A stretch of DNA of 52,569 nucleotides from positions 1 through 52,569 of the IMG/VR virus record IMGVR_UViG_3300020445_001331. One strand, 5' to 3'. Origin of the DNA: a virus. Below the pieces are notes generated by a model. It was not told the DNA's origin. It searched no databases and was given only the letters and a program-made list of their open reading frames with translations. A program made the translations under genes and the position numbers. Below are positions 1 through 52,569 of the stretch, piece after piece (within the stretch, counting starts at the first letter, position 1; every line of letters starts with the position of its first letter).

Positions 1-80
1 TATATTTTTCAACCATCTTTTAATCTTCCAACCTGTTATCCACATACAATTCCATATTCTTACTTTAATAATCCATAGCT

Positions 81-737
81 TCATAGTAAATCCTCCGTCC
101 ATACTTTTCCATAGAGATGGATACGATCTGTACTGCCATTGTTTTCCACACTATGTGGAAGAGTTGTATTAACAAGATATGCCCAACCAGGTTCCATATG
201 AACTTCTTCTCCATCTATAATCCAATTACTATTAGGATTTGTATAGATAGGTATATGAACTCTAACTTTATCTGGGCTGTCTTGGTGTGTAATTAATTTA
301 GTGCCTGGCTTATGTATTGTTACTAACCACTTCTTACTACGTAAATGTAAATTTTCAACAAGCTCTAATCCGTAACCTGTAAAACATTTACGAGGATTAA
401 GTTCGTCATTATCATTATCTTTGTATTCGTCTTTTGCCATACCTTGTTCAAAAGGTTTAGGACCTTCGCTATCATCATTCCAACAAAGTGTATAGTAAGC
501 ATTATCTTCTGGCAAGTAATGTCCTGTCTTTGCTTCAGGATCACTTATAGGTTCTTTCCATACGTGATGATTTTCTCCTATAACAAACTTCCAGTCAGAG
601 TAGTTTTGTTCAAGGTCTTCAAACCATTCCTGTATTTTTCCTGGATCTACTCTCCACAGCTTTTGAACTTTAAACCCTAAATCAACGGGTTCATGTTTTT
701 CAATATACCGTTTGAAAGGTTGGGTGTTTTGTTCCAT
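81..737 (-). CDS. 2OG-Fe(II) oxygenase, aspartyl/asparaginyl hydroxylase-like
   Basis: The 218-aa protein carries the double-stranded beta-helix iron triad: H151-x-D153 in a THQD context and distal H195 in LPHSVEN, followed ten residues later by R205, the usual 2-oxoglutarate carboxylate ligand. Between them lies a strand with the family-like segment EPGWAYLVN. This arrangement is typical of aspartyl/asparaginyl beta-hydroxylase-like dioxygenases, which couple 2-oxoglutarate decarboxylation to hydroxylation of a peptide or small molecule. The substrate cannot be inferred. The start at 737 is supported by AAGGAA five bases upstream. The first 38 nt overlap the end of the 521-aa gene upstream, so the two are probably translationally coupled. 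It is one of three such dioxygenase-like proteins in the window. Confidence 0.75.
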   Translation of the reverse strand: MEQNTQPFKRYIEKHEPVDLGFKVQKLWRVDPGKIQEWFEDLEQNYSDWKFVIGENHHVWKEPISDPEAKTGHYLPEDNAYYTLCWNDDSEGPKPFEQGMAKDEYKDNDNDELNPRKCFTGYGLELVENLHLRSKKWLVTIHKPGTKLITHQDSPDKVRVHIPIYTNPNSNWIIDGEEVHMEPGWAYLVNTTLPHSVENNGSTDRIHLYGKVWTEDLL

Positions 738-2265
738 TTGTGTTCCTTATACTTTCTCTTAAATCTATTGCAACGTAATCGTGTCCGTACAATATTAAAT
801 CATCTGGCACTAGTGACCTAAATTTTTTAAATTTATTTTCTAATACTTCTGGTTCTAAATTCCAATGTAACATTTCGCTTGACCAAATGTTAGTAGTCCA
901 TAATACTTTGTTGCCTTGGTGTGCATTTATTATATGAAATAAGTTTTCAGGTTCATTAACAATATCTATTTTATAATAAGAATGATCTAGCTGTACATAC
1001 CTATCCCATAGCTGTTTAAATGCTTCTCTACCGCCGTGTTCTTCAACTTCTTGTAGCCAAAATGACTCGTAATTGCCTCTATACGTTGAGCTGAAGTTAT
1101 ACTTTAGGTCGTGTTCCAGGAGCCAATGGTGTAAATCGTAACCATCCCACGTCTCTATTAAGTCTCTTTTGTATAATAAACTAGCATCACACCAATCAAA
1201 GTAGTGTACATGAGTGCCTGGGTGCTCCATTGTACGGTCATGAAACCTATTTGCATTTAAAATAGCAAGTGGTTTAAATCCTGCGGCCGCACTAAACAAA
1301 TGTTCAATAGGTTGTGTAGTACGTATGCCTTCTCCTGAAAGTGTTTCTGTATTAAACGCATAAACACGATTCTTTTCAATCTTTTCTTGGTAATCTAGTT
1401 TGCGTAACCAAGCCTTTTGACTTTGATTTAATTCATCTACTTGCCAATAATCTTTTTGTACCCAACTCTTTGATAGTACATCTGTTTTATTATAAGGATA
1501 TAAAAATATTTTACAAGCTCTCATATCACTTGTAAGGTTATCTATAGTAATATTATTTTTACAAGCCAAATCAATCCAATTAGACCCATCTGAAGTTACC
1601 TCCCATTCCTGTTCGCCTTTTTCTATATCTGCTCTAACCCACGCAGGAGTATAATCTGCGTGAACTGTTTCTTTGCTGAATACAAAATTACTTAATACAG
1701 GCTTTCTATCTTTATAAACACCTAGTTCATCAAACTCTGGACTACCTAGTTCTTGCCATTTCTTTAAATTTACAAATAGATATTGTCTATGTAACCCTGG
1801 ATATGAACCTTCTGTTAAATAATGCTGTTTCTTTTTATCCATGATATGCCCTATAACAAAGAAGTTAGGATTTCCTTCTGCATATTTTAAACTTTGATCT
1901 AAAAGACTTGGTCCTCTAGTAAGTAATAAGCCTTGTGCGGCAATCATACAGTATTCTTTATTTTCTTTTATAGCATTTTCTAAAATAGTCTTTACACTAT
2001 TACTAAAACCAACGTACTTACAATAGCCCATCTTAATCATACGATTAATATAAAAGTATGTCATATCAAAGCAACGTTTTTGTACAAATTTATTTGGGAT
2101 ATCTCTTGAAATGTCTAGTATACCGATAGCAACTTTGTTACCTACATTAAGAGTATCATAGTATCTATCTACAGTAACACTATTCCAGTCTTTTAGGATA
2201 GACATATTGTCCGCTACAATACCTCCTCTTGGGTATCTCTCGTCTGCTGTTGGAAATCTTTCCAT
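700..2265 (-). CDS. Hypothetical phage protein of unknown function (521 aa)
   Basis: I do not recognise this 521-aa protein. It is soluble, with no membrane segment or signal peptide, and rich in Trp, Tyr and His. A segment near residues 135-180 (FFVIGHIMDKKKQHY, then YPGLHRQYLFVNLKKW) looks like a loop plus a strand that could belong to a glycosyltransferase-like fold, but no DxD motif stands out. The C-terminal third contains many acidic and aromatic residues (HVHYFDWCD, YGHDYVAIDL). The start at 2265 has AGAGGA just upstream, and the upstream dioxygenase stops one base earlier, so the three genes from 2962 to 81 form one transcription unit. Its position between two dioxygenases suggests a shared substrate or partner. 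That is inference only. Confidence 0.8.
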   Translation of the reverse strand: MERFPTADERYPRGGIVADNMSILKDWNSVTVDRYYDTLNVGNKVAIGILDISRDIPNKFVQKRCFDMTYFYINRMIKMGYCKYVGFSNSVKTILENAIKENKEYCMIAAQGLLLTRGPSLLDQSLKYAEGNPNFFVIGHIMDKKKQHYLTEGSYPGLHRQYLFVNLKKWQELGSPEFDELGVYKDRKPVLSNFVFSKETVHADYTPAWVRADIEKGEQEWEVTSDGSNWIDLACKNNITIDNLTSDMRACKIFLYPYNKTDVLSKSWVQKDYWQVDELNQSQKAWLRKLDYQEKIEKNRVYAFNTETLSGEGIRTTQPIEHLFSAAAGFKPLAILNANRFHDRTMEHPGTHVHYFDWCDASLLYKRDLIETWDGYDLHHWLLEHDLKYNFSSTYRGNYESFWLQEVEEHGGREAFKQLWDRYVQLDHSYYKIDIVNEPENLFHIINAHQGNKVLWTTNIWSSEMLHWNLEPEVLENKFKKFRSLVPDDLILYGHDYVAIDLRESIRNTNGTKHPTFQTVY

Positions 2266-2266
2266 A

Positions 2267-2962
2267 CTATCCTCTATTCGTATAGTAACTTTGTCTTAAT
2301 ACATAAAAGAAATCTCTAATTCTTCTTCCTAATTCGTAATGTATAATCATATGTATACGAGGTTTATCACTTCTATTCCATACACTATGAACGTTACTAA
2401 TATCCATTAAGAAAGCACTACCTTCATCTTCAAAAGGAACTTTGCCTCCGTCTTTAAAAACAAAATCACAACCTTCTGGATTGTTTAAACTAATATTGCA
2501 AACACTTAAACGTTTTTCTGTATCGGCTCTGTCTTGATGTGGTAAAATATAACCACCTGGTTCAAGTAACATAAAACGTACACGATTTAAATACTCTGCT
2601 GGCCATACATCTGTTAAAAACTTTTTAGTTTCAGGACATTTATCTGCTACCCAAGTCCAATCTAATTCTTTAATAGAGTCTTTTCTATCTCCATAGCTAT
2701 CAAGACTTTGTGTATCTTCATTTAATCCGTGTAGTGTTAAACTTTTCCACCCTTTACCATATTCTTCTCTATGTTCATGAAATGAATCAAGTAAATTTTC
2801 AGCTTCAATATACATACCTTTCCAAGGTTGGTTATCTAAAGCACTTAAACGGAAATAAGGCCACTCACTTTCCATAACAATCCATTTAGGATCAAACTGT
2901 TCTGGATACTTTTGAGCTTTTATTTCACCGTTTGTATCATGAAATTGGTGTAGTTCTTGCAT
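2267..2962 (-). CDS. 2OG-Fe(II) oxygenase, aspartyl/asparaginyl hydroxylase-like
   Basis: Taken from the ATG at 2962 this is 231 aa. It has the full dioxygenase signature: PHQDR with H142 and D144, distal H192 in NVHSVWN, and R202 in PRIHMI as the likely 2-oxoglutarate ligand. The segment RVRFMLLEPGGYILPHQD matches the aspartyl/asparaginyl hydroxylase-like pattern. The open frame continues upstream to 3211, but that extension lies antisense to the radical SAM gene starting near 3021 and looks non-coding, so I use the start in the intergenic region. No strong ribosome binding site precedes it. It is the first gene of the leftward three-gene unit and is divergent from the radical SAM gene. The substrate is unknown. 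Confidence 0.75.
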   Translation of the reverse strand: MQELHQFHDTNGEIKAQKYPEQFDPKWIVMESEWPYFRLSALDNQPWKGMYIEAENLLDSFHEHREEYGKGWKSLTLHGLNEDTQSLDSYGDRKDSIKELDWTWVADKCPETKKFLTDVWPAEYLNRVRFMLLEPGGYILPHQDRADTEKRLSVCNISLNNPEGCDFVFKDGGKVPFEDEGSAFLMDISNVHSVWNRSDKPRIHMIIHYELGRRIRDFFYVLRQSYYTNRG

Positions 2963-2972
2963 ACGTATATTT

Positions 2973-3000
2973 ACCGAGCCAGGGTAGTTAAATACTCGGT
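2973..3000. promoter_or_regulatory. Inverted repeat between divergent genes
   Basis: ACCGAG at 2973-2978 and CTCGGT at 2995-3000 form a perfect 6-bp inverted repeat with a 16-nt spacer. It lies in the only intergenic space between the leftward dioxygenase operon and the rightward radical SAM operon. The spacer includes GTTAAATA (2987-2994), a weak match to the TATAAATA late-promoter box, about 26 nt before the preferred rightward start at 3021. It could be an operator or part of divergent promoters; the match is weak. Confidence 0.3.
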
Positions 3001-3020
3001 TAATGGGCGGTAAATACAGT

Positions 3021-4016
3021 ATGCCATTCTTACGAGTAAAGGACATAGATACTGTAACAGTAGATTTCACTAGCCATTGTAATGCTATGTGTGGTAATTG
3101 TAGCAGAAACATAGGAGGAACTGAAGTAAACCCTAGAATGCCTCTTGAACATATGAGACCCAATACGTGGAAACACTTATTCACAGAAGAAGTATGCGAG
3201 AATATAAACAAGATTGTTTTAAATGGAGCATACGGAGATCCGTTGCGTAATCCTTATATCTTTGAATGTATTAATTATTTAAAAAATTATAAAATGCCAG
3301 AAATTAATATACATACAAACGGGGGCATGAATGGCCCTAAATTTTTTGCGGAACTGGCAGAGTGTTTAAAACCTTTTCCTTTTCCAACTCATGTAGTGTT
3401 TAGTATTGATGGGTTAGAAGATACTAATCACTTATATAGAAGAAATGTGTTATGGCATAAAGTTATGGAAAACGCACAGGCATTTATAGACGCAGGTGGA
3501 TTAGCACGTTGGCGTATGTTAGTATTCAAACATAATGCACACCAATTAGAAGAGTGCGAAGCATTAAGTAAAAAGATGGGCTTTGGAAAGTTTGATATTA
3601 ATGGCGGTTATAGTTTTAGTGCATTAGATAGTGTAGTTAGTGAAGCAGTAGAAAAGTTTAAAGCAAGTAAAAAAGATCAAGCACGTACTATTACATACGA
3701 CGATAAACATTTAGATAATGTAGAACGTATGAAAGGGTTAGTTGAAAAAGGATTTGAGAATAGCACTATTAAATGTCAGTGGCAAATAAAGAATAAGGTA
3801 CAAGTTAGTCATATGGGAGAAGTATTTCCTTGCTGTCATACACTAGCTGATAGGTATCCTAAAGATGTTGATAGTATATATGGAAAAGAAGTAAACACTA
3901 TTAGTTGGTTAAACGTAAACGATATGCCATTAGTTGATATATTAGAAAGTAATACATTAACAGATCCAGCTGATAAAAGATTTAAACTATGTGAGGTAAC
4001 TTGCGGTGAAGTGTAA
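3021..4016 (+). CDS. Radical SAM protein with C-terminal SPASM-like cysteines
   Basis: From the ATG at 3021 the protein is 331 aa. The cluster motif CNAMCGNC gives C20, C24 and C27 as [4Fe-4S] ligands. GAYGDP around residue 70 replaces the usual GGEP SAM-binding loop. C-terminal cysteines at about 252, 271, 272, 324 and 328 suggest a second, SPASM/twitch-like cluster. Such enzymes usually modify peptides or proteins. It is a close paralogue of the minus-strand radical SAM protein ending at 15243, sharing RWxMLVFxHNxHQLE. An in-frame ATG at 3003 would add six residues; 3021 better matches the paralogue's short N-terminus. It overlaps the next radical SAM gene by 11 nt and heads a six-gene rightward operon. 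Confidence 0.85.
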   Translation: MPFLRVKDIDTVTVDFTSHCNAMCGNCSRNIGGTEVNPRMPLEHMRPNTWKHLFTEEVCENINKIVLNGAYGDPLRNPYIFECINYLKNYKMPEINIHTNGGMNGPKFFAELAECLKPFPFPTHVVFSIDGLEDTNHLYRRNVLWHKVMENAQAFIDAGGLARWRMLVFKHNAHQLEECEALSKKMGFGKFDINGGYSFSALDSVVSEAVEKFKASKKDQARTITYDDKHLDNVERMKGLVEKGFENSTIKCQWQIKNKVQVSHMGEVFPCCHTLADRYPKDVDSIYGKEVNTISWLNVNDMPLVDILESNTLTDPADKRFKLCEVTCGEV

Positions 4017-5076
4017 GTATTTAGAACATCAAATTTGTACAAGATCAGACGGTCAATATCGTTTGTGTTGTACTTCCTTTGAACCTGATAACAAAGAAAC
4101 CATATACACTCATACACCACAACAATGGCACGATAGTGATTTCCATAGAGGTGTGCGTGAACAATTAGATCGTGATGAATGGCCTGAGGCTTGTATTAAA
4201 TGTCAAGAAGCAGAAGAAAAAGGTTTAGAGAGTATGCGTACTAAAGTTAAAGAAGATGGTACTAGATACGTTAGAAATCACTTTGGTCCAGGACTTTCGC
4301 ATTGGGATCTTCGCTTTGGTAATAGTTGTAACTTAAGATGTATTAGTTGTTTCCATTTATCTAGTAGTAGTTTAGCCGAAGAGGCTATTGCTATGCAGAA
4401 AGCAGGAGTGCAACCACTTCATATGCCTTTATTAGATGAGCCTAACTTTAATTGGGTTACTGAAGAAACATTAAAACACTTTGAAAACTTGCCTGATATG
4501 AAAGAAGTTTACTTAACAGGTGGCGAACCTATGATGGTTAAACACTTACCTGGCTTTTTAGATAGACTAGATCCTACTGTATGTGTAAGATTTAATACTA
4601 ATGGAACATTATGGAACCCCAAAGTATCAAAGATATTAAAAAAGTTCCGTACAGTAATTATGAGTATGAGTATTGATGCAGTAGATCATAAAATAGATTA
4701 TATTAGACACGGAAGTGATTGGGATATTATATCAGAAAATACACAAAGGTATGCAGAGTTTTGTACTGTAGATGTTACTCCAACCACTAGTGTATTAAAT
4801 GCAATATATGATGACGAAATAAGAGAGTATTGTGCAAAGAATCGTTTTAAAATTTATGATAACTTACTAATAACTCCTTATTGGTTACACGTAAGAAATG
4901 CACCTGACGAATTAAAGAAACGTTTTACAGGAAACATAGCCAAGTGGGCTGACGTTGATGCTGACCCTGAATGGCAAGATAAGTTTAGAGAATATATAAC
5001 AAAATTAGATAACTGGAGAGGTATGCATATTAAAGATTACCTACCAGAGGTAGCAAAGGCTTATGGACTTAATTAA
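4006..5076 (+). CDS. Twitch-type radical SAM protein
   Basis: The 356-aa protein starts with GTG inside the end of the preceding gene. The N-terminal region has C3, C11, C21, C22 and C63-x-x-C66, resembling a twitch-type auxiliary cluster placed before the core. The radical SAM core follows with CNLRCISC (C108, C112, C115) and GGEP at 172-175, then strands such as VRFNTNGT and the IDAVDHKIDYIRHG segment typical of the family. It reductively cleaves S-adenosylmethionine to start radical chemistry on an unknown substrate. The same N-twitch plus core layout is seen in the genes ending at 8978 (plus) and at 11601 and 22117 (minus). It overlaps the kinase-like gene by 14 nt. Confidence 0.87.
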   Translation: MKCKYLEHQICTRSDGQYRLCCTSFEPDNKETIYTHTPQQWHDSDFHRGVREQLDRDEWPEACIKCQEAEEKGLESMRTKVKEDGTRYVRNHFGPGLSHWDLRFGNSCNLRCISCFHLSSSSLAEEAIAMQKAGVQPLHMPLLDEPNFNWVTEETLKHFENLPDMKEVYLTGGEPMMVKHLPGFLDRLDPTVCVRFNTNGTLWNPKVSKILKKFRTVIMSMSIDAVDHKIDYIRHGSDWDIISENTQRYAEFCTVDVTPTTSVLNAIYDDEIREYCAKNRFKIYDNLLITPYWLHVRNAPDELKKRFTGNIAKWADVDADPEWQDKFREYITKLDNWRGMHIKDYLPEVAKAYGLN

Positions 5077-5518
5077 AAAGAATATAGAAAAGAAACGTGA
5101 AGTTTATAAACTTGAAGATAGATATCGTAAAGTTTGGTATGATATTGATTTAGATAGATTAGAAGAACACGTTACTATATTAAATGAAGTTATTCCTGGT
5201 TATGTTTTAGACTATGGTAAAACTGAAAACAGTATGTACATAGACTATCACATTGTTCCTGGTACACCTGCCAATGAGTTTGCACATACTCCGCAGTTCA
5301 TTAAAAGGATACACGACTTTTGTGTAGAAACATTAGATCAAACAATGCCTTATGCACACTACGATTGGGTGTTAAGTAATATTATGATAGATGGCGAGAA
5401 TACATACTTTGTTGATTGGGATAACATAGGAATTTATTCGCCAGAAGAAATTAAAACAAAGTTAGAAGCAGATTTAAAATCAGCTTTTGGAGGAGCATAT
5501 GACCCCACAAGCATTTAG
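5063..5518 (+). CDS. Minimal APH/choline-kinase-like phosphotransferase
   Basis: This 151-aa protein ends with what looks like the catalytic half of an aminoglycoside phosphotransferase/choline kinase-type fold. It has H99-Y-D101-x4-N106 in HYDWVLSN (the catalytic loop, compare HGDxxxxN) and D118-W-D120 in FVDWDNIG (the metal-binding DxD/DFG equivalent). MYIDYHIVPGTPA around 58-70 resembles the hinge. The N-lobe is very short and no glycine-rich loop is obvious, so it is far smaller than the 250-300 aa of ordinary members. It may be a reduced small-molecule or sugar kinase or a pseudokinase. It lies between a radical SAM gene and the propeller genes, overlapping both neighbours, which points to a common pathway. 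Confidence 0.6.
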   Translation: MDLIKKNIEKKREVYKLEDRYRKVWYDIDLDRLEEHVTILNEVIPGYVLDYGKTENSMYIDYHIVPGTPANEFAHTPQFIKRIHDFCVETLDQTMPYAHYDWVLSNIMIDGENTYFVDWDNIGIYSPEEIKTKLEADLKSAFGGAYDPTSI

Positions 5519-6731
5519 CTATCCAATAGTAGCAAACAATGGAATGATTTATATTCCGCCATTTGGCTTAACAGAGTCTATTGACTATATGTTAAAGTTT
5601 AATCCTAAAGACGAAACGTTTACAAGAATTAAGTTAGACGTTAGCGATTGTACAGAAAAATGGATATGGGGAACTGCTTGGAGAAACAAAATTATTGTAC
5701 TACCTTACAACGAAGATAATATTCTTATTATAGATACAGACGATGATAGTGTAGAGTATAGTGAAGTAGAAAAAGGAAAAGGAAAATATATACAAGGTCA
5801 CATACACGGAGATAATTTATTTGCTTTACCTTATGGTGAACACGAACCATATGACTACGTATTAAATTTAGCTTTACCTTATATGTATCCAGACCAAGAA
5901 AAATTAAAGTTACCTACTAACGATTGTAAGAAGTGGCATACTACACAAATAATAGATGGAATTATATATGGGTTACCTAGAGGTGAAAGTTTAGATAATA
6001 GCTTTAATTATAGAATAGAATTTGATTGTAGTAATGAAGAATATGAATTAACAGATATGCTACCTGAATGGGAAGACTATGAACACGATGGCTTTAATAA
6101 TAAAAAGTATACTACAATGGCTAAGGTTGGCAATAGATTATATGCTCCGCCTTATAGTGAAAACCCTAACTTTGACGTATTAACTAAATTTGTTGATGGC
6201 AAATGGATTACTGAACGTACAGGTATTAAAGGAACAAGCAGAACATACTTTGCTCATAGTGTTGCAAGTAATGGTAAAATATTTTGCCCTCCAGCAGGAC
6301 ACGAAGAAACGTGGAGTGAAATGTTAGTTATAGACCCTTCAGCAGATAACGGTCATGATACATATTGGCACACAATTAATTTAGGTATAGGAAAAGAAAG
6401 TAAAAAATTCTTTGCAGGTGTTGAAAACAGTAAAGGATATCTTTACTTTATGCCAAGAGGTGGTTGCGTATGCGAACCTGAAAGTACTTGGAAAAGTCAA
6501 GGTGACTTAACAGAAATACTTAAACTAGATATTAGAACAGAAGAGTTTACTACAATAGATGTAAGCAAATTATTTAAAGATGATACAAGTATTGAAAAAT
6601 ATAATAAGTGCGTAATTTTAGATGACGTAATATATGCTTTCCCTTACGGACAATCTGAAGACTTTCATAAACTTTTAATATTTGATACTCTTACGGAGAA
6701 AGCAAGGACAGTGGATTTAAGAGATGTATAA
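5499..6731 (+). CDS. Beta-propeller-like repeat protein with PYG motifs
   Basis: From the ATG at 5499 (GGAGG at 5489-5493 upstream, spacing five) the protein is 410 aa. A TTG-initiated form from 5487 is possible but less likely. It consists of about eight degenerate repeats of 42-63 residues, each with a hydrophobic strand followed by a Pro-rich turn: PPFG 20, LPYN 68, LPYG 110, LPRG 159, PPYS 217, PPAG 264, MPRG 318 and FPYG 381. Each turn is followed by an acidic or aromatic stretch and a strand such as LLIFD. This periodicity suggests a 7- or 8-bladed beta-propeller, likely a binding scaffold or a lyase-type fold. No signal peptide is seen. Its paralogue follows with an 8-nt overlap. Function unknown. 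Confidence 0.8.
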   Translation: MTPQAFSYPIVANNGMIYIPPFGLTESIDYMLKFNPKDETFTRIKLDVSDCTEKWIWGTAWRNKIIVLPYNEDNILIIDTDDDSVEYSEVEKGKGKYIQGHIHGDNLFALPYGEHEPYDYVLNLALPYMYPDQEKLKLPTNDCKKWHTTQIIDGIIYGLPRGESLDNSFNYRIEFDCSNEEYELTDMLPEWEDYEHDGFNNKKYTTMAKVGNRLYAPPYSENPNFDVLTKFVDGKWITERTGIKGTSRTYFAHSVASNGKIFCPPAGHEETWSEMLVIDPSADNGHDTYWHTINLGIGKESKKFFAGVENSKGYLYFMPRGGCVCEPESTWKSQGDLTEILKLDIRTEEFTTIDVSKLFKDDTSIEKYNKCVILDDVIYAFPYGQSEDFHKLLIFDTLTEKARTVDLRDV

Positions 6732-7863
6732 AGCATTTGAAGATCATTATAGAGAACTAGACATTAAGCATTTGTTATTAGCAGAGCATGATGGTGAGTT
6801 AATATCTCCACCCTTTGCAACTGAACTTTGTAAAGATTATAGTAAGGTGGCGGTTTTTGGGAATTCTGTTTCCTATATAGATTTAGATTTACCTCCTGTT
6901 ACAAGTAAAATTAATGCTACTGCAAGAGTTAATGGTAGCACTTGGTTAATTCCATATGGCTATTGGGACGAGTTTAGAACAGTAGTAGAGTTAAAAGGTA
7001 CTACACCTATATACCATACACTAGACAAAGGTGGTATGGGACAATTTTATGGTTGTGCTTCTAACGGAACTACTGCTTGTAGTTTTCCTTTAGGAACTTC
7101 TAATACATCTTTTTTACTATACATTGATGAAAAAGGATTGCATACACAAGACTTTGATGCTGAAATGAGAAAGAGTCATATGGGTACTGCATACTGTAAT
7201 GGAAGATATTGGAGTATGCCTAGAGGTGACTTTAGAAACTATAATGTATTAGTAAGTTATGACGGCAAAGATATAGTAAAGTATCCTATACCTGTTGACC
7301 ATACTTTAAGTAGAAAGTTTACAGATTTAATTCCAGTAGGAGATACGTTATACAGTTTGCCTTATGGTGAAACAGCAGGACTTACTCAAGTTGTAGAATT
7401 TAATACAGAATACAATAGTGTATCTACACACGAACTAAACGTTCCAGACTTTGCTAAAAAATATAATGCTCAAGTTTTAGTTGACGAAACTATTATTGGT
7501 GTACCATATGGTGACGGAGATGACTTTGAAAGTAAGTACGGTGTTGTATTTGATACAGTAACAAAACAAAGTAGACCTTTTGATATTGAAATAGGCTACG
7601 GTGGCAAGTATAGATTTAAATGCGGTATTGCATATAAAGGCAGAGCAATATTTTTGCCTAGTGGAACTCCTGGCTTACCTATTATAAGTGTAGCAACAGA
7701 TGGTACGTTTCATGCAACAAAAACGGACAACTCAAAGTTGTTTGGAAGACCTATTATATATAAAGAAAAACTTTATACCTTGGTTTTCAACACAATTGAT
7801 AACAGCCATTCTTTGGTTGAAATAGACGAATGGTTAAGGGTAAATGAGGTTACCAAAATATGA
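6724..7863 (+). CDS. Beta-propeller-like repeat protein, paralogue of upstream gene
   Basis: This 379-aa protein repeats the architecture of the gene before it: seven or so blades marked by PPFA 29, IPYG 76, FPLG 121, MPRG 165, LPYG 212, VPYG 260 and LPSG 311. Each is preceded by a beta-strand and followed by a polar loop and another strand ending in an aromatic-Asp pair. There is no export signal. It starts 8 nt inside the upstream propeller gene and its stop overlaps the start of a radical SAM gene by 4 nt (ATGA). This tight coupling suggests the propellers and the radical SAM enzyme are made together. They could be binding partners, a heterodimer, or the modified substrate itself. I cannot assign a function. 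Confidence 0.8.
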   Translation: MYKAFEDHYRELDIKHLLLAEHDGELISPPFATELCKDYSKVAVFGNSVSYIDLDLPPVTSKINATARVNGSTWLIPYGYWDEFRTVVELKGTTPIYHTLDKGGMGQFYGCASNGTTACSFPLGTSNTSFLLYIDEKGLHTQDFDAEMRKSHMGTAYCNGRYWSMPRGDFRNYNVLVSYDGKDIVKYPIPVDHTLSRKFTDLIPVGDTLYSLPYGETAGLTQVVEFNTEYNSVSTHELNVPDFAKKYNAQVLVDETIIGVPYGDGDDFESKYGVVFDTVTKQSRPFDIEIGYGGKYRFKCGIAYKGRAIFLPSGTPGLPIISVATDGTFHATKTDNSKLFGRPIIYKEKLYTLVFNTIDNSHSLVEIDEWLRVNEVTKI

Positions 7864-8978
7864 AATGTTTAGCCCCATGGCACAGCATTTTGGTACGTTT
7901 TAATGGTGATATTGTACCAGACGGAGTGTACAAAAATCGCTATGGTAACGTGCTTAAATCGTCTTTAAATGACGTCTTAGACAGCTTTACAGCGTCATAC
8001 ACTAAAGATTCTTTGCGTATGGGTCAACTACCACCCGAGTGCGAACAATGTGCTTTAAAAGAAGGTTCTGTAGGTCATAGTAGACGTTTATTCTTCCGTG
8101 ATATACTTAATCCAATGGTTGAAAATTTGGATTATGACTACTCAAAAAACTTCACAGATATAATGTTTTTGGAGTTTAATATGAGTAATATTTGTAACTT
8201 AAAATGCCGTATGTGTAATGGTATAAGTTCAAGTGCTTGGGTTAAAGAAGAAAAGAAATTGGCATCAATATCAGCTGATTATCAACGTCCTGTAGAACAT
8301 CCTGAGTTTGGTTATACAAATAAAAGTGAAGAAATTGTTGCTAGACTTTTTGAAGATCCAACACCATTTAAGAACTTACGTTACCTAAGTATTAAAGGTG
8401 GCGAACCTTATATGGAACCTGCTAATAAAATTATACTTAAGAAATTTATTGATTTAGGTATTGCTAAAAACGTTACTATCGATTGGACTACTAATGGAAC
8501 TATGGTAGATGAAGAAGTTGCCGACTTGGCAAAACAATACGGTCATACTAAATGGACAGTAAGTTTAGAAGGTACTGACGGACTTTATGAATACATTAGA
8601 GGCGGTAAGAACTTTAGCTTTGAACAACTTAATACCAACTTACAACAATATGACTTTGATAGAATAATAATTGCTGTAACTGTAATGACATACAATATTG
8701 CACACTTACACGAAATACAAAAATGGTTTGATAAAAATAAAAAGAGTAACTGGTCAATTTACTTTAACAATGTAGTGGCTACTCCGGCTTACTTAAATCC
8801 AAGAGTTTTACCTAATGATATTTTACAAGATATCAATCCTAAATTAAAAAATATAAATTATACAAATAACGGAAGTAACTTATTAGATACTTTTGTAAAT
8901 TATACAAAAGATTTAGATAAAATTAGAAACGACAATGTATTAGATCATTGTCCTGAGCTTACTAGGCTTTTTGTATAG
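7860..8978 (+). CDS. Twitch-type radical SAM protein with incomplete N-terminal cysteine set
   Basis: The 372-aa protein has the radical SAM triad CNLKCRMC (C112, C116, C119), a GGEP loop at 180-183 and the family segment DWTTNGT. Its N-terminal region looks like a twitch domain (C3 and C61-x-x-C64), but the central CC pair found in its relatives is replaced by VPDGVY near residue 20. The auxiliary cluster may therefore have an Asp or open ligand, or be lost. It is the last gene of the rightward operon, coupled to the propeller gene by an ATGA overlap. Its 3' end overlaps the convergent dehydrogenase gene by 17 nt. The substrate is unknown. Confidence 0.85.
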   Translation: MKCLAPWHSILVRFNGDIVPDGVYKNRYGNVLKSSLNDVLDSFTASYTKDSLRMGQLPPECEQCALKEGSVGHSRRLFFRDILNPMVENLDYDYSKNFTDIMFLEFNMSNICNLKCRMCNGISSSAWVKEEKKLASISADYQRPVEHPEFGYTNKSEEIVARLFEDPTPFKNLRYLSIKGGEPYMEPANKIILKKFIDLGIAKNVTIDWTTNGTMVDEEVADLAKQYGHTKWTVSLEGTDGLYEYIRGGKNFSFEQLNTNLQQYDFDRIIIAVTVMTYNIAHLHEIQKWFDKNKKSNWSIYFNNVVATPAYLNPRVLPNDILQDINPKLKNINYTNNGSNLLDTFVNYTKDLDKIRNDNVLDHCPELTRLFV

Positions 8979-9510
8979 GATCCATACACACGTAATGAAT
9001 GTTTATGTGTTGTGGTTGATCTATTAACCACTTAACATATTTTCCAGCTTCTAATAAACTAATTTTATTTTTGCCGTCTTCACGTGCTTGTTGACTTTGA
9101 CTGTTTAGTTGACCAAATGCTATGTTAGTAACTCTTATATCACTATTACCCCAACAAGAGTCTTGACTCATCTTTTTACTCATGCCGTCTAGCATTAATT
9201 TGTTTTCTTTATAATTTTTAGGACTATATCCGCCTTCCCAATAAACACTTGTACTACTAATGTTTATAATATGTCCTTTTTCAAACTGATTATAAACTGC
9301 TTCTAGTATTTTATACTGTTGTCCATCAGGTCCATAAAGACTGTTTACAAATACATCATAATCTTTTGCATAGTTGGCGACTTTTTGTGCATCGTTCATA
9401 TCCCAACCGTTATGACGTCCTATAAACTCTACCATATTACGATTGTAGGCTTCCCATATACCTTTGCATAATCCTTCATAATTAGGATTACCTGTAATTA
9501 AAATTTTCAT
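8962..9510 (-). CDS. Short-chain dehydrogenase/epimerase-like protein
   Basis: With the start at 9510 (ATGA overlap with the upstream gene) the protein is 182 aa. KILITGNPNYEGLCKGI resembles the Rossmann-fold TGxxxGxG nucleotide loop in altered form. ISSTSVY (S85-S88) followed by Y100-x-x-x-K104 fits the SDR catalytic Ser and YxxxK. It is shorter than ordinary SDRs (about 250 aa) and lacks a clear substrate-binding C-terminal part. It is probably an NAD(P)-dependent sugar or small-molecule oxidoreductase, or a reduced relative. It is the last gene of the long leftward operon starting at 19870 and converges on the radical SAM gene. Confidence 0.65.
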   Translation of the reverse strand: MKILITGNPNYEGLCKGIWEAYNRNMVEFIGRHNGWDMNDAQKVANYAKDYDVFVNSLYGPDGQQYKILEAVYNQFEKGHIINISSTSVYWEGGYSPKNYKENKLMLDGMSKKMSQDSCWGNSDIRVTNIAFGQLNSQSQQAREDGKNKISLLEAGKYVKWLIDQPQHINIHYVCMDPIQKA

Positions 9511-9848
9511 GAAAAGTCCATTCTCCAAGGTAACATTGTATAACCCATTGGTGATAAAACGTATGTTTCAGTACAGTAAAGTATCACTAATGCAAATATA
9601 CTTTTAGCCCACCAAGGCCATTTTTTTACTCTGCTTAATAGTGGTCCTAATATCCATTCTAGTAATCTACTATATGCTGACCAAAAACGATCACTAATAC
9701 TATAAGGAGGAGTTTTTAATATTATAAGACCAAATGCTATCCACCATACCCAAGTTGGGTGTTCTTCACTTACTCCATATCCAAACATAAAAGGCAACAC
9801 TAATGCTGTTAGATATAATCCTATATATTTTCTTAAATGCTTAACCAT
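9507..9848 (-). CDS. Small multi-pass membrane protein
   Basis: The 113-aa protein has three hydrophobic stretches that could cross the membrane: about residues 8-24, 33-48 and 81-98. They are separated by basic or aromatic loops (SRLLEWILGPLLSRVKKWPWW). No family is recognised. It overlaps the zinc-ribbon gene upstream by 8 nt and the dehydrogenase gene downstream by 4 nt, so it is part of the same coupled operon. It could anchor a surface-modifying complex in the inner membrane, but nothing in the sequence proves that. Confidence 0.7.
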   Translation of the reverse strand: MVKHLRKYIGLYLTALVLPFMFGYGVSEEHPTWVWWIAFGLIILKTPPYSISDRFWSAYSRLLEWILGPLLSRVKKWPWWAKSIFALVILYCTETYVLSPMGYTMLPWRMDFS

Positions 9849-10041
9849 AATATTTGTCGTTTCCTTTGTGCCAACCTATATCTTGTATTGCGTCTGGCTG
9901 TGAACACTTTGGACATACCCACCATTCCTCTATGTTGTCATTGGTATTTAACTCTTGTGCTACTCCTCGCCAACCACAATGGCCGCATAACCAATTCCAT
10001 ATTTGATTCATGCCTTCTGCTAATGCTACGTTGTCGTCCAT
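9841..10041 (-). CDS. Zinc-ribbon protein
   Basis: The preferred start at 10041 gives 66 aa with AGAGG immediately upstream; an in-frame ATG at 10080 would add 13 residues. CGHCGW (C19, C22) and CPKC (C43, C46) form a classic four-cysteine zinc ribbon, and the rest is polar with several Trp residues. Such small ribbons bind nucleic acid or protein or serve as rubredoxin-like electron carriers. The CxxC pairs next to radical SAM genes would also permit a redox role. It overlaps the upstream radical SAM gene by 16 nt. Confidence 0.65.
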   Translation of the reverse strand: MDDNVALAEGMNQIWNWLCGHCGWRGVAQELNTNDNIEEWWVCPKCSQPDAIQDIGWHKGNDKYYG

Positions 10042-10967
10042 TCCTCTTGTTCCTTCCTTATGTAGATGTCGCTTAAACAACTACAAATTTCTTTGCCACA
10101 AGTTATAGGTTCTGTTGGTAACTTGTATCTTTCTAAATTTCCTAAAGGTCCACCAAACTGGCAATCTGCTCGATACATATTTCCCCACATATCTATATTA
10201 ACACCATCTAAGCCAGCCCAACATTTCCAACCTCTAAACTTATTTTTTTCATCTAAGATTAATTGATTAGCATCAACTTCTTGATTCTCTTTAAACCAAT
10301 CACTAAATTGTATTTCCATTGAACCTCTGTGTAAGTCTTTATCGTTAATCTTTCTAGTAAAAGGCCAATTTTTTATTAAGTCTTTTTGCTTTGGTGTATA
10401 TGCAACTACTTCGTTTGTAATGTTATCGCTATACGTTTTATCAACAATTACTTTAGGCCATATTGTACAATTACTTGTATTACTAAAGATTTTTTCTGAT
10501 ACTGCAAATGCTTCATCAAAATCATCTGGTAGTAACATCATATTAATTATTGTTGTAATTTTAGATTCGTTTATTACTTCTATAAAATGATCTGGGTCTG
10601 CGTATGCTTTATGATAACTTAACATCATAGCATCTGTAAAAGGAGCAATACGTTTAAAGTACTCTGCACTTTGACTGCCGTTAGATACAAATGTAAATTT
10701 GTGTCCTTGCTCTTTAACACACTCAGCCATGTCTATAAAATGTTTCCAGTATGTAGGTTCTCCGCCACTAATTCTAAAGCAAATAGTTTTATCTTTTTGT
10801 TTAAAGTTTTGTATAAATCGTTCTACTGTTGACCACAAAGGTTGTCCTGTACTTCCGTTATGTAATATGTCTGGACAATATTCACAACGATAGTTACACT
10901 TATTAGAAAGTGTCCAACTGACTAGAAACCAGTCTTTTTTTGTAGGATCTTTGTAGCCTAACCTCAT
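10026..10967 (-). CDS. Radical SAM protein with C-terminal cysteine cluster
   Basis: The 313-aa protein has CNYRCEYC (C24, C28, C31) and SGGEPT (GGEP at 68-71), so the radical SAM core is intact. The C-terminal third carries KCWAG (C249), ADCQFGGPLGN (C269) and C290, C295 and C297, a likely auxiliary Fe-S site. It is a paralogue of the 320-aa protein ending at 16228, sharing SGGEPT, the GWxCW(S/A)G element and the xPLGxL element. It has no N-terminal twitch domain. It starts with an ATGA overlap on the dioxygenase gene. The product and substrate are unknown; peptide or protein modification is plausible. Confidence 0.86.
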   Translation of the reverse strand: MRLGYKDPTKKDWFLVSWTLSNKCNYRCEYCPDILHNGSTGQPLWSTVERFIQNFKQKDKTICFRISGGEPTYWKHFIDMAECVKEQGHKFTFVSNGSQSAEYFKRIAPFTDAMMLSYHKAYADPDHFIEVINESKITTIINMMLLPDDFDEAFAVSEKIFSNTSNCTIWPKVIVDKTYSDNITNEVVAYTPKQKDLIKNWPFTRKINDKDLHRGSMEIQFSDWFKENQEVDANQLILDEKNKFRGWKCWAGLDGVNIDMWGNMYRADCQFGGPLGNLERYKLPTEPITCGKEICSCLSDIYIRKEQEEWTTT

Positions 10968-11614
10968 TCGCTCATACTATGTTTAATGATCAAATCGTGT
11001 GTGCGTTCATTTAATTTTACAGTTAATATTAATGCGTGTAAATCATTTGAAAAGCTAAACACACTATGATCAAGTTGAAAGTTAATAAAATATAAAAAGC
11101 CTGGGTCAGGATAGAAAGGTTTTCCATCTAACATATGAACAAAGTTCTCTGGCTTACAACTTCCAAACACACATAGTAATCTAAAGTATTCCGGGTCAGG
11201 ACCTGGGAAGTCTCTGTGTGGTGGAAAGAATCCACCTTGATCTACTCTTAATAAATGTACTCTACCTATATCAGGTGCAAATACATCTACAAGTTTTGCT
11301 AGATCTGGAATTTCTTTATACACTTCTGTTGGAGTAGTAAAGTTTTCTTCCTTCATCTCAACGTCATGGTAACGTTGCATATAGCCGAAGCTGTTTAAGT
11401 GATAGTTGTCCATTACATCGCCTGAATGACTAGTAATAGGTAATCCCCATCTGTTGTTTACTGTATCCTTCTTTACGTTGTAAGGACACCAGTTGTCTGC
11501 GAACTTGTCTTTTAGTTGACGTTCGACAAGGTATGGATCTATCTTTAATTTAAGTTTTACTGTATCACCTAAATTAGTAAGACTGTTCCATAACATAGCT
11601 CTATTCATGTCCAT
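10964..11614 (-). CDS. Aspartyl/asparaginyl hydroxylase-like dioxygenase
   Basis: The 216-aa protein contains RVDQGGFFPPHRDFP, with H133 and D135 as iron ligands. Distal H183 lies in FQLDHSVFSFSNDLHALI. The Arg expected for 2-oxoglutarate binding is not at the usual place after the distal His, where HALILTVK is found instead, so the co-substrate mode may differ. It is sandwiched between two radical SAM genes, overlapping the upstream one by 14 nt and the downstream one by 4 nt. A radical SAM and dioxygenase pair acting on the same peptide or protein is a reasonable hypothesis. It is divergent in sequence from the two dioxygenases at the left end. Confidence 0.65.
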   Translation of the reverse strand: MDMNRAMLWNSLTNLGDTVKLKLKIDPYLVERQLKDKFADNWCPYNVKKDTVNNRWGLPITSHSGDVMDNYHLNSFGYMQRYHDVEMKEENFTTPTEVYKEIPDLAKLVDVFAPDIGRVHLLRVDQGGFFPPHRDFPGPDPEYFRLLCVFGSCKPENFVHMLDGKPFYPDPGFLYFINFQLDHSVFSFSNDLHALILTVKLNERTHDLIIKHSMSE

Positions 11615-12929
11615 TTATAAATTCTCCTAATTCTTTAAAAGTTTTGGTGTAATCTAACCCTCTAGTTTTATCGGTTACGGCCAAATACTCACGCAAAGCA
11701 GGTAGCTTATGACTCCAATCTTCTTGCATCATGTATTTAATCAGCCCTAACCATCTATCTCTGCCATATGGATTGTTACAAAACTCAAAATTAAACTTTT
11801 GTCTATCCACAAATGTTGTTATCTTATCTTTAACCCACAATTTTGCAGGTTCTGGTAACACTCTTACATTTAAGTAAGATGGCAAGTAAACTAAATGTGT
11901 TCCTATTATACCACCGCCGAACATTGATGGATTAATTTTACTAAATCCTTGATCCATTTTCCATTCAGCTAGTTCATCGATATAACCTGCGTTTAGTAAT
12001 TGTACTGCACAGGCAATATTAATAACTGTATTATCCTTTGTATTCTCGTCTAGTCTTTTTAAATTCTTTGTTATAGTTTCCCACTTACTAGGATAACGAA
12101 TATAGTCATTACGTTCACCAATAGCATCTATACTAAAGTTAAAACGTACTTCTTTAAAATGTCTCCATAAGTCAAACAACTTATCTGGTAGTTCTACTCC
12201 ATTTGAGTTGTATCTTAAATTACAATCTTTTGCATATCCTTCTTCAACCATAAACTCTAATATTTTATAATGCTCTGGTATTAGTAATGGCTCGCCACCT
12301 GCAAAATATAATTCTTGTATATTAAATGCTTGGTGTTTCATAGAATCTATAAACGATCCTTTTTTGTACCAAGTATAATCATATTGATCGTCCCAACCTT
12401 GGTCAGCAATTAAGTCTTTATTTTTATACTGCGGAGTTTGTATTTTCCATTCTTTAATCCAACTTGAACTATCGTGTGGGCTACACATTATACATTTAAG
12501 TTGACATAAGTTACCTAAACGTAAATCAAAGTAAGGAATGTCTACAGGTAAACTACCATCGTCTTTTGTACTAGCAATAAGTTTATCAAAGTCTACACGT
12601 TCTTGCCATTCTCTTGTTTCCCATTTACGTTTACTCATCATACCTTTTGCTTCTTCATTAAAACATTTTACGCAACTAGCAGGTATTTCGTTATTAAGCA
12701 TTTGAAGTCTAGTTCTTCTCATATGTTCGCTGTTCCATACTTCTTCTATTGTATGGTCACGTAGGTTCATAGCAATACCGTCTTTCTTAACAAGTCCTGC
12801 TGTTTTTACATCTGATAAATCATCTAGTATACCTGCACCACTGGCATTGGCAGTACAACAAACTCTAACATCTCCGTTAGGTCGTGTTGCTAAATGTAAC
12901 CAGGGTAATGGGCAAAATGTTTTATTCAT
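11601..12929 (-). CDS. Twitch-type radical SAM protein
   Basis: The 442-aa protein has an N-terminal twitch-like segment (C6, C24, C25, C86-x-x-C89) beginning FCPLPWLHL, a common opening for this family. The radical SAM core follows: CQLKCIMC (C142, C146, C149), GGEP at 211-214, then RYNSNG and SIDAIGERNDYIRY. It resembles the plus-strand proteins starting at 4006 and 7860. Members with this N-terminal domain are common in marine phages and bacteria but mostly uncharacterised. It couples upstream to HemC by an ATGA overlap. HemC makes a tetrapyrrole precursor, but this enzyme lacks the CxxxCxxCxC of HemN, so it is not a coproporphyrinogen oxidase. Confidence 0.88.
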   Translation of the reverse strand: MNKTFCPLPWLHLATRPNGDVRVCCTANASGAGILDDLSDVKTAGLVKKDGIAMNLRDHTIEEVWNSEHMRRTRLQMLNNEIPASCVKCFNEEAKGMMSKRKWETREWQERVDFDKLIASTKDDGSLPVDIPYFDLRLGNLCQLKCIMCSPHDSSSWIKEWKIQTPQYKNKDLIADQGWDDQYDYTWYKKGSFIDSMKHQAFNIQELYFAGGEPLLIPEHYKILEFMVEEGYAKDCNLRYNSNGVELPDKLFDLWRHFKEVRFNFSIDAIGERNDYIRYPSKWETITKNLKRLDENTKDNTVINIACAVQLLNAGYIDELAEWKMDQGFSKINPSMFGGGIIGTHLVYLPSYLNVRVLPEPAKLWVKDKITTFVDRQKFNFEFCNNPYGRDRWLGLIKYMMQEDWSHKLPALREYLAVTDKTRGLDYTKTFKELGEFINGHE

Positions 12930-13762
12930 TTTATTTGTTTACCTACAAGCTCTCCTAACTTTTTATAATCAAGCATTTTTCCTGTAAGTTTATACTCTTT
13001 CATATTTTCATAATTAATTGCTTCTAACGTAATACAGTCTCCTGTAATTTGTGCAAGTACACCTACGGCACTATGACAGTTACCATCTAATACTTTCATT
13101 ACAGTGAGTTCTGCCATTGCACAATAAAACGTTTCTAAATGATTTATTTGTCTTATTAAAGCTGTATATGGACTCATTGTACGTGTTTGCATAGCAATAA
13201 CTCCTTGTCCAACAGCTGGTAACATTTTATCAAAGCCAAACGTATGTGAAATATGGTCTATTAATCCTAATACTTCTACTCCGGCTCTTGCTAAAACAAC
13301 TGCATCATATTCACCGTCTTTTACTTTTCTAATTCTTGTTGGTACGTTACCTCTAATATGTTTTACTTCTAATGATTCATCTATTAAAGTAAGCTGTTCT
13401 AATCTTCTTGGAGATCCTGTTCCTACTACTGCACCAGGATGTAAACTTCCTACTACACACTCTCTAGGATCATTACGTTTTAAAACACCTGCAATAATTA
13501 ATTCCTTTGGCATTATAGTTGGCAAGTCTTTAAAACTATGTACTGCTACATCAATTGATCCAGCTTCTAATTCATCTTCTATTTTTTTACAAAATACTCC
13601 TTTGCCTCCAATGTCAGCTATAACAGATTCCTTATGAATGTCGCCGTCTGATTTAATAGGTACAATAGTTACTTTACAATCCAACTGTTCAAGTTTTTTT
13701 GTAACACTTTCAGCATATAATAATGCTAACTCACTACCTCTGCAACCTATTCGTACGTTCAT
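12926..13762 (-). CDS. hemC: Porphobilinogen deaminase (hydroxymethylbilane synthase)
   Basis: The 278-aa protein is a clear HemC, which polymerises four porphobilinogens to hydroxymethylbilane in heme and chlorophyll synthesis. Family blocks appear in order: RGSELAL at 8, GGKGVFCKKIEDEL at 52, AVHSFKDLP at 73 with catalytic D79, GTGSPRR at 114, RGNVPTRIRK at 137, DAVVLARAG at 153 and LPAVGQG at 181. C229 in LDGNCHSAVG is the expected dipyrromethane-cofactor cysteine, though the usual GGCxxPxG loop is altered. It is somewhat shorter than the usual 300-310 aa, mainly at the C-terminus. It overlaps neighbours on both sides by 4 nt inside the long operon. HemE lies about 11 kb away; no HemD is visible. 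Confidence 0.95.
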   Translation of the reverse strand: MNVRIGCRGSELALLYAESVTKKLEQLDCKVTIVPIKSDGDIHKESVIADIGGKGVFCKKIEDELEAGSIDVAVHSFKDLPTIMPKELIIAGVLKRNDPRECVVGSLHPGAVVGTGSPRRLEQLTLIDESLEVKHIRGNVPTRIRKVKDGEYDAVVLARAGVEVLGLIDHISHTFGFDKMLPAVGQGVIAMQTRTMSPYTALIRQINHLETFYCAMAELTVMKVLDGNCHSAVGVLAQITGDCITLEAINYENMKEYKLTGKMLDYKKLGELVGKQIK

Positions 13763-14367
13763 TTGTCCTTCCGTCCTATAATCATAAATCTTGTATACTT
13801 TTCTAACTTTAATTCAGCTTCGTCTGTAATACGTAATTTAGATCTTGTTTTAAACTGTTGTAAATCTTCACAGCAATTAATATGTTCTGGGTGATCAAAG
13901 TAATTGTTACTTTGTAAAATAATTTGACAACCTTCTGGAACATTTTCTAACCATTGATTATATTGATCACGTGTAATATGTTCGCAACTTGTATTAATAA
14001 TAAAGTATGGATGTCTAGTATATTCATAAGTTACCATATCGGCAGTTACAGCTTCAAATCTACCTTCTATCTCTTGACGTTTATTCATTGTTGTTGCTAT
14101 CTCTTTACATTTAGGATCAATGTCAACACTTGTAATATGTTTTATACCTAACTCACTATTAAAAATCATACTTGATAGTAATCCATTCCAGCCGCCAAAG
14201 ATAACAACTTCAGCATTTCTAATTTGCTTATGTTTTTCTAATGCGTCTATTAAGAATAGTTTAGATTGGATTTGTCCGCCCCAGAAACTTTCAAGAGTTC
14301 TGTCCCTATCTTCGCTATTGCGAATTGCGTCCATCCAAAATTTAATATCTTCAATCTCTATTTTCAT
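13759..14367 (-). CDS. Class I SAM methyltransferase-like protein
   Basis: The 202-aa protein shows a methyltransferase-like Rossmann pattern. VVIFGGWNG (about 55-62) stands for motif I, TSVDID (D82) for the acidic end of strand 2 that would hold the SAM ribose, and FEAVTADM (about 104-111) for motif II. The glycine loop is atypical (FGGWNG), so assignment to methyl transfer is tentative. There is no DPPY-type DNA methylase motif. The gene overlaps the NDP-sugar dehydrogenase upstream by 17 nt and HemC downstream by 4 nt. It could methylate a sugar, peptide or small metabolite in this island. Confidence 0.6.
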   Translation of the reverse strand: MKIEIEDIKFWMDAIRNSEDRDRTLESFWGGQIQSKLFLIDALEKHKQIRNAEVVIFGGWNGLLSSMIFNSELGIKHITSVDIDPKCKEIATTMNKRQEIEGRFEAVTADMVTYEYTRHPYFIINTSCEHITRDQYNQWLENVPEGCQIILQSNNYFDHPEHINCCEDLQQFKTRSKLRITDEAELKLEKYTRFMIIGRKDK

Positions 14368-15166
14368 TCCAAGCCTCAGGGCATATACTTTTCATTGCAT
14401 CTACAATTTCTGTTGTCACGTTTCTACGCACCTTTTCGTTATATTCTAGTGTTTCTTTTAACAAGGATAAATCTACATTTTCTTGTTGAGCAGAATGTAT
14501 TATTGCCTTAATATCTTTAGGAAAACAATGCCCACCAAAGCCACGTTCTCCTGTAACTTCAGTATGACTCGCTCCTATACGTGTATCTGCTCCTACACCT
14601 TTAGCAACTGCTTCATAGTCAATACCAACTGCTTTGCATAAATCGTATATTTGATTAAAGAAAGCAACTTTATTTGCTAAAAAGCTATTTCTAAAGTATT
14701 TAATCAGAATTAATTGGCGTGGATCTGCTAACATAAAGCTAGTACCACTGCCTAATGTAGTAGCAAACACTTTTTGCCAGAACTCTGTATTACCACCACC
14801 TAAAAATAAGTCTTTTGTGTTTAATAAGTCTTCTACTGATGTTGCATTACGTAAAAACTCTGGACTAAATGTAATTTCCTTCTGTGGAAATGCGTCTATA
14901 ATTGTTTCCCAGCCTTCTAAACTAATTGTACTTTTAATTAATATAGGGACATCTGGTGATTTTTCAATGCATTCATATACACTATTAACACTACACGCAC
15001 CATTCTCAAAAGAAGGTGTTGCTGTGCATATAATTACTGCATCAGTATCACTACTAAAACTTTTATGTCCTTTATATGGATCATATATTTCAACATCAAC
15101 GAAACTTCCTAATAATTGTTCGTGTGCTTGACCTACTGCTCCATATCCTGCTATTGTTATCTTCAT
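14351..15166 (-). CDS. NDP-sugar (UDP-glucose/GDP-mannose) dehydrogenase, short form
   Basis: Starting at 15166 (GAGGAAAAG upstream, ATGA overlap with the tiny upstream gene), the protein is 271 aa. It has the NAD loop GYGAVG (7-12), SPEFLRNATS at 101, the central-helix lysine K166 in FLANKVAFFNQ and the catalytic cysteine C214 in GFGGHCFPKD. These are hallmarks of four-electron NDP-sugar 6-dehydrogenases that make uronic acids. The usual C-terminal NDP-binding domain (full length about 400-440 aa) is missing, so it may need a partner or use a different substrate. A longer open frame to 15289 runs over the 27-aa gene and is not used. A second dehydrogenase starts the same operon at 19870. Confidence 0.85.
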   Translation of the reverse strand: MKITIAGYGAVGQAHEQLLGSFVDVEIYDPYKGHKSFSSDTDAVIICTATPSFENGACSVNSVYECIEKSPDVPILIKSTISLEGWETIIDAFPQKEITFSPEFLRNATSVEDLLNTKDLFLGGGNTEFWQKVFATTLGSGTSFMLADPRQLILIKYFRNSFLANKVAFFNQIYDLCKAVGIDYEAVAKGVGADTRIGASHTEVTGERGFGGHCFPKDIKAIIHSAQQENVDLSLLKETLEYNEKVRRNVTTEIVDAMKSICPEAWNENRD

Positions 15167-15246
15167 CTTTTCCTCGTTATTTTCTTTAGTAGCCATGTAG
15201 CAAACGCCATAATGGCCGCAACTAAGACTCCTATTCCTATTTTCAT
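15163..15246 (-). CDS. 27-residue single-pass membrane peptide
   Basis: This is an 84-nt ORF. Its ATG at 15246 overlaps the stop of the radical SAM gene (ATGA), and its TGA overlaps the ATG of the NDP-sugar dehydrogenase (ATGA). The peptide begins MKIGIG, has a hydrophobic core (V7 to L20, containing AAIMAFATWLL) and ends in a strongly basic tail with K21, K22, K25, R24-type charge and R27. This is a typical N-out/C-in single-span small membrane protein. Both exact ATGA couplings argue that it is translated, even though it is very short. It could anchor or regulate the neighbouring enzymes. An alternative is that it is only a coupling spacer. Confidence 0.6.
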   Translation of the reverse strand: MKIGIGVLVAAIMAFATWLLKKITRKR

Positions 15247-16235
15247 TTCTTCTCCACAAATTGTTCACGTAACTTATCAAAGCTACCACATTGTTTTGAA
15301 CATTCTTTTAATCCACAAGTTGTCCATTGACTGCTTATTAAGTCAAAGAACCCACTATCAAATATTTCTTTTAAACTTTCGTCGTGTAAGTTAGGAAACC
15401 TTTTAACTTTCATCATATAATCCATCTTACTTGGAAACAGTTGAGGCATCCATTTTAAATCTAACCAACAGCAAGGAGCAACATCACCACCTGCACTAAT
15501 ATATAACATATGATCTTCAACTGCTTTACAATTAATCTTTGGTAATTTTTCTTCTCTGGCCGCTTCAGCTGGTGCTATCATTTCTAAACTTTTATCTGAC
15601 GGATATAACGTATCAACTTTATTCCATTTTTCATCTATAACATCAAACTTTCCATCTCTAAAACGTGTTGTATGTTTTACTTGAAATTCTTTAAAGCCTA
15701 ATTCTTTAGATAATGCACGACAGTCTTCAAGTTGATGTTGATTGTGTTGAAAGACTAACATATCCCAACGTGCTTCTCCGCCAGCTTCAATAAATGTTTT
15801 TGCATTTTCTATAATTTTATCCCAATTGGTGTTTACTCTATATCTAGAATGTGTATCTGCTAATCCGTCAATACCAAATGCCGCTACAACTTTTATTTTT
15901 GCAAGTTCTCTCCACCATTGTGCTACACGACCACTTCCGTTAGTGTGCATTGTTAAACCCATTGTTTCATTATTTCTTCTTAAGTATTGATATATTTCTA
16001 ATGTATCTTTTGCTACAATAGGATCGCCTAGGTTACCACACATATTTAGGTGCCATAGTTGTTTTATAAATTCAGGACTAAACCATTTTTTAAATAATTC
16101 TATATCAACTTCTGCCAAAGTAATAGAGTCAAGTAGAGGACCACCATGCACACGTCTAGCACACATAGGACATTTCGCTTGGCATTTAGAAGTAACTTCT
16201 AAGTGTATCGATTTTATGTCTTCTAACTTATACAT
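15243..16235 (-). CDS. Radical SAM protein with SPASM-like C-terminus
   Basis: From the ATG at 16235 (AAGGAAAAGA upstream) the protein is 330 aa. The core motif CQAKCPMC gives C18, C22 and C25, and GNLGDP around 67-72 substitutes for GGEP. A run of C-terminal cysteines (236, 255, 256, 307, 312, 316) forms a SPASM-like region with DVAPCCW. It closely matches the plus-strand protein at 3021, including the ARWxMLVFxHNxHQLE stretch near 156-170. Enzymes with this layout typically modify peptides or proteins. It overlaps the upstream radical SAM gene by 8 nt, and its stop is shared with the start of the 27-aa peptide gene. Confidence 0.87.
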   Translation of the reverse strand: MYKLEDIKSIHLEVTSKCQAKCPMCARRVHGGPLLDSITLAEVDIELFKKWFSPEFIKQLWHLNMCGNLGDPIVAKDTLEIYQYLRRNNETMGLTMHTNGSGRVAQWWRELAKIKVVAAFGIDGLADTHSRYRVNTNWDKIIENAKTFIEAGGEARWDMLVFQHNQHQLEDCRALSKELGFKEFQVKHTTRFRDGKFDVIDEKWNKVDTLYPSDKSLEMIAPAEAAREEKLPKINCKAVEDHMLYISAGGDVAPCCWLDLKWMPQLFPSKMDYMMKVKRFPNLHDESLKEIFDSGFFDLISSQWTTCGLKECSKQCGSFDKLREQFVEKK

Positions 16236-17190
16236 TCTTTTCCTTTGGTATCTTACTATCTGCACTACTAACACACGTTGGAGTTATGCAAGGCATTGGT
16301 GCTTTAAATAGTTCAAAGCCTTCGTCTAACGTTCCTAAAGGTTCATCATGACAACTATAACTACGTTTTACTTCACCGCCTGGTTCACGTATAATACAGC
16401 TTTGATATCCTGACCAACAATTCCAACCTTTAAACTTATTAAAGCCATAAGCATTTAATCTTTCTGCTTGGTCAATCCAATACTCTACTCCATCATCGTC
16501 TTTGAGTACGATCTGAGGTTCATCTTGATTGTTTTCATTTTGGAGTATTTCTTTTTGTTTAGCCGTATAGCCAGACACCACAAAACTAGCAGTAGGATCG
16601 GACTGAGGTTTAAGAGTGACATGAAGACCAAGGTCACTAAATCTTTTACTTCTATCATAATATTCCTTCCATAACTTTGGTACCATAACTTGATTAATAG
16701 TTACTAGTACTCCATTATCTTGCAAATATAAAAGTTTATCTGCAAACTCTTCTTCATTGGCAAATTCGGCATGAAAACTCGCAGTAATACTTCTTCTATG
16801 AAGTACATCTGTTGCATCAAGCCAGCGTTTCCACCAACGCTTACTCGGGCTACAATTAGTTGTCATATGAATACTAAGGTATTTGCTTTGTATATCATTA
16901 GCATAATGTTCAATTAGCTGTAACAACTTCTTATATGCTGTAGGTTCACCGCCACTAAAACTAAAATGAAAATCATTAAAGCCGTTTTCTCTTGCTTGTC
17001 TTTTTATTTCATCTATATTTTTAGTATATACTTCTAATGGTCTGTGATCTAAAATTTTACTTCTAGCATAAGGCCAACAATAACTGCAATCGTAGTTACA
17101 AAAACGTCCAAGGATCCAGGACACAGAAAATACTTTGTTTTCTAACATATTTTTTTGTCCTAGTTTTACAACCTTGTTAAATGGAATCAT
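16228..17190 (-). CDS. Radical SAM protein with C-terminal cysteine cluster
   Basis: The 320-aa protein carries CNYDCSYC (C31, C35, C38) and SGGEPT (GGEP at 80-83). The C-terminal part has NCWSGYQSC (C258, C265), SCHDEPLGT (C280), C301 and C306, resembling the paralogue that ends at 10026 and implying a second Fe-S cluster. GGAGG lies six bases before the ATG at 17190, and the start is inside the end of the glycosyltransferase-like gene (14-nt overlap). A second Met at residue 15 is less well placed. Two radical SAM enzymes of different subfamilies stand back to back here, which suggests sequential steps on one substrate. Confidence 0.86.
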   Translation of the reverse strand: MIPFNKVVKLGQKNMLENKVFSVSWILGRFCNYDCSYCWPYARSKILDHRPLEVYTKNIDEIKRQARENGFNDFHFSFSGGEPTAYKKLLQLIEHYANDIQSKYLSIHMTTNCSPSKRWWKRWLDATDVLHRRSITASFHAEFANEEEFADKLLYLQDNGVLVTINQVMVPKLWKEYYDRSKRFSDLGLHVTLKPQSDPTASFVVSGYTAKQKEILQNENNQDEPQIVLKDDDGVEYWIDQAERLNAYGFNKFKGWNCWSGYQSCIIREPGGEVKRSYSCHDEPLGTLDEGFELFKAPMPCITPTCVSSADSKIPKEKNV

Positions 17191-17860
17191 TCATTTCCTC
17201 CATTTCGAACTGTCGTAGTAACCAATCGAAGTCATTTATTAACCCCAGATCCACCCCGTCAGAAAGGCCAAACCGCATACCAGCATTAGCACCTCGAATC
17301 GCAAACTCACAAAATCTTCCATTAGCTTTAGTAGTCCATACTTTGAGTCTTTCATTTGTTTCTCCTTCTTCTTGTCTATCTATAACTTTGCTACTTAATT
17401 TTGCACATTCTCTAAAAGCACTTTTCCAAGTGCTAAAAGGATCTGAATTGAAACTAGTAACATTACTCACGAATGGCATAGCCTTAAACCTATCAGATAT
17501 ACTTGTAGTCATATCAGGACTACTAACATCTACGTTCATAGTGAGTCGTCGTGGTAGGAGTTTAACACCACCATAACCGTAAATGAGATTGTTGATAGGA
17601 TTTCGGCTACGCCAAACATGGACACAATCTAAATCATATTCATTTACTTTATGATCTAAATTGAATTCTGGTAATAAATCTGCATCGCCATCGATAACCC
17701 AAAACATTTTTGTTGAACATTTCTTCGCGGCGGCAATGTGAGCTTGATGTATTCCTTTAACACCATGTATTCTTTTAGTATTAGGATAACGTTCTAGTAA
17801 ACGTTTATATCTTTCATCAGCATCAGGTTCATTATAACTTATAAAAACTACATCATACAT
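17177..17860 (-). CDS. GT-A type glycosyltransferase-like protein
   Basis: The 227-aa protein begins with VVFISYNEPDAD. The core segment KRIHGVKGIHQAHIAAAKK is followed by FWVIDGDADLLPEF, where D58-G-D60 is a DxD-like metal and nucleotide-sugar site. The protein ending at 23487 has the same layout (LSYDEPN, KRVHGVHGSDAAHKA, VDGDTI), so the two are paralogues. No membrane segment is present. It would transfer a sugar from a nucleotide donor, which fits the NDP-sugar dehydrogenases in the same operon. The acceptor is unknown. It overlaps the SGNH hydrolase gene by 8 nt. Confidence 0.7.
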   Translation of the reverse strand: MYDVVFISYNEPDADERYKRLLERYPNTKRIHGVKGIHQAHIAAAKKCSTKMFWVIDGDADLLPEFNLDHKVNEYDLDCVHVWRSRNPINNLIYGYGGVKLLPRRLTMNVDVSSPDMTTSISDRFKAMPFVSNVTSFNSDPFSTWKSAFRECAKLSSKVIDRQEEGETNERLKVWTTKANGRFCEFAIRGANAGMRFGLSDGVDLGLINDFDWLLRQFEMEEMNDSI

Positions 17861-18752
17861 AAGGGTCTAGCTCGTGTGCCAGTTGCTCCTGTAAAGTTCT
17901 ATCCGGGTGACAGTTATCAGGAAACAATGGGCTCTCCTCCATAATTTTAATTACTGCTTCGTAATCATCAACTATGGCTTTAAATTCGTTTTCCGGTCCT
18001 TGCGGTATGTTAGGTATATTAAGTTCTGGTTTTTGTCTTTGGAACAAACGCAAACTTTCCGCGGCACTTTCCGTTAAGTCTGGTCTACGTCTTCTAATAT
18101 TATCTACAGTCTGCCAACTACTAAACATTGGTACAGGTCTTTTAATAATATTGGCCATCCAGTCTTTATGAATATGTTTTACAAACGTATGATGTTCCTT
18201 TAATTCTACTTTAGTCCAACCTTCTATGATTATCCAAGGTATGTTAGTTTCTTCATATATTTTTTGAGCACCATCTAATGCGTGTTGTAATAATCCGTCA
18301 TTTATTTCTTTTATTGTTTTTGCGTTTTGCACAAGATTATTTGTAGCTTCGTAGTATTTGTCTAAATCATATAGTCCTGCTTCATCTGATAATTTGTTTA
18401 AATCTCTACAAGGTTCAGTGATCATCCATACAATACAATCAGGATTGTAAAATGTAGGACTTGTAAAGCAAGGTGCTAGTCCTAGTGCTTCTTCTACTTT
18501 GTATAATGCTTGAAAGTTACCACAACCACCAAACGCATAATTAACTGTTGCGTGACCTTTTTGATCTAAGTAATAACCAAAGCCTGGCCATACAACTTGA
18601 AAAGGTTTAGGGTGTTGAGTTTCTAAATACTTGTCTTTGTTCCAAGGACGAAACACTTCTGGGTGGTCAGGATTTGCACAACTAGGTCCTGGTATTATTG
18701 TACCCCATTCTCCTAGTGCGTTACTATCACCTGCTATTAATATTTTGCTCAT
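17853..18752 (-). CDS. SGNH/GDSL-type hydrolase or acyl esterase
   Basis: The 299-aa protein has the SGNH blocks: GDSN at 8-11 with nucleophile S10, YAFGGCGN with G75/G76 and N79 (oxyanion residues), and D279-x-x-H282 in FPDNCHPD for the catalytic Asp-His pair. The family hydrolyses acyl esters of sugars or lipids, or in related proteins transfers acetyl groups. No signal peptide is seen, so it is probably cytoplasmic. Its start is coupled to the NDP-sugar dehydrogenase by ATGA. With the sugar dehydrogenase and glycosyltransferase it suggests O-acyl editing of a glycan. Confidence 0.75.
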   Translation of the reverse strand: MSKILIAGDSNALGEWGTIIPGPSCANPDHPEVFRPWNKDKYLETQHPKPFQVVWPGFGYYLDQKGHATVNYAFGGCGNFQALYKVEEALGLAPCFTSPTFYNPDCIVWMITEPCRDLNKLSDEAGLYDLDKYYEATNNLVQNAKTIKEINDGLLQHALDGAQKIYEETNIPWIIIEGWTKVELKEHHTFVKHIHKDWMANIIKRPVPMFSSWQTVDNIRRRRPDLTESAAESLRLFQRQKPELNIPNIPQGPENEFKAIVDDYEAVIKIMEESPLFPDNCHPDRTLQEQLAHELDPYV

Positions 18753-19870
18753 CTAGTGTTACCGTAATAAATTACCTTATTAGGTCCTTTATAAGTTCTC
18801 CATGGATCAAATACAGTAACGCCTTCAGGGGTCCAATCGTTTTCGTGTACTAATACGTATATGTGTGGTTTCTCTGTTACAATATAACCACCATGTTGTT
18901 TTACATAATGTTGAACTAATAAACTATAACTTCCGTCAACATATTTTACTCCCGGCTTATAACTGTCGCTACTAAACCTAATTCTATTTCCATACTTTAA
19001 CATTTCAATAGCCATGTTTTCAGCTTGTTTTTCTCTTGCATTCATTACAGCGTCAAATATGTCGTAACCTAATCCAAGTTCTTTTGCCATGTATCGTAAC
19101 GCAATATTGTCACGTGGGTGACAAGCACCTCCATCTCCCATTCCTGCTTTCATATAAGCACGACTAATAATTCTTTGTGTTGATTCTGCAAGTGCTTTAG
19201 TAACTACATCAACATTAATGTTACCTTGCTTTTGTGCTACGTCCTGCATCATATTAACAAGACCAATCTTTGTACTAATAAATGTATTATAGAAAACTTT
19301 AATACACTCACACTCGTCCCAAGTACCTACTTCATAACGTGGATTATTTTCCATACACGTTTCATAAAAGTCTTTAAGTTGTTTTGCATCACCTGTTAGT
19401 GAACCGTCTTCAGTTCCAATCATTACCATCTCTGGGTTAACCATATCCCAAGCAACTGTACCCATAGCAATAAGATATGGATTATAAACAAAGCGAGTGT
19501 TAGTTACTATTGGCACAAATTCTCTACGTGTTGTTCCAGGTAATACTGTACTAATAAGAACAAGCAACTGGTCTTTAGTCATAAATTTGTTTGCTTCTTC
19601 TAAACACTCTTTTACAATTTTGTAGGAAAAATCTTTAGGTTCTAAATGGGCCGTAGGAGCTCTGCCATCATAGGCTGGGTCGTGTGGTGTAGGAACAGCA
19701 ACAAACACTATGTCTTGACCTGCTACTGCTTCTGCGATAGTATCTTTTACTTGTATATGATCGCTAGTTACTTTTACAATGTCGTAACCGCTTACTGTAT
19801 GTCCTTTTTGTGCTACTGCTTCTGCACAAGGTAAACCTAATTTACCTAATCCGATAAAACTAATCTTCAC
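18749..19870 (-). CDS. NDP-sugar (UDP-glucose/GDP-mannose) dehydrogenase
   Basis: The 373-aa protein starts with GTG at 19870 behind TAGGAG. MKISFIGLGKLGLP holds the NAD loop (G7, G9, G12). VAVPTPHD at 58 and STVLPGTT at 107 are family elements, the central K201 lies in FISTKIGLVNMM, and C250 in GDGGACHPRDN is the catalytic cysteine. It converts an NDP-hexose to the uronate with two NAD+. The C-terminal domain is partly retained (to DPWRTYKG), unlike the second dehydrogenase at 14351-15166. It is the first gene of the leftward operon, below a CATAAATA late-promoter-like box. Confidence 0.88.
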   Translation of the reverse strand: MKISFIGLGKLGLPCAEAVAQKGHTVSGYDIVKVTSDHIQVKDTIAEAVAGQDIVFVAVPTPHDPAYDGRAPTAHLEPKDFSYKIVKECLEEANKFMTKDQLLVLISTVLPGTTRREFVPIVTNTRFVYNPYLIAMGTVAWDMVNPEMVMIGTEDGSLTGDAKQLKDFYETCMENNPRYEVGTWDECECIKVFYNTFISTKIGLVNMMQDVAQKQGNINVDVVTKALAESTQRIISRAYMKAGMGDGGACHPRDNIALRYMAKELGLGYDIFDAVMNAREKQAENMAIEMLKYGNRIRFSSDSYKPGVKYVDGSYSLLVQHYVKQHGGYIVTEKPHIYVLVHENDWTPEGVTVFDPWRTYKGPNKVIYYGNTR

Positions 19871-19896
19871 ACTAATCTCCTACCATTAAATGCGTA

Positions 19897-19904
19897 TATA
19901 AATA
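19897..19904 (+). promoter_or_regulatory. T4-type late promoter box (rightward)
   Basis: TATAAATA is an exact match to the T4 late-promoter -10 element recognised by the phage sigma gp55. It ends 28 nt before the ATG at 19933, with the TAGGAAA ribosome binding site in between. Confidence 0.6.
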
Positions 19905-19910
19905 TAGTAG

Positions 19911-19918
19911 TATTTATG
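19911..19918 (-). promoter_or_regulatory. T4-type late promoter-like box (leftward)
   Basis: The minus strand reads CATAAATA, one mismatch from TATAAATA, about 40 nt upstream of the GTG at 19870. It faces away from the rightward box at 19897-19904, giving a compact divergent pair. Confidence 0.45.
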
Positions 19919-19932
19919 GTAGGAAATCTGAT

Positions 19933-21243
19933 ATGAAACAGCTTCATGGCTTTTTAGAAATGAACCAATATGTGACAGATCCCTTGTCTATCCAAACTCA
20001 GGTTAATTTACAAGAGGCTTTTGACACTTTGGGCATACCAAATGACGATATTACGGTAATGTCTGTATTAATTCAGTATCCTACGTGGAAAAAAGATACC
20101 GATTTCTATAGATTTATAAAGCCAAAAGTTAGAAAACAACTACGCAAAGATCCAAAAACATTTTTCTTCTTTGATGCAAGTACTGAAGGATTTAGTACTA
20201 TCTATAGTGAGCCATATTATCATATTCTATATAAAATGATACGTGATTGTAATATTGATCCTAAAAGAGTATTTTTTGTTTCAAGTAATATGCGTGATCA
20301 ACAAAACCTTATAAGATTTAATATGGAAGAAAAAATACTTGATGTTGAACCATTTAATGTAATTTCTTATCATAACTTTGAAAGAATGATATTTGGCGTT
20401 GAAGGGCAAAAAGAAATAGAGATGGATCCTGGAAAATATAATGTAACTTCTGATGCTACTACTGATGCTATTGTTAGAACTAGATTTAAAAAGGCAGTAA
20501 AAAATACAAGAAGATTATATCGTGATAAAGTACATAACAAAGTAGGATTAGCTTTAAGTAGATTAGTTAGACCACATAGAACTTATAGTGCTATGGATAT
20601 ATTTCATAGCGATGAATTTAAAGATATGTATGTAAGTCATGCTACTTTAGATGGAACTAATTTAGATTGGTTAATAAACCAGCCACCATTTAGAAATAGC
20701 AAATTTACTAAAGCAGATCTAAATATATTTAAACGTCAAGTTGTACCTTTAGTAGTAGATACAGATGACTTTAAAACTAATCATGCTATGGCATTACACA
20801 GTAATTTAAATGATCAAACATTGTTTCAAATAGTACAAGAAACGCATATAGACGATTGGCAAGGCACTAGTTTATTTTATAGTGAAAAAACTTTTAGAGC
20901 AATATACCATATGGAACCTTTTGTAATATGGGGACAGCCTGGGTGTAATAAACGTTTAGTAGATTATGGTTATAAAACTTATGGTGATTGGTTTGATTTA
21001 AGTTTTGATGATATACATGATCCAGCAAAAAGGTGGGAAGCTCTATGGAAAGAAGTTAGAAGTAAGATTAAACTTATACGTGAAATGAAAAGTGTAGAAG
21101 ACCAAATACAATGGAAATTTAAAAATGAACAAGTCCTAATGGAGAACTTCCGTACACTACTTGAAGGTAAGTATAGTAAAGATATTTTTAAAGAAACAGC
21201 AAAGAAAATGAGAGAAATAGCAGATGCAACAACAACTGTATAA
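19933..21243 (+). CDS. Glycosyltransferase-like phage protein (436 aa)
   Basis: I recognise this only loosely. The C-terminal stretch LFYSEKTFRAIYHMEP, followed by FVIWGQPGCNKRLVDYGYKT, resembles the end of fucosyltransferase-like (GT10) enzymes and large phage or giant-virus proteins in which an E-K-x-F motif binds nucleotide-sugar. Upstream are a YHNFERMIFG segment near residue 145 and a basic helical stretch near 190-215 (RLYRDKVHNK, RLVRPHRT). There are no membrane helices or signal peptide. It starts at 19933 under a TATAAATA box with TAGGAAA at the right distance, and is coupled (20-nt overlap) to an SGNH protein. A role in glycan decoration is likely but unproven. Confidence 0.6.
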   Translation: MKQLHGFLEMNQYVTDPLSIQTQVNLQEAFDTLGIPNDDITVMSVLIQYPTWKKDTDFYRFIKPKVRKQLRKDPKTFFFFDASTEGFSTIYSEPYYHILYKMIRDCNIDPKRVFFVSSNMRDQQNLIRFNMEEKILDVEPFNVISYHNFERMIFGVEGQKEIEMDPGKYNVTSDATTDAIVRTRFKKAVKNTRRLYRDKVHNKVGLALSRLVRPHRTYSAMDIFHSDEFKDMYVSHATLDGTNLDWLINQPPFRNSKFTKADLNIFKRQVVPLVVDTDDFKTNHAMALHSNLNDQTLFQIVQETHIDDWQGTSLFYSEKTFRAIYHMEPFVIWGQPGCNKRLVDYGYKTYGDWFDLSFDDIHDPAKRWEALWKEVRSKIKLIREMKSVEDQIQWKFKNEQVLMENFRTLLEGKYSKDIFKETAKKMREIADATTTV

Positions 21244-22120
21244 TATACAACCTAAAAGATTGTTTACTTTTGGGTGCAGTTTTACAAATTATACTTGGGG
21301 AACTTGGGCTAATTGCTTGGCACAAGAACTAGGGGATATTGAGTTTGTAAACTTAGGTAGAAGTGGAGCAGGTAATCATTATATCTTTAATACACTTATG
21401 CAGGCTGACGCTTTATATGACTTTACTCATGAAGATCTTGTAGTAGTACAATGGACTAATGTATGTAGAGAAGATAGATTTTTACCACAAAATAAATCAC
21501 AAGGTCCTTGGGTTACTCCAGGAAACATATATTCACAAGAAGTATATAACGAAGAATTTGTAAGAAAGTACTTTAGTGAAGAAGGTGCGTATGTAAGAGA
21601 TCTTGCGTTTATTAAGGCCGCTTATGAAATGTTAAAACATAAAGCACAATGGCACTTCTTACAAATGTGTGATATTATAAAACAACCTAATCAATGGGAC
21701 GATAGCCAAGGAAACTTTGATCCTAGAGAAACAAGTCAAAGATTAGATGATGCAATAAAGTTTTATCATGAACCTTTAAGTTTTTTAAGACCTAGCTTTT
21801 ATGAAATACTTTGGCACCAAAATTTACAAACTAAATTTAGTGCTGATAGAAAACTAATAGGTAAAAACTTCTTTGACGGACATCCTAGTCCATTAGAACA
21901 TTACAAATATCTTAAAGGTGTATTTAAACATAACTGGAAAAACGAAACAGATAGACAAGTAGAAAAAACACAAGAAGTTTGGATTAAACTGTTGCGTGAT
22001 GCTAGTAAAGATAAAAAAGGATTTAATGTATCACAAATGAAACAACGTTGGCAAGATATGTTGTTTTATGAAACTAAAGTTAAAGGTCCTAGTTATATGG
22101 ATCAAAGGTTGCTTGATTAA
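21224..22120 (+). CDS. SGNH hydrolase-like protein
   Basis: The 298-aa protein contains GCSF at 17-20 (nucleophile S19), an oxyanion region LGRSGAGN with G46 and N51, and DGHPSPLEH with D218 and H220 (H226 nearby) as the acid-histidine block. These define an SGNH-type esterase or acyltransferase, divergent from the one at 17853-18752. It overlaps the glycosyltransferase-like gene by 20 nt. At its 3' end it shares the palindrome TTAA with the oppositely oriented radical SAM gene, each using part of it as its stop codon. It would remove or add acyl groups on the glycan made by its neighbour, by inference. Confidence 0.72.
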   Translation: MQQQLYNIQPKRLFTFGCSFTNYTWGTWANCLAQELGDIEFVNLGRSGAGNHYIFNTLMQADALYDFTHEDLVVVQWTNVCREDRFLPQNKSQGPWVTPGNIYSQEVYNEEFVRKYFSEEGAYVRDLAFIKAAYEMLKHKAQWHFLQMCDIIKQPNQWDDSQGNFDPRETSQRLDDAIKFYHEPLSFLRPSFYEILWHQNLQTKFSADRKLIGKNFFDGHPSPLEHYKYLKGVFKHNWKNETDRQVEKTQEVWIKLLRDASKDKKGFNVSQMKQRWQDMLFYETKVKGPSYMDQRLLD

Positions 22121-23490
22121 GCACAATTATTAAAGAACGTTTCCAACTCTGGAAAAGCTTCAACTAAATTACAGTCCCTACGTTTATCGTGTTCTGAAAA
22201 CCAACGATGAAAATCTCTACGTGCTAGTTCTCTTTTAGCAGGTTCAAATTCTGTTGTACGCATATACTCAACTACACGTCTAAATTTTTCTACTTCTAAA
22301 CTACTAAATTTTGTTCTGTCCCTATCATCTTGATACTCGTGCATAAATTGTAAATGACTTTCCATATAAGGCATAAACTCTTTTTTAGGTAATATATTCA
22401 TATCGTACATATGAGGTTCTTTTAAGTGTGGAGTATCAAACTGTACTTTTTGCCATCTTACTTGAGGCTCTGTTATTCCATTATACTTGTAACGCCACTC
22501 TAGTATCTTTTCTAATAAGTGATTAAATCCTACTACACTAAAGATATTAAATGTAATCATAAAGATAACAGAAAAAGGAGTTTTACTTAAAAAGTAATCT
22601 AAATTCTTTTCCCATAATTCTAAGTCTAAACCTGTACGAATATACTCTGCTTTAGGACCCCAATTATCTATACTTGTATATAATTTAAAACTTTTAATAC
22701 AATTCTTTTCTTTTAATCTTAATACAGTTTCAGTTAACTTTTGTACTAATGAATGTTTGACACCCATATTACTATTAACTTCAATTTGTATATGTGGCTT
22801 TGGATCTGCTTCTAGTTTATCAAATAGTTCCCATAAACTTTTATGCATTAAAGGTTCTCCGCCAGTAATACGCAAAATGTTTAATGTCTTACTAACTTCA
22901 GGCCACCATTCCCACCATGCATCTACATATGGATTCTCTTCTTCTTTTTTATAAACTTTAAACCAATCAATATCTTGTCTATGTTTAGTAGACATACTAT
23001 ATGGTCCGTGTTGTTTTATTTCATTCCAATATCTACTTGATGCTTTAGGGTGACAATAACCGCATTTAAAGTTACACTCATTACTAAAGCTAATTTCTAT
23101 ATACTCAGGATTTACGTTTAAATCCGCACCATTTTGTTTTATTTCCGCTAGTCTTTCTTTATTATAAATGCTAGTTGTTTTAATATGTCTATCACTTACA
23201 AAGTCTTTACCCATAGCTTCAATTTTCCAACAGTAACTACAACCATCTGGCTTTTCACCACATAACATTTTTTTACGTTGGTCTTTCTTTTCTATAGTAT
23301 TATGTAAAGCACTAGGATTGTCTTTTAATTCTTCTAATGGTATAGGGTGTGGAGCAGGGTGGTAACAACTATGTGTTTCACCTGTTGCTAGATATATTGT
23401 TGTATGATGCCATTTGGCTAAACAAAAGGTAGGCGAAGTTTGCTCTTCGATTACCGGCATTAATTCTTTTATTTTTTCAAGTTCGCTCAT
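22117..23490 (-). CDS. Twitch-type radical SAM protein
   Basis: The 457-aa protein is the largest radical SAM enzyme here. C23, C42 and C84-x-x-C87 (with C77 nearby) form a twitch-like N-terminal region, and CNFKCGYC (C139, C143, C146) is the SAM cluster. GGEP follows at 210-213. The core includes VNSNMG and SIDNWGPKAEYIRTG. The C-terminal 120 residues are rich in charged helices ending in EAFPELETFF, like the ending PELTRLF of the protein at 7860-8978. It overlaps the glycosyltransferase-like gene upstream by 4 nt and is last in the leftward operon from 28266. Confidence 0.87.
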   Translation of the reverse strand: MSELEKIKELMPVIEEQTSPTFCLAKWHHTTIYLATGETHSCYHPAPHPIPLEELKDNPSALHNTIEKKDQRKKMLCGEKPDGCSYCWKIEAMGKDFVSDRHIKTTSIYNKERLAEIKQNGADLNVNPEYIEISFSNECNFKCGYCHPKASSRYWNEIKQHGPYSMSTKHRQDIDWFKVYKKEEENPYVDAWWEWWPEVSKTLNILRITGGEPLMHKSLWELFDKLEADPKPHIQIEVNSNMGVKHSLVQKLTETVLRLKEKNCIKSFKLYTSIDNWGPKAEYIRTGLDLELWEKNLDYFLSKTPFSVIFMITFNIFSVVGFNHLLEKILEWRYKYNGITEPQVRWQKVQFDTPHLKEPHMYDMNILPKKEFMPYMESHLQFMHEYQDDRDRTKFSSLEVEKFRRVVEYMRTTEFEPAKRELARRDFHRWFSEHDKRRDCNLVEAFPELETFFNNCA

Positions 23491-24377
23491 CTACCTAATA
23501 CACGGTCAGAGTTAATGTAGACCGTTTTAAAGAATTTGCTTTGCTCTTCGTCTAGAGCTTTATTACTAATAGGTAGTCCTTGTCCTTGTAATACTTCTCC
23601 GTACTCTGCAATCATACGTTCTACGTCAAAGTCTTTAATTTCTTCCCAATATTCATTAAGCCATTTAAAATCTCTTGTTACAGAATGATCCCAATCAGTT
23701 GCTAGTATTTTTTGACAACCATCTCTTGCACCCATTATAGCATACAATCCGTTTTCAACATCTGCACCAACGTTCATCCATACAAGAAGTCTATGATAAT
23801 TTTGCCACCAAGTGTTGTTTGCAAGGTCTTCTACTTTTGCACCTCTGTTTAATGACATCTTAACACCTTCTCTAAATCCTGCTCTCCAGGCTTGATGTGG
23901 TGTTGCACTTATAATACTTGTACTAAAGTTTTCATTTAACTGATAGTAATTGTCAAAGTAACAAAACTCTATAACATTTTCATCTTTACCATCATTGTTT
24001 TCGTGTGTTTTCATATCACGAACAAAGTCTTTAGTCCACATTTTTAAACTACCATTGCCGTACTTTAATCCGTTAATGTCAATATTACCACACCAACTAA
24101 ACTGATAATCATCATCTACGCCTAGTTCGTCTAAGTCTAATACTACATCTAAAAACTTTTGATTAATAATTGTATCGCCATCTACAGTAACAAAGTGTTT
24201 TGTATCACTTAACTCTGCACAGGCTTTATGTGCCGCATCTGAACCATGTACACCATGCACACGTTTAGCCCATGGCACTTTGTTAACTAAATCAACATAG
24301 TTCTTTTCACAATTAGGTTCATCATAACTTAAAAATATAATATCCTGTTCTGCTATATTGATCTTGTTTTCACTCAT
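23487..24377 (-). CDS. GT-A type glycosyltransferase-like protein
   Basis: The 296-aa protein is a paralogue of the one at 17177-17860. IIFLSYDEPNCEKNY near 13, KRVHGVHGSDAAHKACAE near 39 and VTVDGDTI (D66-G-D68) are the shared core, the last being the DxD-type metal site. It is longer, with extra C-terminal acidic segments (DWDHSVTRDFKWLNEYW). It is coupled by ATGA to the 195-aa unknown gene upstream and to the radical SAM gene downstream. As in the other operon, this transferase is immediately followed by a radical SAM gene, so the pair has been kept together or duplicated. Confidence 0.7.
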   Translation of the reverse strand: MSENKINIAEQDIIFLSYDEPNCEKNYVDLVNKVPWAKRVHGVHGSDAAHKACAELSDTKHFVTVDGDTIINQKFLDVVLDLDELGVDDDYQFSWCGNIDINGLKYGNGSLKMWTKDFVRDMKTHENNDGKDENVIEFCYFDNYYQLNENFSTSIISATPHQAWRAGFREGVKMSLNRGAKVEDLANNTWWQNYHRLLVWMNVGADVENGLYAIMGARDGCQKILATDWDHSVTRDFKWLNEYWEEIKDFDVERMIAEYGEVLQGQGLPISNKALDEEQSKFFKTVYINSDRVLGR

Positions 24378-24961
24378 ATTATTTCCTCATACTTATAACT
24401 GTCAAACTTCTTAATAGTATACACTGAAATTGGCTCGTTGTCAAACTCAAATTTCTCGCTAAATGGTAATACAAAGTATTTTCCATCAATTAGTTTATCA
24501 AAAGAAAACTTTAATGTCTTATATAAGATATTTGGATCGTTTTTCTTTGTACAACTAAAGCTAATTGCTGAATTTGTTAAACTAATTTTTTGAGCTAATA
24601 TATTCATTTCTAAATCGCCGCCTACTGTAAACTTCCAACAAGTATCTTTAACATTTTTAGTTACTGTAATATCTGGGTTTTCTGCTTCTGCTGGTAGTTC
24701 GTGTATTAAGTCATCTACAAAGTAACTGTCTATATCATGATTAGTACGTTGTCTAAGTTCATATGTTTTAGTTCTTTTAACATAATGTACATAATAGAAG
24801 TTCATGCTTTCTTTACCTTCTATTATTCCTTTAACTTCATCGTCAGCAATAGAAATATAACTTCCTTCTGTTGGCTTTACGTTAGGTAAAGATAGTAGTT
24901 CTCCTGTTATAGGATCAAATACTGCATAACGTTCATTAACTACTGTAATAGATAGTTTCAT
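24374..24961 (-). CDS. Hypothetical protein (195 aa)
   Basis: I do not recognise this 195-aa protein. It begins with a short beta-rich stretch (KLSITVVNERYAVFDP) and has several beta strands with charged loops, such as TWRF-like DTCWKFTVGGD and YFVLPFSEKFEFD. It is acidic, soluble and lacks Cys motifs or membrane segments. It overlaps HemE upstream and the glycosyltransferase-like gene downstream by ATGA, so it is certainly expressed with them. A beta-sandwich or accessory binding role is possible. Confidence 0.75.
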   Translation of the reverse strand: MKLSITVVNERYAVFDPITGELLSLPNVKPTEGSYISIADDEVKGIIEGKESMNFYYVHYVKRTKTYELRQRTNHDIDSYFVDDLIHELPAEAENPDITVTKNVKDTCWKFTVGGDLEMNILAQKISLTNSAISFSCTKKNDPNILYKTLKFSFDKLIDGKYFVLPFSEKFEFDNEPISVYTIKKFDSYKYEEII

Positions 24962-25893
24962 CTAAAGTCCTTTACAGTTTGTACAAAGTTTCTAACATTT
25001 TCTACAGGAGTTTCTTTATTCACTCCGTGTGCTAGATTAACTACATATGGTTTATCTTTCATTTTTTGTAGCATTGGCGTAATGTCGCCATTAACTAATA
25101 ATTCGTTAATTGGAATACCACCTTGTAATACAAGTTTAGTAGTTACATCTTCTACAGGTATGTCATCACTTAAATTAATACAATCAGGTATTACAACGTT
25201 TGCAAAATCATTTATGTTTTTACCTATTAGTCTTGGAAAAGCAATTATACTAACTTCAGGATATAACTCTCTTATATCGCTTACTATGTGTGCTGTTGGG
25301 AAATAACATAAAGTATCTAATTCTTCTTCTGTTAAATCTCCTGCCCAACTATCAAAAATTTGTATTGTATCACAACCTGCTTTTATTTGTTGTACTAAAT
25401 GTTCAACAATAAAAGGAACTAGTTTATCTACAACATTTTGATCTTTAGTTTGTGTCATATACTTACAAAGTGTATAAGGTGCTCCAGCAAATCCTATTAA
25501 ACTTTTACTACTATCTAGTTCTTGTCTAGTTTGTTTAATTGCATCATATACAGGTTGACATCTTTCTATAAAAGTTATCATATCTGTTTCAAACATTTTA
25601 TCGTAAAAAGGTCCTAGTACTGGTGCAGGAGTATAATCTAACTCTTGGCCAAGTGCATACGGAATAATAAGTATGTCAGAGAAGATTATGGCCGCATCCA
25701 TATCAAATGCTTTAATAGGTTGCATAGTTATTTCTTTTGCTTTACTTGGTGTAAGAGCCATATCTAAAAACCCATTACTGTTTTGTTTCATTTGCATATA
25801 CTCAGGCATATATCTTCCAGCCTGACGCATTAACCAAACAGGGTATAAGTTTGTTTCTCTATCTTTAATAGTTCTCTGCAATATAGTTTTCAT
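24958..25893 (-). CDS. hemE: Uroporphyrinogen decarboxylase
   Basis: The 311-aa protein carries the UroD signature PVWLMRQAGRYMPEY, giving R23 and R27. It also has D73 in FSDIL, Y140 in GFAGAPYTL, S182 in FDSWAGDL and H289 in NLAHGV. These match the substrate-binding and catalytic residues of known HemE proteins, so the enzyme should decarboxylate uroporphyrinogen to coproporphyrinogen. It is a little shorter than the usual 340-355 aa. The start overlaps the glycosyltransferase upstream by 29 nt and its end overlaps the 195-aa gene by 4 nt. HemC lies 11 kb away in a different leftward operon; HemB, HemD and HemF/N are not in the window. Confidence 0.96.
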   Translation of the reverse strand: MKTILQRTIKDRETNLYPVWLMRQAGRYMPEYMQMKQNSNGFLDMALTPSKAKEITMQPIKAFDMDAAIIFSDILIIPYALGQELDYTPAPVLGPFYDKMFETDMITFIERCQPVYDAIKQTRQELDSSKSLIGFAGAPYTLCKYMTQTKDQNVVDKLVPFIVEHLVQQIKAGCDTIQIFDSWAGDLTEEELDTLCYFPTAHIVSDIRELYPEVSIIAFPRLIGKNINDFANVVIPDCINLSDDIPVEDVTTKLVLQGGIPINELLVNGDITPMLQKMKDKPYVVNLAHGVNKETPVENVRNFVQTVKDFR

Positions 25894-26704
25894 ATTTTTT
25901 AATTTTCTCGTCTGTTAAAAACTCTTTTTCTGTATAGTGAAAGATTCCTGACTGTAAATGATTACCTATTTTAAGTGTTAAATCATCTGTAAGGTATGAA
26001 CCTACTCTGCTACGCCAAGTAGCACTTCCATTTTTCCAACCTTGTATATGAGTTTTCATATGTGTAAACGTTGGAAACTTAACACGTTTATTTGTAATCC
26101 TATCTTCACAATCTAATATCTTTGTTACAATAGCTGTACTTGTATCTACACTTAAATATTTTTGATAGCTTTCTTTAGCAAACTTACCATAAAATAATTC
26201 CCAGTTATTCATTACAATTTCTAATAATGTATAAAACTCTTTAGCAAAGTCGCACTTTTTAAAGTAATGAAATCCTGCATATACATTAGGCAATTTATTT
26301 GCTTTGTAAGTTTTTCTATAATAGTTATCTACAACTTTCTCACCTCTGTATGTATATACATTAGAAGTATAAAACACTTCATAATTACTTAAAAAGTCCC
26401 ACCAAGTATCTAAGTTTTGTAATACAAGCATATCTGTATCTAATACAATAGTTTCATCATACGGACTTGCATGATATAACTTCCAACGATTATCTACTTT
26501 CCAATTATTGTCTTTAGCATCGTCTGACCAAGGTATAGGTTTAATAATATCAAACAATTTCTCGTACCTAGATGGCACTTTATCGTTGGTTATTAAACAA
26601 ATGTTGGCATCATTAGTAGCTTTAATACTCATAGCTAACACACACGCCTGTTGTACGTAATCGTATTCGCTATTCTGTGCTATTAATACAAATCCTCTAG
26701 TCAT
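25865..26704 (-). CDS. GT-A glycosyltransferase (GT8-like)
   Basis: The 279-aa protein has the layout of GT8-like transferases: an N-terminal nucleotide-binding strand (GFVLIAQNSEYD), CLITND at 36, then SPYDETIVLDTDMLVLQ where D89-T-D91 is the DxD metal site. YAGFHYFKK later is the usual acceptor-side strand. The protein ending at 27063 shares SPYDETI(V/L)LD(T/S)D, so the two are paralogues. No transmembrane segment is present. The donor and acceptor are unknown. The first codon lies 8 nt inside the small Cys-rich gene upstream. Confidence 0.8.
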   Translation of the reverse strand: MTRGFVLIAQNSEYDYVQQACVLAMSIKATNDANICLITNDKVPSRYEKLFDIIKPIPWSDDAKDNNWKVDNRWKLYHASPYDETIVLDTDMLVLQNLDTWWDFLSNYEVFYTSNVYTYRGEKVVDNYYRKTYKANKLPNVYAGFHYFKKCDFAKEFYTLLEIVMNNWELFYGKFAKESYQKYLSVDTSTAIVTKILDCEDRITNKRVKFPTFTHMKTHIQGWKNGSATWRSRVGSYLTDDLTLKIGNHLQSGIFHYTEKEFLTDEKIKKYENYIAENY

Positions 26705-26882
26705 TTTTACTTTCTAATACATACTTTAATGCATCTTTGCCTTTGTAACGTTTACCGCTATGAAATACATTTTCTCTTTGCCATGCCATTGCCATATTGT
26801 TTGGACAAGAACATTGGTATCTACGAACTGCATCACATCTTCTACAAAATCTTGATCTAATTCTACTGTCTACGTTATGCAC
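26697..26882 (-). CDS. Small Cys-rich protein
   Basis: The 61-aa protein starts with GTG (VHNV) at 26882, inside the end of the previous gene (8-nt overlap), and is basic. FCRRC and QCSC give four cysteines (C13, C16, C24, C26) arranged as CxxC-x7-CxC, which suggests a small zinc or Fe-S knuckle. The C-terminus has HSGKRYKGKDALKYVLE. No family is recognised. Confidence 0.6.
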   Translation of the reverse strand: MHNVDSRIRSRFCRRCDAVRRYQCSCPNNMAMAWQRENVFHSGKRYKGKDALKYVLESKND

Positions 26883-27063
26883 CTATACTATCCTTTGGTT
26901 GACATTTATAAATTATACTATCCCACTTACCATCTGTTGGTATTAGTTCGTGTGCTACTTGTGAAGATATACATTTATCTTCTGATAAAAACTCTTTTAC
27001 TTCTTGCGTTACACATTTTTGAGATGTGCAAACTGATAATAATAAAACCCAGATTATTTCCAT
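26875..27063 (-). CDS. Small protein with hydrophobic N-terminus, possibly exported
   Basis: The 62-aa protein starts MEIIWVLLLSV, a short hydrophobic segment followed by a polar region with C12, C17, C31 and C54. It may be exported and disulfide-stabilised, or a single-span membrane protein. The lipobox is not canonical (LSVC). AGAGGAG precedes the ATG, which shares one base with the stop of the transferase gene upstream (TAATG). Function unknown. Confidence 0.55.
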   Translation of the reverse strand: MEIIWVLLLSVCTSQKCVTQEVKEFLSEDKCISSQVAHELIPTDGKWDSIIYKCQPKDSIGA

Positions 27064-27920
27064 TACAACACTCCTCTATCTATAATACGATTTAAACTAA
27101 ACTTATTCATTACGTGTATATTACTACCTTTTATACGCAATGGTGTGTATTCACCTAGGTGTGCTTCTTTTTCTAACAAAAAGAAAAAGTTATCACCTTC
27201 TAAATCCCATAAAATATCTCTATCAGCAGTATAATACTTTGTGCCTGGCATCTTATGAGCAAAATCTCCTGATTGATAACCATTCATTATATGTATTGCT
27301 ACACTAAACACATGGTCATTACGGAAAAGACCTCTATTGACTTGGAATATACTATTATAGTGATCCCAGTTTTCCTGAATGTGTTTTGTTAAATCAAAAA
27401 ATATTTTGTTTTCTGGTGACTTTCTAAAAAATATAACAGTAGCCCAATAAAAGTCTACACTTGTATCACTTATTTTTTGAAACTCATCTGTATTACGATG
27501 ACCAGTTAAGTCTTTTGCATCTTTAAATATTAAAAAATCATGATCTTGAGTAAAACAATGTTTGAATAAACTGTTTGCTATAATGTAATCACTATCTAAC
27601 AGTATTGTTTCATCATATGGACTTAACTCATATGCGTTTGTACGCATATCGTTTTTAAATTGTAAATGTTTTGCTACACCAGATCCATCAAAGTATCTTT
27701 TAGTAGTTGAGTTTGTTGTAAAAGGAACTTCTATTACTTGATCAAATACTTCTTTGTAATCTTTGTATTCGTTTTTAAGATATTCTATGCTATCAGTAAC
27801 GATAGTTGTAGGAATGTCTAAATATTTTTTGATTCTTTTTGCTGAATAGTGAGCTTGTTTAATATAATCAATTTGTGCGTTATTCCTTGCAAAAATTAAT
27901 GCACCTTTACTCTTCGTCAT
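27063..27920 (-). CDS. GT-A glycosyltransferase-like protein
   Basis: The 285-aa protein has an N-terminal strand (GALIFARNNAQIDY), TIVTDS at 39, and SPYDETILLDSDYIIAN where D109-S-D111 is the DxD site. The strand FYWATVIFFRKSP follows, in the place of the YAGFHYFKK strand of its paralogue at 25865-26704. It is a likely nucleotide-sugar transferase of unknown acceptor. It overlaps the 119-aa gene upstream by 14 nt. Two such paralogues in one operon with two Cys-rich mini-genes between them suggest successive sugar additions or duplication. Confidence 0.72.
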   Translation of the reverse strand: MTKSKGALIFARNNAQIDYIKQAHYSAKRIKKYLDIPTTIVTDSIEYLKNEYKDYKEVFDQVIEVPFTTNSTTKRYFDGSGVAKHLQFKNDMRTNAYELSPYDETILLDSDYIIANSLFKHCFTQDHDFLIFKDAKDLTGHRNTDEFQKISDTSVDFYWATVIFFRKSPENKIFFDLTKHIQENWDHYNSIFQVNRGLFRNDHVFSVAIHIMNGYQSGDFAHKMPGTKYYTADRDILWDLEGDNFFFLLEKEAHLGEYTPLRIKGSNIHVMNKFSLNRIIDRGVL

Positions 27921-28266
27921 GTTCTACCAACCCGGAGACCTTACGTTTAGATCTAAGTTTTTCATACTCCGTTTGGTATTCGTTTGCTGATACAAAATAT
28001 ATATTCATAATATCATCGAGAAATTCATTTAAATCTTTAATTCGAATGGGAGTATCGTTATCATCGATAATAACAATATTATTAGTATCGTCTTTTTCGC
28101 ACAGCATACCAACGAAAGTTAAAAGTTCTTGTGTTACAGAAAACTGACCTCCATTAAAATAATGGATTCTAGCTTCATAGAACTTTTCTTTAAGCACTCT
28201 TTTTTGGTTATTAAGAGTAACCATGTAATTAGAAAAATCTAAGGCTTTTTTTAAACGTTCGTCCAT
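27907..28266 (-). CDS. Conserved phage hypothetical protein (119 aa)
   Basis: The 119-aa acidic protein is probably alpha-helical at both ends (DERLKKALDFSNYM; EYEKLRSKRKV) with a central strand segment NIVIIDDNDTPI. The pattern, including the GGQFSVTQELLTFVG stretch, feels like a small protein seen in T4-like marine phages, but I cannot name a function. GGAG lies seven bases before the ATG at 28266. It heads the leftward accessory operon, behind the promoter at 28291-28319. Confidence 0.7.
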   Translation of the reverse strand: MDERLKKALDFSNYMVTLNNQKRVLKEKFYEARIHYFNGGQFSVTQELLTFVGMLCEKDDTNNIVIIDDNDTPIRIKDLNEFLDDIMNIYFVSANEYQTEYEKLRSKRKVSGLVEHDEE

Positions 28267-28290
28267 AATAGTCTCCTATGCTATAAGCAT

Positions 28291-28319
28291 ATTATACACT
28301 ATTTAGACAAAAAAATCAA
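28291..28319 (-). promoter_or_regulatory. Sigma70-type promoter
   Basis: On the minus strand TTGATT (28319-28314) and TATAAT (28296-28291) are separated by exactly 17 nt, an excellent bacterial vegetative promoter. It sits in the only intergenic gap (28267-28322) between the virion genes and the accessory operon, about 24 nt upstream of the ATG at 28266. It suggests host-sigma, early or middle expression of the 28.3-22.1 kb operon, unlike the ATAAATA boxes before the virion genes. Confidence 0.65.
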
Positions 28320-28322
28320 CTG

Positions 28323-29213
28323 TTAGGTTAAGTTTGAACTGCCGTTTGTTGTATGTGTTGGGGTAGGTACTACAACGTATGTTCCAGTAGCACGTAATTG
28401 AGTAACTGTACTGTTTACAGTACCTAGTACATCTTCATCGTAGTTTGGATTTCCAGTATTTGCGTCATTCCATTCAGCTTGGAATTGGATTTGAGTAGTT
28501 CCAACTAGTTTAGCTTTTAGTGTCCAGTTGTTGGCCGCATACAAACCTGTACCATTTTTAGTGAAAAGTGTTTGTAAAGTAGTTGTAAGATCATGAAATC
28601 CTAAAGTTGATCCTGAACCTGACCCTGTTGCACTTGTTGAAGTGTAACCCATTTTAACTGTACCCATATTAACAAGCATAGTCATCCAATCAATAGTCTT
28701 TGCCGCGGCACCTACGTATGTAATATTACTTGCAAAACGTATTTCTCCACCTGCATTAAAAAATTGTCTTCTATGATCTGCTGTACTAAACGTAACATCT
28801 AATATATGAGTTAATGTTCCGTTCCAGCTTGTAGTATAACTAGCTGTTTTGGCCGCTTCTGCTGTACCTTGAGTACCGTGTATTTGAAATTTTTCGTTCT
28901 CTAAAGTAGTTGTTAAGTTTTCGAATTGAGCAACACCTTTTTTATTAACAGTATCGCTATCTAAAATTGTTGAACCTGCACCAATTATAGCTATTTCTGT
29001 AGGAGCAGTACCAGTTTGGTGTACTCTACCATTTGCTATATCAGTATAAAGTGTTGACATATGACTAGCAGTGATCGTAGTTGACGCACCTACTTGACTA
29101 GAATTCAATGCTTGACCATATCCGTCATCACCTGAACCTGTACCTAGGATTGTTTCTACTCTTGATTGCAAGTTGTTGTACCTTGCCGCTGTAATAATAT
29201 CACCAATTGCCAT
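28323..29213 (-). CDS. Phage virion/tail-associated protein
   Basis: The 296-aa protein begins MAIGDIITAARYNNLQSRV, an N-terminus I associate with virion proteins of T4-like marine phages. It is Gly/Ser/Thr/Ala-rich with long beta-type stretches (GSGSGSTLGFHDLTT) and no enzymatic motif. This fits a structural tail or fibre component. It starts 4 nt after the 496-aa fibre gene ends and is the last gene of the leftward virion operon. The exact virion location is unknown. Confidence 0.75.
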   Translation of the reverse strand: MAIGDIITAARYNNLQSRVETILGTGSGDDGYGQALNSSQVGASTTITASHMSTLYTDIANGRVHQTGTAPTEIAIIGAGSTILDSDTVNKKGVAQFENLTTTLENEKFQIHGTQGTAEAAKTASYTTSWNGTLTHILDVTFSTADHRRQFFNAGGEIRFASNITYVGAAAKTIDWMTMLVNMGTVKMGYTSTSATGSGSGSTLGFHDLTTTLQTLFTKNGTGLYAANNWTLKAKLVGTTQIQFQAEWNDANTGNPNYDEDVLGTVNSTVTQLRATGTYVVVPTPTHTTNGSSNLT

Positions 29214-29217
29214 TAGT

Positions 29218-30708
29218 TTAAACCTTTAATAATACTTCAACTAATTTTTCTTCTTCGTCTTCTTTAGTTTCTAAGGCAATACCCATTACTTGTCCGTCAT
29301 CGTGTATTTGTGTTCCTACACCATCAACGTTTGCATAGATTGGCTTACCTTTGAAAATAGGTCCTGTACATCTTACTGGAACTCTACCTTTTAAAGCAAC
29401 TGCTTGACCGTCTGCATCTGCATTCATCAAGTAAGCTGGTTTCTCTGATATAACTCCTACTGGAATATCTGTCATCTCACATGGTTTAAGTTCTTCACTT
29501 ATATCAGCATCTTCTAAACCATCTGCAACTGCAACAATAGTTCCAACTGCTAAATCACCTGTATGAGTTGTATATTTCTCTGCCAAGTCAGCATATTGAG
29601 CCTGTGAAGCTGTTCCTGTAAATATGTTTGCTACTAAATTTCCTGATCCATCTCTAACTGCTACTGTATTATTAGTAGCTGAAGTAGATCCTGAACGATT
29701 GTTTGCACCTACTTGTAAAGTAGAAGCTGTAGAAGCCGTTCCGCTAAATGTAGTTGCGTACATTGTGTTAAATTTAGCTGTTGAAGTTCCTATGTTAAAC
29801 GTATTATCAGCTGATGGTCTCATATCAGTTGAATATATGTGTAAAGGATCATATGGAGCACCGCCCATATTGTCAACTCTAAACTTAATAACTGTACCTA
29901 CGTCATTTTGTATAACGCCTTCGTTATCGTTTTCAATAAAAATCTTAAGATCGTTACTGTCACCTATTGAAATACCAGCATCTGCAAAGTTAACTAGTGA
30001 AGTAAATGATCCTGAACCTGCTAATGCAAAGTCTGAAGCACTATATCCACCAAGTTTTAATGAGTTACTAGCAGTTCCCCAATAGTAATCTGTTGAACTT
30101 GTAACACCGCCTGTTGCGTTTTGTGTATTTCTTAGGGTTAAACCTTTTTTAACAACGTCAAATCCTGTAACTGCATTACTAGGATCTGTTGAATCAATAG
30201 TAAATGCAACTGAACTAATCATGTAAATTACTTCGTCACTAACAATGGCTTGAATGACTACTCTATTTGTATTAGTTGTATCTCTGATTGTTACAGTTTT
30301 CATCTGTGTTACAGTAGTACCTGAACCTTGTGGTCCAACTAATACGTAACCAGTTCCGTTGTATGCGTATAATTGTTCGTTTGTGCTATCCCACCATAAA
30401 TCACCAGTAGCTAAACCAGCCGGTTGTGTTGCACTTACTTCTGCTCCACCTGTAGTTCTAAACTTAGAACCATCATAAAATTTAAGTTTAGATGCTGTTG
30501 CATCAAACCAAATTTGCCCTGAAATTGCTTTAGGTGGTTGTGAAGTTCCGCTAAAATTCTCTAGCAGATGTAAAAAATTCTCATTCTGTATCTCACCGTA
30601 TCCTGCGTAGTTTTTACCTACTAGCTTGATATCGGTAGTTTGATCTACGGTACCATCTTCAACTGTTGTTAAAGTTACTCCGCTGTATCTATCTATAGTA
30701 TATGCCAT
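29218..30708 (-). CDS. Tail-fibre-like virion protein with ADLAEKY C-terminal domain
   Basis: The 496-aa protein starts with a module shared with the two fibre genes upstream: GKNYAGYGEIQNENFLHLLENF near 30, then GQIWFDAT, KFYDGSKFR and TGDLWWDSTNEQLYAYNGTGY up to residue 125. After a beta-rich shaft with GTS/TST repeats, residue ~370 begins QYADLAEKY, a domain found at the end of many phage fibre proteins, followed by GRVPVRCTGP and the C-terminal VEVLLKV. AGGGG precedes the ATG, and a GATAAATA box lies 21 nt upstream. Confidence 0.8.
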   Translation of the reverse strand: MAYTIDRYSGVTLTTVEDGTVDQTTDIKLVGKNYAGYGEIQNENFLHLLENFSGTSQPPKAISGQIWFDATASKLKFYDGSKFRTTGGAEVSATQPAGLATGDLWWDSTNEQLYAYNGTGYVLVGPQGSGTTVTQMKTVTIRDTTNTNRVVIQAIVSDEVIYMISSVAFTIDSTDPSNAVTGFDVVKKGLTLRNTQNATGGVTSSTDYYWGTASNSLKLGGYSASDFALAGSGSFTSLVNFADAGISIGDSNDLKIFIENDNEGVIQNDVGTVIKFRVDNMGGAPYDPLHIYSTDMRPSADNTFNIGTSTAKFNTMYATTFSGTASTASTLQVGANNRSGSTSATNNTVAVRDGSGNLVANIFTGTASQAQYADLAEKYTTHTGDLAVGTIVAVADGLEDADISEELKPCEMTDIPVGVISEKPAYLMNADADGQAVALKGRVPVRCTGPIFKGKPIYANVDGVGTQIHDDGQVMGIALETKEDEEEKLVEVLLKV

Positions 30709-30729
30709 TGTTATTAACCCCTATGTTAG

Positions 30730-30737
30730 TATTTATC
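30730..30737 (-). promoter_or_regulatory. T4-type late promoter-like box
   Basis: The minus strand reads GATAAATAC, one mismatch from TATAAATA, 21 nt before the ATG at 30708. It lies in the 31-nt gap after the 605-aa gene, the kind of place a late promoter would occupy. Confidence 0.4.
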
Positions 30738-30739
30738 TT

Positions 30740-32557
30740 TTACCATAGCCCGCCGCTACTACCTAAATCAGTGTCAAACACCCAGGCACTTGCTTGTACT
30801 TTGAACCGCTTTAATCCTCTAGCAACTGATGAACTTACAGTACCAGAGGCGTTACTAAACGCAATATCCTGTAAAACGCTCTCGTTTTGTACACCATTGG
30901 CATCTACAGCGATAAAAGACTTACTAGCAACCGTGTTTATATCAATACCACTTACAGTAGCACCTGTTAATGTGCTTGTTGGTACATAAGCATATGAACC
31001 CGTCTTTTTAGTTGCCGCCGGATAAATGTCCTCAATAATTGTAGCAATATTGGCATTACTTAATCCTGTAATATCTAATGGTACAATTACTGGCTCATTA
31101 TCCAGTGAGTCGTCTACGTAAAATTTTGTTGCCGCATCTTGGTCAGCAGTTGGATTAGCCATACCAGATATTTTCTGGTTATTAGTAATAGATATTGCAC
31201 CATCACTTGTTATTTGTAATCCGCTACCTGATGTTGTTATAGCATAATTATTAATTGTAACGTTATCAACTGATAATGTAGATAATGTTCCAACTTGAGT
31301 AAGTCCTAATGCTTGAGTTACACTAGAACCTAGTGCAGTTTCAGTTAAAACTGTGTTACCGTTAACTTTGTAACCTCTAGTTGCTCCTAAATCAATGTTT
31401 TCACTTGATGTCCAAGCCTGCTCTGCATTACGCCATATAAATTCTTTATCTAAATCTGAAGATTTTAAAATAATACCACCACCGTCTACTGCGGCGTTAT
31501 CACCTGTTGAACTATCTGATTGTATAGCAAGTTCAATGTTTTTATCTTCAACTCTTAAGTTACCAACATCTACGTTAAATGTTGAACCTAATACTTTTAA
31601 GTTACCATCAATAGTTGCATCACCGCCAACGTGTAAAGTTGCTGTTGGAGTAGTTTTAAATATTCCCATATATGATACATCTGTATCAATTACAATAGCA
31701 TCAACGTAACCTGTAGTTTTTCTAACTCTAACTTTCCAGTCATGATTGGATAGTTGGTTTTCACTTACATATGAAGTTCCTACAATCTTTTGAATATTAT
31801 TTTGTGCAGGACCTACTGTAAGTCCTCCACTATTACTAATTGTTAATGCACCTGTTGTAGTTCCTGATGCATCAGCTGGTAAAAACTGTGCCGCACTTTT
31901 CTCAACGCCTTGTGCGTTAATTAAGTTAAGTGCCGCATTTGATACACCTCTGTAAACTGTACCTGTTGATGTTGAATCAATAGGTGTAAATCCTTTTTTA
32001 ATATTTCCAGTAATTCCTGATATAGTATAACCTACTGCTGGAGTAAATTCTTCGTTAGCCCAAACACCCATTAATGTACCACCTATGTACATTTTAATAA
32101 GCACCTTGCTATTGTTTTGTGTATCTAATGCTGTAAATGTTTCAAATCCTGTTTTACCTTGCTGTGCAGTATAAACTGGACCTGCTAATTCTAAATCAGT
32201 TCCATCATAAAAGTAAAGTTGGTTAGTTAAACTGTTTAACCAAAGGTCACCTGCAACTAAACTACTTGGTTGAGCTGTTGCAACAATAGGTCCACCACTT
32301 TCTCTAAATGATGTTCCATCATAAACTTTAATTCTTCCCTGTGACTTATCATACCATAGTTGTCCTATTAAAGGAACACTAGGTGCTGAAGTGTTAGCAA
32401 AATTTTCTAACATCTTGATTTGGTTTTCGTTTAACGTTTCACCAAACCCTGAATAGTTCTTTCCAATAAGACCAATACTTGTTGTAGTAGTATCTAATGA
32501 ACCATCAACTAAATCTACGAGTAATGTGCCGTCAGTTTTGTTTAGCTTATAACTCAT
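30740..32557 (-). CDS. Tail-fibre-like virion protein
   Basis: The 605-aa protein has the same N-terminal module as its neighbours: GKNYSGFGETLNENQIKMLENF, GQLWYDKSQGRIKVYDGTSFR, GDLWLNSLTNQLYFYDG. The middle has fibre-like beta repeats (GALTISNSGGLTVGPAQ; ATLHVGGDATIDGNLKVLGS), typical of an elongated trimeric shaft. The C-terminus (GLKRFKVQASAWVFDTDL) differs from the 496-aa and 675-aa paralogues, suggesting a different receptor tip. It starts in an ATGA overlap with the collar-fibre gene. Confidence 0.8.
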   Translation of the reverse strand: MSYKLNKTDGTLLVDLVDGSLDTTTTSIGLIGKNYSGFGETLNENQIKMLENFANTSAPSVPLIGQLWYDKSQGRIKVYDGTSFRESGGPIVATAQPSSLVAGDLWLNSLTNQLYFYDGTDLELAGPVYTAQQGKTGFETFTALDTQNNSKVLIKMYIGGTLMGVWANEEFTPAVGYTISGITGNIKKGFTPIDSTSTGTVYRGVSNAALNLINAQGVEKSAAQFLPADASGTTTGALTISNSGGLTVGPAQNNIQKIVGTSYVSENQLSNHDWKVRVRKTTGYVDAIVIDTDVSYMGIFKTTPTATLHVGGDATIDGNLKVLGSTFNVDVGNLRVEDKNIELAIQSDSSTGDNAAVDGGGIILKSSDLDKEFIWRNAEQAWTSSENIDLGATRGYKVNGNTVLTETALGSSVTQALGLTQVGTLSTLSVDNVTINNYAITTSGSGLQITSDGAISITNNQKISGMANPTADQDAATKFYVDDSLDNEPVIVPLDITGLSNANIATIIEDIYPAATKKTGSYAYVPTSTLTGATVSGIDINTVASKSFIAVDANGVQNESVLQDIAFSNASGTVSSSVARGLKRFKVQASAWVFDTDLGSSGGLW

Positions 32558-34581
32558 ATCGCTGTGTTCTCCCCTGCGTACATAATATAGTTAACAGTCA
32601 TGTACGGATTCATTATGTCTACTGCTGTACCTAATGCGTTGTTTGTTAGTACTCCACCTGATGTAGCATACGCCTGACCTTGGCCAGTTCCTGTTGGAGC
32701 GTCATATTGTATACCTTGTGGATCGTTTGGAACGCCACTAATATCTCTTATTGTGTAATATTGATCTCCACTTGGTCCTCTTAAATCGTGTTCGTGTTCT
32801 GGTAAGTTAGTAACTGCAAGACTTCTGTTCTGTTGTCCTTCAACTGAACCTATTGTGTCTGCCGCCGCTGATGTAACAACGTTAGCTGAACCACCGCCCA
32901 TGTTATCTTTACCTAATGCAAATCTACCTCTTAAATCAGGTAATGCAAATTTACCTGCCGCTACAAGTGATTGATCTTTAAAGTTGTAACCTATTACATT
33001 AAACAAGTTTTGATATTCTGCAATAGTAACTTCTTGTCCATAACATAATACCCAATCAGTTGGAGCAGTATCTCCACCATATGGAGTTATCATTCCAATT
33101 GGTAATGTAGGAATTGATTTAAACAAGTTAGTTCTTGAAATTTTATAAACGCCTGTGTCACCAGTAACTCTATTAACTAATATTTCATCTGAAGTTAATG
33201 AGCTTGATAATTCTGTTTTATTTGCAACAAAGCTATTTGAAATAGATGTTGTAAATGTTTTAGTACTTGCATCTTGTCCGTCAAATGTAAATGACGGTGC
33301 AGTTACATCACCATTCATTTGGAATGTTGTTGAACTTGCAAGTTTGTCTGTTGATCCAGAACGTCCTGAAACTGTTCCTGTAACGTTACCTGTTACGTTA
33401 CCTATAAAGTTTTGTGAATAAACATTTAACCATTGTTCGTTAGCTGTACCTAAATTACGTGCTGTATTTGAATTAGGAACAATGTTTTGTGTTGTTAATA
33501 GTCCTGCTATATTTGAATCACCGCCAACAAATAATTTTTTAGCAATACCAACACCACCTTTAGTAATAATACTACCTGTTGCTATTGTTGAAGCATCTGT
33601 TGTACCGTCAACTAATAAAGCACTATCAGTTTGAATATTACCTGAAACGTCTAATGCTTGGTCTGGACTTAAATTATTAATACCAACTTTAGAAGTTGAA
33701 TCAAATCTCATTACAGTAGTTGTTGTACCGTTGTTGTTAACTCTAATGTCAATGTTTGAACCTGAAGTATTATGTCCTATAATACCTGCTTGTCCTTCAA
33801 TGCCCATAGTTAACGTACTTGATGCACCAACAGTTATACCACCGTTATTTTTTACAGTTATAGGATACAAACTTTGTGAGTTTGCATCGTTACGCATAAA
33901 GTTAGAAGCCGCTACTGAAGTTCCTCCAACAACTAATGCTTCTGCCTTTTCTGCCGTACCGTAATATTTTCCTGCACCAGCACCTGTAATATCTGCTGAA
34001 CTTAAATTAAATCCTGGATTAATAGTTGTGAAACCTGTAATTGTTGTCTTAGGTGTAAACGCCGCCGTTGAATAAATTGCTAATGTCTTTGCACTAACTT
34101 CAACAACTAAACAAGTGTAACTAACATTGTTAGTTCCTACTATTGTATCTGCTTTAACACCTGTTGATAATCCATCACTGAATGACGGACCAACTAGCAC
34201 CCAACCTGAACCTGTGTATAAAAATAATTGTTGGTTATCAGTATCAACCCAAAGGTCACCTGTTACTGATTGTGCCGCACCTGGTTGTGTTGTTGCTTTC
34301 TTTAATCCTGATGCACTAATCCATGTAGTACCATCGTAAAGTTTTAATTGATCAACACCTGGTGTATTATCATACCACAGTTGTCCTTCAACTGGGTTAC
34401 CTGGTGCTGTACTATTTGTAAAATTCTCTAATAAGTGTAAAAAGTTTTCAGCAATGGCTGTTCCATAGGCAGTTGTATTTCTACCTGGTAGTGACAAAGA
34501 CGTTGTTTGGTTAAGTGTATTATCCTCAACCGTTATGCTACCTTTGTTAGCTAGGTCTGTATGGTTTACTGTATAAGCCAT
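32554..34581 (-). CDS. Short tail fibre-like protein with phage tail collar domain
   Basis: The 675-aa protein combines the shared N-terminal module (GRNTTAYGTAIAENFLHLLENF; GQLWYDNTP; GDLWVDTDNQQLFLYTG) with a long beta-rich shaft. From about residue 490 it has a phage tail collar domain: IGMITPYGGDTAPTDWVLCYGQ, FALPDLRGRFALGKDNMGG and the metal-binding-type NLPEHEHDL. T4 gp12 has such a domain, so this is a likely receptor-contacting fibre. It ends NPYMTVNYIMYAG, the usual C-terminal strand of collar proteins. The start follows TAATAA of the 204-aa gene. Confidence 0.88.
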   Translation of the reverse strand: MAYTVNHTDLANKGSITVEDNTLNQTTSLSLPGRNTTAYGTAIAENFLHLLENFTNSTAPGNPVEGQLWYDNTPGVDQLKLYDGTTWISASGLKKATTQPGAAQSVTGDLWVDTDNQQLFLYTGSGWVLVGPSFSDGLSTGVKADTIVGTNNVSYTCLVVEVSAKTLAIYSTAAFTPKTTITGFTTINPGFNLSSADITGAGAGKYYGTAEKAEALVVGGTSVAASNFMRNDANSQSLYPITVKNNGGITVGASSTLTMGIEGQAGIIGHNTSGSNIDIRVNNNGTTTTVMRFDSTSKVGINNLSPDQALDVSGNIQTDSALLVDGTTDASTIATGSIITKGGVGIAKKLFVGGDSNIAGLLTTQNIVPNSNTARNLGTANEQWLNVYSQNFIGNVTGNVTGTVSGRSGSTDKLASSTTFQMNGDVTAPSFTFDGQDASTKTFTTSISNSFVANKTELSSSLTSDEILVNRVTGDTGVYKISRTNLFKSIPTLPIGMITPYGGDTAPTDWVLCYGQEVTIAEYQNLFNVIGYNFKDQSLVAAGKFALPDLRGRFALGKDNMGGGSANVVTSAAADTIGSVEGQQNRSLAVTNLPEHEHDLRGPSGDQYYTIRDISGVPNDPQGIQYDAPTGTGQGQAYATSGGVLTNNALGTAVDIMNPYMTVNYIMYAGENTAI

Positions 34582-34584
34582 TTA

Positions 34585-35199
34585 TTACGCCTCGTTAAAA
34601 CCAGTTAAACTCTGTACTCTTACAGTATAGTCTATCTGAATTAGTCTGTTTAAACTTTTCTGTACCGGGTGGAATATAACGTGTGTTAGTAATCTACCTG
34701 TACCACTTGTTGCATAACTTACTAAACCTAACTCATCAAATACATACAAGCTGTTTGAACCTGTTGCATTATCTAAAGCATCTTGTCCACTTGGCTCACC
34801 ATAATCTAATAAGCAAGTAGCAACAATGTCTGTATAGTTTGTACCGCTAACGTGACGTGTTTCAATCTTATTTCTTGTAGGATCTGTGTTATTGATCGAA
34901 TTGTCATCTATTACTTTAGTGTAAGTTTGGTTGTACAAACTAGCATTTGTGCCTGTTGAGTTGGGTGAAAGGTATGTTATGATACCAGTTGGATCGACTG
35001 ATGTTCCACCATTACCAAAGTTCATGGAATATACCATTCCTTGCCCTTGGTTTGCTAAACTTTCTGCTAACGAAATACTCATGTTTTCGTAGTGTATAGC
35101 ATTACGTTTATCAACCAGAATTTCTCCGGTTTCCGGGTTATGTATCTTTATGTGTCCTTGCAAAAGAACTCCTGAATTATCTTTAAAATTGTCTATCAT
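34585..35199 (-). CDS. Virion structural protein (204 aa)
   Basis: The 204-aa protein starts with MIDNFKDNSGVLLQGHIKIH and contains VDKRNAIHYENMSISLAESL, a pattern I associate with structural proteins of T4-like marine phages. The rest is Ser/Thr/Gly-rich with beta strands (NRLIQIDYTVRVQSLTGF). It has no enzymatic motif. Its place between the giant protein and the collar fibre suggests a baseplate or fibre-attachment component, unproven. A GGAT leader and AATAAATA box precede it. Confidence 0.72.
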   Translation of the reverse strand: MIDNFKDNSGVLLQGHIKIHNPETGEILVDKRNAIHYENMSISLAESLANQGQGMVYSMNFGNGGTSVDPTGIITYLSPNSTGTNASLYNQTYTKVIDDNSINNTDPTRNKIETRHVSGTNYTDIVATCLLDYGEPSGQDALDNATGSNSLYVFDELGLVSYATSGTGRLLTHVIFHPVQKSLNRLIQIDYTVRVQSLTGFNEA

Positions 35200-35217
35200 A
35201 TTAATATCCTACAAGTG

Positions 35218-35225
35218 TATTTATT
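35218..35225 (-). promoter_or_regulatory. T4-type late promoter-like box
   Basis: Directly overlapping the stop of the giant gene the minus strand reads AATAAATAC, one mismatch from TATAAATA, about 18 nt before the ATG at 35199. It resembles the boxes at 30730-30737 and 19911-19918. Confidence 0.35.
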
Positions 35226-38200
35226 TAGGTAGCGCCACCTCTTTGTTCCTTAAGAACCGTCCAATGTCATTTTCTTGTAATCTCAATGGAGTTCCTGGGT
35301 CAGTCCACTTCTTACCTATGCGTCTAACCACTGTTATCTTGGTGTTAATCGCCGGTGTATCTGTTAGTGTTACTACTGGATTTACTCCATCAACACTAAA
35401 TTCTGCTGGTAATGTAGAATCTCCCTCTGGACTGTCCAAATCAGTGCTTGGATTGAAGGAACTTATCGCATTTTTGCGTAATCTACGTCCACCTACAAAA
35501 ATTTCAAATTCATTTACGTTATTCGGTGTAAAGTCTACAGTAACAGCTTTAGTTGAGCCATCTGCTGTAAACGTCTGTGTTCTAGTTTCGTCTTTATAAG
35601 GTACAGTTTGATATACACTCTGATCTAATACTTGCACTCCTGCTTTATGTATTGTTTTGATACCTGTTCCTAGTGTACCTCTACGCAACTGTCTAATTGC
35701 ACCATCTTCTTTTAAGAAATATTCAATACGTTCTCCTCCTATAAAGAGTATACCTGGAATTCCTTTAGCTCTATTTGGCTCAGGCAAAGTATCTACGTTT
35801 GTTATAAAGATTTTAGTATCGTACCAGTTTAAGTTTTCTGCAAGTGTGTATTCCACATTATCACCTAAACGTTTAAAGTGTGTTCTGTTCAACATATCTT
35901 TAAACTGTCTATAACCAAACTTACCAGTAATTGTGCTATTTGAGAAATGTATTAGCTCTAGGCTATCATTTGTTGCAACATCTACTACCATTCTAATTGA
36001 CTGTTTATCATCTTGTAAGTAGTAATCAATACTTGGAGTTAATAATGCTCCGTTTTTAGTAATCCAAACGTATTCAGCATCTATGGCCGCTTTACGTAAT
36101 TTAATAATTCCTTTTGTAAGCTGGTGGTATTCAGTATAATTATCTGTACCAACTGTAATTGGGTTTCTTGTAACTATGTCTAAGTTTTCTCTTTCAATTT
36201 TTCTAACATCATGATTAGTTAATTGATAAACTGTTACACTTTCATTAAGTGCTGGAGGAGTAGTTAAGTAAACTTTATCTGGAGTTTCTACCCATAAGCC
36301 ATTACCACCTAAGTAACCAAATGCATATTCGCCATTGTTAATTACATAAACATCTAACACATCACCGTCAACACCTACATCTGAAAATAGTTGTATCTCT
36401 GCATTAAAGGTATCCCAGTTCCAAGACTTAGAAATAAACACTTCTGTTCCATTTAGGAATGCTCTTACTTCGTTACCACCAACACCAGCTTGAGTAATTT
36501 GATAATCTCTTAACTTGTAATTTCTAGTTGCTGTTTTAACATTAAACGATTGATTGTATCCTGCATTTAAAATTTTGTTTCCAACTTTAACAATTACATT
36601 ATGCTCTAATGGTTTTTGATTTAATGGAGTTTGTGCAAGTGTAAAGTTATCAGTAGTACCGTCACCTGTAAATGTATCTGTTGCAATTTGTGAGAATGAT
36701 TTAGCGGCACTATCAAATATTGCATATTGTATTACAGCATTGTTATCAGGAGCAGTACCTATTTTAAATACACATAAACCTTTTCCTACATTATAAGTTG
36801 CATCTGTTTCTGCCATATCAACGTTTACAGTTTTTCCATCAACTGTTAAGAAGAAACTTAAAGTAGATTTGTATTTGATTGATGTAACATATAATGAAGT
36901 TGAACCGTCACCTATAAATTGATCAACATCTAATATATGCTCACCATTATTACTCATTGTAATAATATGTACTTGTTGCTGATCTCCAGGAGCAGTTGTT
37001 AATTTAATTTTTTTGTTTTGATAGTCTACAGTAAATTGTGTATCAGATAAAACTGTGCCATGTACTTTTACCCATACATCTTTTTGACTCATTGGTACAT
37101 AATTAACATCAAAGTCTTTATTACTTCCGTCACCTAAATAATTGTAACTATGCAATACACTAGAACCATCTCCAGTTCTTTCATAAACTTTAATATCAAG
37201 TGTATCTAATACTTGTCCTGGAACAAGTTCTTCAGGTCCTTTTGAAGTTAGTGGTGTAACAAAACTGTCACCGTCAACAACAATCTCTTCTGCATTAATT
37301 CCTCTTGCAGTTGAGTATGCCATATCGCCACCTTGTAATAATGTATCGTATCCATCTGGATCTGGAATAAATGAACCATCGCTTGATGCTTTTCTAATTA
37401 CTATAACATCATTTGCTACTGTCGGAATTTTAGTTTCGTCTAGTGTAATTGTACTTTGTCCTGCTCCAGTAATACTTTCCATTACTGCATTTGTATTTGT
37501 TAATACTGTACTTCCATCATAGTCTGGATCATCTACTCTTACACCGTTTTTGTAAACATTATAAACTATTCCTGCTTCTAATGGTTTAGCTAACGTGAAT
37601 ACATTTGTACTTCCGTCTAAAGTAAAGACTTCATCTTCGTAAGTATTATCGTATGTGTCCCAAGTAGTAGTGTAGTAAGGTTCACTTGACCAACCTGTAC
37701 CTGAACCAAACGTGAAACTCTTAACTTCAATTCCACCATAGTCAACACCGTCCATTACTTGTGAAACATCATTTCCTAACATACCTGTTGTTGGACTATA
37801 GAATAAATTAATTCTATCTTGTGCTTGTAGCATAGTAATAGATTTAGAATACTTAACAACAATCGTTGCACCTGTTATTGGAGGTTCGTTAAATGTTATA
37901 AGTCCTCTTTGTCTTGTGTATGACTTATCTGTGTAATCTTTATTATCAGTTGTATATTCACTTTGTAGTGATTCAATACCGTTTACTGTAATTTCAATTT
38001 GTGTAGTTCTTAAATCCATTGGATACTTAAGATCAAATGTTGTTTGACTACCTGTACCAGTAAAGTTTTCTGTTTGTGTTAATGTAGTAATTAAGAACGT
38101 ACCTGTTGTTCTATCAAACTTGGAAATATGATGTATGCTTCTTACTTTACTATTACCTATTTGTGCTGTTATTCTAGCCGCAGTAGAACCTGTTGACTGT

Positions 38201-41200
38201 GTACCTTCAATAGTTATAGTTGGAGCAGATAAGTATCCGCTACCTGGATTAGTAATTGTTATATATTTTATAGATCCACCACTACCAAGTGTAGCTGTTG
38301 CTTTAGCACCAGTTCCGCCACCGCCACTAAATTTAACTTGTGGTACTTCTAAATATCCTGTTCCACCAGTTTTAATATTAGCTTTAGTAACTTCAAAGCC
38401 AACATTGTTAGCCCAGTACTTGTTAGGATAAGTTGTAATAGTTGCATCTTGTCCGTAAATTAAATCGTCTTTAACTTTTAAACTTGCAGGAACAATTTTA
38501 CCAGCATCAACACTATAAGCTGGTGGCATATCAAAGTCTGTTACACCAGTATTAGTTGGATCTGTTTTTGTGTACGAACTTATATACTCTCTAAGTTTTG
38601 CTTTATAAGGTTTAGCTTCTTCAACAAATTTTTCATAACTAGGTAAGCTATCGTTTTGGAAAGTAATTTTTTGTGTTAAATCACCTGCATTGTGTCTAGC
38701 TTTTAAGAAACTAGTTTTAAATGCCCAATCAACGTTTGGTTGTTCTGCAAACGCATAACGCATACTTGAGAAGAATAAGTTATTATATTCAACAGCAAGA
38801 TCGTTAATGAAAATATGATCTCTTAAACCTGTTAATATATTTCTTAATTCAATAGTAGGTTGATCGTCATAGAATGAAGTATCATAACTTAATCCATCAT
38901 ATCCAATATTACTATTTGCTGGATTGTACAATGATGTTTTTAAGTTTATAGTTCCGTTCTCTCTACCTACTGTTTTATATTTTGTAGTATAGTCTGTACC
39001 GTCATTACTAATTTTTTCTAGTAATAACCAACCACCTGATCCAATAGTAGATATTTTAACTATATCTCCTACGTCATCATTTAATCCTTCTAACTGATAA
39101 GAGTAATCAATTAAGTAATCTGTTTCTGTAAATTCACTATAACCTGTGTCATACCAATCAGTATAATTCCACCAAGTAGTTGTATCGTAACTTGAACTTG
39201 AAGTTCTTTCCCAAAGTTTAGTTGAACTATTGTAGGCATATATTGCCCATTTACTATTAACTGTTTCATCTACAGTAACTAATACACTATATCTTCTTAC
39301 TTCTAAACCAGTTGTACTTGCATATCCTGAACCTGAATTTTTAACAGTTGCATTAGTAATAGTACCTGCTGAACTCATTGTTAATATAAGTTCTGCTCCG
39401 CTACCTGCTCCGTAATTTTTAAATTCGTAAGTTGGAACAGTTACATAACCTTTACCGCCATTAGTAACATCAACTCTTGTAAGTTTTCCGTTAACAAATA
39501 CAGGAGTTAGTACTGCTGGAATAACATTAGATACACCAACAAAGTTTAATTCTGCATTAGTTGTTACTGACTTATCAAACTTTTTACCTAGCAACGTTGG
39601 AGTTGCATCTTTACTTAAGAAGTTTGATAAATTGTATTCATCAACAATTAAGTTTTTCTTTAATACATCGTTAGCTCTTTCAACAACTTGTTTTAGAGCC
39701 TCTACACGATTTTTAAACATACCTTGTCTTGGTCTATCTAAAATACCGTATCTTTGTTTATCACTTAATATAGGATCTGGAACTTGTCTGTCATTTGTAT
39801 CAACACCTATTAAACTATCGTACCATTTACGTTCTAGTTCTGCGTTAGGTTTACTTGTACCTAATCCTTCAGACATAATCTGATATTGATTATGAATATT
39901 AATATCTTTATTATCTATTTTCCAATAACGGAAGTTAATTGCATTTTCTGATCCACTTACAAGTGATTGACAGTTATATAATCCAAATCTATCATTTGAA
40001 TACATAGCAACAAATCTTTGTCCTTGTGCCGCAGGATCACTAATTAATTGTGAAACGTCATACGCAGAAGCATTTCTCCATTCTACGTTTGGAATAATTT
40101 TAGTATTTTTAACCCAATAGTAAAACTTGTTAAAGAAGCCTTTCGATACAGTATCGTATTTCTGTATTTGTACATAAGTGTTTACATCTTTAGCTGTACC
40201 ACTAATACCGTCAACAAGTCCTTCTTCTGTATCTGCTATTGCGTTCCATTGAGTAGGTGTAAGTTTTGTTTCAACCCATTCGTAAATATCTATTGACGCA
40301 CCTGTAAATAATTTGTTCCAGTTTGCTGTATTGTAAATTATGTTTCCTTGATAAGGATTTACAAATTTAGCTGTACTTAAATCCCACCATAGTCTACCAA
40401 CATTAGTAACGTCCCAATAGTTTTCTGGATCAATTACTGTTGATGGAGAAGCTGTTCCGTTTGTGTAAACAGCAGGATCGTAATGTGTTTTATAAGTTAA
40501 TTCTTCTTCAGCCGCACCTGCAATTTTTCCTTGTATAGGATCAATGTAGTCTATTGTTTGTGCAACAGGATTAGAAGTTATATTGTAAATGAACACACCT
40601 CTAAATTTATCTAAATCAACTTGTTCTATTGGAGTACGTAATTCTTTCCAAGGACTAGTATCTCTAGTTCTCTTATAATCTAATAGTGTTCCAATGTAGT
40701 TGTTATCTGTAACAGAAAGTTCTGGCATTGGTACATACACGTGGTTTTCGTTAAACAGTAAGTACTCGCCGAATCTTTCAGTTGAAGCATTTTTGTAATT
40801 AAACTTCTCTGCATATAATAATTTGTTTTTAACTTTCTGATACATAAACACTTGACCACTATCTGCATTAACACTTTCAAACTGTGTTAAGTTATTGTCA
40901 AATGTAGTTGTAAGGTTATCATAAGTTGTACTAGTTACAAGGTCACCACCTTTAGAACTTACAATTAAGTCATTACCTTCAAAGTCTAGTGATGCTCCAA
41001 ATCTTTCTGCAACATCATTTTCTGGACTATAAAGAGTTTGCGTAACTGTAAATGTTCCAGCAGTACTTGTATAAATGTAAACTTTACCATTGTCGTTTGA
41101 TCTATCATCTGCTAAAGGAGCCCCAACGGCTAACATATCTCCGTCATCATTTAAGCTAACTGAAGAACCGTATCCAACGCCTATCTTAGGAGCACTAATC

Positions 41201-44200
41201 ATTTGTGATAATTCATAATGCCCATTGTTTAATCTGTAAATTATAACGTAAGGATCACTATTATTAAAGTCTGCCACAGTTGCAATTACTTCTGCACTCT
41301 TACTAATACAGAATGGGTGTGCATACTGTATTAATGCTGACTTATCAAACGTACTATCATCATTAACATCTAAACTAGAATCATTTGGAATATATCCTAT
41401 GTAATCTATATGAGAAGTTAATGCTGTCCAGTAAGCTATATCCCAAGCACCTGGTGTTAAATTAGTTTTTGCTTTATAAAATGCACCTAAGTATAATACA
41501 ATATCATTTGTGTAATAAGTTAATGTAACATCAAATGCACCTTTAAAGTTTATGTTTTTACTTCTAGCCCACTCGTAAACTGTGCCGTCAGCATCAGTAC
41601 CATGGTTAATAAAGTGTATTCTACCACTGTTAGAAGTAGATGCATTTCCTGGAGCACTTACAAACAATCTATAAAAACTATCTAGTGTACTAGACTTATG
41701 AAGTTCTATTTGAGTACCTAAATATCTATTTGATTCTCTTTGTGGGTTAGTGTAACCAAATTGGAAACTAAACAATCCTGAACCCATTTTTTCATAAACA
41801 AAATATGCACCTTCATTAGTGTATGCACTTGCTGAACCATCTGCATCTGCCTTAATTGCTGAAACTTGTTGCCAGTCTTTATTAAGTGGATTAGGATAGT
41901 TAGGTGTTCTAGCTATACCACTTACTGTTCTGTTATTATGAATATTAATTTCAATTTCGTTTTTAAATGTAGGTGATGTTACAGGCAACATAGTTGAGTC
42001 AGTAAATCTAACAACAACTAATTTACCAGTTGTTGCACTTGACATATCTGAAGCATCTAATCTTCCTGATAATCTATCAATACCTGCACTTACTCCATTT
42101 TTAATTGCAATAGTACTAGTATCACTATTAGTATGACCAAACTTAAATGTTCCTGTTCTATTTTTAACATACAATCTACAATCTAATAATTGTTCTTGTA
42201 AGTAAATAACTTCTGCTTCTGCATTAGAAAGTTGGTCTACAATAACATCTCCTATTTGTGGAATATAAGGATCACCATTATTATCAAAGTTTGTAAATGT
42301 TACATCAACGTAACCGTCCCATAAATCAAATACATTATGTCCACCTACTTGATTTGTATATGCTGTATCTATTCCTAACGTTGCTGGATCATAAACAGTA
42401 CCTAAACTATTTCTAATTTTATTAACGTGCATTTTGAAGTTATCGCCATTAGTTAAAGTATCTGTCCAAGCCTTGTTACCTCTAAAGAACCAGTAAGGAC
42501 TTAAATCAGGCATTCCTTGTTTATTGTAGAAACTTAAATGTCCTATCTTACCACCCATTGTTGGATCAGTAACTTGATTCAACGCATAAACATCGTCCAT
42601 TGTATTGTAATAAACTTCAGGTGTTTTACTTTCGTTTTGTGTAATAATATCCTGTACTACAAACTGTGGAGTTGTAACTTCTTTAGTAGATGAAGTAAAA
42701 CTAGTTAAACCAGTAATTTTCCACCAACCACCAAAGTCACTTGCTCTGTTTAAAGGATTAACTGCAACATAAGTTCCCATTGCAAGTGTTCCAAGCATAG
42801 CTGAACCACTATCACTAAACGTACCGTTAGCATCTCTAACATAAACAGTTGCTTGGTTTACGTTTGCAACATGAATATAATCTACTGTACCTAATCCTGT
42901 ATCTGTTGAAAGTATATCTCCAACATTAGGAGTTCTTAATAAGTTGTCGAAGTAAAGTATTGCATCAATTTTACCTGCAATAGTTTTACTTCCATCAAAC
43001 TGTGCCACACCTGGGCCGTTACTACCAAATGGTAATATTCCGTTTGGATAATTCTGTGAATACTGTTTCCAGTTTAATACAAGTGTATCACCAACTGCTG
43101 ATCCTTCAAATTGAGCCACTGGTGCTCTAATTAACATATGATCAGTTGGAACGTTAAAGTTATAATTTCCTCTTATAGCATAAACAACTTCTGGATATGC
43201 TGAGCCATTCCAAGACGCTTCAGCTATTGTGGCTGTGTCATAAAAACTATCAAATGTTAATGTACCTTGTGCCGCCGATATAGGAAATAGAGCTTCCCAG
43301 AAGTTTTCTTGATAGTTTACAATATCATCTTTAGCATAACTTACGTTACCTGTAAAGTTTCCAGCAAATTTAGTTTTTAAATTACTAGCCTGTGGAGCAC
43401 CTACAACTAACCACTTATCATCTCTTGATAATGCTAGTCCTGTTCCAAACTTACCATCTCCTGTGTATAAGCCTGTTGGAGCTTCAATTGTTTGTGCGTG
43501 AAGATATTGTCCTGTATCACTTGATCTACTATAAACATAAACTTTGTTTGATTCACTTGCACCAACAATTAGTGTTACGTTTCTTTCATCACAAGCAATT
43601 ACTTTACCAAAGTTTGTACTTGCATCACCTGTTTCAACGTTTGAAATAACTTGATGTTGTGAGTGTGTTGGATTATTTTGTAATACTATCCAACGACTGT
43701 TACTGTCATCATCAATCCAAATGTTTTCGCCTACTTTAAGTTGATCATTAATTAATCTTGTGTTAGCATCTTCTAGTGATGCAACTCTAGATGATATAAA
43801 GTTAGTAACAAATCCAAAGTTAGCTGATTGATCTTGTGCTTCTTCTAAGTCTGGTGTTACACCATTTGCATAACAAACAATAGTTCCTAGAACACATTCT
43901 TTTACTTTATAAAACTTCTCGGCATCAGGGGCATCAATAACACCTATAATATCATTAGGAACAAATGTTGCTTGTTGACCTGCTTTTAAATTAAATGTAG
44001 TTGTACCAGCTTCAGTATCTGAACTAATAGATTTAACTTGGAAGTCTGTACGTGTGTATTTTAATACGTCCCAACTTAAAGATGCTTTACTTGTACCAGT
44101 CCATATATAATCACCAATGTTATAATCAGTTAAAGTTAATGCTAATATGTCATCATACTTTGCTACTTGCGTCTTAACATCTGCTGAATTAACATAACCA

Positions 44201-47200
44201 GCAGTTTGTATATAATCTGTATCTTTATACTTTGTAGGGAAAGGTTTATGATTATATCCATCTGGTTTTAAATAAGTTTCAAATGGTCTTTGTCTGTAAA
44301 TTAAATCTGTTTCTTTACCTGTTATACTAGATACAAGTTCTACAGGTTGTGGACTTAATCTAAATTTAGCTTCGTCAAGTTTGTATTCAACTTCATCATA
44401 AGATTGTGCTGATCCTAATTGACCTAATCTAATTGCCCACTCTTCGTAAAACTCTACACTATCGCTTGTTGTATTTGATAATGCATCAAATAGTTTTGTT
44501 AAAGAATTCTTTGTACCTTTATCTTGAATAAATCCTTGATAGAATTTATACTGTGAAACATCATCATTAATAATGTTTTCTAAATACTGACGTTTTTGAT
44601 AACCAATTAAATGCTGTGCAACTCTTTGTTGACTTTCATCAAAGTTATCTGTATCTAAATCATAGAAGTCGCCAAACTGTTTTGCTTTATAGTCTAAGTT
44701 TGCAATTAATCCTGACTGTGGTTTTTCATTTAAACGTTCCCAGAATTTAGCATCAAATACATCTGAACCTGTTACTTTTACTTTAGCAACATAATAAAAT
44801 TCTTTATACTTAACTGTATCGCCTATTGCATAATCTTGCCAAGGTTCCCATTCAGTAACTTTAGCATCATCAAAAACAAATCCTGGAATATTAAATCCAC
44901 CAGTCCATTTATCAGTTCTGTATCCTAATACTTTAATTCTTTCTTGTCTATATCCTGGCTCTAAATCATAAATGTAATCTTTGAATACAGTTGTGTTATC
45001 AAGTAATACAACGTGTTCAATTTGTACTAAAGGAATCTTAACAGCATAAATTCCGTCTGTTGTATTCTTTGTACTAATTTCCATATAGTTGTCGTTATCT
45101 CTATATGTGTTAATAAATGCTTTTAGTAATTTTTTACCATCTGCTTTAAACATATTGTAACCATAGAAGTTATCAAAAATGTTATCTGCTACATGGTTCT
45201 CTCTAGCAAAGCAAAGTCTGTTTGCACCAGCACTTAAAGTTATTACACTATTTGCCGCCCAGTTCTGTGTAGTCCAGAACATAAATTCTCTTGCACTTAA
45301 AGACCAATCTTCAACTTGATTAATTTCTGTATTGTATTGCTCAAATCTAAATCCTACGGATTTTAAATATCTTTCGTAACCTAATATAAAGTCAACTACT
45401 TCTTGAATAGTTCTAAACATTGTACCGTAAGCTAACTCAACCGGTTCGTCATTAATTCCTTCATTCCATTGTCTATGGAAAACTGCTGTTCTTCCACCTG
45501 TTACAGGAAGTTCTGCTAATTTTACAAATTTAGTTTGATCAAATGTGTCCTCGGCTGTATGTAAAGTTTCAGTCATATAGTATTGACCACCAAACTCTGC
45601 AATTAGTCCTGGGCTATAAGTTTCTCCACCTTTCCAAGTTACATAATCTTCAGAAGTTCCTCCAACTACTACTGTTGGATCATCTGCTAATGAAACTGGA
45701 GTAAAATATTTAAAGTATGGATTATTATAATTGTAACCTCTAACAATAAATCCTGATGGAACTTTTTCTATAATTACACCACTATATGGAACAAGGTCAA
45801 TTACACTACTCTGGTTAAGGAATACTTGATAGTTTTCATCTGGAACAAATACATTACCTTCATTAAGAGGAGTTCTTGAATCAAGTAATAATTTAAATTT
45901 ATTCTTATCTGTGTATCCACCAATTTTTAATCCTAATTGGTTAGTAACATTTTTTAAATCAGTTTTATATTGCGTGTAATACTTAATAGTCTTGCTATTC
46001 ATGTATTCAGCAACATAGTTAACAAACCCTGAAGTCATTACTCTTGATGTATCTTCTGTTGTATTAGGAAATACTAAATCTTCAAGTCTTAATCTTTTAT
46101 TAGTTGCACTATAGATAACTTCTTTTGCAGGATTACGTTTAATTCTTGCTCTATCAAATCCTAGTCCCATAATTTTAGTTGGTTGGTTTAATAACCAAGC
46201 TATCATTAATGCAAAAGGATATTCTGAACTTCTACGCCAAGCTGTTTCAGTAGGTGATTCATCACCAAACACAAATGGATTTTGTGTTCTATTACTAATA
46301 TAATTTTTTGCATAGTTAGAATCTAATGGACTTATTAAATCTCCAGCATCGTTAACTGGAATATGCTTTGTAATATTTGCTCTTGCATACTTACTATTAT
46401 AAGTTACAGGCTCATTAGGTATTCTATATGCACCCTTTTCTATGTCTTGCCATAGAATTTTGTTTTCACTTGTATAAGGTGCCGCACCATAAACAGTTTC
46501 CCACCAAGTTGGTTGTTCACTATATCCTAATATTTCCCAAGGATGTGAATGAGGACGGTCTGTATCATATGCTTCTTTATATACAGCTCTCCAATATCCA
46601 GCATTCTTTTTACCTGTTGGTGAATTAGTGTTGCTGTAATTAAATGTAAAGCTGTTAGTTCTTTCCCAGAAACTATAATCTGAATAGTCTGGACTTCCTA
46701 ATGCATTATTCCATTCAATAAACTCAGGTAGTAATGCTTTATCTCTTGCCCATTTAGTAAATCCTGTATCTCTATTTTCTCCGCCAATGAATTCGTGTAT
46801 ATTGATCATTGTAGCGTCATAGTCTACTTTAATATTATTGTAAATTCTTTTTTCTAACTCTAATAATAAGTCATCTCTAAAGTCATTGTATGCAACAAAT
46901 ATATTTCCATCGTGTCCTTGTATAACTTTTACAGGAGATTGATAAGTTGTATCTGTAAATATCTCAGGTTTAAATTTAGGATATAAACCTAATTTAGTTG
47001 GCGTAGCTGGAATATATGAACCGTCAGTATTTTCGTATTCGTATATGTCAATAGTATCACCAACAACTTTAGTTTTTGTAATTGTTACAAAGCCACTATA
47101 ATTACTTTCAAACTTATAATCTGTTCCATGAATAAGTTGTACTCCGTTTATATAAATGTTTACAGCTCTATTAGTACAAGTTGTAAGGTCAAATGCTTTG

Positions 47201-49947
47201 TTTAATGCATAATATTGTGTACTTGCGTTTTGTACAACGTGTGTTGATTTTTTAGGACTTAAATATCCAATCATGTCACTAAAGTAAAATGACATTTCAC
47301 TGGAATTATACTTGTTAAGTTTTTCCATCACTTTATCAAAGTGAATTTTATTTTGTCCGTCGAATCCTAAAGTATCTGCTGTTTGTAAAAATAGTTTTCT
47401 AAATTTACCATATTCTTTTTTAGCATATTGTAATGCTTTGATAATGTTAGCATCTTTATTTGTTATGTGATAGTTTGCTAAATTAAAAGGTCCACTATGC
47501 TGTACAAATTTTGTACCATAAGATGCTAGTGTTCCTAAATCTCTTAAATTACCTGTTCCTGGAAAGTCACCTACAAAGTCATCACGTAATTCACAAATAC
47601 TTAAAACGTGATCATTAACTTCACCTAACGTAAAAGACCCAATGTTATTATTAAGTGGGTTACGTTCTAAGTTTGATGCTAATTCATAAACACCATTTGC
47701 ATTTTTCTTTGTAGCACTTTTAGTTTTAATTACAAGTATATCGTCTTTTGTTAAATCATTAGTAAAAGTAACGTATGCAATTTTATTAATTCTATTAATT
47801 GTATAGTCTGTAAGATTTTTCTTTCTTATATTGTTTACATAAACTCTTACCCATAAGTCATTAAGATCACCACTATTATTATAAACATCAATTGGAAAGT
47901 CATTGTACTTTGTATCAACAATATATTGTCTATTAACTAACTGCTTACTATCTTCATAGCCTTTAGTCCAACCAGATGTATATGTAAATGTAGTTCTATC
48001 TGTGTACTCTCTTAAAAGACCTACTTCTGTTTTTGCTGTTGTATTTGCGTAAGTAGTTTGATACGTAAATGTATCTTGCAACAAATTAAAATCAAATACA
48101 ATATCGCCTGTATTTTCTAATGCTCTATATGTTAAAGGAAATCCTAATGTAGTATCATTAGCACCTGATCCTTTTTTGTAAGAGAATAATTTAGTTCCTG
48201 CAAAAGTTGAACCTGGATAAGTTGTTGCATCATTAAAGTCATTTCCACTTTGGTCATACAAATCAAACGTTGGTGCTTGGTTAACTGCTGTCTTATCTTG
48301 TCCAGCTTTCCATTTAGTTCCAGTATAGTACCATACTTTACCTTTGTAGTCTGTACCGTCTGTAATTAATACTGTTTCGTTTTCTAATGGATCTGTATCT
48401 GCTTCATCTACTAAACTAATTTGTCTTACGTTATTATGTGTAATAAATTTAACTTTAAAAATTTTACCTGCAACTCTTGTGTCAGGGTCAGCAGTAAATA
48501 GAATTCTCATTCCGTCTGCAACATCTACGCCATCAATGTTATATCCTAACGAACCTTCAATAGTTGAAAATACATCTTTAGTATATGTGTCTAATAAGTG
48601 AACATCACCTTTAGCATAAGTTCCGTAATTCCATAACTTTAGCTTTGCACCAAATTCAATAATTGGTCTTGTTGCTCTACCTGTTTGATTAACATCACTA
48701 GGTTCGTCATTAATTAATGCTGTTGTTTCTAGTACTGACTTATGGAACCATTTGTTATATCTTGCCCAAGCACTTTTACTAGTTGATGCTCTGTTCTGTA
48801 CAAGGTAATCTTTGTCCGTTGCCCAGGCGTTAGCATGAGAGAACGGAGCTCTATCAAACTTTTTACTATCAAATAGTATTGCTTCACTAGTGCTTACTGT
48901 TCCTGGAACTTCAATATCTTTTTCTGCAATTAATTTAATTTCTTCACCAACACCTTCAACATACCAGTTACCTTCTGCATACTTGTCTGGTGTTACTGTA
49001 CCTTTAAAATTAACTTTCATACCGTTTGACATTTCGTAACCGTTTGTCATTGAGTATGTTTTCTTACCAACTATTTCTGCTTCTACATCAATAGCTGTAT
49101 TATCTAAAATATCATAAACTTGTATTAATCCACTTGCATTAATATCATTACCATTTACATAATATAATGTATCAGGTGCAAGTATATCAACTGTAAATTC
49201 AATAGTTCCTACATCTGTGCTATGTGTACTATCACTAATACCTACACTATAATTGTAATCTGGATCTAATGTTCTAGCAGTTTTAATTGACATAGGCATA
49301 CCAGGAGTATTAATCTCAAACTTGTATGTCTGTCCTCTATATAATTTTAAAGTAGGGTTAGGAGTTTGTCCATCAGGTGTAAAAAGATATGATTTATTAT
49401 CTAAATTGTCTACACTTGTAACTGTGTAAGTACTTGTTAATCCTTTTGCTTGTCCAACAACAGGAATACTTAAAGGTCCATTTTCTAACCAATAGTAATC
49501 TCTAAAGTTTGTAAACTTATCCCAATCAATATTAGGGTTCCAAGCATAATACTCTTGGCTAAACAATGTACTGTCGTTATCAACAGTACCGTTGAATGCT
49601 TTAATTTGATTTTTTAAATCGTTGTAGTCTTTGTAGAACGTTACGTTATCTAAATTGTCTTTAATAACAGTAGCAGGTTCTAATTGATAATTTTCTCTTT
49701 GTGTGCTTACATCACTAACGTAAGTATCTGCGGCCTTACGTGCTTTAGCAATTCTTCTACCATAGTAAGAACTGATTTTTTCTGCAACACCTGGATTTAA
49801 TAATTGATCAAGTGTAGCACTTAAAAACTTTTTATTGTGTGCAGTTCTGAAATATCTTGGAAGGTGCTCGGCACTAGTCCTTACACGGCCAGTGTCGTTA
49901 GTGCCAGCCGGTAATGGATATTCGTTTTGATTATCATCATATGCCAT
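35221..49947 (-). CDS. Giant virion structural protein (4908 aa), baseplate/tail-associated
   Basis: A single uninterrupted 14.7-kb gene coding about 550 kDa. Residues 1-150 (KFLSATLDQLLNPGV; SSYYGRRIAKARK; FSQEYYAWNPNIDWDKF) resemble an N-terminal region I associate with marine T4-like baseplate proteins. The middle holds propeller/FG-GAP-like repeats with (L/V)AVGAP (near 2180 and 2940), FGASLDFEG (near 2990) and FGEYLLFNE (near 3070). About 3500-3900 are GGxGYxxxP and GSGYxSAPTI repeats. From 3960 to 4800 at least six (F/Y)xxDGSTxxFxL modules follow. The gene starts on the stop of the gp6-like gene (TAATG) and so replaces or extends the gp7/gp8 position of T4. It probably forms part of the baseplate periphery and fibres. 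Confidence 0.85.
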   Translation of the reverse strand: MAYDDNQNEYPLPAGTNDTGRVRTSAEHLPRYFRTAHNKKFLSATLDQLLNPGVAEKISSYYGRRIAKARKAADTYVSDVSTQRENYQLEPATVIKDNLDNVTFYKDYNDLKNQIKAFNGTVDNDSTLFSQEYYAWNPNIDWDKFTNFRDYYWLENGPLSIPVVGQAKGLTSTYTVTSVDNLDNKSYLFTPDGQTPNPTLKLYRGQTYKFEINTPGMPMSIKTARTLDPDYNYSVGISDSTHSTDVGTIEFTVDILAPDTLYYVNGNDINASGLIQVYDILDNTAIDVEAEIVGKKTYSMTNGYEMSNGMKVNFKGTVTPDKYAEGNWYVEGVGEEIKLIAEKDIEVPGTVSTSEAILFDSKKFDRAPFSHANAWATDKDYLVQNRASTSKSAWARYNKWFHKSVLETTALINDEPSDVNQTGRATRPIIEFGAKLKLWNYGTYAKGDVHLLDTYTKDVFSTIEGSLGYNIDGVDVADGMRILFTADPDTRVAGKIFKVKFITHNNVRQISLVDEADTDPLENETVLITDGTDYKGKVWYYTGTKWKAGQDKTAVNQAPTFDLYDQSGNDFNDATTYPGSTFAGTKLFSYKKGSGANDTTLGFPLTYRALENTGDIVFDFNLLQDTFTYQTTYANTTAKTEVGLLREYTDRTTFTYTSGWTKGYEDSKQLVNRQYIVDTKYNDFPIDVYNNSGDLNDLWVRVYVNNIRKKNLTDYTINRINKIAYVTFTNDLTKDDILVIKTKSATKKNANGVYELASNLERNPLNNNIGSFTLGEVNDHVLSICELRDDFVGDFPGTGNLRDLGTLASYGTKFVQHSGPFNLANYHITNKDANIIKALQYAKKEYGKFRKLFLQTADTLGFDGQNKIHFDKVMEKLNKYNSSEMSFYFSDMIGYLSPKKSTHVVQNASTQYYALNKAFDLTTCTNRAVNIYINGVQLIHGTDYKFESNYSGFVTITKTKVVGDTIDIYEYENTDGSYIPATPTKLGLYPKFKPEIFTDTTYQSPVKVIQGHDGNIFVAYNDFRDDLLLELEKRIYNNIKVDYDATMINIHEFIGGENRDTGFTKWARDKALLPEFIEWNNALGSPDYSDYSFWERTNSFTFNYSNTNSPTGKKNAGYWRAVYKEAYDTDRPHSHPWEILGYSEQPTWWETVYGAAPYTSENKILWQDIEKGAYRIPNEPVTYNSKYARANITKHIPVNDAGDLISPLDSNYAKNYISNRTQNPFVFGDESPTETAWRRSSEYPFALMIAWLLNQPTKIMGLGFDRARIKRNPAKEVIYSATNKRLRLEDLVFPNTTEDTSRVMTSGFVNYVAEYMNSKTIKYYTQYKTDLKNVTNQLGLKIGGYTDKNKFKLLLDSRTPLNEGNVFVPDENYQVFLNQSSVIDLVPYSGVIIEKVPSGFIVRGYNYNNPYFKYFTPVSLADDPTVVVGGTSEDYVTWKGGETYSPGLIAEFGGQYYMTETLHTAEDTFDQTKFVKLAELPVTGGRTAVFHRQWNEGINDEPVELAYGTMFRTIQEVVDFILGYERYLKSVGFRFEQYNTEINQVEDWSLSAREFMFWTTQNWAANSVITLSAGANRLCFARENHVADNIFDNFYGYNMFKADGKKLLKAFINTYRDNDNYMEISTKNTTDGIYAVKIPLVQIEHVVLLDNTTVFKDYIYDLEPGYRQERIKVLGYRTDKWTGGFNIPGFVFDDAKVTEWEPWQDYAIGDTVKYKEFYYVAKVKVTGSDVFDAKFWERLNEKPQSGLIANLDYKAKQFGDFYDLDTDNFDESQQRVAQHLIGYQKRQYLENIINDDVSQYKFYQGFIQDKGTKNSLTKLFDALSNTTSDSVEFYEEWAIRLGQLGSAQSYDEVEYKLDEAKFRLSPQPVELVSSITGKETDLIYRQRPFETYLKPDGYNHKPFPTKYKDTDYIQTAGYVNSADVKTQVAKYDDILALTLTDYNIGDYIWTGTSKASLSWDVLKYTRTDFQVKSISSDTEAGTTTFNLKAGQQATFVPNDIIGVIDAPDAEKFYKVKECVLGTIVCYANGVTPDLEEAQDQSANFGFVTNFISSRVASLEDANTRLINDQLKVGENIWIDDDSNSRWIVLQNNPTHSQHQVISNVETGDASTNFGKVIACDERNVTLIVGASESNKVYVYSRSSDTGQYLHAQTIEAPTGLYTGDGKFGTGLALSRDDKWLVVGAPQASNLKTKFAGNFTGNVSYAKDDIVNYQENFWEALFPISAAQGTLTFDSFYDTATIAEASWNGSAYPEVVYAIRGNYNFNVPTDHMLIRAPVAQFEGSAVGDTLVLNWKQYSQNYPNGILPFGSNGPGVAQFDGSKTIAGKIDAILYFDNLLRTPNVGDILSTDTGLGTVDYIHVANVNQATVYVRDANGTFSDSGSAMLGTLAMGTYVAVNPLNRASDFGGWWKITGLTSFTSSTKEVTTPQFVVQDIITQNESKTPEVYYNTMDDVYALNQVTDPTMGGKIGHLSFYNKQGMPDLSPYWFFRGNKAWTDTLTNGDNFKMHVNKIRNSLGTVYDPATLGIDTAYTNQVGGHNVFDLWDGYVDVTFTNFDNNGDPYIPQIGDVIVDQLSNAEAEVIYLQEQLLDCRLYVKNRTGTFKFGHTNSDTSTIAIKNGVSAGIDRLSGRLDASDMSSATTGKLVVVRFTDSTMLPVTSPTFKNEIEINIHNNRTVSGIARTPNYPNPLNKDWQQVSAIKADADGSASAYTNEGAYFVYEKMGSGLFSFQFGYTNPQRESNRYLGTQIELHKSSTLDSFYRLFVSAPGNASTSNSGRIHFINHGTDADGTVYEWARSKNINFKGAFDVTLTYYTNDIVLYLGAFYKAKTNLTPGAWDIAYWTALTSHIDYIGYIPNDSSLDVNDDSTFDKSALIQYAHPFCISKSAEVIATVADFNNSDPYVIIYRLNNGHYELSQMISAPKIGVGYGSSVSLNDDGDMLAVGAPLADDRSNDNGKVYIYTSTAGTFTVTQTLYSPENDVAERFGASLDFEGNDLIVSSKGGDLVTSTTYDNLTTTFDNNLTQFESVNADSGQVFMYQKVKNKLLYAEKFNYKNASTERFGEYLLFNENHVYVPMPELSVTDNNYIGTLLDYKRTRDTSPWKELRTPIEQVDLDKFRGVFIYNITSNPVAQTIDYIDPIQGKIAGAAEEELTYKTHYDPAVYTNGTASPSTVIDPENYWDVTNVGRLWWDLSTAKFVNPYQGNIIYNTANWNKLFTGASIDIYEWVETKLTPTQWNAIADTEEGLVDGISGTAKDVNTYVQIQKYDTVSKGFFNKFYYWVKNTKIIPNVEWRNASAYDVSQLISDPAAQGQRFVAMYSNDRFGLYNCQSLVSGSENAINFRYWKIDNKDINIHNQYQIMSEGLGTSKPNAELERKWYDSLIGVDTNDRQVPDPILSDKQRYGILDRPRQGMFKNRVEALKQVVERANDVLKKNLIVDEYNLSNFLSKDATPTLLGKKFDKSVTTNAELNFVGVSNVIPAVLTPVFVNGKLTRVDVTNGGKGYVTVPTYEFKNYGAGSGAELILTMSSAGTITNATVKNSGSGYASTTGLEVRRYSVLVTVDETVNSKWAIYAYNSSTKLWERTSSSSYDTTTWWNYTDWYDTGYSEFTETDYLIDYSYQLEGLNDDVGDIVKISTIGSGGWLLLEKISNDGTDYTTKYKTVGRENGTINLKTSLYNPANSNIGYDGLSYDTSFYDDQPTIELRNILTGLRDHIFINDLAVEYNNLFFSSMRYAFAEQPNVDWAFKTSFLKARHNAGDLTQKITFQNDSLPSYEKFVEEAKPYKAKLREYISSYTKTDPTNTGVTDFDMPPAYSVDAGKIVPASLKVKDDLIYGQDATITTYPNKYWANNVGFEVTKANIKTGGTGYLEVPQVKFSGGGGTGAKATATLGSGGSIKYITITNPGSGYLSAPTITIEGTQSTGSTAARITAQIGNSKVRSIHHISKFDRTTGTFLITTLTQTENFTGTGSQTTFDLKYPMDLRTTQIEITVNGIESLQSEYTTDNKDYTDKSYTRQRGLITFNEPPITGATIVVKYSKSITMLQAQDRINLFYSPTTGMLGNDVSQVMDGVDYGGIEVKSFTFGSGTGWSSEPYYTTTWDTYDNTYEDEVFTLDGSTNVFTLAKPLEAGIVYNVYKNGVRVDDPDYDGSTVLTNTNAVMESITGAGQSTITLDETKIPTVANDVIVIRKASSDGSFIPDPDGYDTLLQGGDMAYSTARGINAEEIVVDGDSFVTPLTSKGPEELVPGQVLDTLDIKVYERTGDGSSVLHSYNYLGDGSNKDFDVNYVPMSQKDVWVKVHGTVLSDTQFTVDYQNKKIKLTTAPGDQQQVHIITMSNNGEHILDVDQFIGDGSTSLYVTSIKYKSTLSFFLTVDGKTVNVDMAETDATYNVGKGLCVFKIGTAPDNNAVIQYAIFDSAAKSFSQIATDTFTGDGTTDNFTLAQTPLNQKPLEHNVIVKVGNKILNAGYNQSFNVKTATRNYKLRDYQITQAGVGGNEVRAFLNGTEVFISKSWNWDTFNAEIQLFSDVGVDGDVLDVYVINNGEYAFGYLGGNGLWVETPDKVYLTTPPALNESVTVYQLTNHDVRKIERENLDIVTRNPITVGTDNYTEYHQLTKGIIKLRKAAIDAEYVWITKNGALLTPSIDYYLQDDKQSIRMVVDVATNDSLELIHFSNSTITGKFGYRQFKDMLNRTHFKRLGDNVEYTLAENLNWYDTKIFITNVDTLPEPNRAKGIPGILFIGGERIEYFLKEDGAIRQLRRGTLGTGIKTIHKAGVQVLDQSVYQTVPYKDETRTQTFTADGSTKAVTVDFTPNNVNEFEIFVGGRRLRKNAISSFNPSTDLDSPEGDSTLPAEFSVDGVNPVVTLTDTPAINTKITVVRRIGKKWTDPGTPLRLQENDIGRFLRNKEVALPK

Positions 49948-52569
49948 TAATAACTACTCCCAGAGCTGTTACTTGAAGAACTTTGAACTGTTGCCGCTGT
50001 ATAACTAGATCCACTTGCAACACCACTTGTTGATGCAGTTGTTCCTGTAACAATATTACCTGATGCTTTTAACTTACTTGCCGTAATAGCATCTATAATT
50101 GCTACATCATCAACTGTTGCTCCACTTACAAAAACTTCATCTGATTCAGATTTAATTTCATAAAGACTTCCAAATACTTGTGAGTCTTGTTTAGGAACAA
50201 TTACAATGTTTACTAGATCAGGTGCAACTTGCGTCATAACATAAGTAGCCATCTCTGAGAAATGAAAGGTATCACCGAAATCCCAATTTTCTAAAGCAAA
50301 GTATTCGTCTATTGCCGCTATTACTCTTGCTTTAATGTCATTATCGTTAACAACCTGATCTGGATTTTTTACAATCTTAATATTAGCTTGTACTTGAGCA
50401 TCAGCTTTAGATCCAAATAACACTTTATATTTTACTGGATGATAAATTACATCATCACTTATGGACTTAATTTTAGAAATTTCAGAACCATAGTTGTTAA
50501 ACAAATTATCACTACTTGGTGGTAAAGGTTTAGATGTAATTGTATCATTTAAGTATTTTCTAAACTCTGTATCGTAAGTTCTTGTTAGCAAGTAAGTATC
50601 AATAATATTACTTGAACTAGGATCTATTCTGCTGTCATCGTCTGCGGCGTGTACATAATGAAATTTAAGTCCGCTTCTGCCTACGTATGCTTTGTAGTCG
50701 GTTGTCAATGATAATGTTCCTGCTGTTGAGCTATACACTTTAAATACATCTTCAACAACTAGATAAAACACTTGTCCATCTGTGTATGAGCTTAATGCTC
50801 CAACTAAACTTTCGTTTTGTTTTACTAATACTGCATTTGCGGAATTGTCCATGTATTTGTAATCATCAATTCCATCTGATGTTGTGTATTTTTTAAGGAA
50901 CACATATTTTGTTAATGCGTTTGTAGTTTCGTCTACTAAAGTAACAAAAGTTTCAGGATCATCTACAACTCCATCTGAATCAGAGTCATAAAAACTTACT
51001 TCAACTTTTTTACTATCAACATATCCATCGCCATCTCTAAATTCTTTAGATACTTCCCAAGGATAATTTACTGTAAACGGACTTGTACTATCTGGTTGTG
51101 TATTAATACTTAATACATCAATTTTGTCTTTAATAATTTTTCCTGTTTTATTATCAAATATTTTACTTGTACTATCATAATAAAATCTAATTTCTTCGTT
51201 ACTCTCAAATACATATCTTTGAGCTCTTGAAGTAACTGTGTATTTTTCACCATCAGTTTCAAACAATACTAACCAACTTGCATCTAAGGCTTGGTCTGTA
51301 ACGTCACCTGTTTTACCTGTACTAAAATCACTTGTAATGTCTAAGTTATTTTCTGTAATCATACGCCATTGTCTTAATGCACTATCATATCTTAAACCAA
51401 ATGTTTTGTAAGCAAAAATTTGATCAGTAATTTGTGATTGTACATCAGTTAATAACGTTTTACTAAACTTAGGTTTTAATTCTGAAAGAATTGCATCGGA
51501 CGGAATAATATCATTTAATACAATTGGTCCTGTACCATCTGTATTGTCAGTTCTTCCATCTCCTGTAACACTTACAACTTTAACCCATTTATAACTAATT
51601 GCGTTAGAATGGTCTGCGTTTCCAGACATTAACTTATTATTGTCATTAGCCATAAAGTGTTTGCCTGTTGGAGCAGTAAATTTAATTAATGTTCCAGCTT
51701 CAATATATTTTAATCCACTACTTGTAAATGTACCTACTTGCATTTTAGTACTGTTAGAATCAACAAACGAACCTGTTGATTGATTTGTTGCAGTAGTTGA
51801 ACTTGACCATTTAGCACCTAAGTCAGCAACTAACGTTTTAGGAAAGTTAGTCAAATAATAATTTAACATTTGTTTTTGACTTAGAATAGGTGTTATAGTG
51901 TTTACAATAACTCCTTGTACATCTGTTTTAGTTGTAAACGTAAATGATGTTTTTTCAGTAAATGAATCTTTATAAACAACACCATCTGCACCGTACAAGT
52001 TAGTACTTGAATATTTTCCAGTAGCATCTAGTAAATCATAGTATCTTGAAATACCACTTGATGTTCTGTTTACACTTTTTACTTTAATAATTTCTTGACT
52101 TATGCTTAATGGACTAACTTGATAGTCTTCACCAGTAACCATTCTGTTCTGTGTGTAATATGTACTTGGAGCATTAGTTCTAATACTTTCATTACTTTCA
52201 GAAATAGTTGCATTGTCAACTGTATATTTTAATTCAAAAGAAAGTGTAATATTTTCTTGGTTACCTGCTTTTGAAGTGTAAGGTATAGTAGCACTAATAG
52301 AAACTAAATCTGCAGGAACAATATTATATTGATCATTTATACTTGTTCTGTAATAAACTCTAAATTGTCCTTGCGGTAAGTTACCAAACGTACCATCACT
52401 AAAAATTAAATCTACTTTATCTTGTGTTTTACTTAATACACCAAAAATATTTCTAACACTTTTTCTTAAACTGTTATAAACAATATTGTTACCTTCAACT
52501 GCATCAACTTTTGTCCATTGTTCATCTTCAGCACCAATTGAATTTAATTTGTAAAGCCAAATGTCCGAA
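49947..52569 (-). CDS. Baseplate wedge protein, gp6/baseplate J-like (5' end outside window)
   Basis: The frame stays open to the right edge, so the gene is 5'-truncated; 873 residues are visible, more than T4 gp6 (660 aa). Near 52080-52200 the translation reads APSTYYTQNRMVTGEDYQV, matching the AP...NRxVTxxDY signature of baseplate J/T4 gp6 proteins, preceded by DGTFGNLPQGQFRVYYRTS. The ATG at 52142 is internal (the M of RMVTGEDY) and not the start. A Ser/Thr/Gly-rich tail ends the protein. This is the wedge component linking the baseplate to the sheath and marks the virus as a contractile-tailed myovirus. Confidence 0.85.
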   Translation of the reverse strand, partial: SDIWLYKLNSIGAEDEQWTKVDAVEGNNIVYNSLRKSVRNIFGVLSKTQDKVDLIFSDGTFGNLPQGQFRVYYRTSINDQYNIVPADLVSISATIPYTSKAGNQENITLSFELKYTVDNATISESNESIRTNAPSTYYTQNRMVTGEDYQVSPLSISQEIIKVKSVNRTSSGISRYYDLLDATGKYSSTNLYGADGVVYKDSFTEKTSFTFTTKTDVQGVIVNTITPILSQKQMLNYYLTNFPKTLVADLGAKWSSSTTATNQSTGSFVDSNSTKMQVGTFTSSGLKYIEAGTLIKFTAPTGKHFMANDNNKLMSGNADHSNAISYKWVKVVSVTGDGRTDNTDGTGPIVLNDIIPSDAILSELKPKFSKTLLTDVQSQITDQIFAYKTFGLRYDSALRQWRMITENNLDITSDFSTGKTGDVTDQALDASWLVLFETDGEKYTVTSRAQRYVFESNEEIRFYYDSTSKIFDNKTGKIIKDKIDVLSINTQPDSTSPFTVNYPWEVSKEFRDGDGYVDSKKVEVSFYDSDSDGVVDDPETFVTLVDETTNALTKYVFLKKYTTSDGIDDYKYMDNSANAVLVKQNESLVGALSSYTDGQVFYLVVEDVFKVYSSTAGTLSLTTDYKAYVGRSGLKFHYVHAADDDSRIDPSSSNIIDTYLLTRTYDTEFRKYLNDTITSKPLPPSSDNLFNNYGSEISKIKSISDDVIYHPVKYKVLFGSKADAQVQANIKIVKNPDQVVNDNDIKARVIAAIDEYFALENWDFGDTFHFSEMATYVMTQVAPDLVNIVIVPKQDSQVFGSLYEIKSESDEVFVSGATVDDVAIIDAITASKLKASGNIVTGTTASTSGVASGSSYTAATVQSSSSNSSGSSY

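Follow-up and report, generated by a model that had tools for sequence, protein, structure and literature searches.

The window analysed here, the whole 52,569-nucleotide IMG/VR record IMGVR_UViG_3300020445_001331, encodes a 4,908-residue virion protein (the giant) which is probably a wedge protein of the phage baseplate, of the gp7 type but enlarged. A probable function is thereby given to a protein listed in the literature searched as a 'structural' or 'hypothetical' protein. This assignment looks new, and so does the predicted beta-propeller of the marine clade, to which the analysis points as a clade-specific element of a baseplate protein found in a large marine group. A single expressed domain would be enough to test host recognition in these phages, provided that the propeller does contact the host. 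The features discussed below are listed in Table 1.

Table 1. Features of the giant, its neighbours and the ATPase loci of three relatives (window coordinates unless a locus is given).
Feature	Coordinates	Strand	Residues and remarks
Giant virion protein gene (phrog_10938)	35221..49947	minus	whole ORF, 4,908 aa
gp6-like baseplate wedge gene	49947..52568	minus	cut by window end; 1,160 aa in 99.9% identical contig (L012)
Core 1	44188..49947	minus	1-1920; conserved throughout the jumbo-phage relatives
Module B-like domain in core 1	47668..47985	minus	655-760
Second module B-like domain in core 1	46948..47175	minus	925-1000
gp7-like KGT region	44338..44727	minus	1741-1870
Beta-propeller (predicted), first part	43315..43695	minus	2085-2211
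Cassette inside propeller	41164..43314	minus	2212-2928; 717 aa
Beta-propeller (predicted), second part	40636..41163	minus	2929-3104; includes FG-GAP Pfam match (2926-2959)
Core 2	38428..40635	minus	3105-3840; conserved in all jumbo-phage relatives
Module A1, GGxGY type	39298..39489	minus	3487-3550; common to cyanophage gp7
Module A2, GGxGY type	38209..38394	minus	3852-3913; common to cyanophage gp7
Module B1	37879..38073	minus	3959-4023
Module B2	37378..37650	minus	4100-4190
Module B3	36958..37149	minus	4267-4330
Module B4	36718..36927	minus	4341-4410
Module B5	36505..36681	minus	4423-4481
Module B6	35323..35580	minus	4790-4875
204-aa partner gene (phrog_11259)	34585..35199	minus	profile match
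Three fibre-like proteins, common N-terminal domain	29218..34581	minus	first with collar domain (PF07484)
ClpA-like ATPase, RaK2	L005:24982-27291	opposite to giant	
ClpA-like ATPase, 121Q	L006:24944-27232	opposite to giant	
ClpA-like ATPase, CBB	L009:24990-27287	opposite to giant	

The giant is encoded by one intact gene

The ORF starts with ATG and runs in a single frame from 49947 to 35221 on the minus strand; the computed mass and pI of its product are about 550 kDa and 5.0. Two contigs from other metagenomes than that of the window, 3300026266_000011 and 3300005404_000007, have it at 99.9% identity; they differ from it at 9 and 11 nucleotides respectively, mostly in third codon positions. 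Intact and colinear versions of 4,899–5,207 aa were found in 12 further, diverged contigs. The dN/dS of the whole ORF against three diverged copies was 0.15 (nearest copy), 0.16 and 0.28, and it stayed below 0.4 in each region, while GC and GC3 were uniform along the gene.

The preliminary description, made from the sequence alone, had reported one uninterrupted 4908-residue frame and had pointed to a frameshift or an assembly chimera as the result that would overturn it. That result was not obtained: the frame was intact in 14 other contigs. The length of the giant is unusual, and in one relative (L123:1-3000) the gene is spread over two overlapping reading frames around residue 1450 of the window protein, through a natural split, a frameshift or a sequencing error. 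Nevertheless, an assembly chimera or a read-through artefact fusing separate genes is refuted, with a negligible probability, by the near-identical contigs, the diverged intact copies, the purifying selection on all regions and the uniform GC and GC3. Because of the near-identical copies, the twelve diverged versions and the dN/dS of 0.15, the giant is one real, unbroken gene under selection, and chance or artefact is excluded.

One relative (L057/L133) is longer than the window protein, at 5,207 aa, as is another (L139), which has 4,847 aa or more in a locus that begins only at residue ~328. Relatives of the N-terminal part are encoded on 330 IMG/VR stretches. As larger phage virion families are present in PHROGs (phrog_701, 6,136 positions), the size of the giant alone is unexceptional.

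Family membership and cultured relatives

The phrog_10938 profile matched the giant over four stretches (E 0, 1030.9 bits). On this profile match, the giant is a member of an already annotated family, 'virion structural protein', and the family is not new. PHROGs files phrog_10938 under head and packaging, yet the gene sits in a baseplate cluster beside gp6. Giants lie directly after the gp6 slot in Atu_ph07 (4,449 aa), Phosso (4,555), PA5oct (3,857), SCTP-2 (3,807), Vibrio 2.275.O (3,771), CBB (3,340), RaK2 (3,326) and 121Q (3,323), and the AP-J-162 member, ORF58, has 4,455 aa (PMC11242549). The window giant, at 4,908 aa, is longer than those of the cultured phages compared (3,323–4,555 aa). 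It is homologous over both cores to Atu_ph07 gp180, AP-J-162 ORF58, PA5oct gp355, RaK2 ORF070, 121Q gp582 and CBB_236, with 23-30% identity over the full length and the same place after gp6. The giant is hence no unusual object, since its family is known in cultured jumbo phages and cyanophage gp7 is of similar size.

That the giant is a virion protein, as had been proposed, is supported through homologues detected by mass spectrometry (MS) in PA5oct and CBB virions. The record of PA5oct gp355 is annotated ESI-MS/MS, and CBB_236 was represented by 21 peptides in the CBB virion (PMC5259590). In phAPEC6, gp245 (382 kDa, neighbour of a baseplate wedge protein), which we take as a homologue from its position and size, was represented by 17 peptides (PMC7247149). 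Relatives are thus virion-associated wherever MS has been done. These data also bear on whether the giant might be a precursor that is cleaved to several virion proteins. The modular layout would suit such processing, and the MS coverage of only ~8% in CBB and phAPEC6 cannot show an intact chain; however, the cores, the propeller and the C-terminus share one frame in 14 contigs, which argues weakly against cleavage. We regard it as very unlikely.

For the phrog_10938 family, the literature accessible outside subscription papers yielded no structure, no copy number of a member and no earlier gp7 assignment.

The giant follows gp6 in the baseplate cluster

The gene upstream of the giant matched the gp6 family phrog_10646 (6.8e-136), and cultured relatives show the same slot, which confirms the place after gp6 that had been read from the sequence. 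Homology of the upstream gene to the 1,160-aa gp6 of Table 1 was confirmed in five of the eight cultured phages; in Phosso and CBB its gp6 identity is by annotation only, and the far longer upstream gene of SCTP-2 gave no match to this gp6. The order in close relatives is gp53, a structural protein of ~660-950 aa, a gp5-like hub with an OB domain, gp25, gp6 and the giant. In T4 the slot after gp6 is that of gp7, which in each of the six wedges is attached to the gp6 dimer and connects this dimer to peripheral proteins. The gp53–gp5–gp25–gp6–giant order therefore supports a baseplate protein in the gp7 slot. The term 'hub' used in the preliminary description named the wrong part of the baseplate, because both the gene position and a gp7-like motif point to the wedge.

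On the other side of the giant, a homologue of the 204-aa gene adjoins or closely trails the giant in five cultured relatives. It is not adjacent in RaK2, 121Q and CBB, where an opposite-strand ClpA-like ATPase gene replaces it after the giant. The three adjacent fibre-like proteins further downstream have a common N-terminal domain of ~90 aa (phrog_14394/15511) and differ in their C-terminal parts; the common domain suggests one common docking site.

Comparison with cyanophage and T4 gp7

Cyanophage S-SCSM1 has in the same slot a 4,120-aa gp7 (probably phrog_2885) annotated as baseplate wedge subunit. It resembles the giant in its place after gp25-gp6, its similar size, its K-G-T region and its several GGxGY modules, whereas full-length homology is undetectable and the KGT lies at residue 207 instead of 1810. 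Cyanophage gp7 in turn aligned with T4 gp7 around the K-G-(T/I) motif (hhalign 1e-9). The KGT region of the giant, whose K and G are invariant in 40 aligned relatives, scored 31.4 against cyanophage gp7 over a short alignment of 44 columns, compared with 21.2 for the best of 100 column-shuffled decoys. Against the combined gp7 profile it scored 25.3; no decoy exceeded 18.4, and none of the other regions of the giant that were tested exceeded 13.5. Reciprocally, the KGT profile found the same cyanophage gp7 site independently, although weakly (E 0.02-0.97). In the structure model, this region had a pLDDT below 50.

Module A occurs in 6-12 copies per cyanophage gp7, with E down to 4e-15 and none in reversed controls. 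It is also present in further families of phage proteins (phrog_460, 701 and 719), and because of this promiscuity its sharing with cyanophage gp7 is weak evidence of orthology.

T4 gp7 is likewise encoded directly after gp6 and has the K-G(I/T) motif together with a phenylalanine at position −4 relative to the K. It differs in its length of 1,032 aa and in its domains V and VI, which were not found in the giant, and the direct similarity by hhalign is not significant alone (E 0.1-0.67). The gp7 Pfam domains PF21427, PF21428 and PF21456 were not found in the giant, and PHROG and Pfam scans of the 40 KGT regions gave no gp7 family and only phrog_10938 above noise. Profile comparison of T4 gp7 across the whole core gave no match, and the reading of residues 1-170 as the gp7 N-terminal helical domain was unsupported by comparison, the helical part not being found. 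The predicted structure of core 1 matched nothing in the PDB below E 0.25, T4 gp7 included; in BFVD the Atu_ph07 homologue was among the top matches, many of which are unnamed. With the sequence of the giant, the PDB gave only weak chitin-binding, tailspike and integrin matches. No separate T4-type gp7 was found in the relatives searched with the T4-type profile, which could miss a very diverged gp7. As the giant does not match T4 gp7 significantly in direct comparison, it is not classed in the T4 gp7 family; it probably works as a member of it.

A fusion of gp7 with gp8 had also been suggested. Such a fusion (or one with gp9, gp10 or gp11) could account for the fact that gp8 is unrecognisable elsewhere, PF09215 not being found in the seven cultured jumbo relatives and three large viral contigs searched, and module B has a slight similarity to T4 gp10 in places, which exceeds decoys in four of eight copies. 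However, no segment of the giant is like gp8, gp9 or gp11 (the best hhalign score of any segment to T4-like gp8 was 21.7), the resemblance to gp10 is marginal and covers only a short stretch, and the downstream collar-domain protein is a separate product with a weak match to the gp10 C-terminus. The fusion is hence unsupported and, in our judgement, very improbable.

Conserved cores and repeat modules

Compared with the cultured phages, the giant consists of the two conserved cores, a variable block (1921-3104) and a variable C-terminus. Both cores are kept at 25-30% identity across all hosts, while the periphery varies. The GGxGY repeats described earlier were recovered as two modules of ~65 aa with exact GGxGY at 3497 and 3861. 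Of the 'at least six DGST modules', the modules stood, six of DGS/DGT type lying in the last quarter of the chain and two related ones in its N-terminal part, but the exact DGST string occurs only four times. A match to the T7 tail-fibre N-domain (PF03906), below the Pfam cut-off, covers 4269-4350, over module B3. A modular layout with possible fibre-docking repeats is thus supported. The B modules were not detected in the cyanophage gp7 proteins tested.

The middle block carries a predicted propeller and a cassette

The FG-GAP-like repeats noted before were confirmed by PF14312 (3.7e-6, 27.5 bits against a Pfam cut-off of 23). The AlphaFold2 model of the middle block had a mean pLDDT of 87.4, and its best PDB matches in Foldseek were integrin alpha propellers (E 1e-9, probability 1.00); the block is accordingly predicted to carry an FG-GAP/integrin-type beta-propeller. 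The two propeller parts match each other's profiles. The resemblance to integrin alpha lies in the FG-GAP repeats and the predicted fold; identity is 12-14%, and the propeller of the window, unlike that of integrin, is split by a ~717-aa cassette and belongs to a virion protein.

The propeller is present throughout the marine clade. By profile search, its parts were not detected in the eight cultured relatives, nor in the cyanophage gp7 proteins tested, and the cassette was likewise not detected in the eight cultured phages. The middle block has 1,184 aa in the window and ~1,480 aa in Atu_ph07 and Phosso, where it is 15-16% identical and gives no propeller match; it has only 155-250 aa in RaK2, 121Q, CBB, Vibrio 2.275.O and PA5oct. 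Where fully covered, cassettes range over 256-983 aa, with 256-324 aa in three distant relatives. Substitution rates of propeller and cassette exceed that of core 1, and the propeller is the fastest-evolving part of the giant. Cassette swapping was considered, but cassette identity tracks core identity in close pairs, and recent swapping was not shown.

As the propeller and cassette are clade-specific and fast evolving, a role of the modelled propeller in host contact is plausible. One may speculate further that, in a widespread clade of uncultured marine jumbo-phage relatives, the wedge scaffold itself has come to include an integrin-type propeller that touches the host and holds an exchangeable cassette; a single 550-kDa chain, and not separate fibres, would then serve both receptor contact and baseplate triggering; we consider this possible, though rather doubtful.

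Arrangement of the giant in the baseplate

The integrin-type propeller, the T7-tail-fibre-like module, the weak matches to chitin-binding-like modules and to fibre/spike domains of phages, and the missing T4 gp7 match would also fit a baseplate-attached fibre or receptor-binding giant, non-homologous to gp7, that has captured the position behind gp6, with KGT as a convergence or a shared short motif. However, two long conserved cores with a variable periphery resemble a structural scaffold more than a receptor binder, the position beside gp6 is constant, the KGT similarity exceeds decoys and no other gp7 candidate was detected. This alternative is therefore judged unlikely, and the wedge protein of the gp7 type is preferred.

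As such a wedge protein, the giant would be present in about six copies per baseplate, with its core packed against the gp6/gp25/gp53 wedge as gp7 is in T4. The two cores would form the scaffold of the wedge and the remainder an outward arm, whose DGS/DGT modules may be docking sites for the fibres encoded just downstream, the collar-domain one included. The propeller and cassette might then reach the host surface, or couple fibre binding to the baseplate change.

Other genes of the window

Two further genes lie on this phage window, hemC (porphobilinogen deaminase, 12926-13762, minus strand, PF01379, 7.9e-63) and hemE (uroporphyrinogen decarboxylase, 24958-25893, minus strand, PF01208, 4.6e-66). 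Their matches among annotated phage records are few, and these matches look bacterial in sequence. Among 20 related viral contigs, hemC was found in five and hemE in four, and a 110-kb contig has the two side by side. Within ~20 kb (3003-23490) there are eight radical SAM genes, of which some have SPASM domains, interspersed with two UDP-glucose-dehydrogenase-like genes, and an Asp/Asn hydroxylase gene is located at 81-737.
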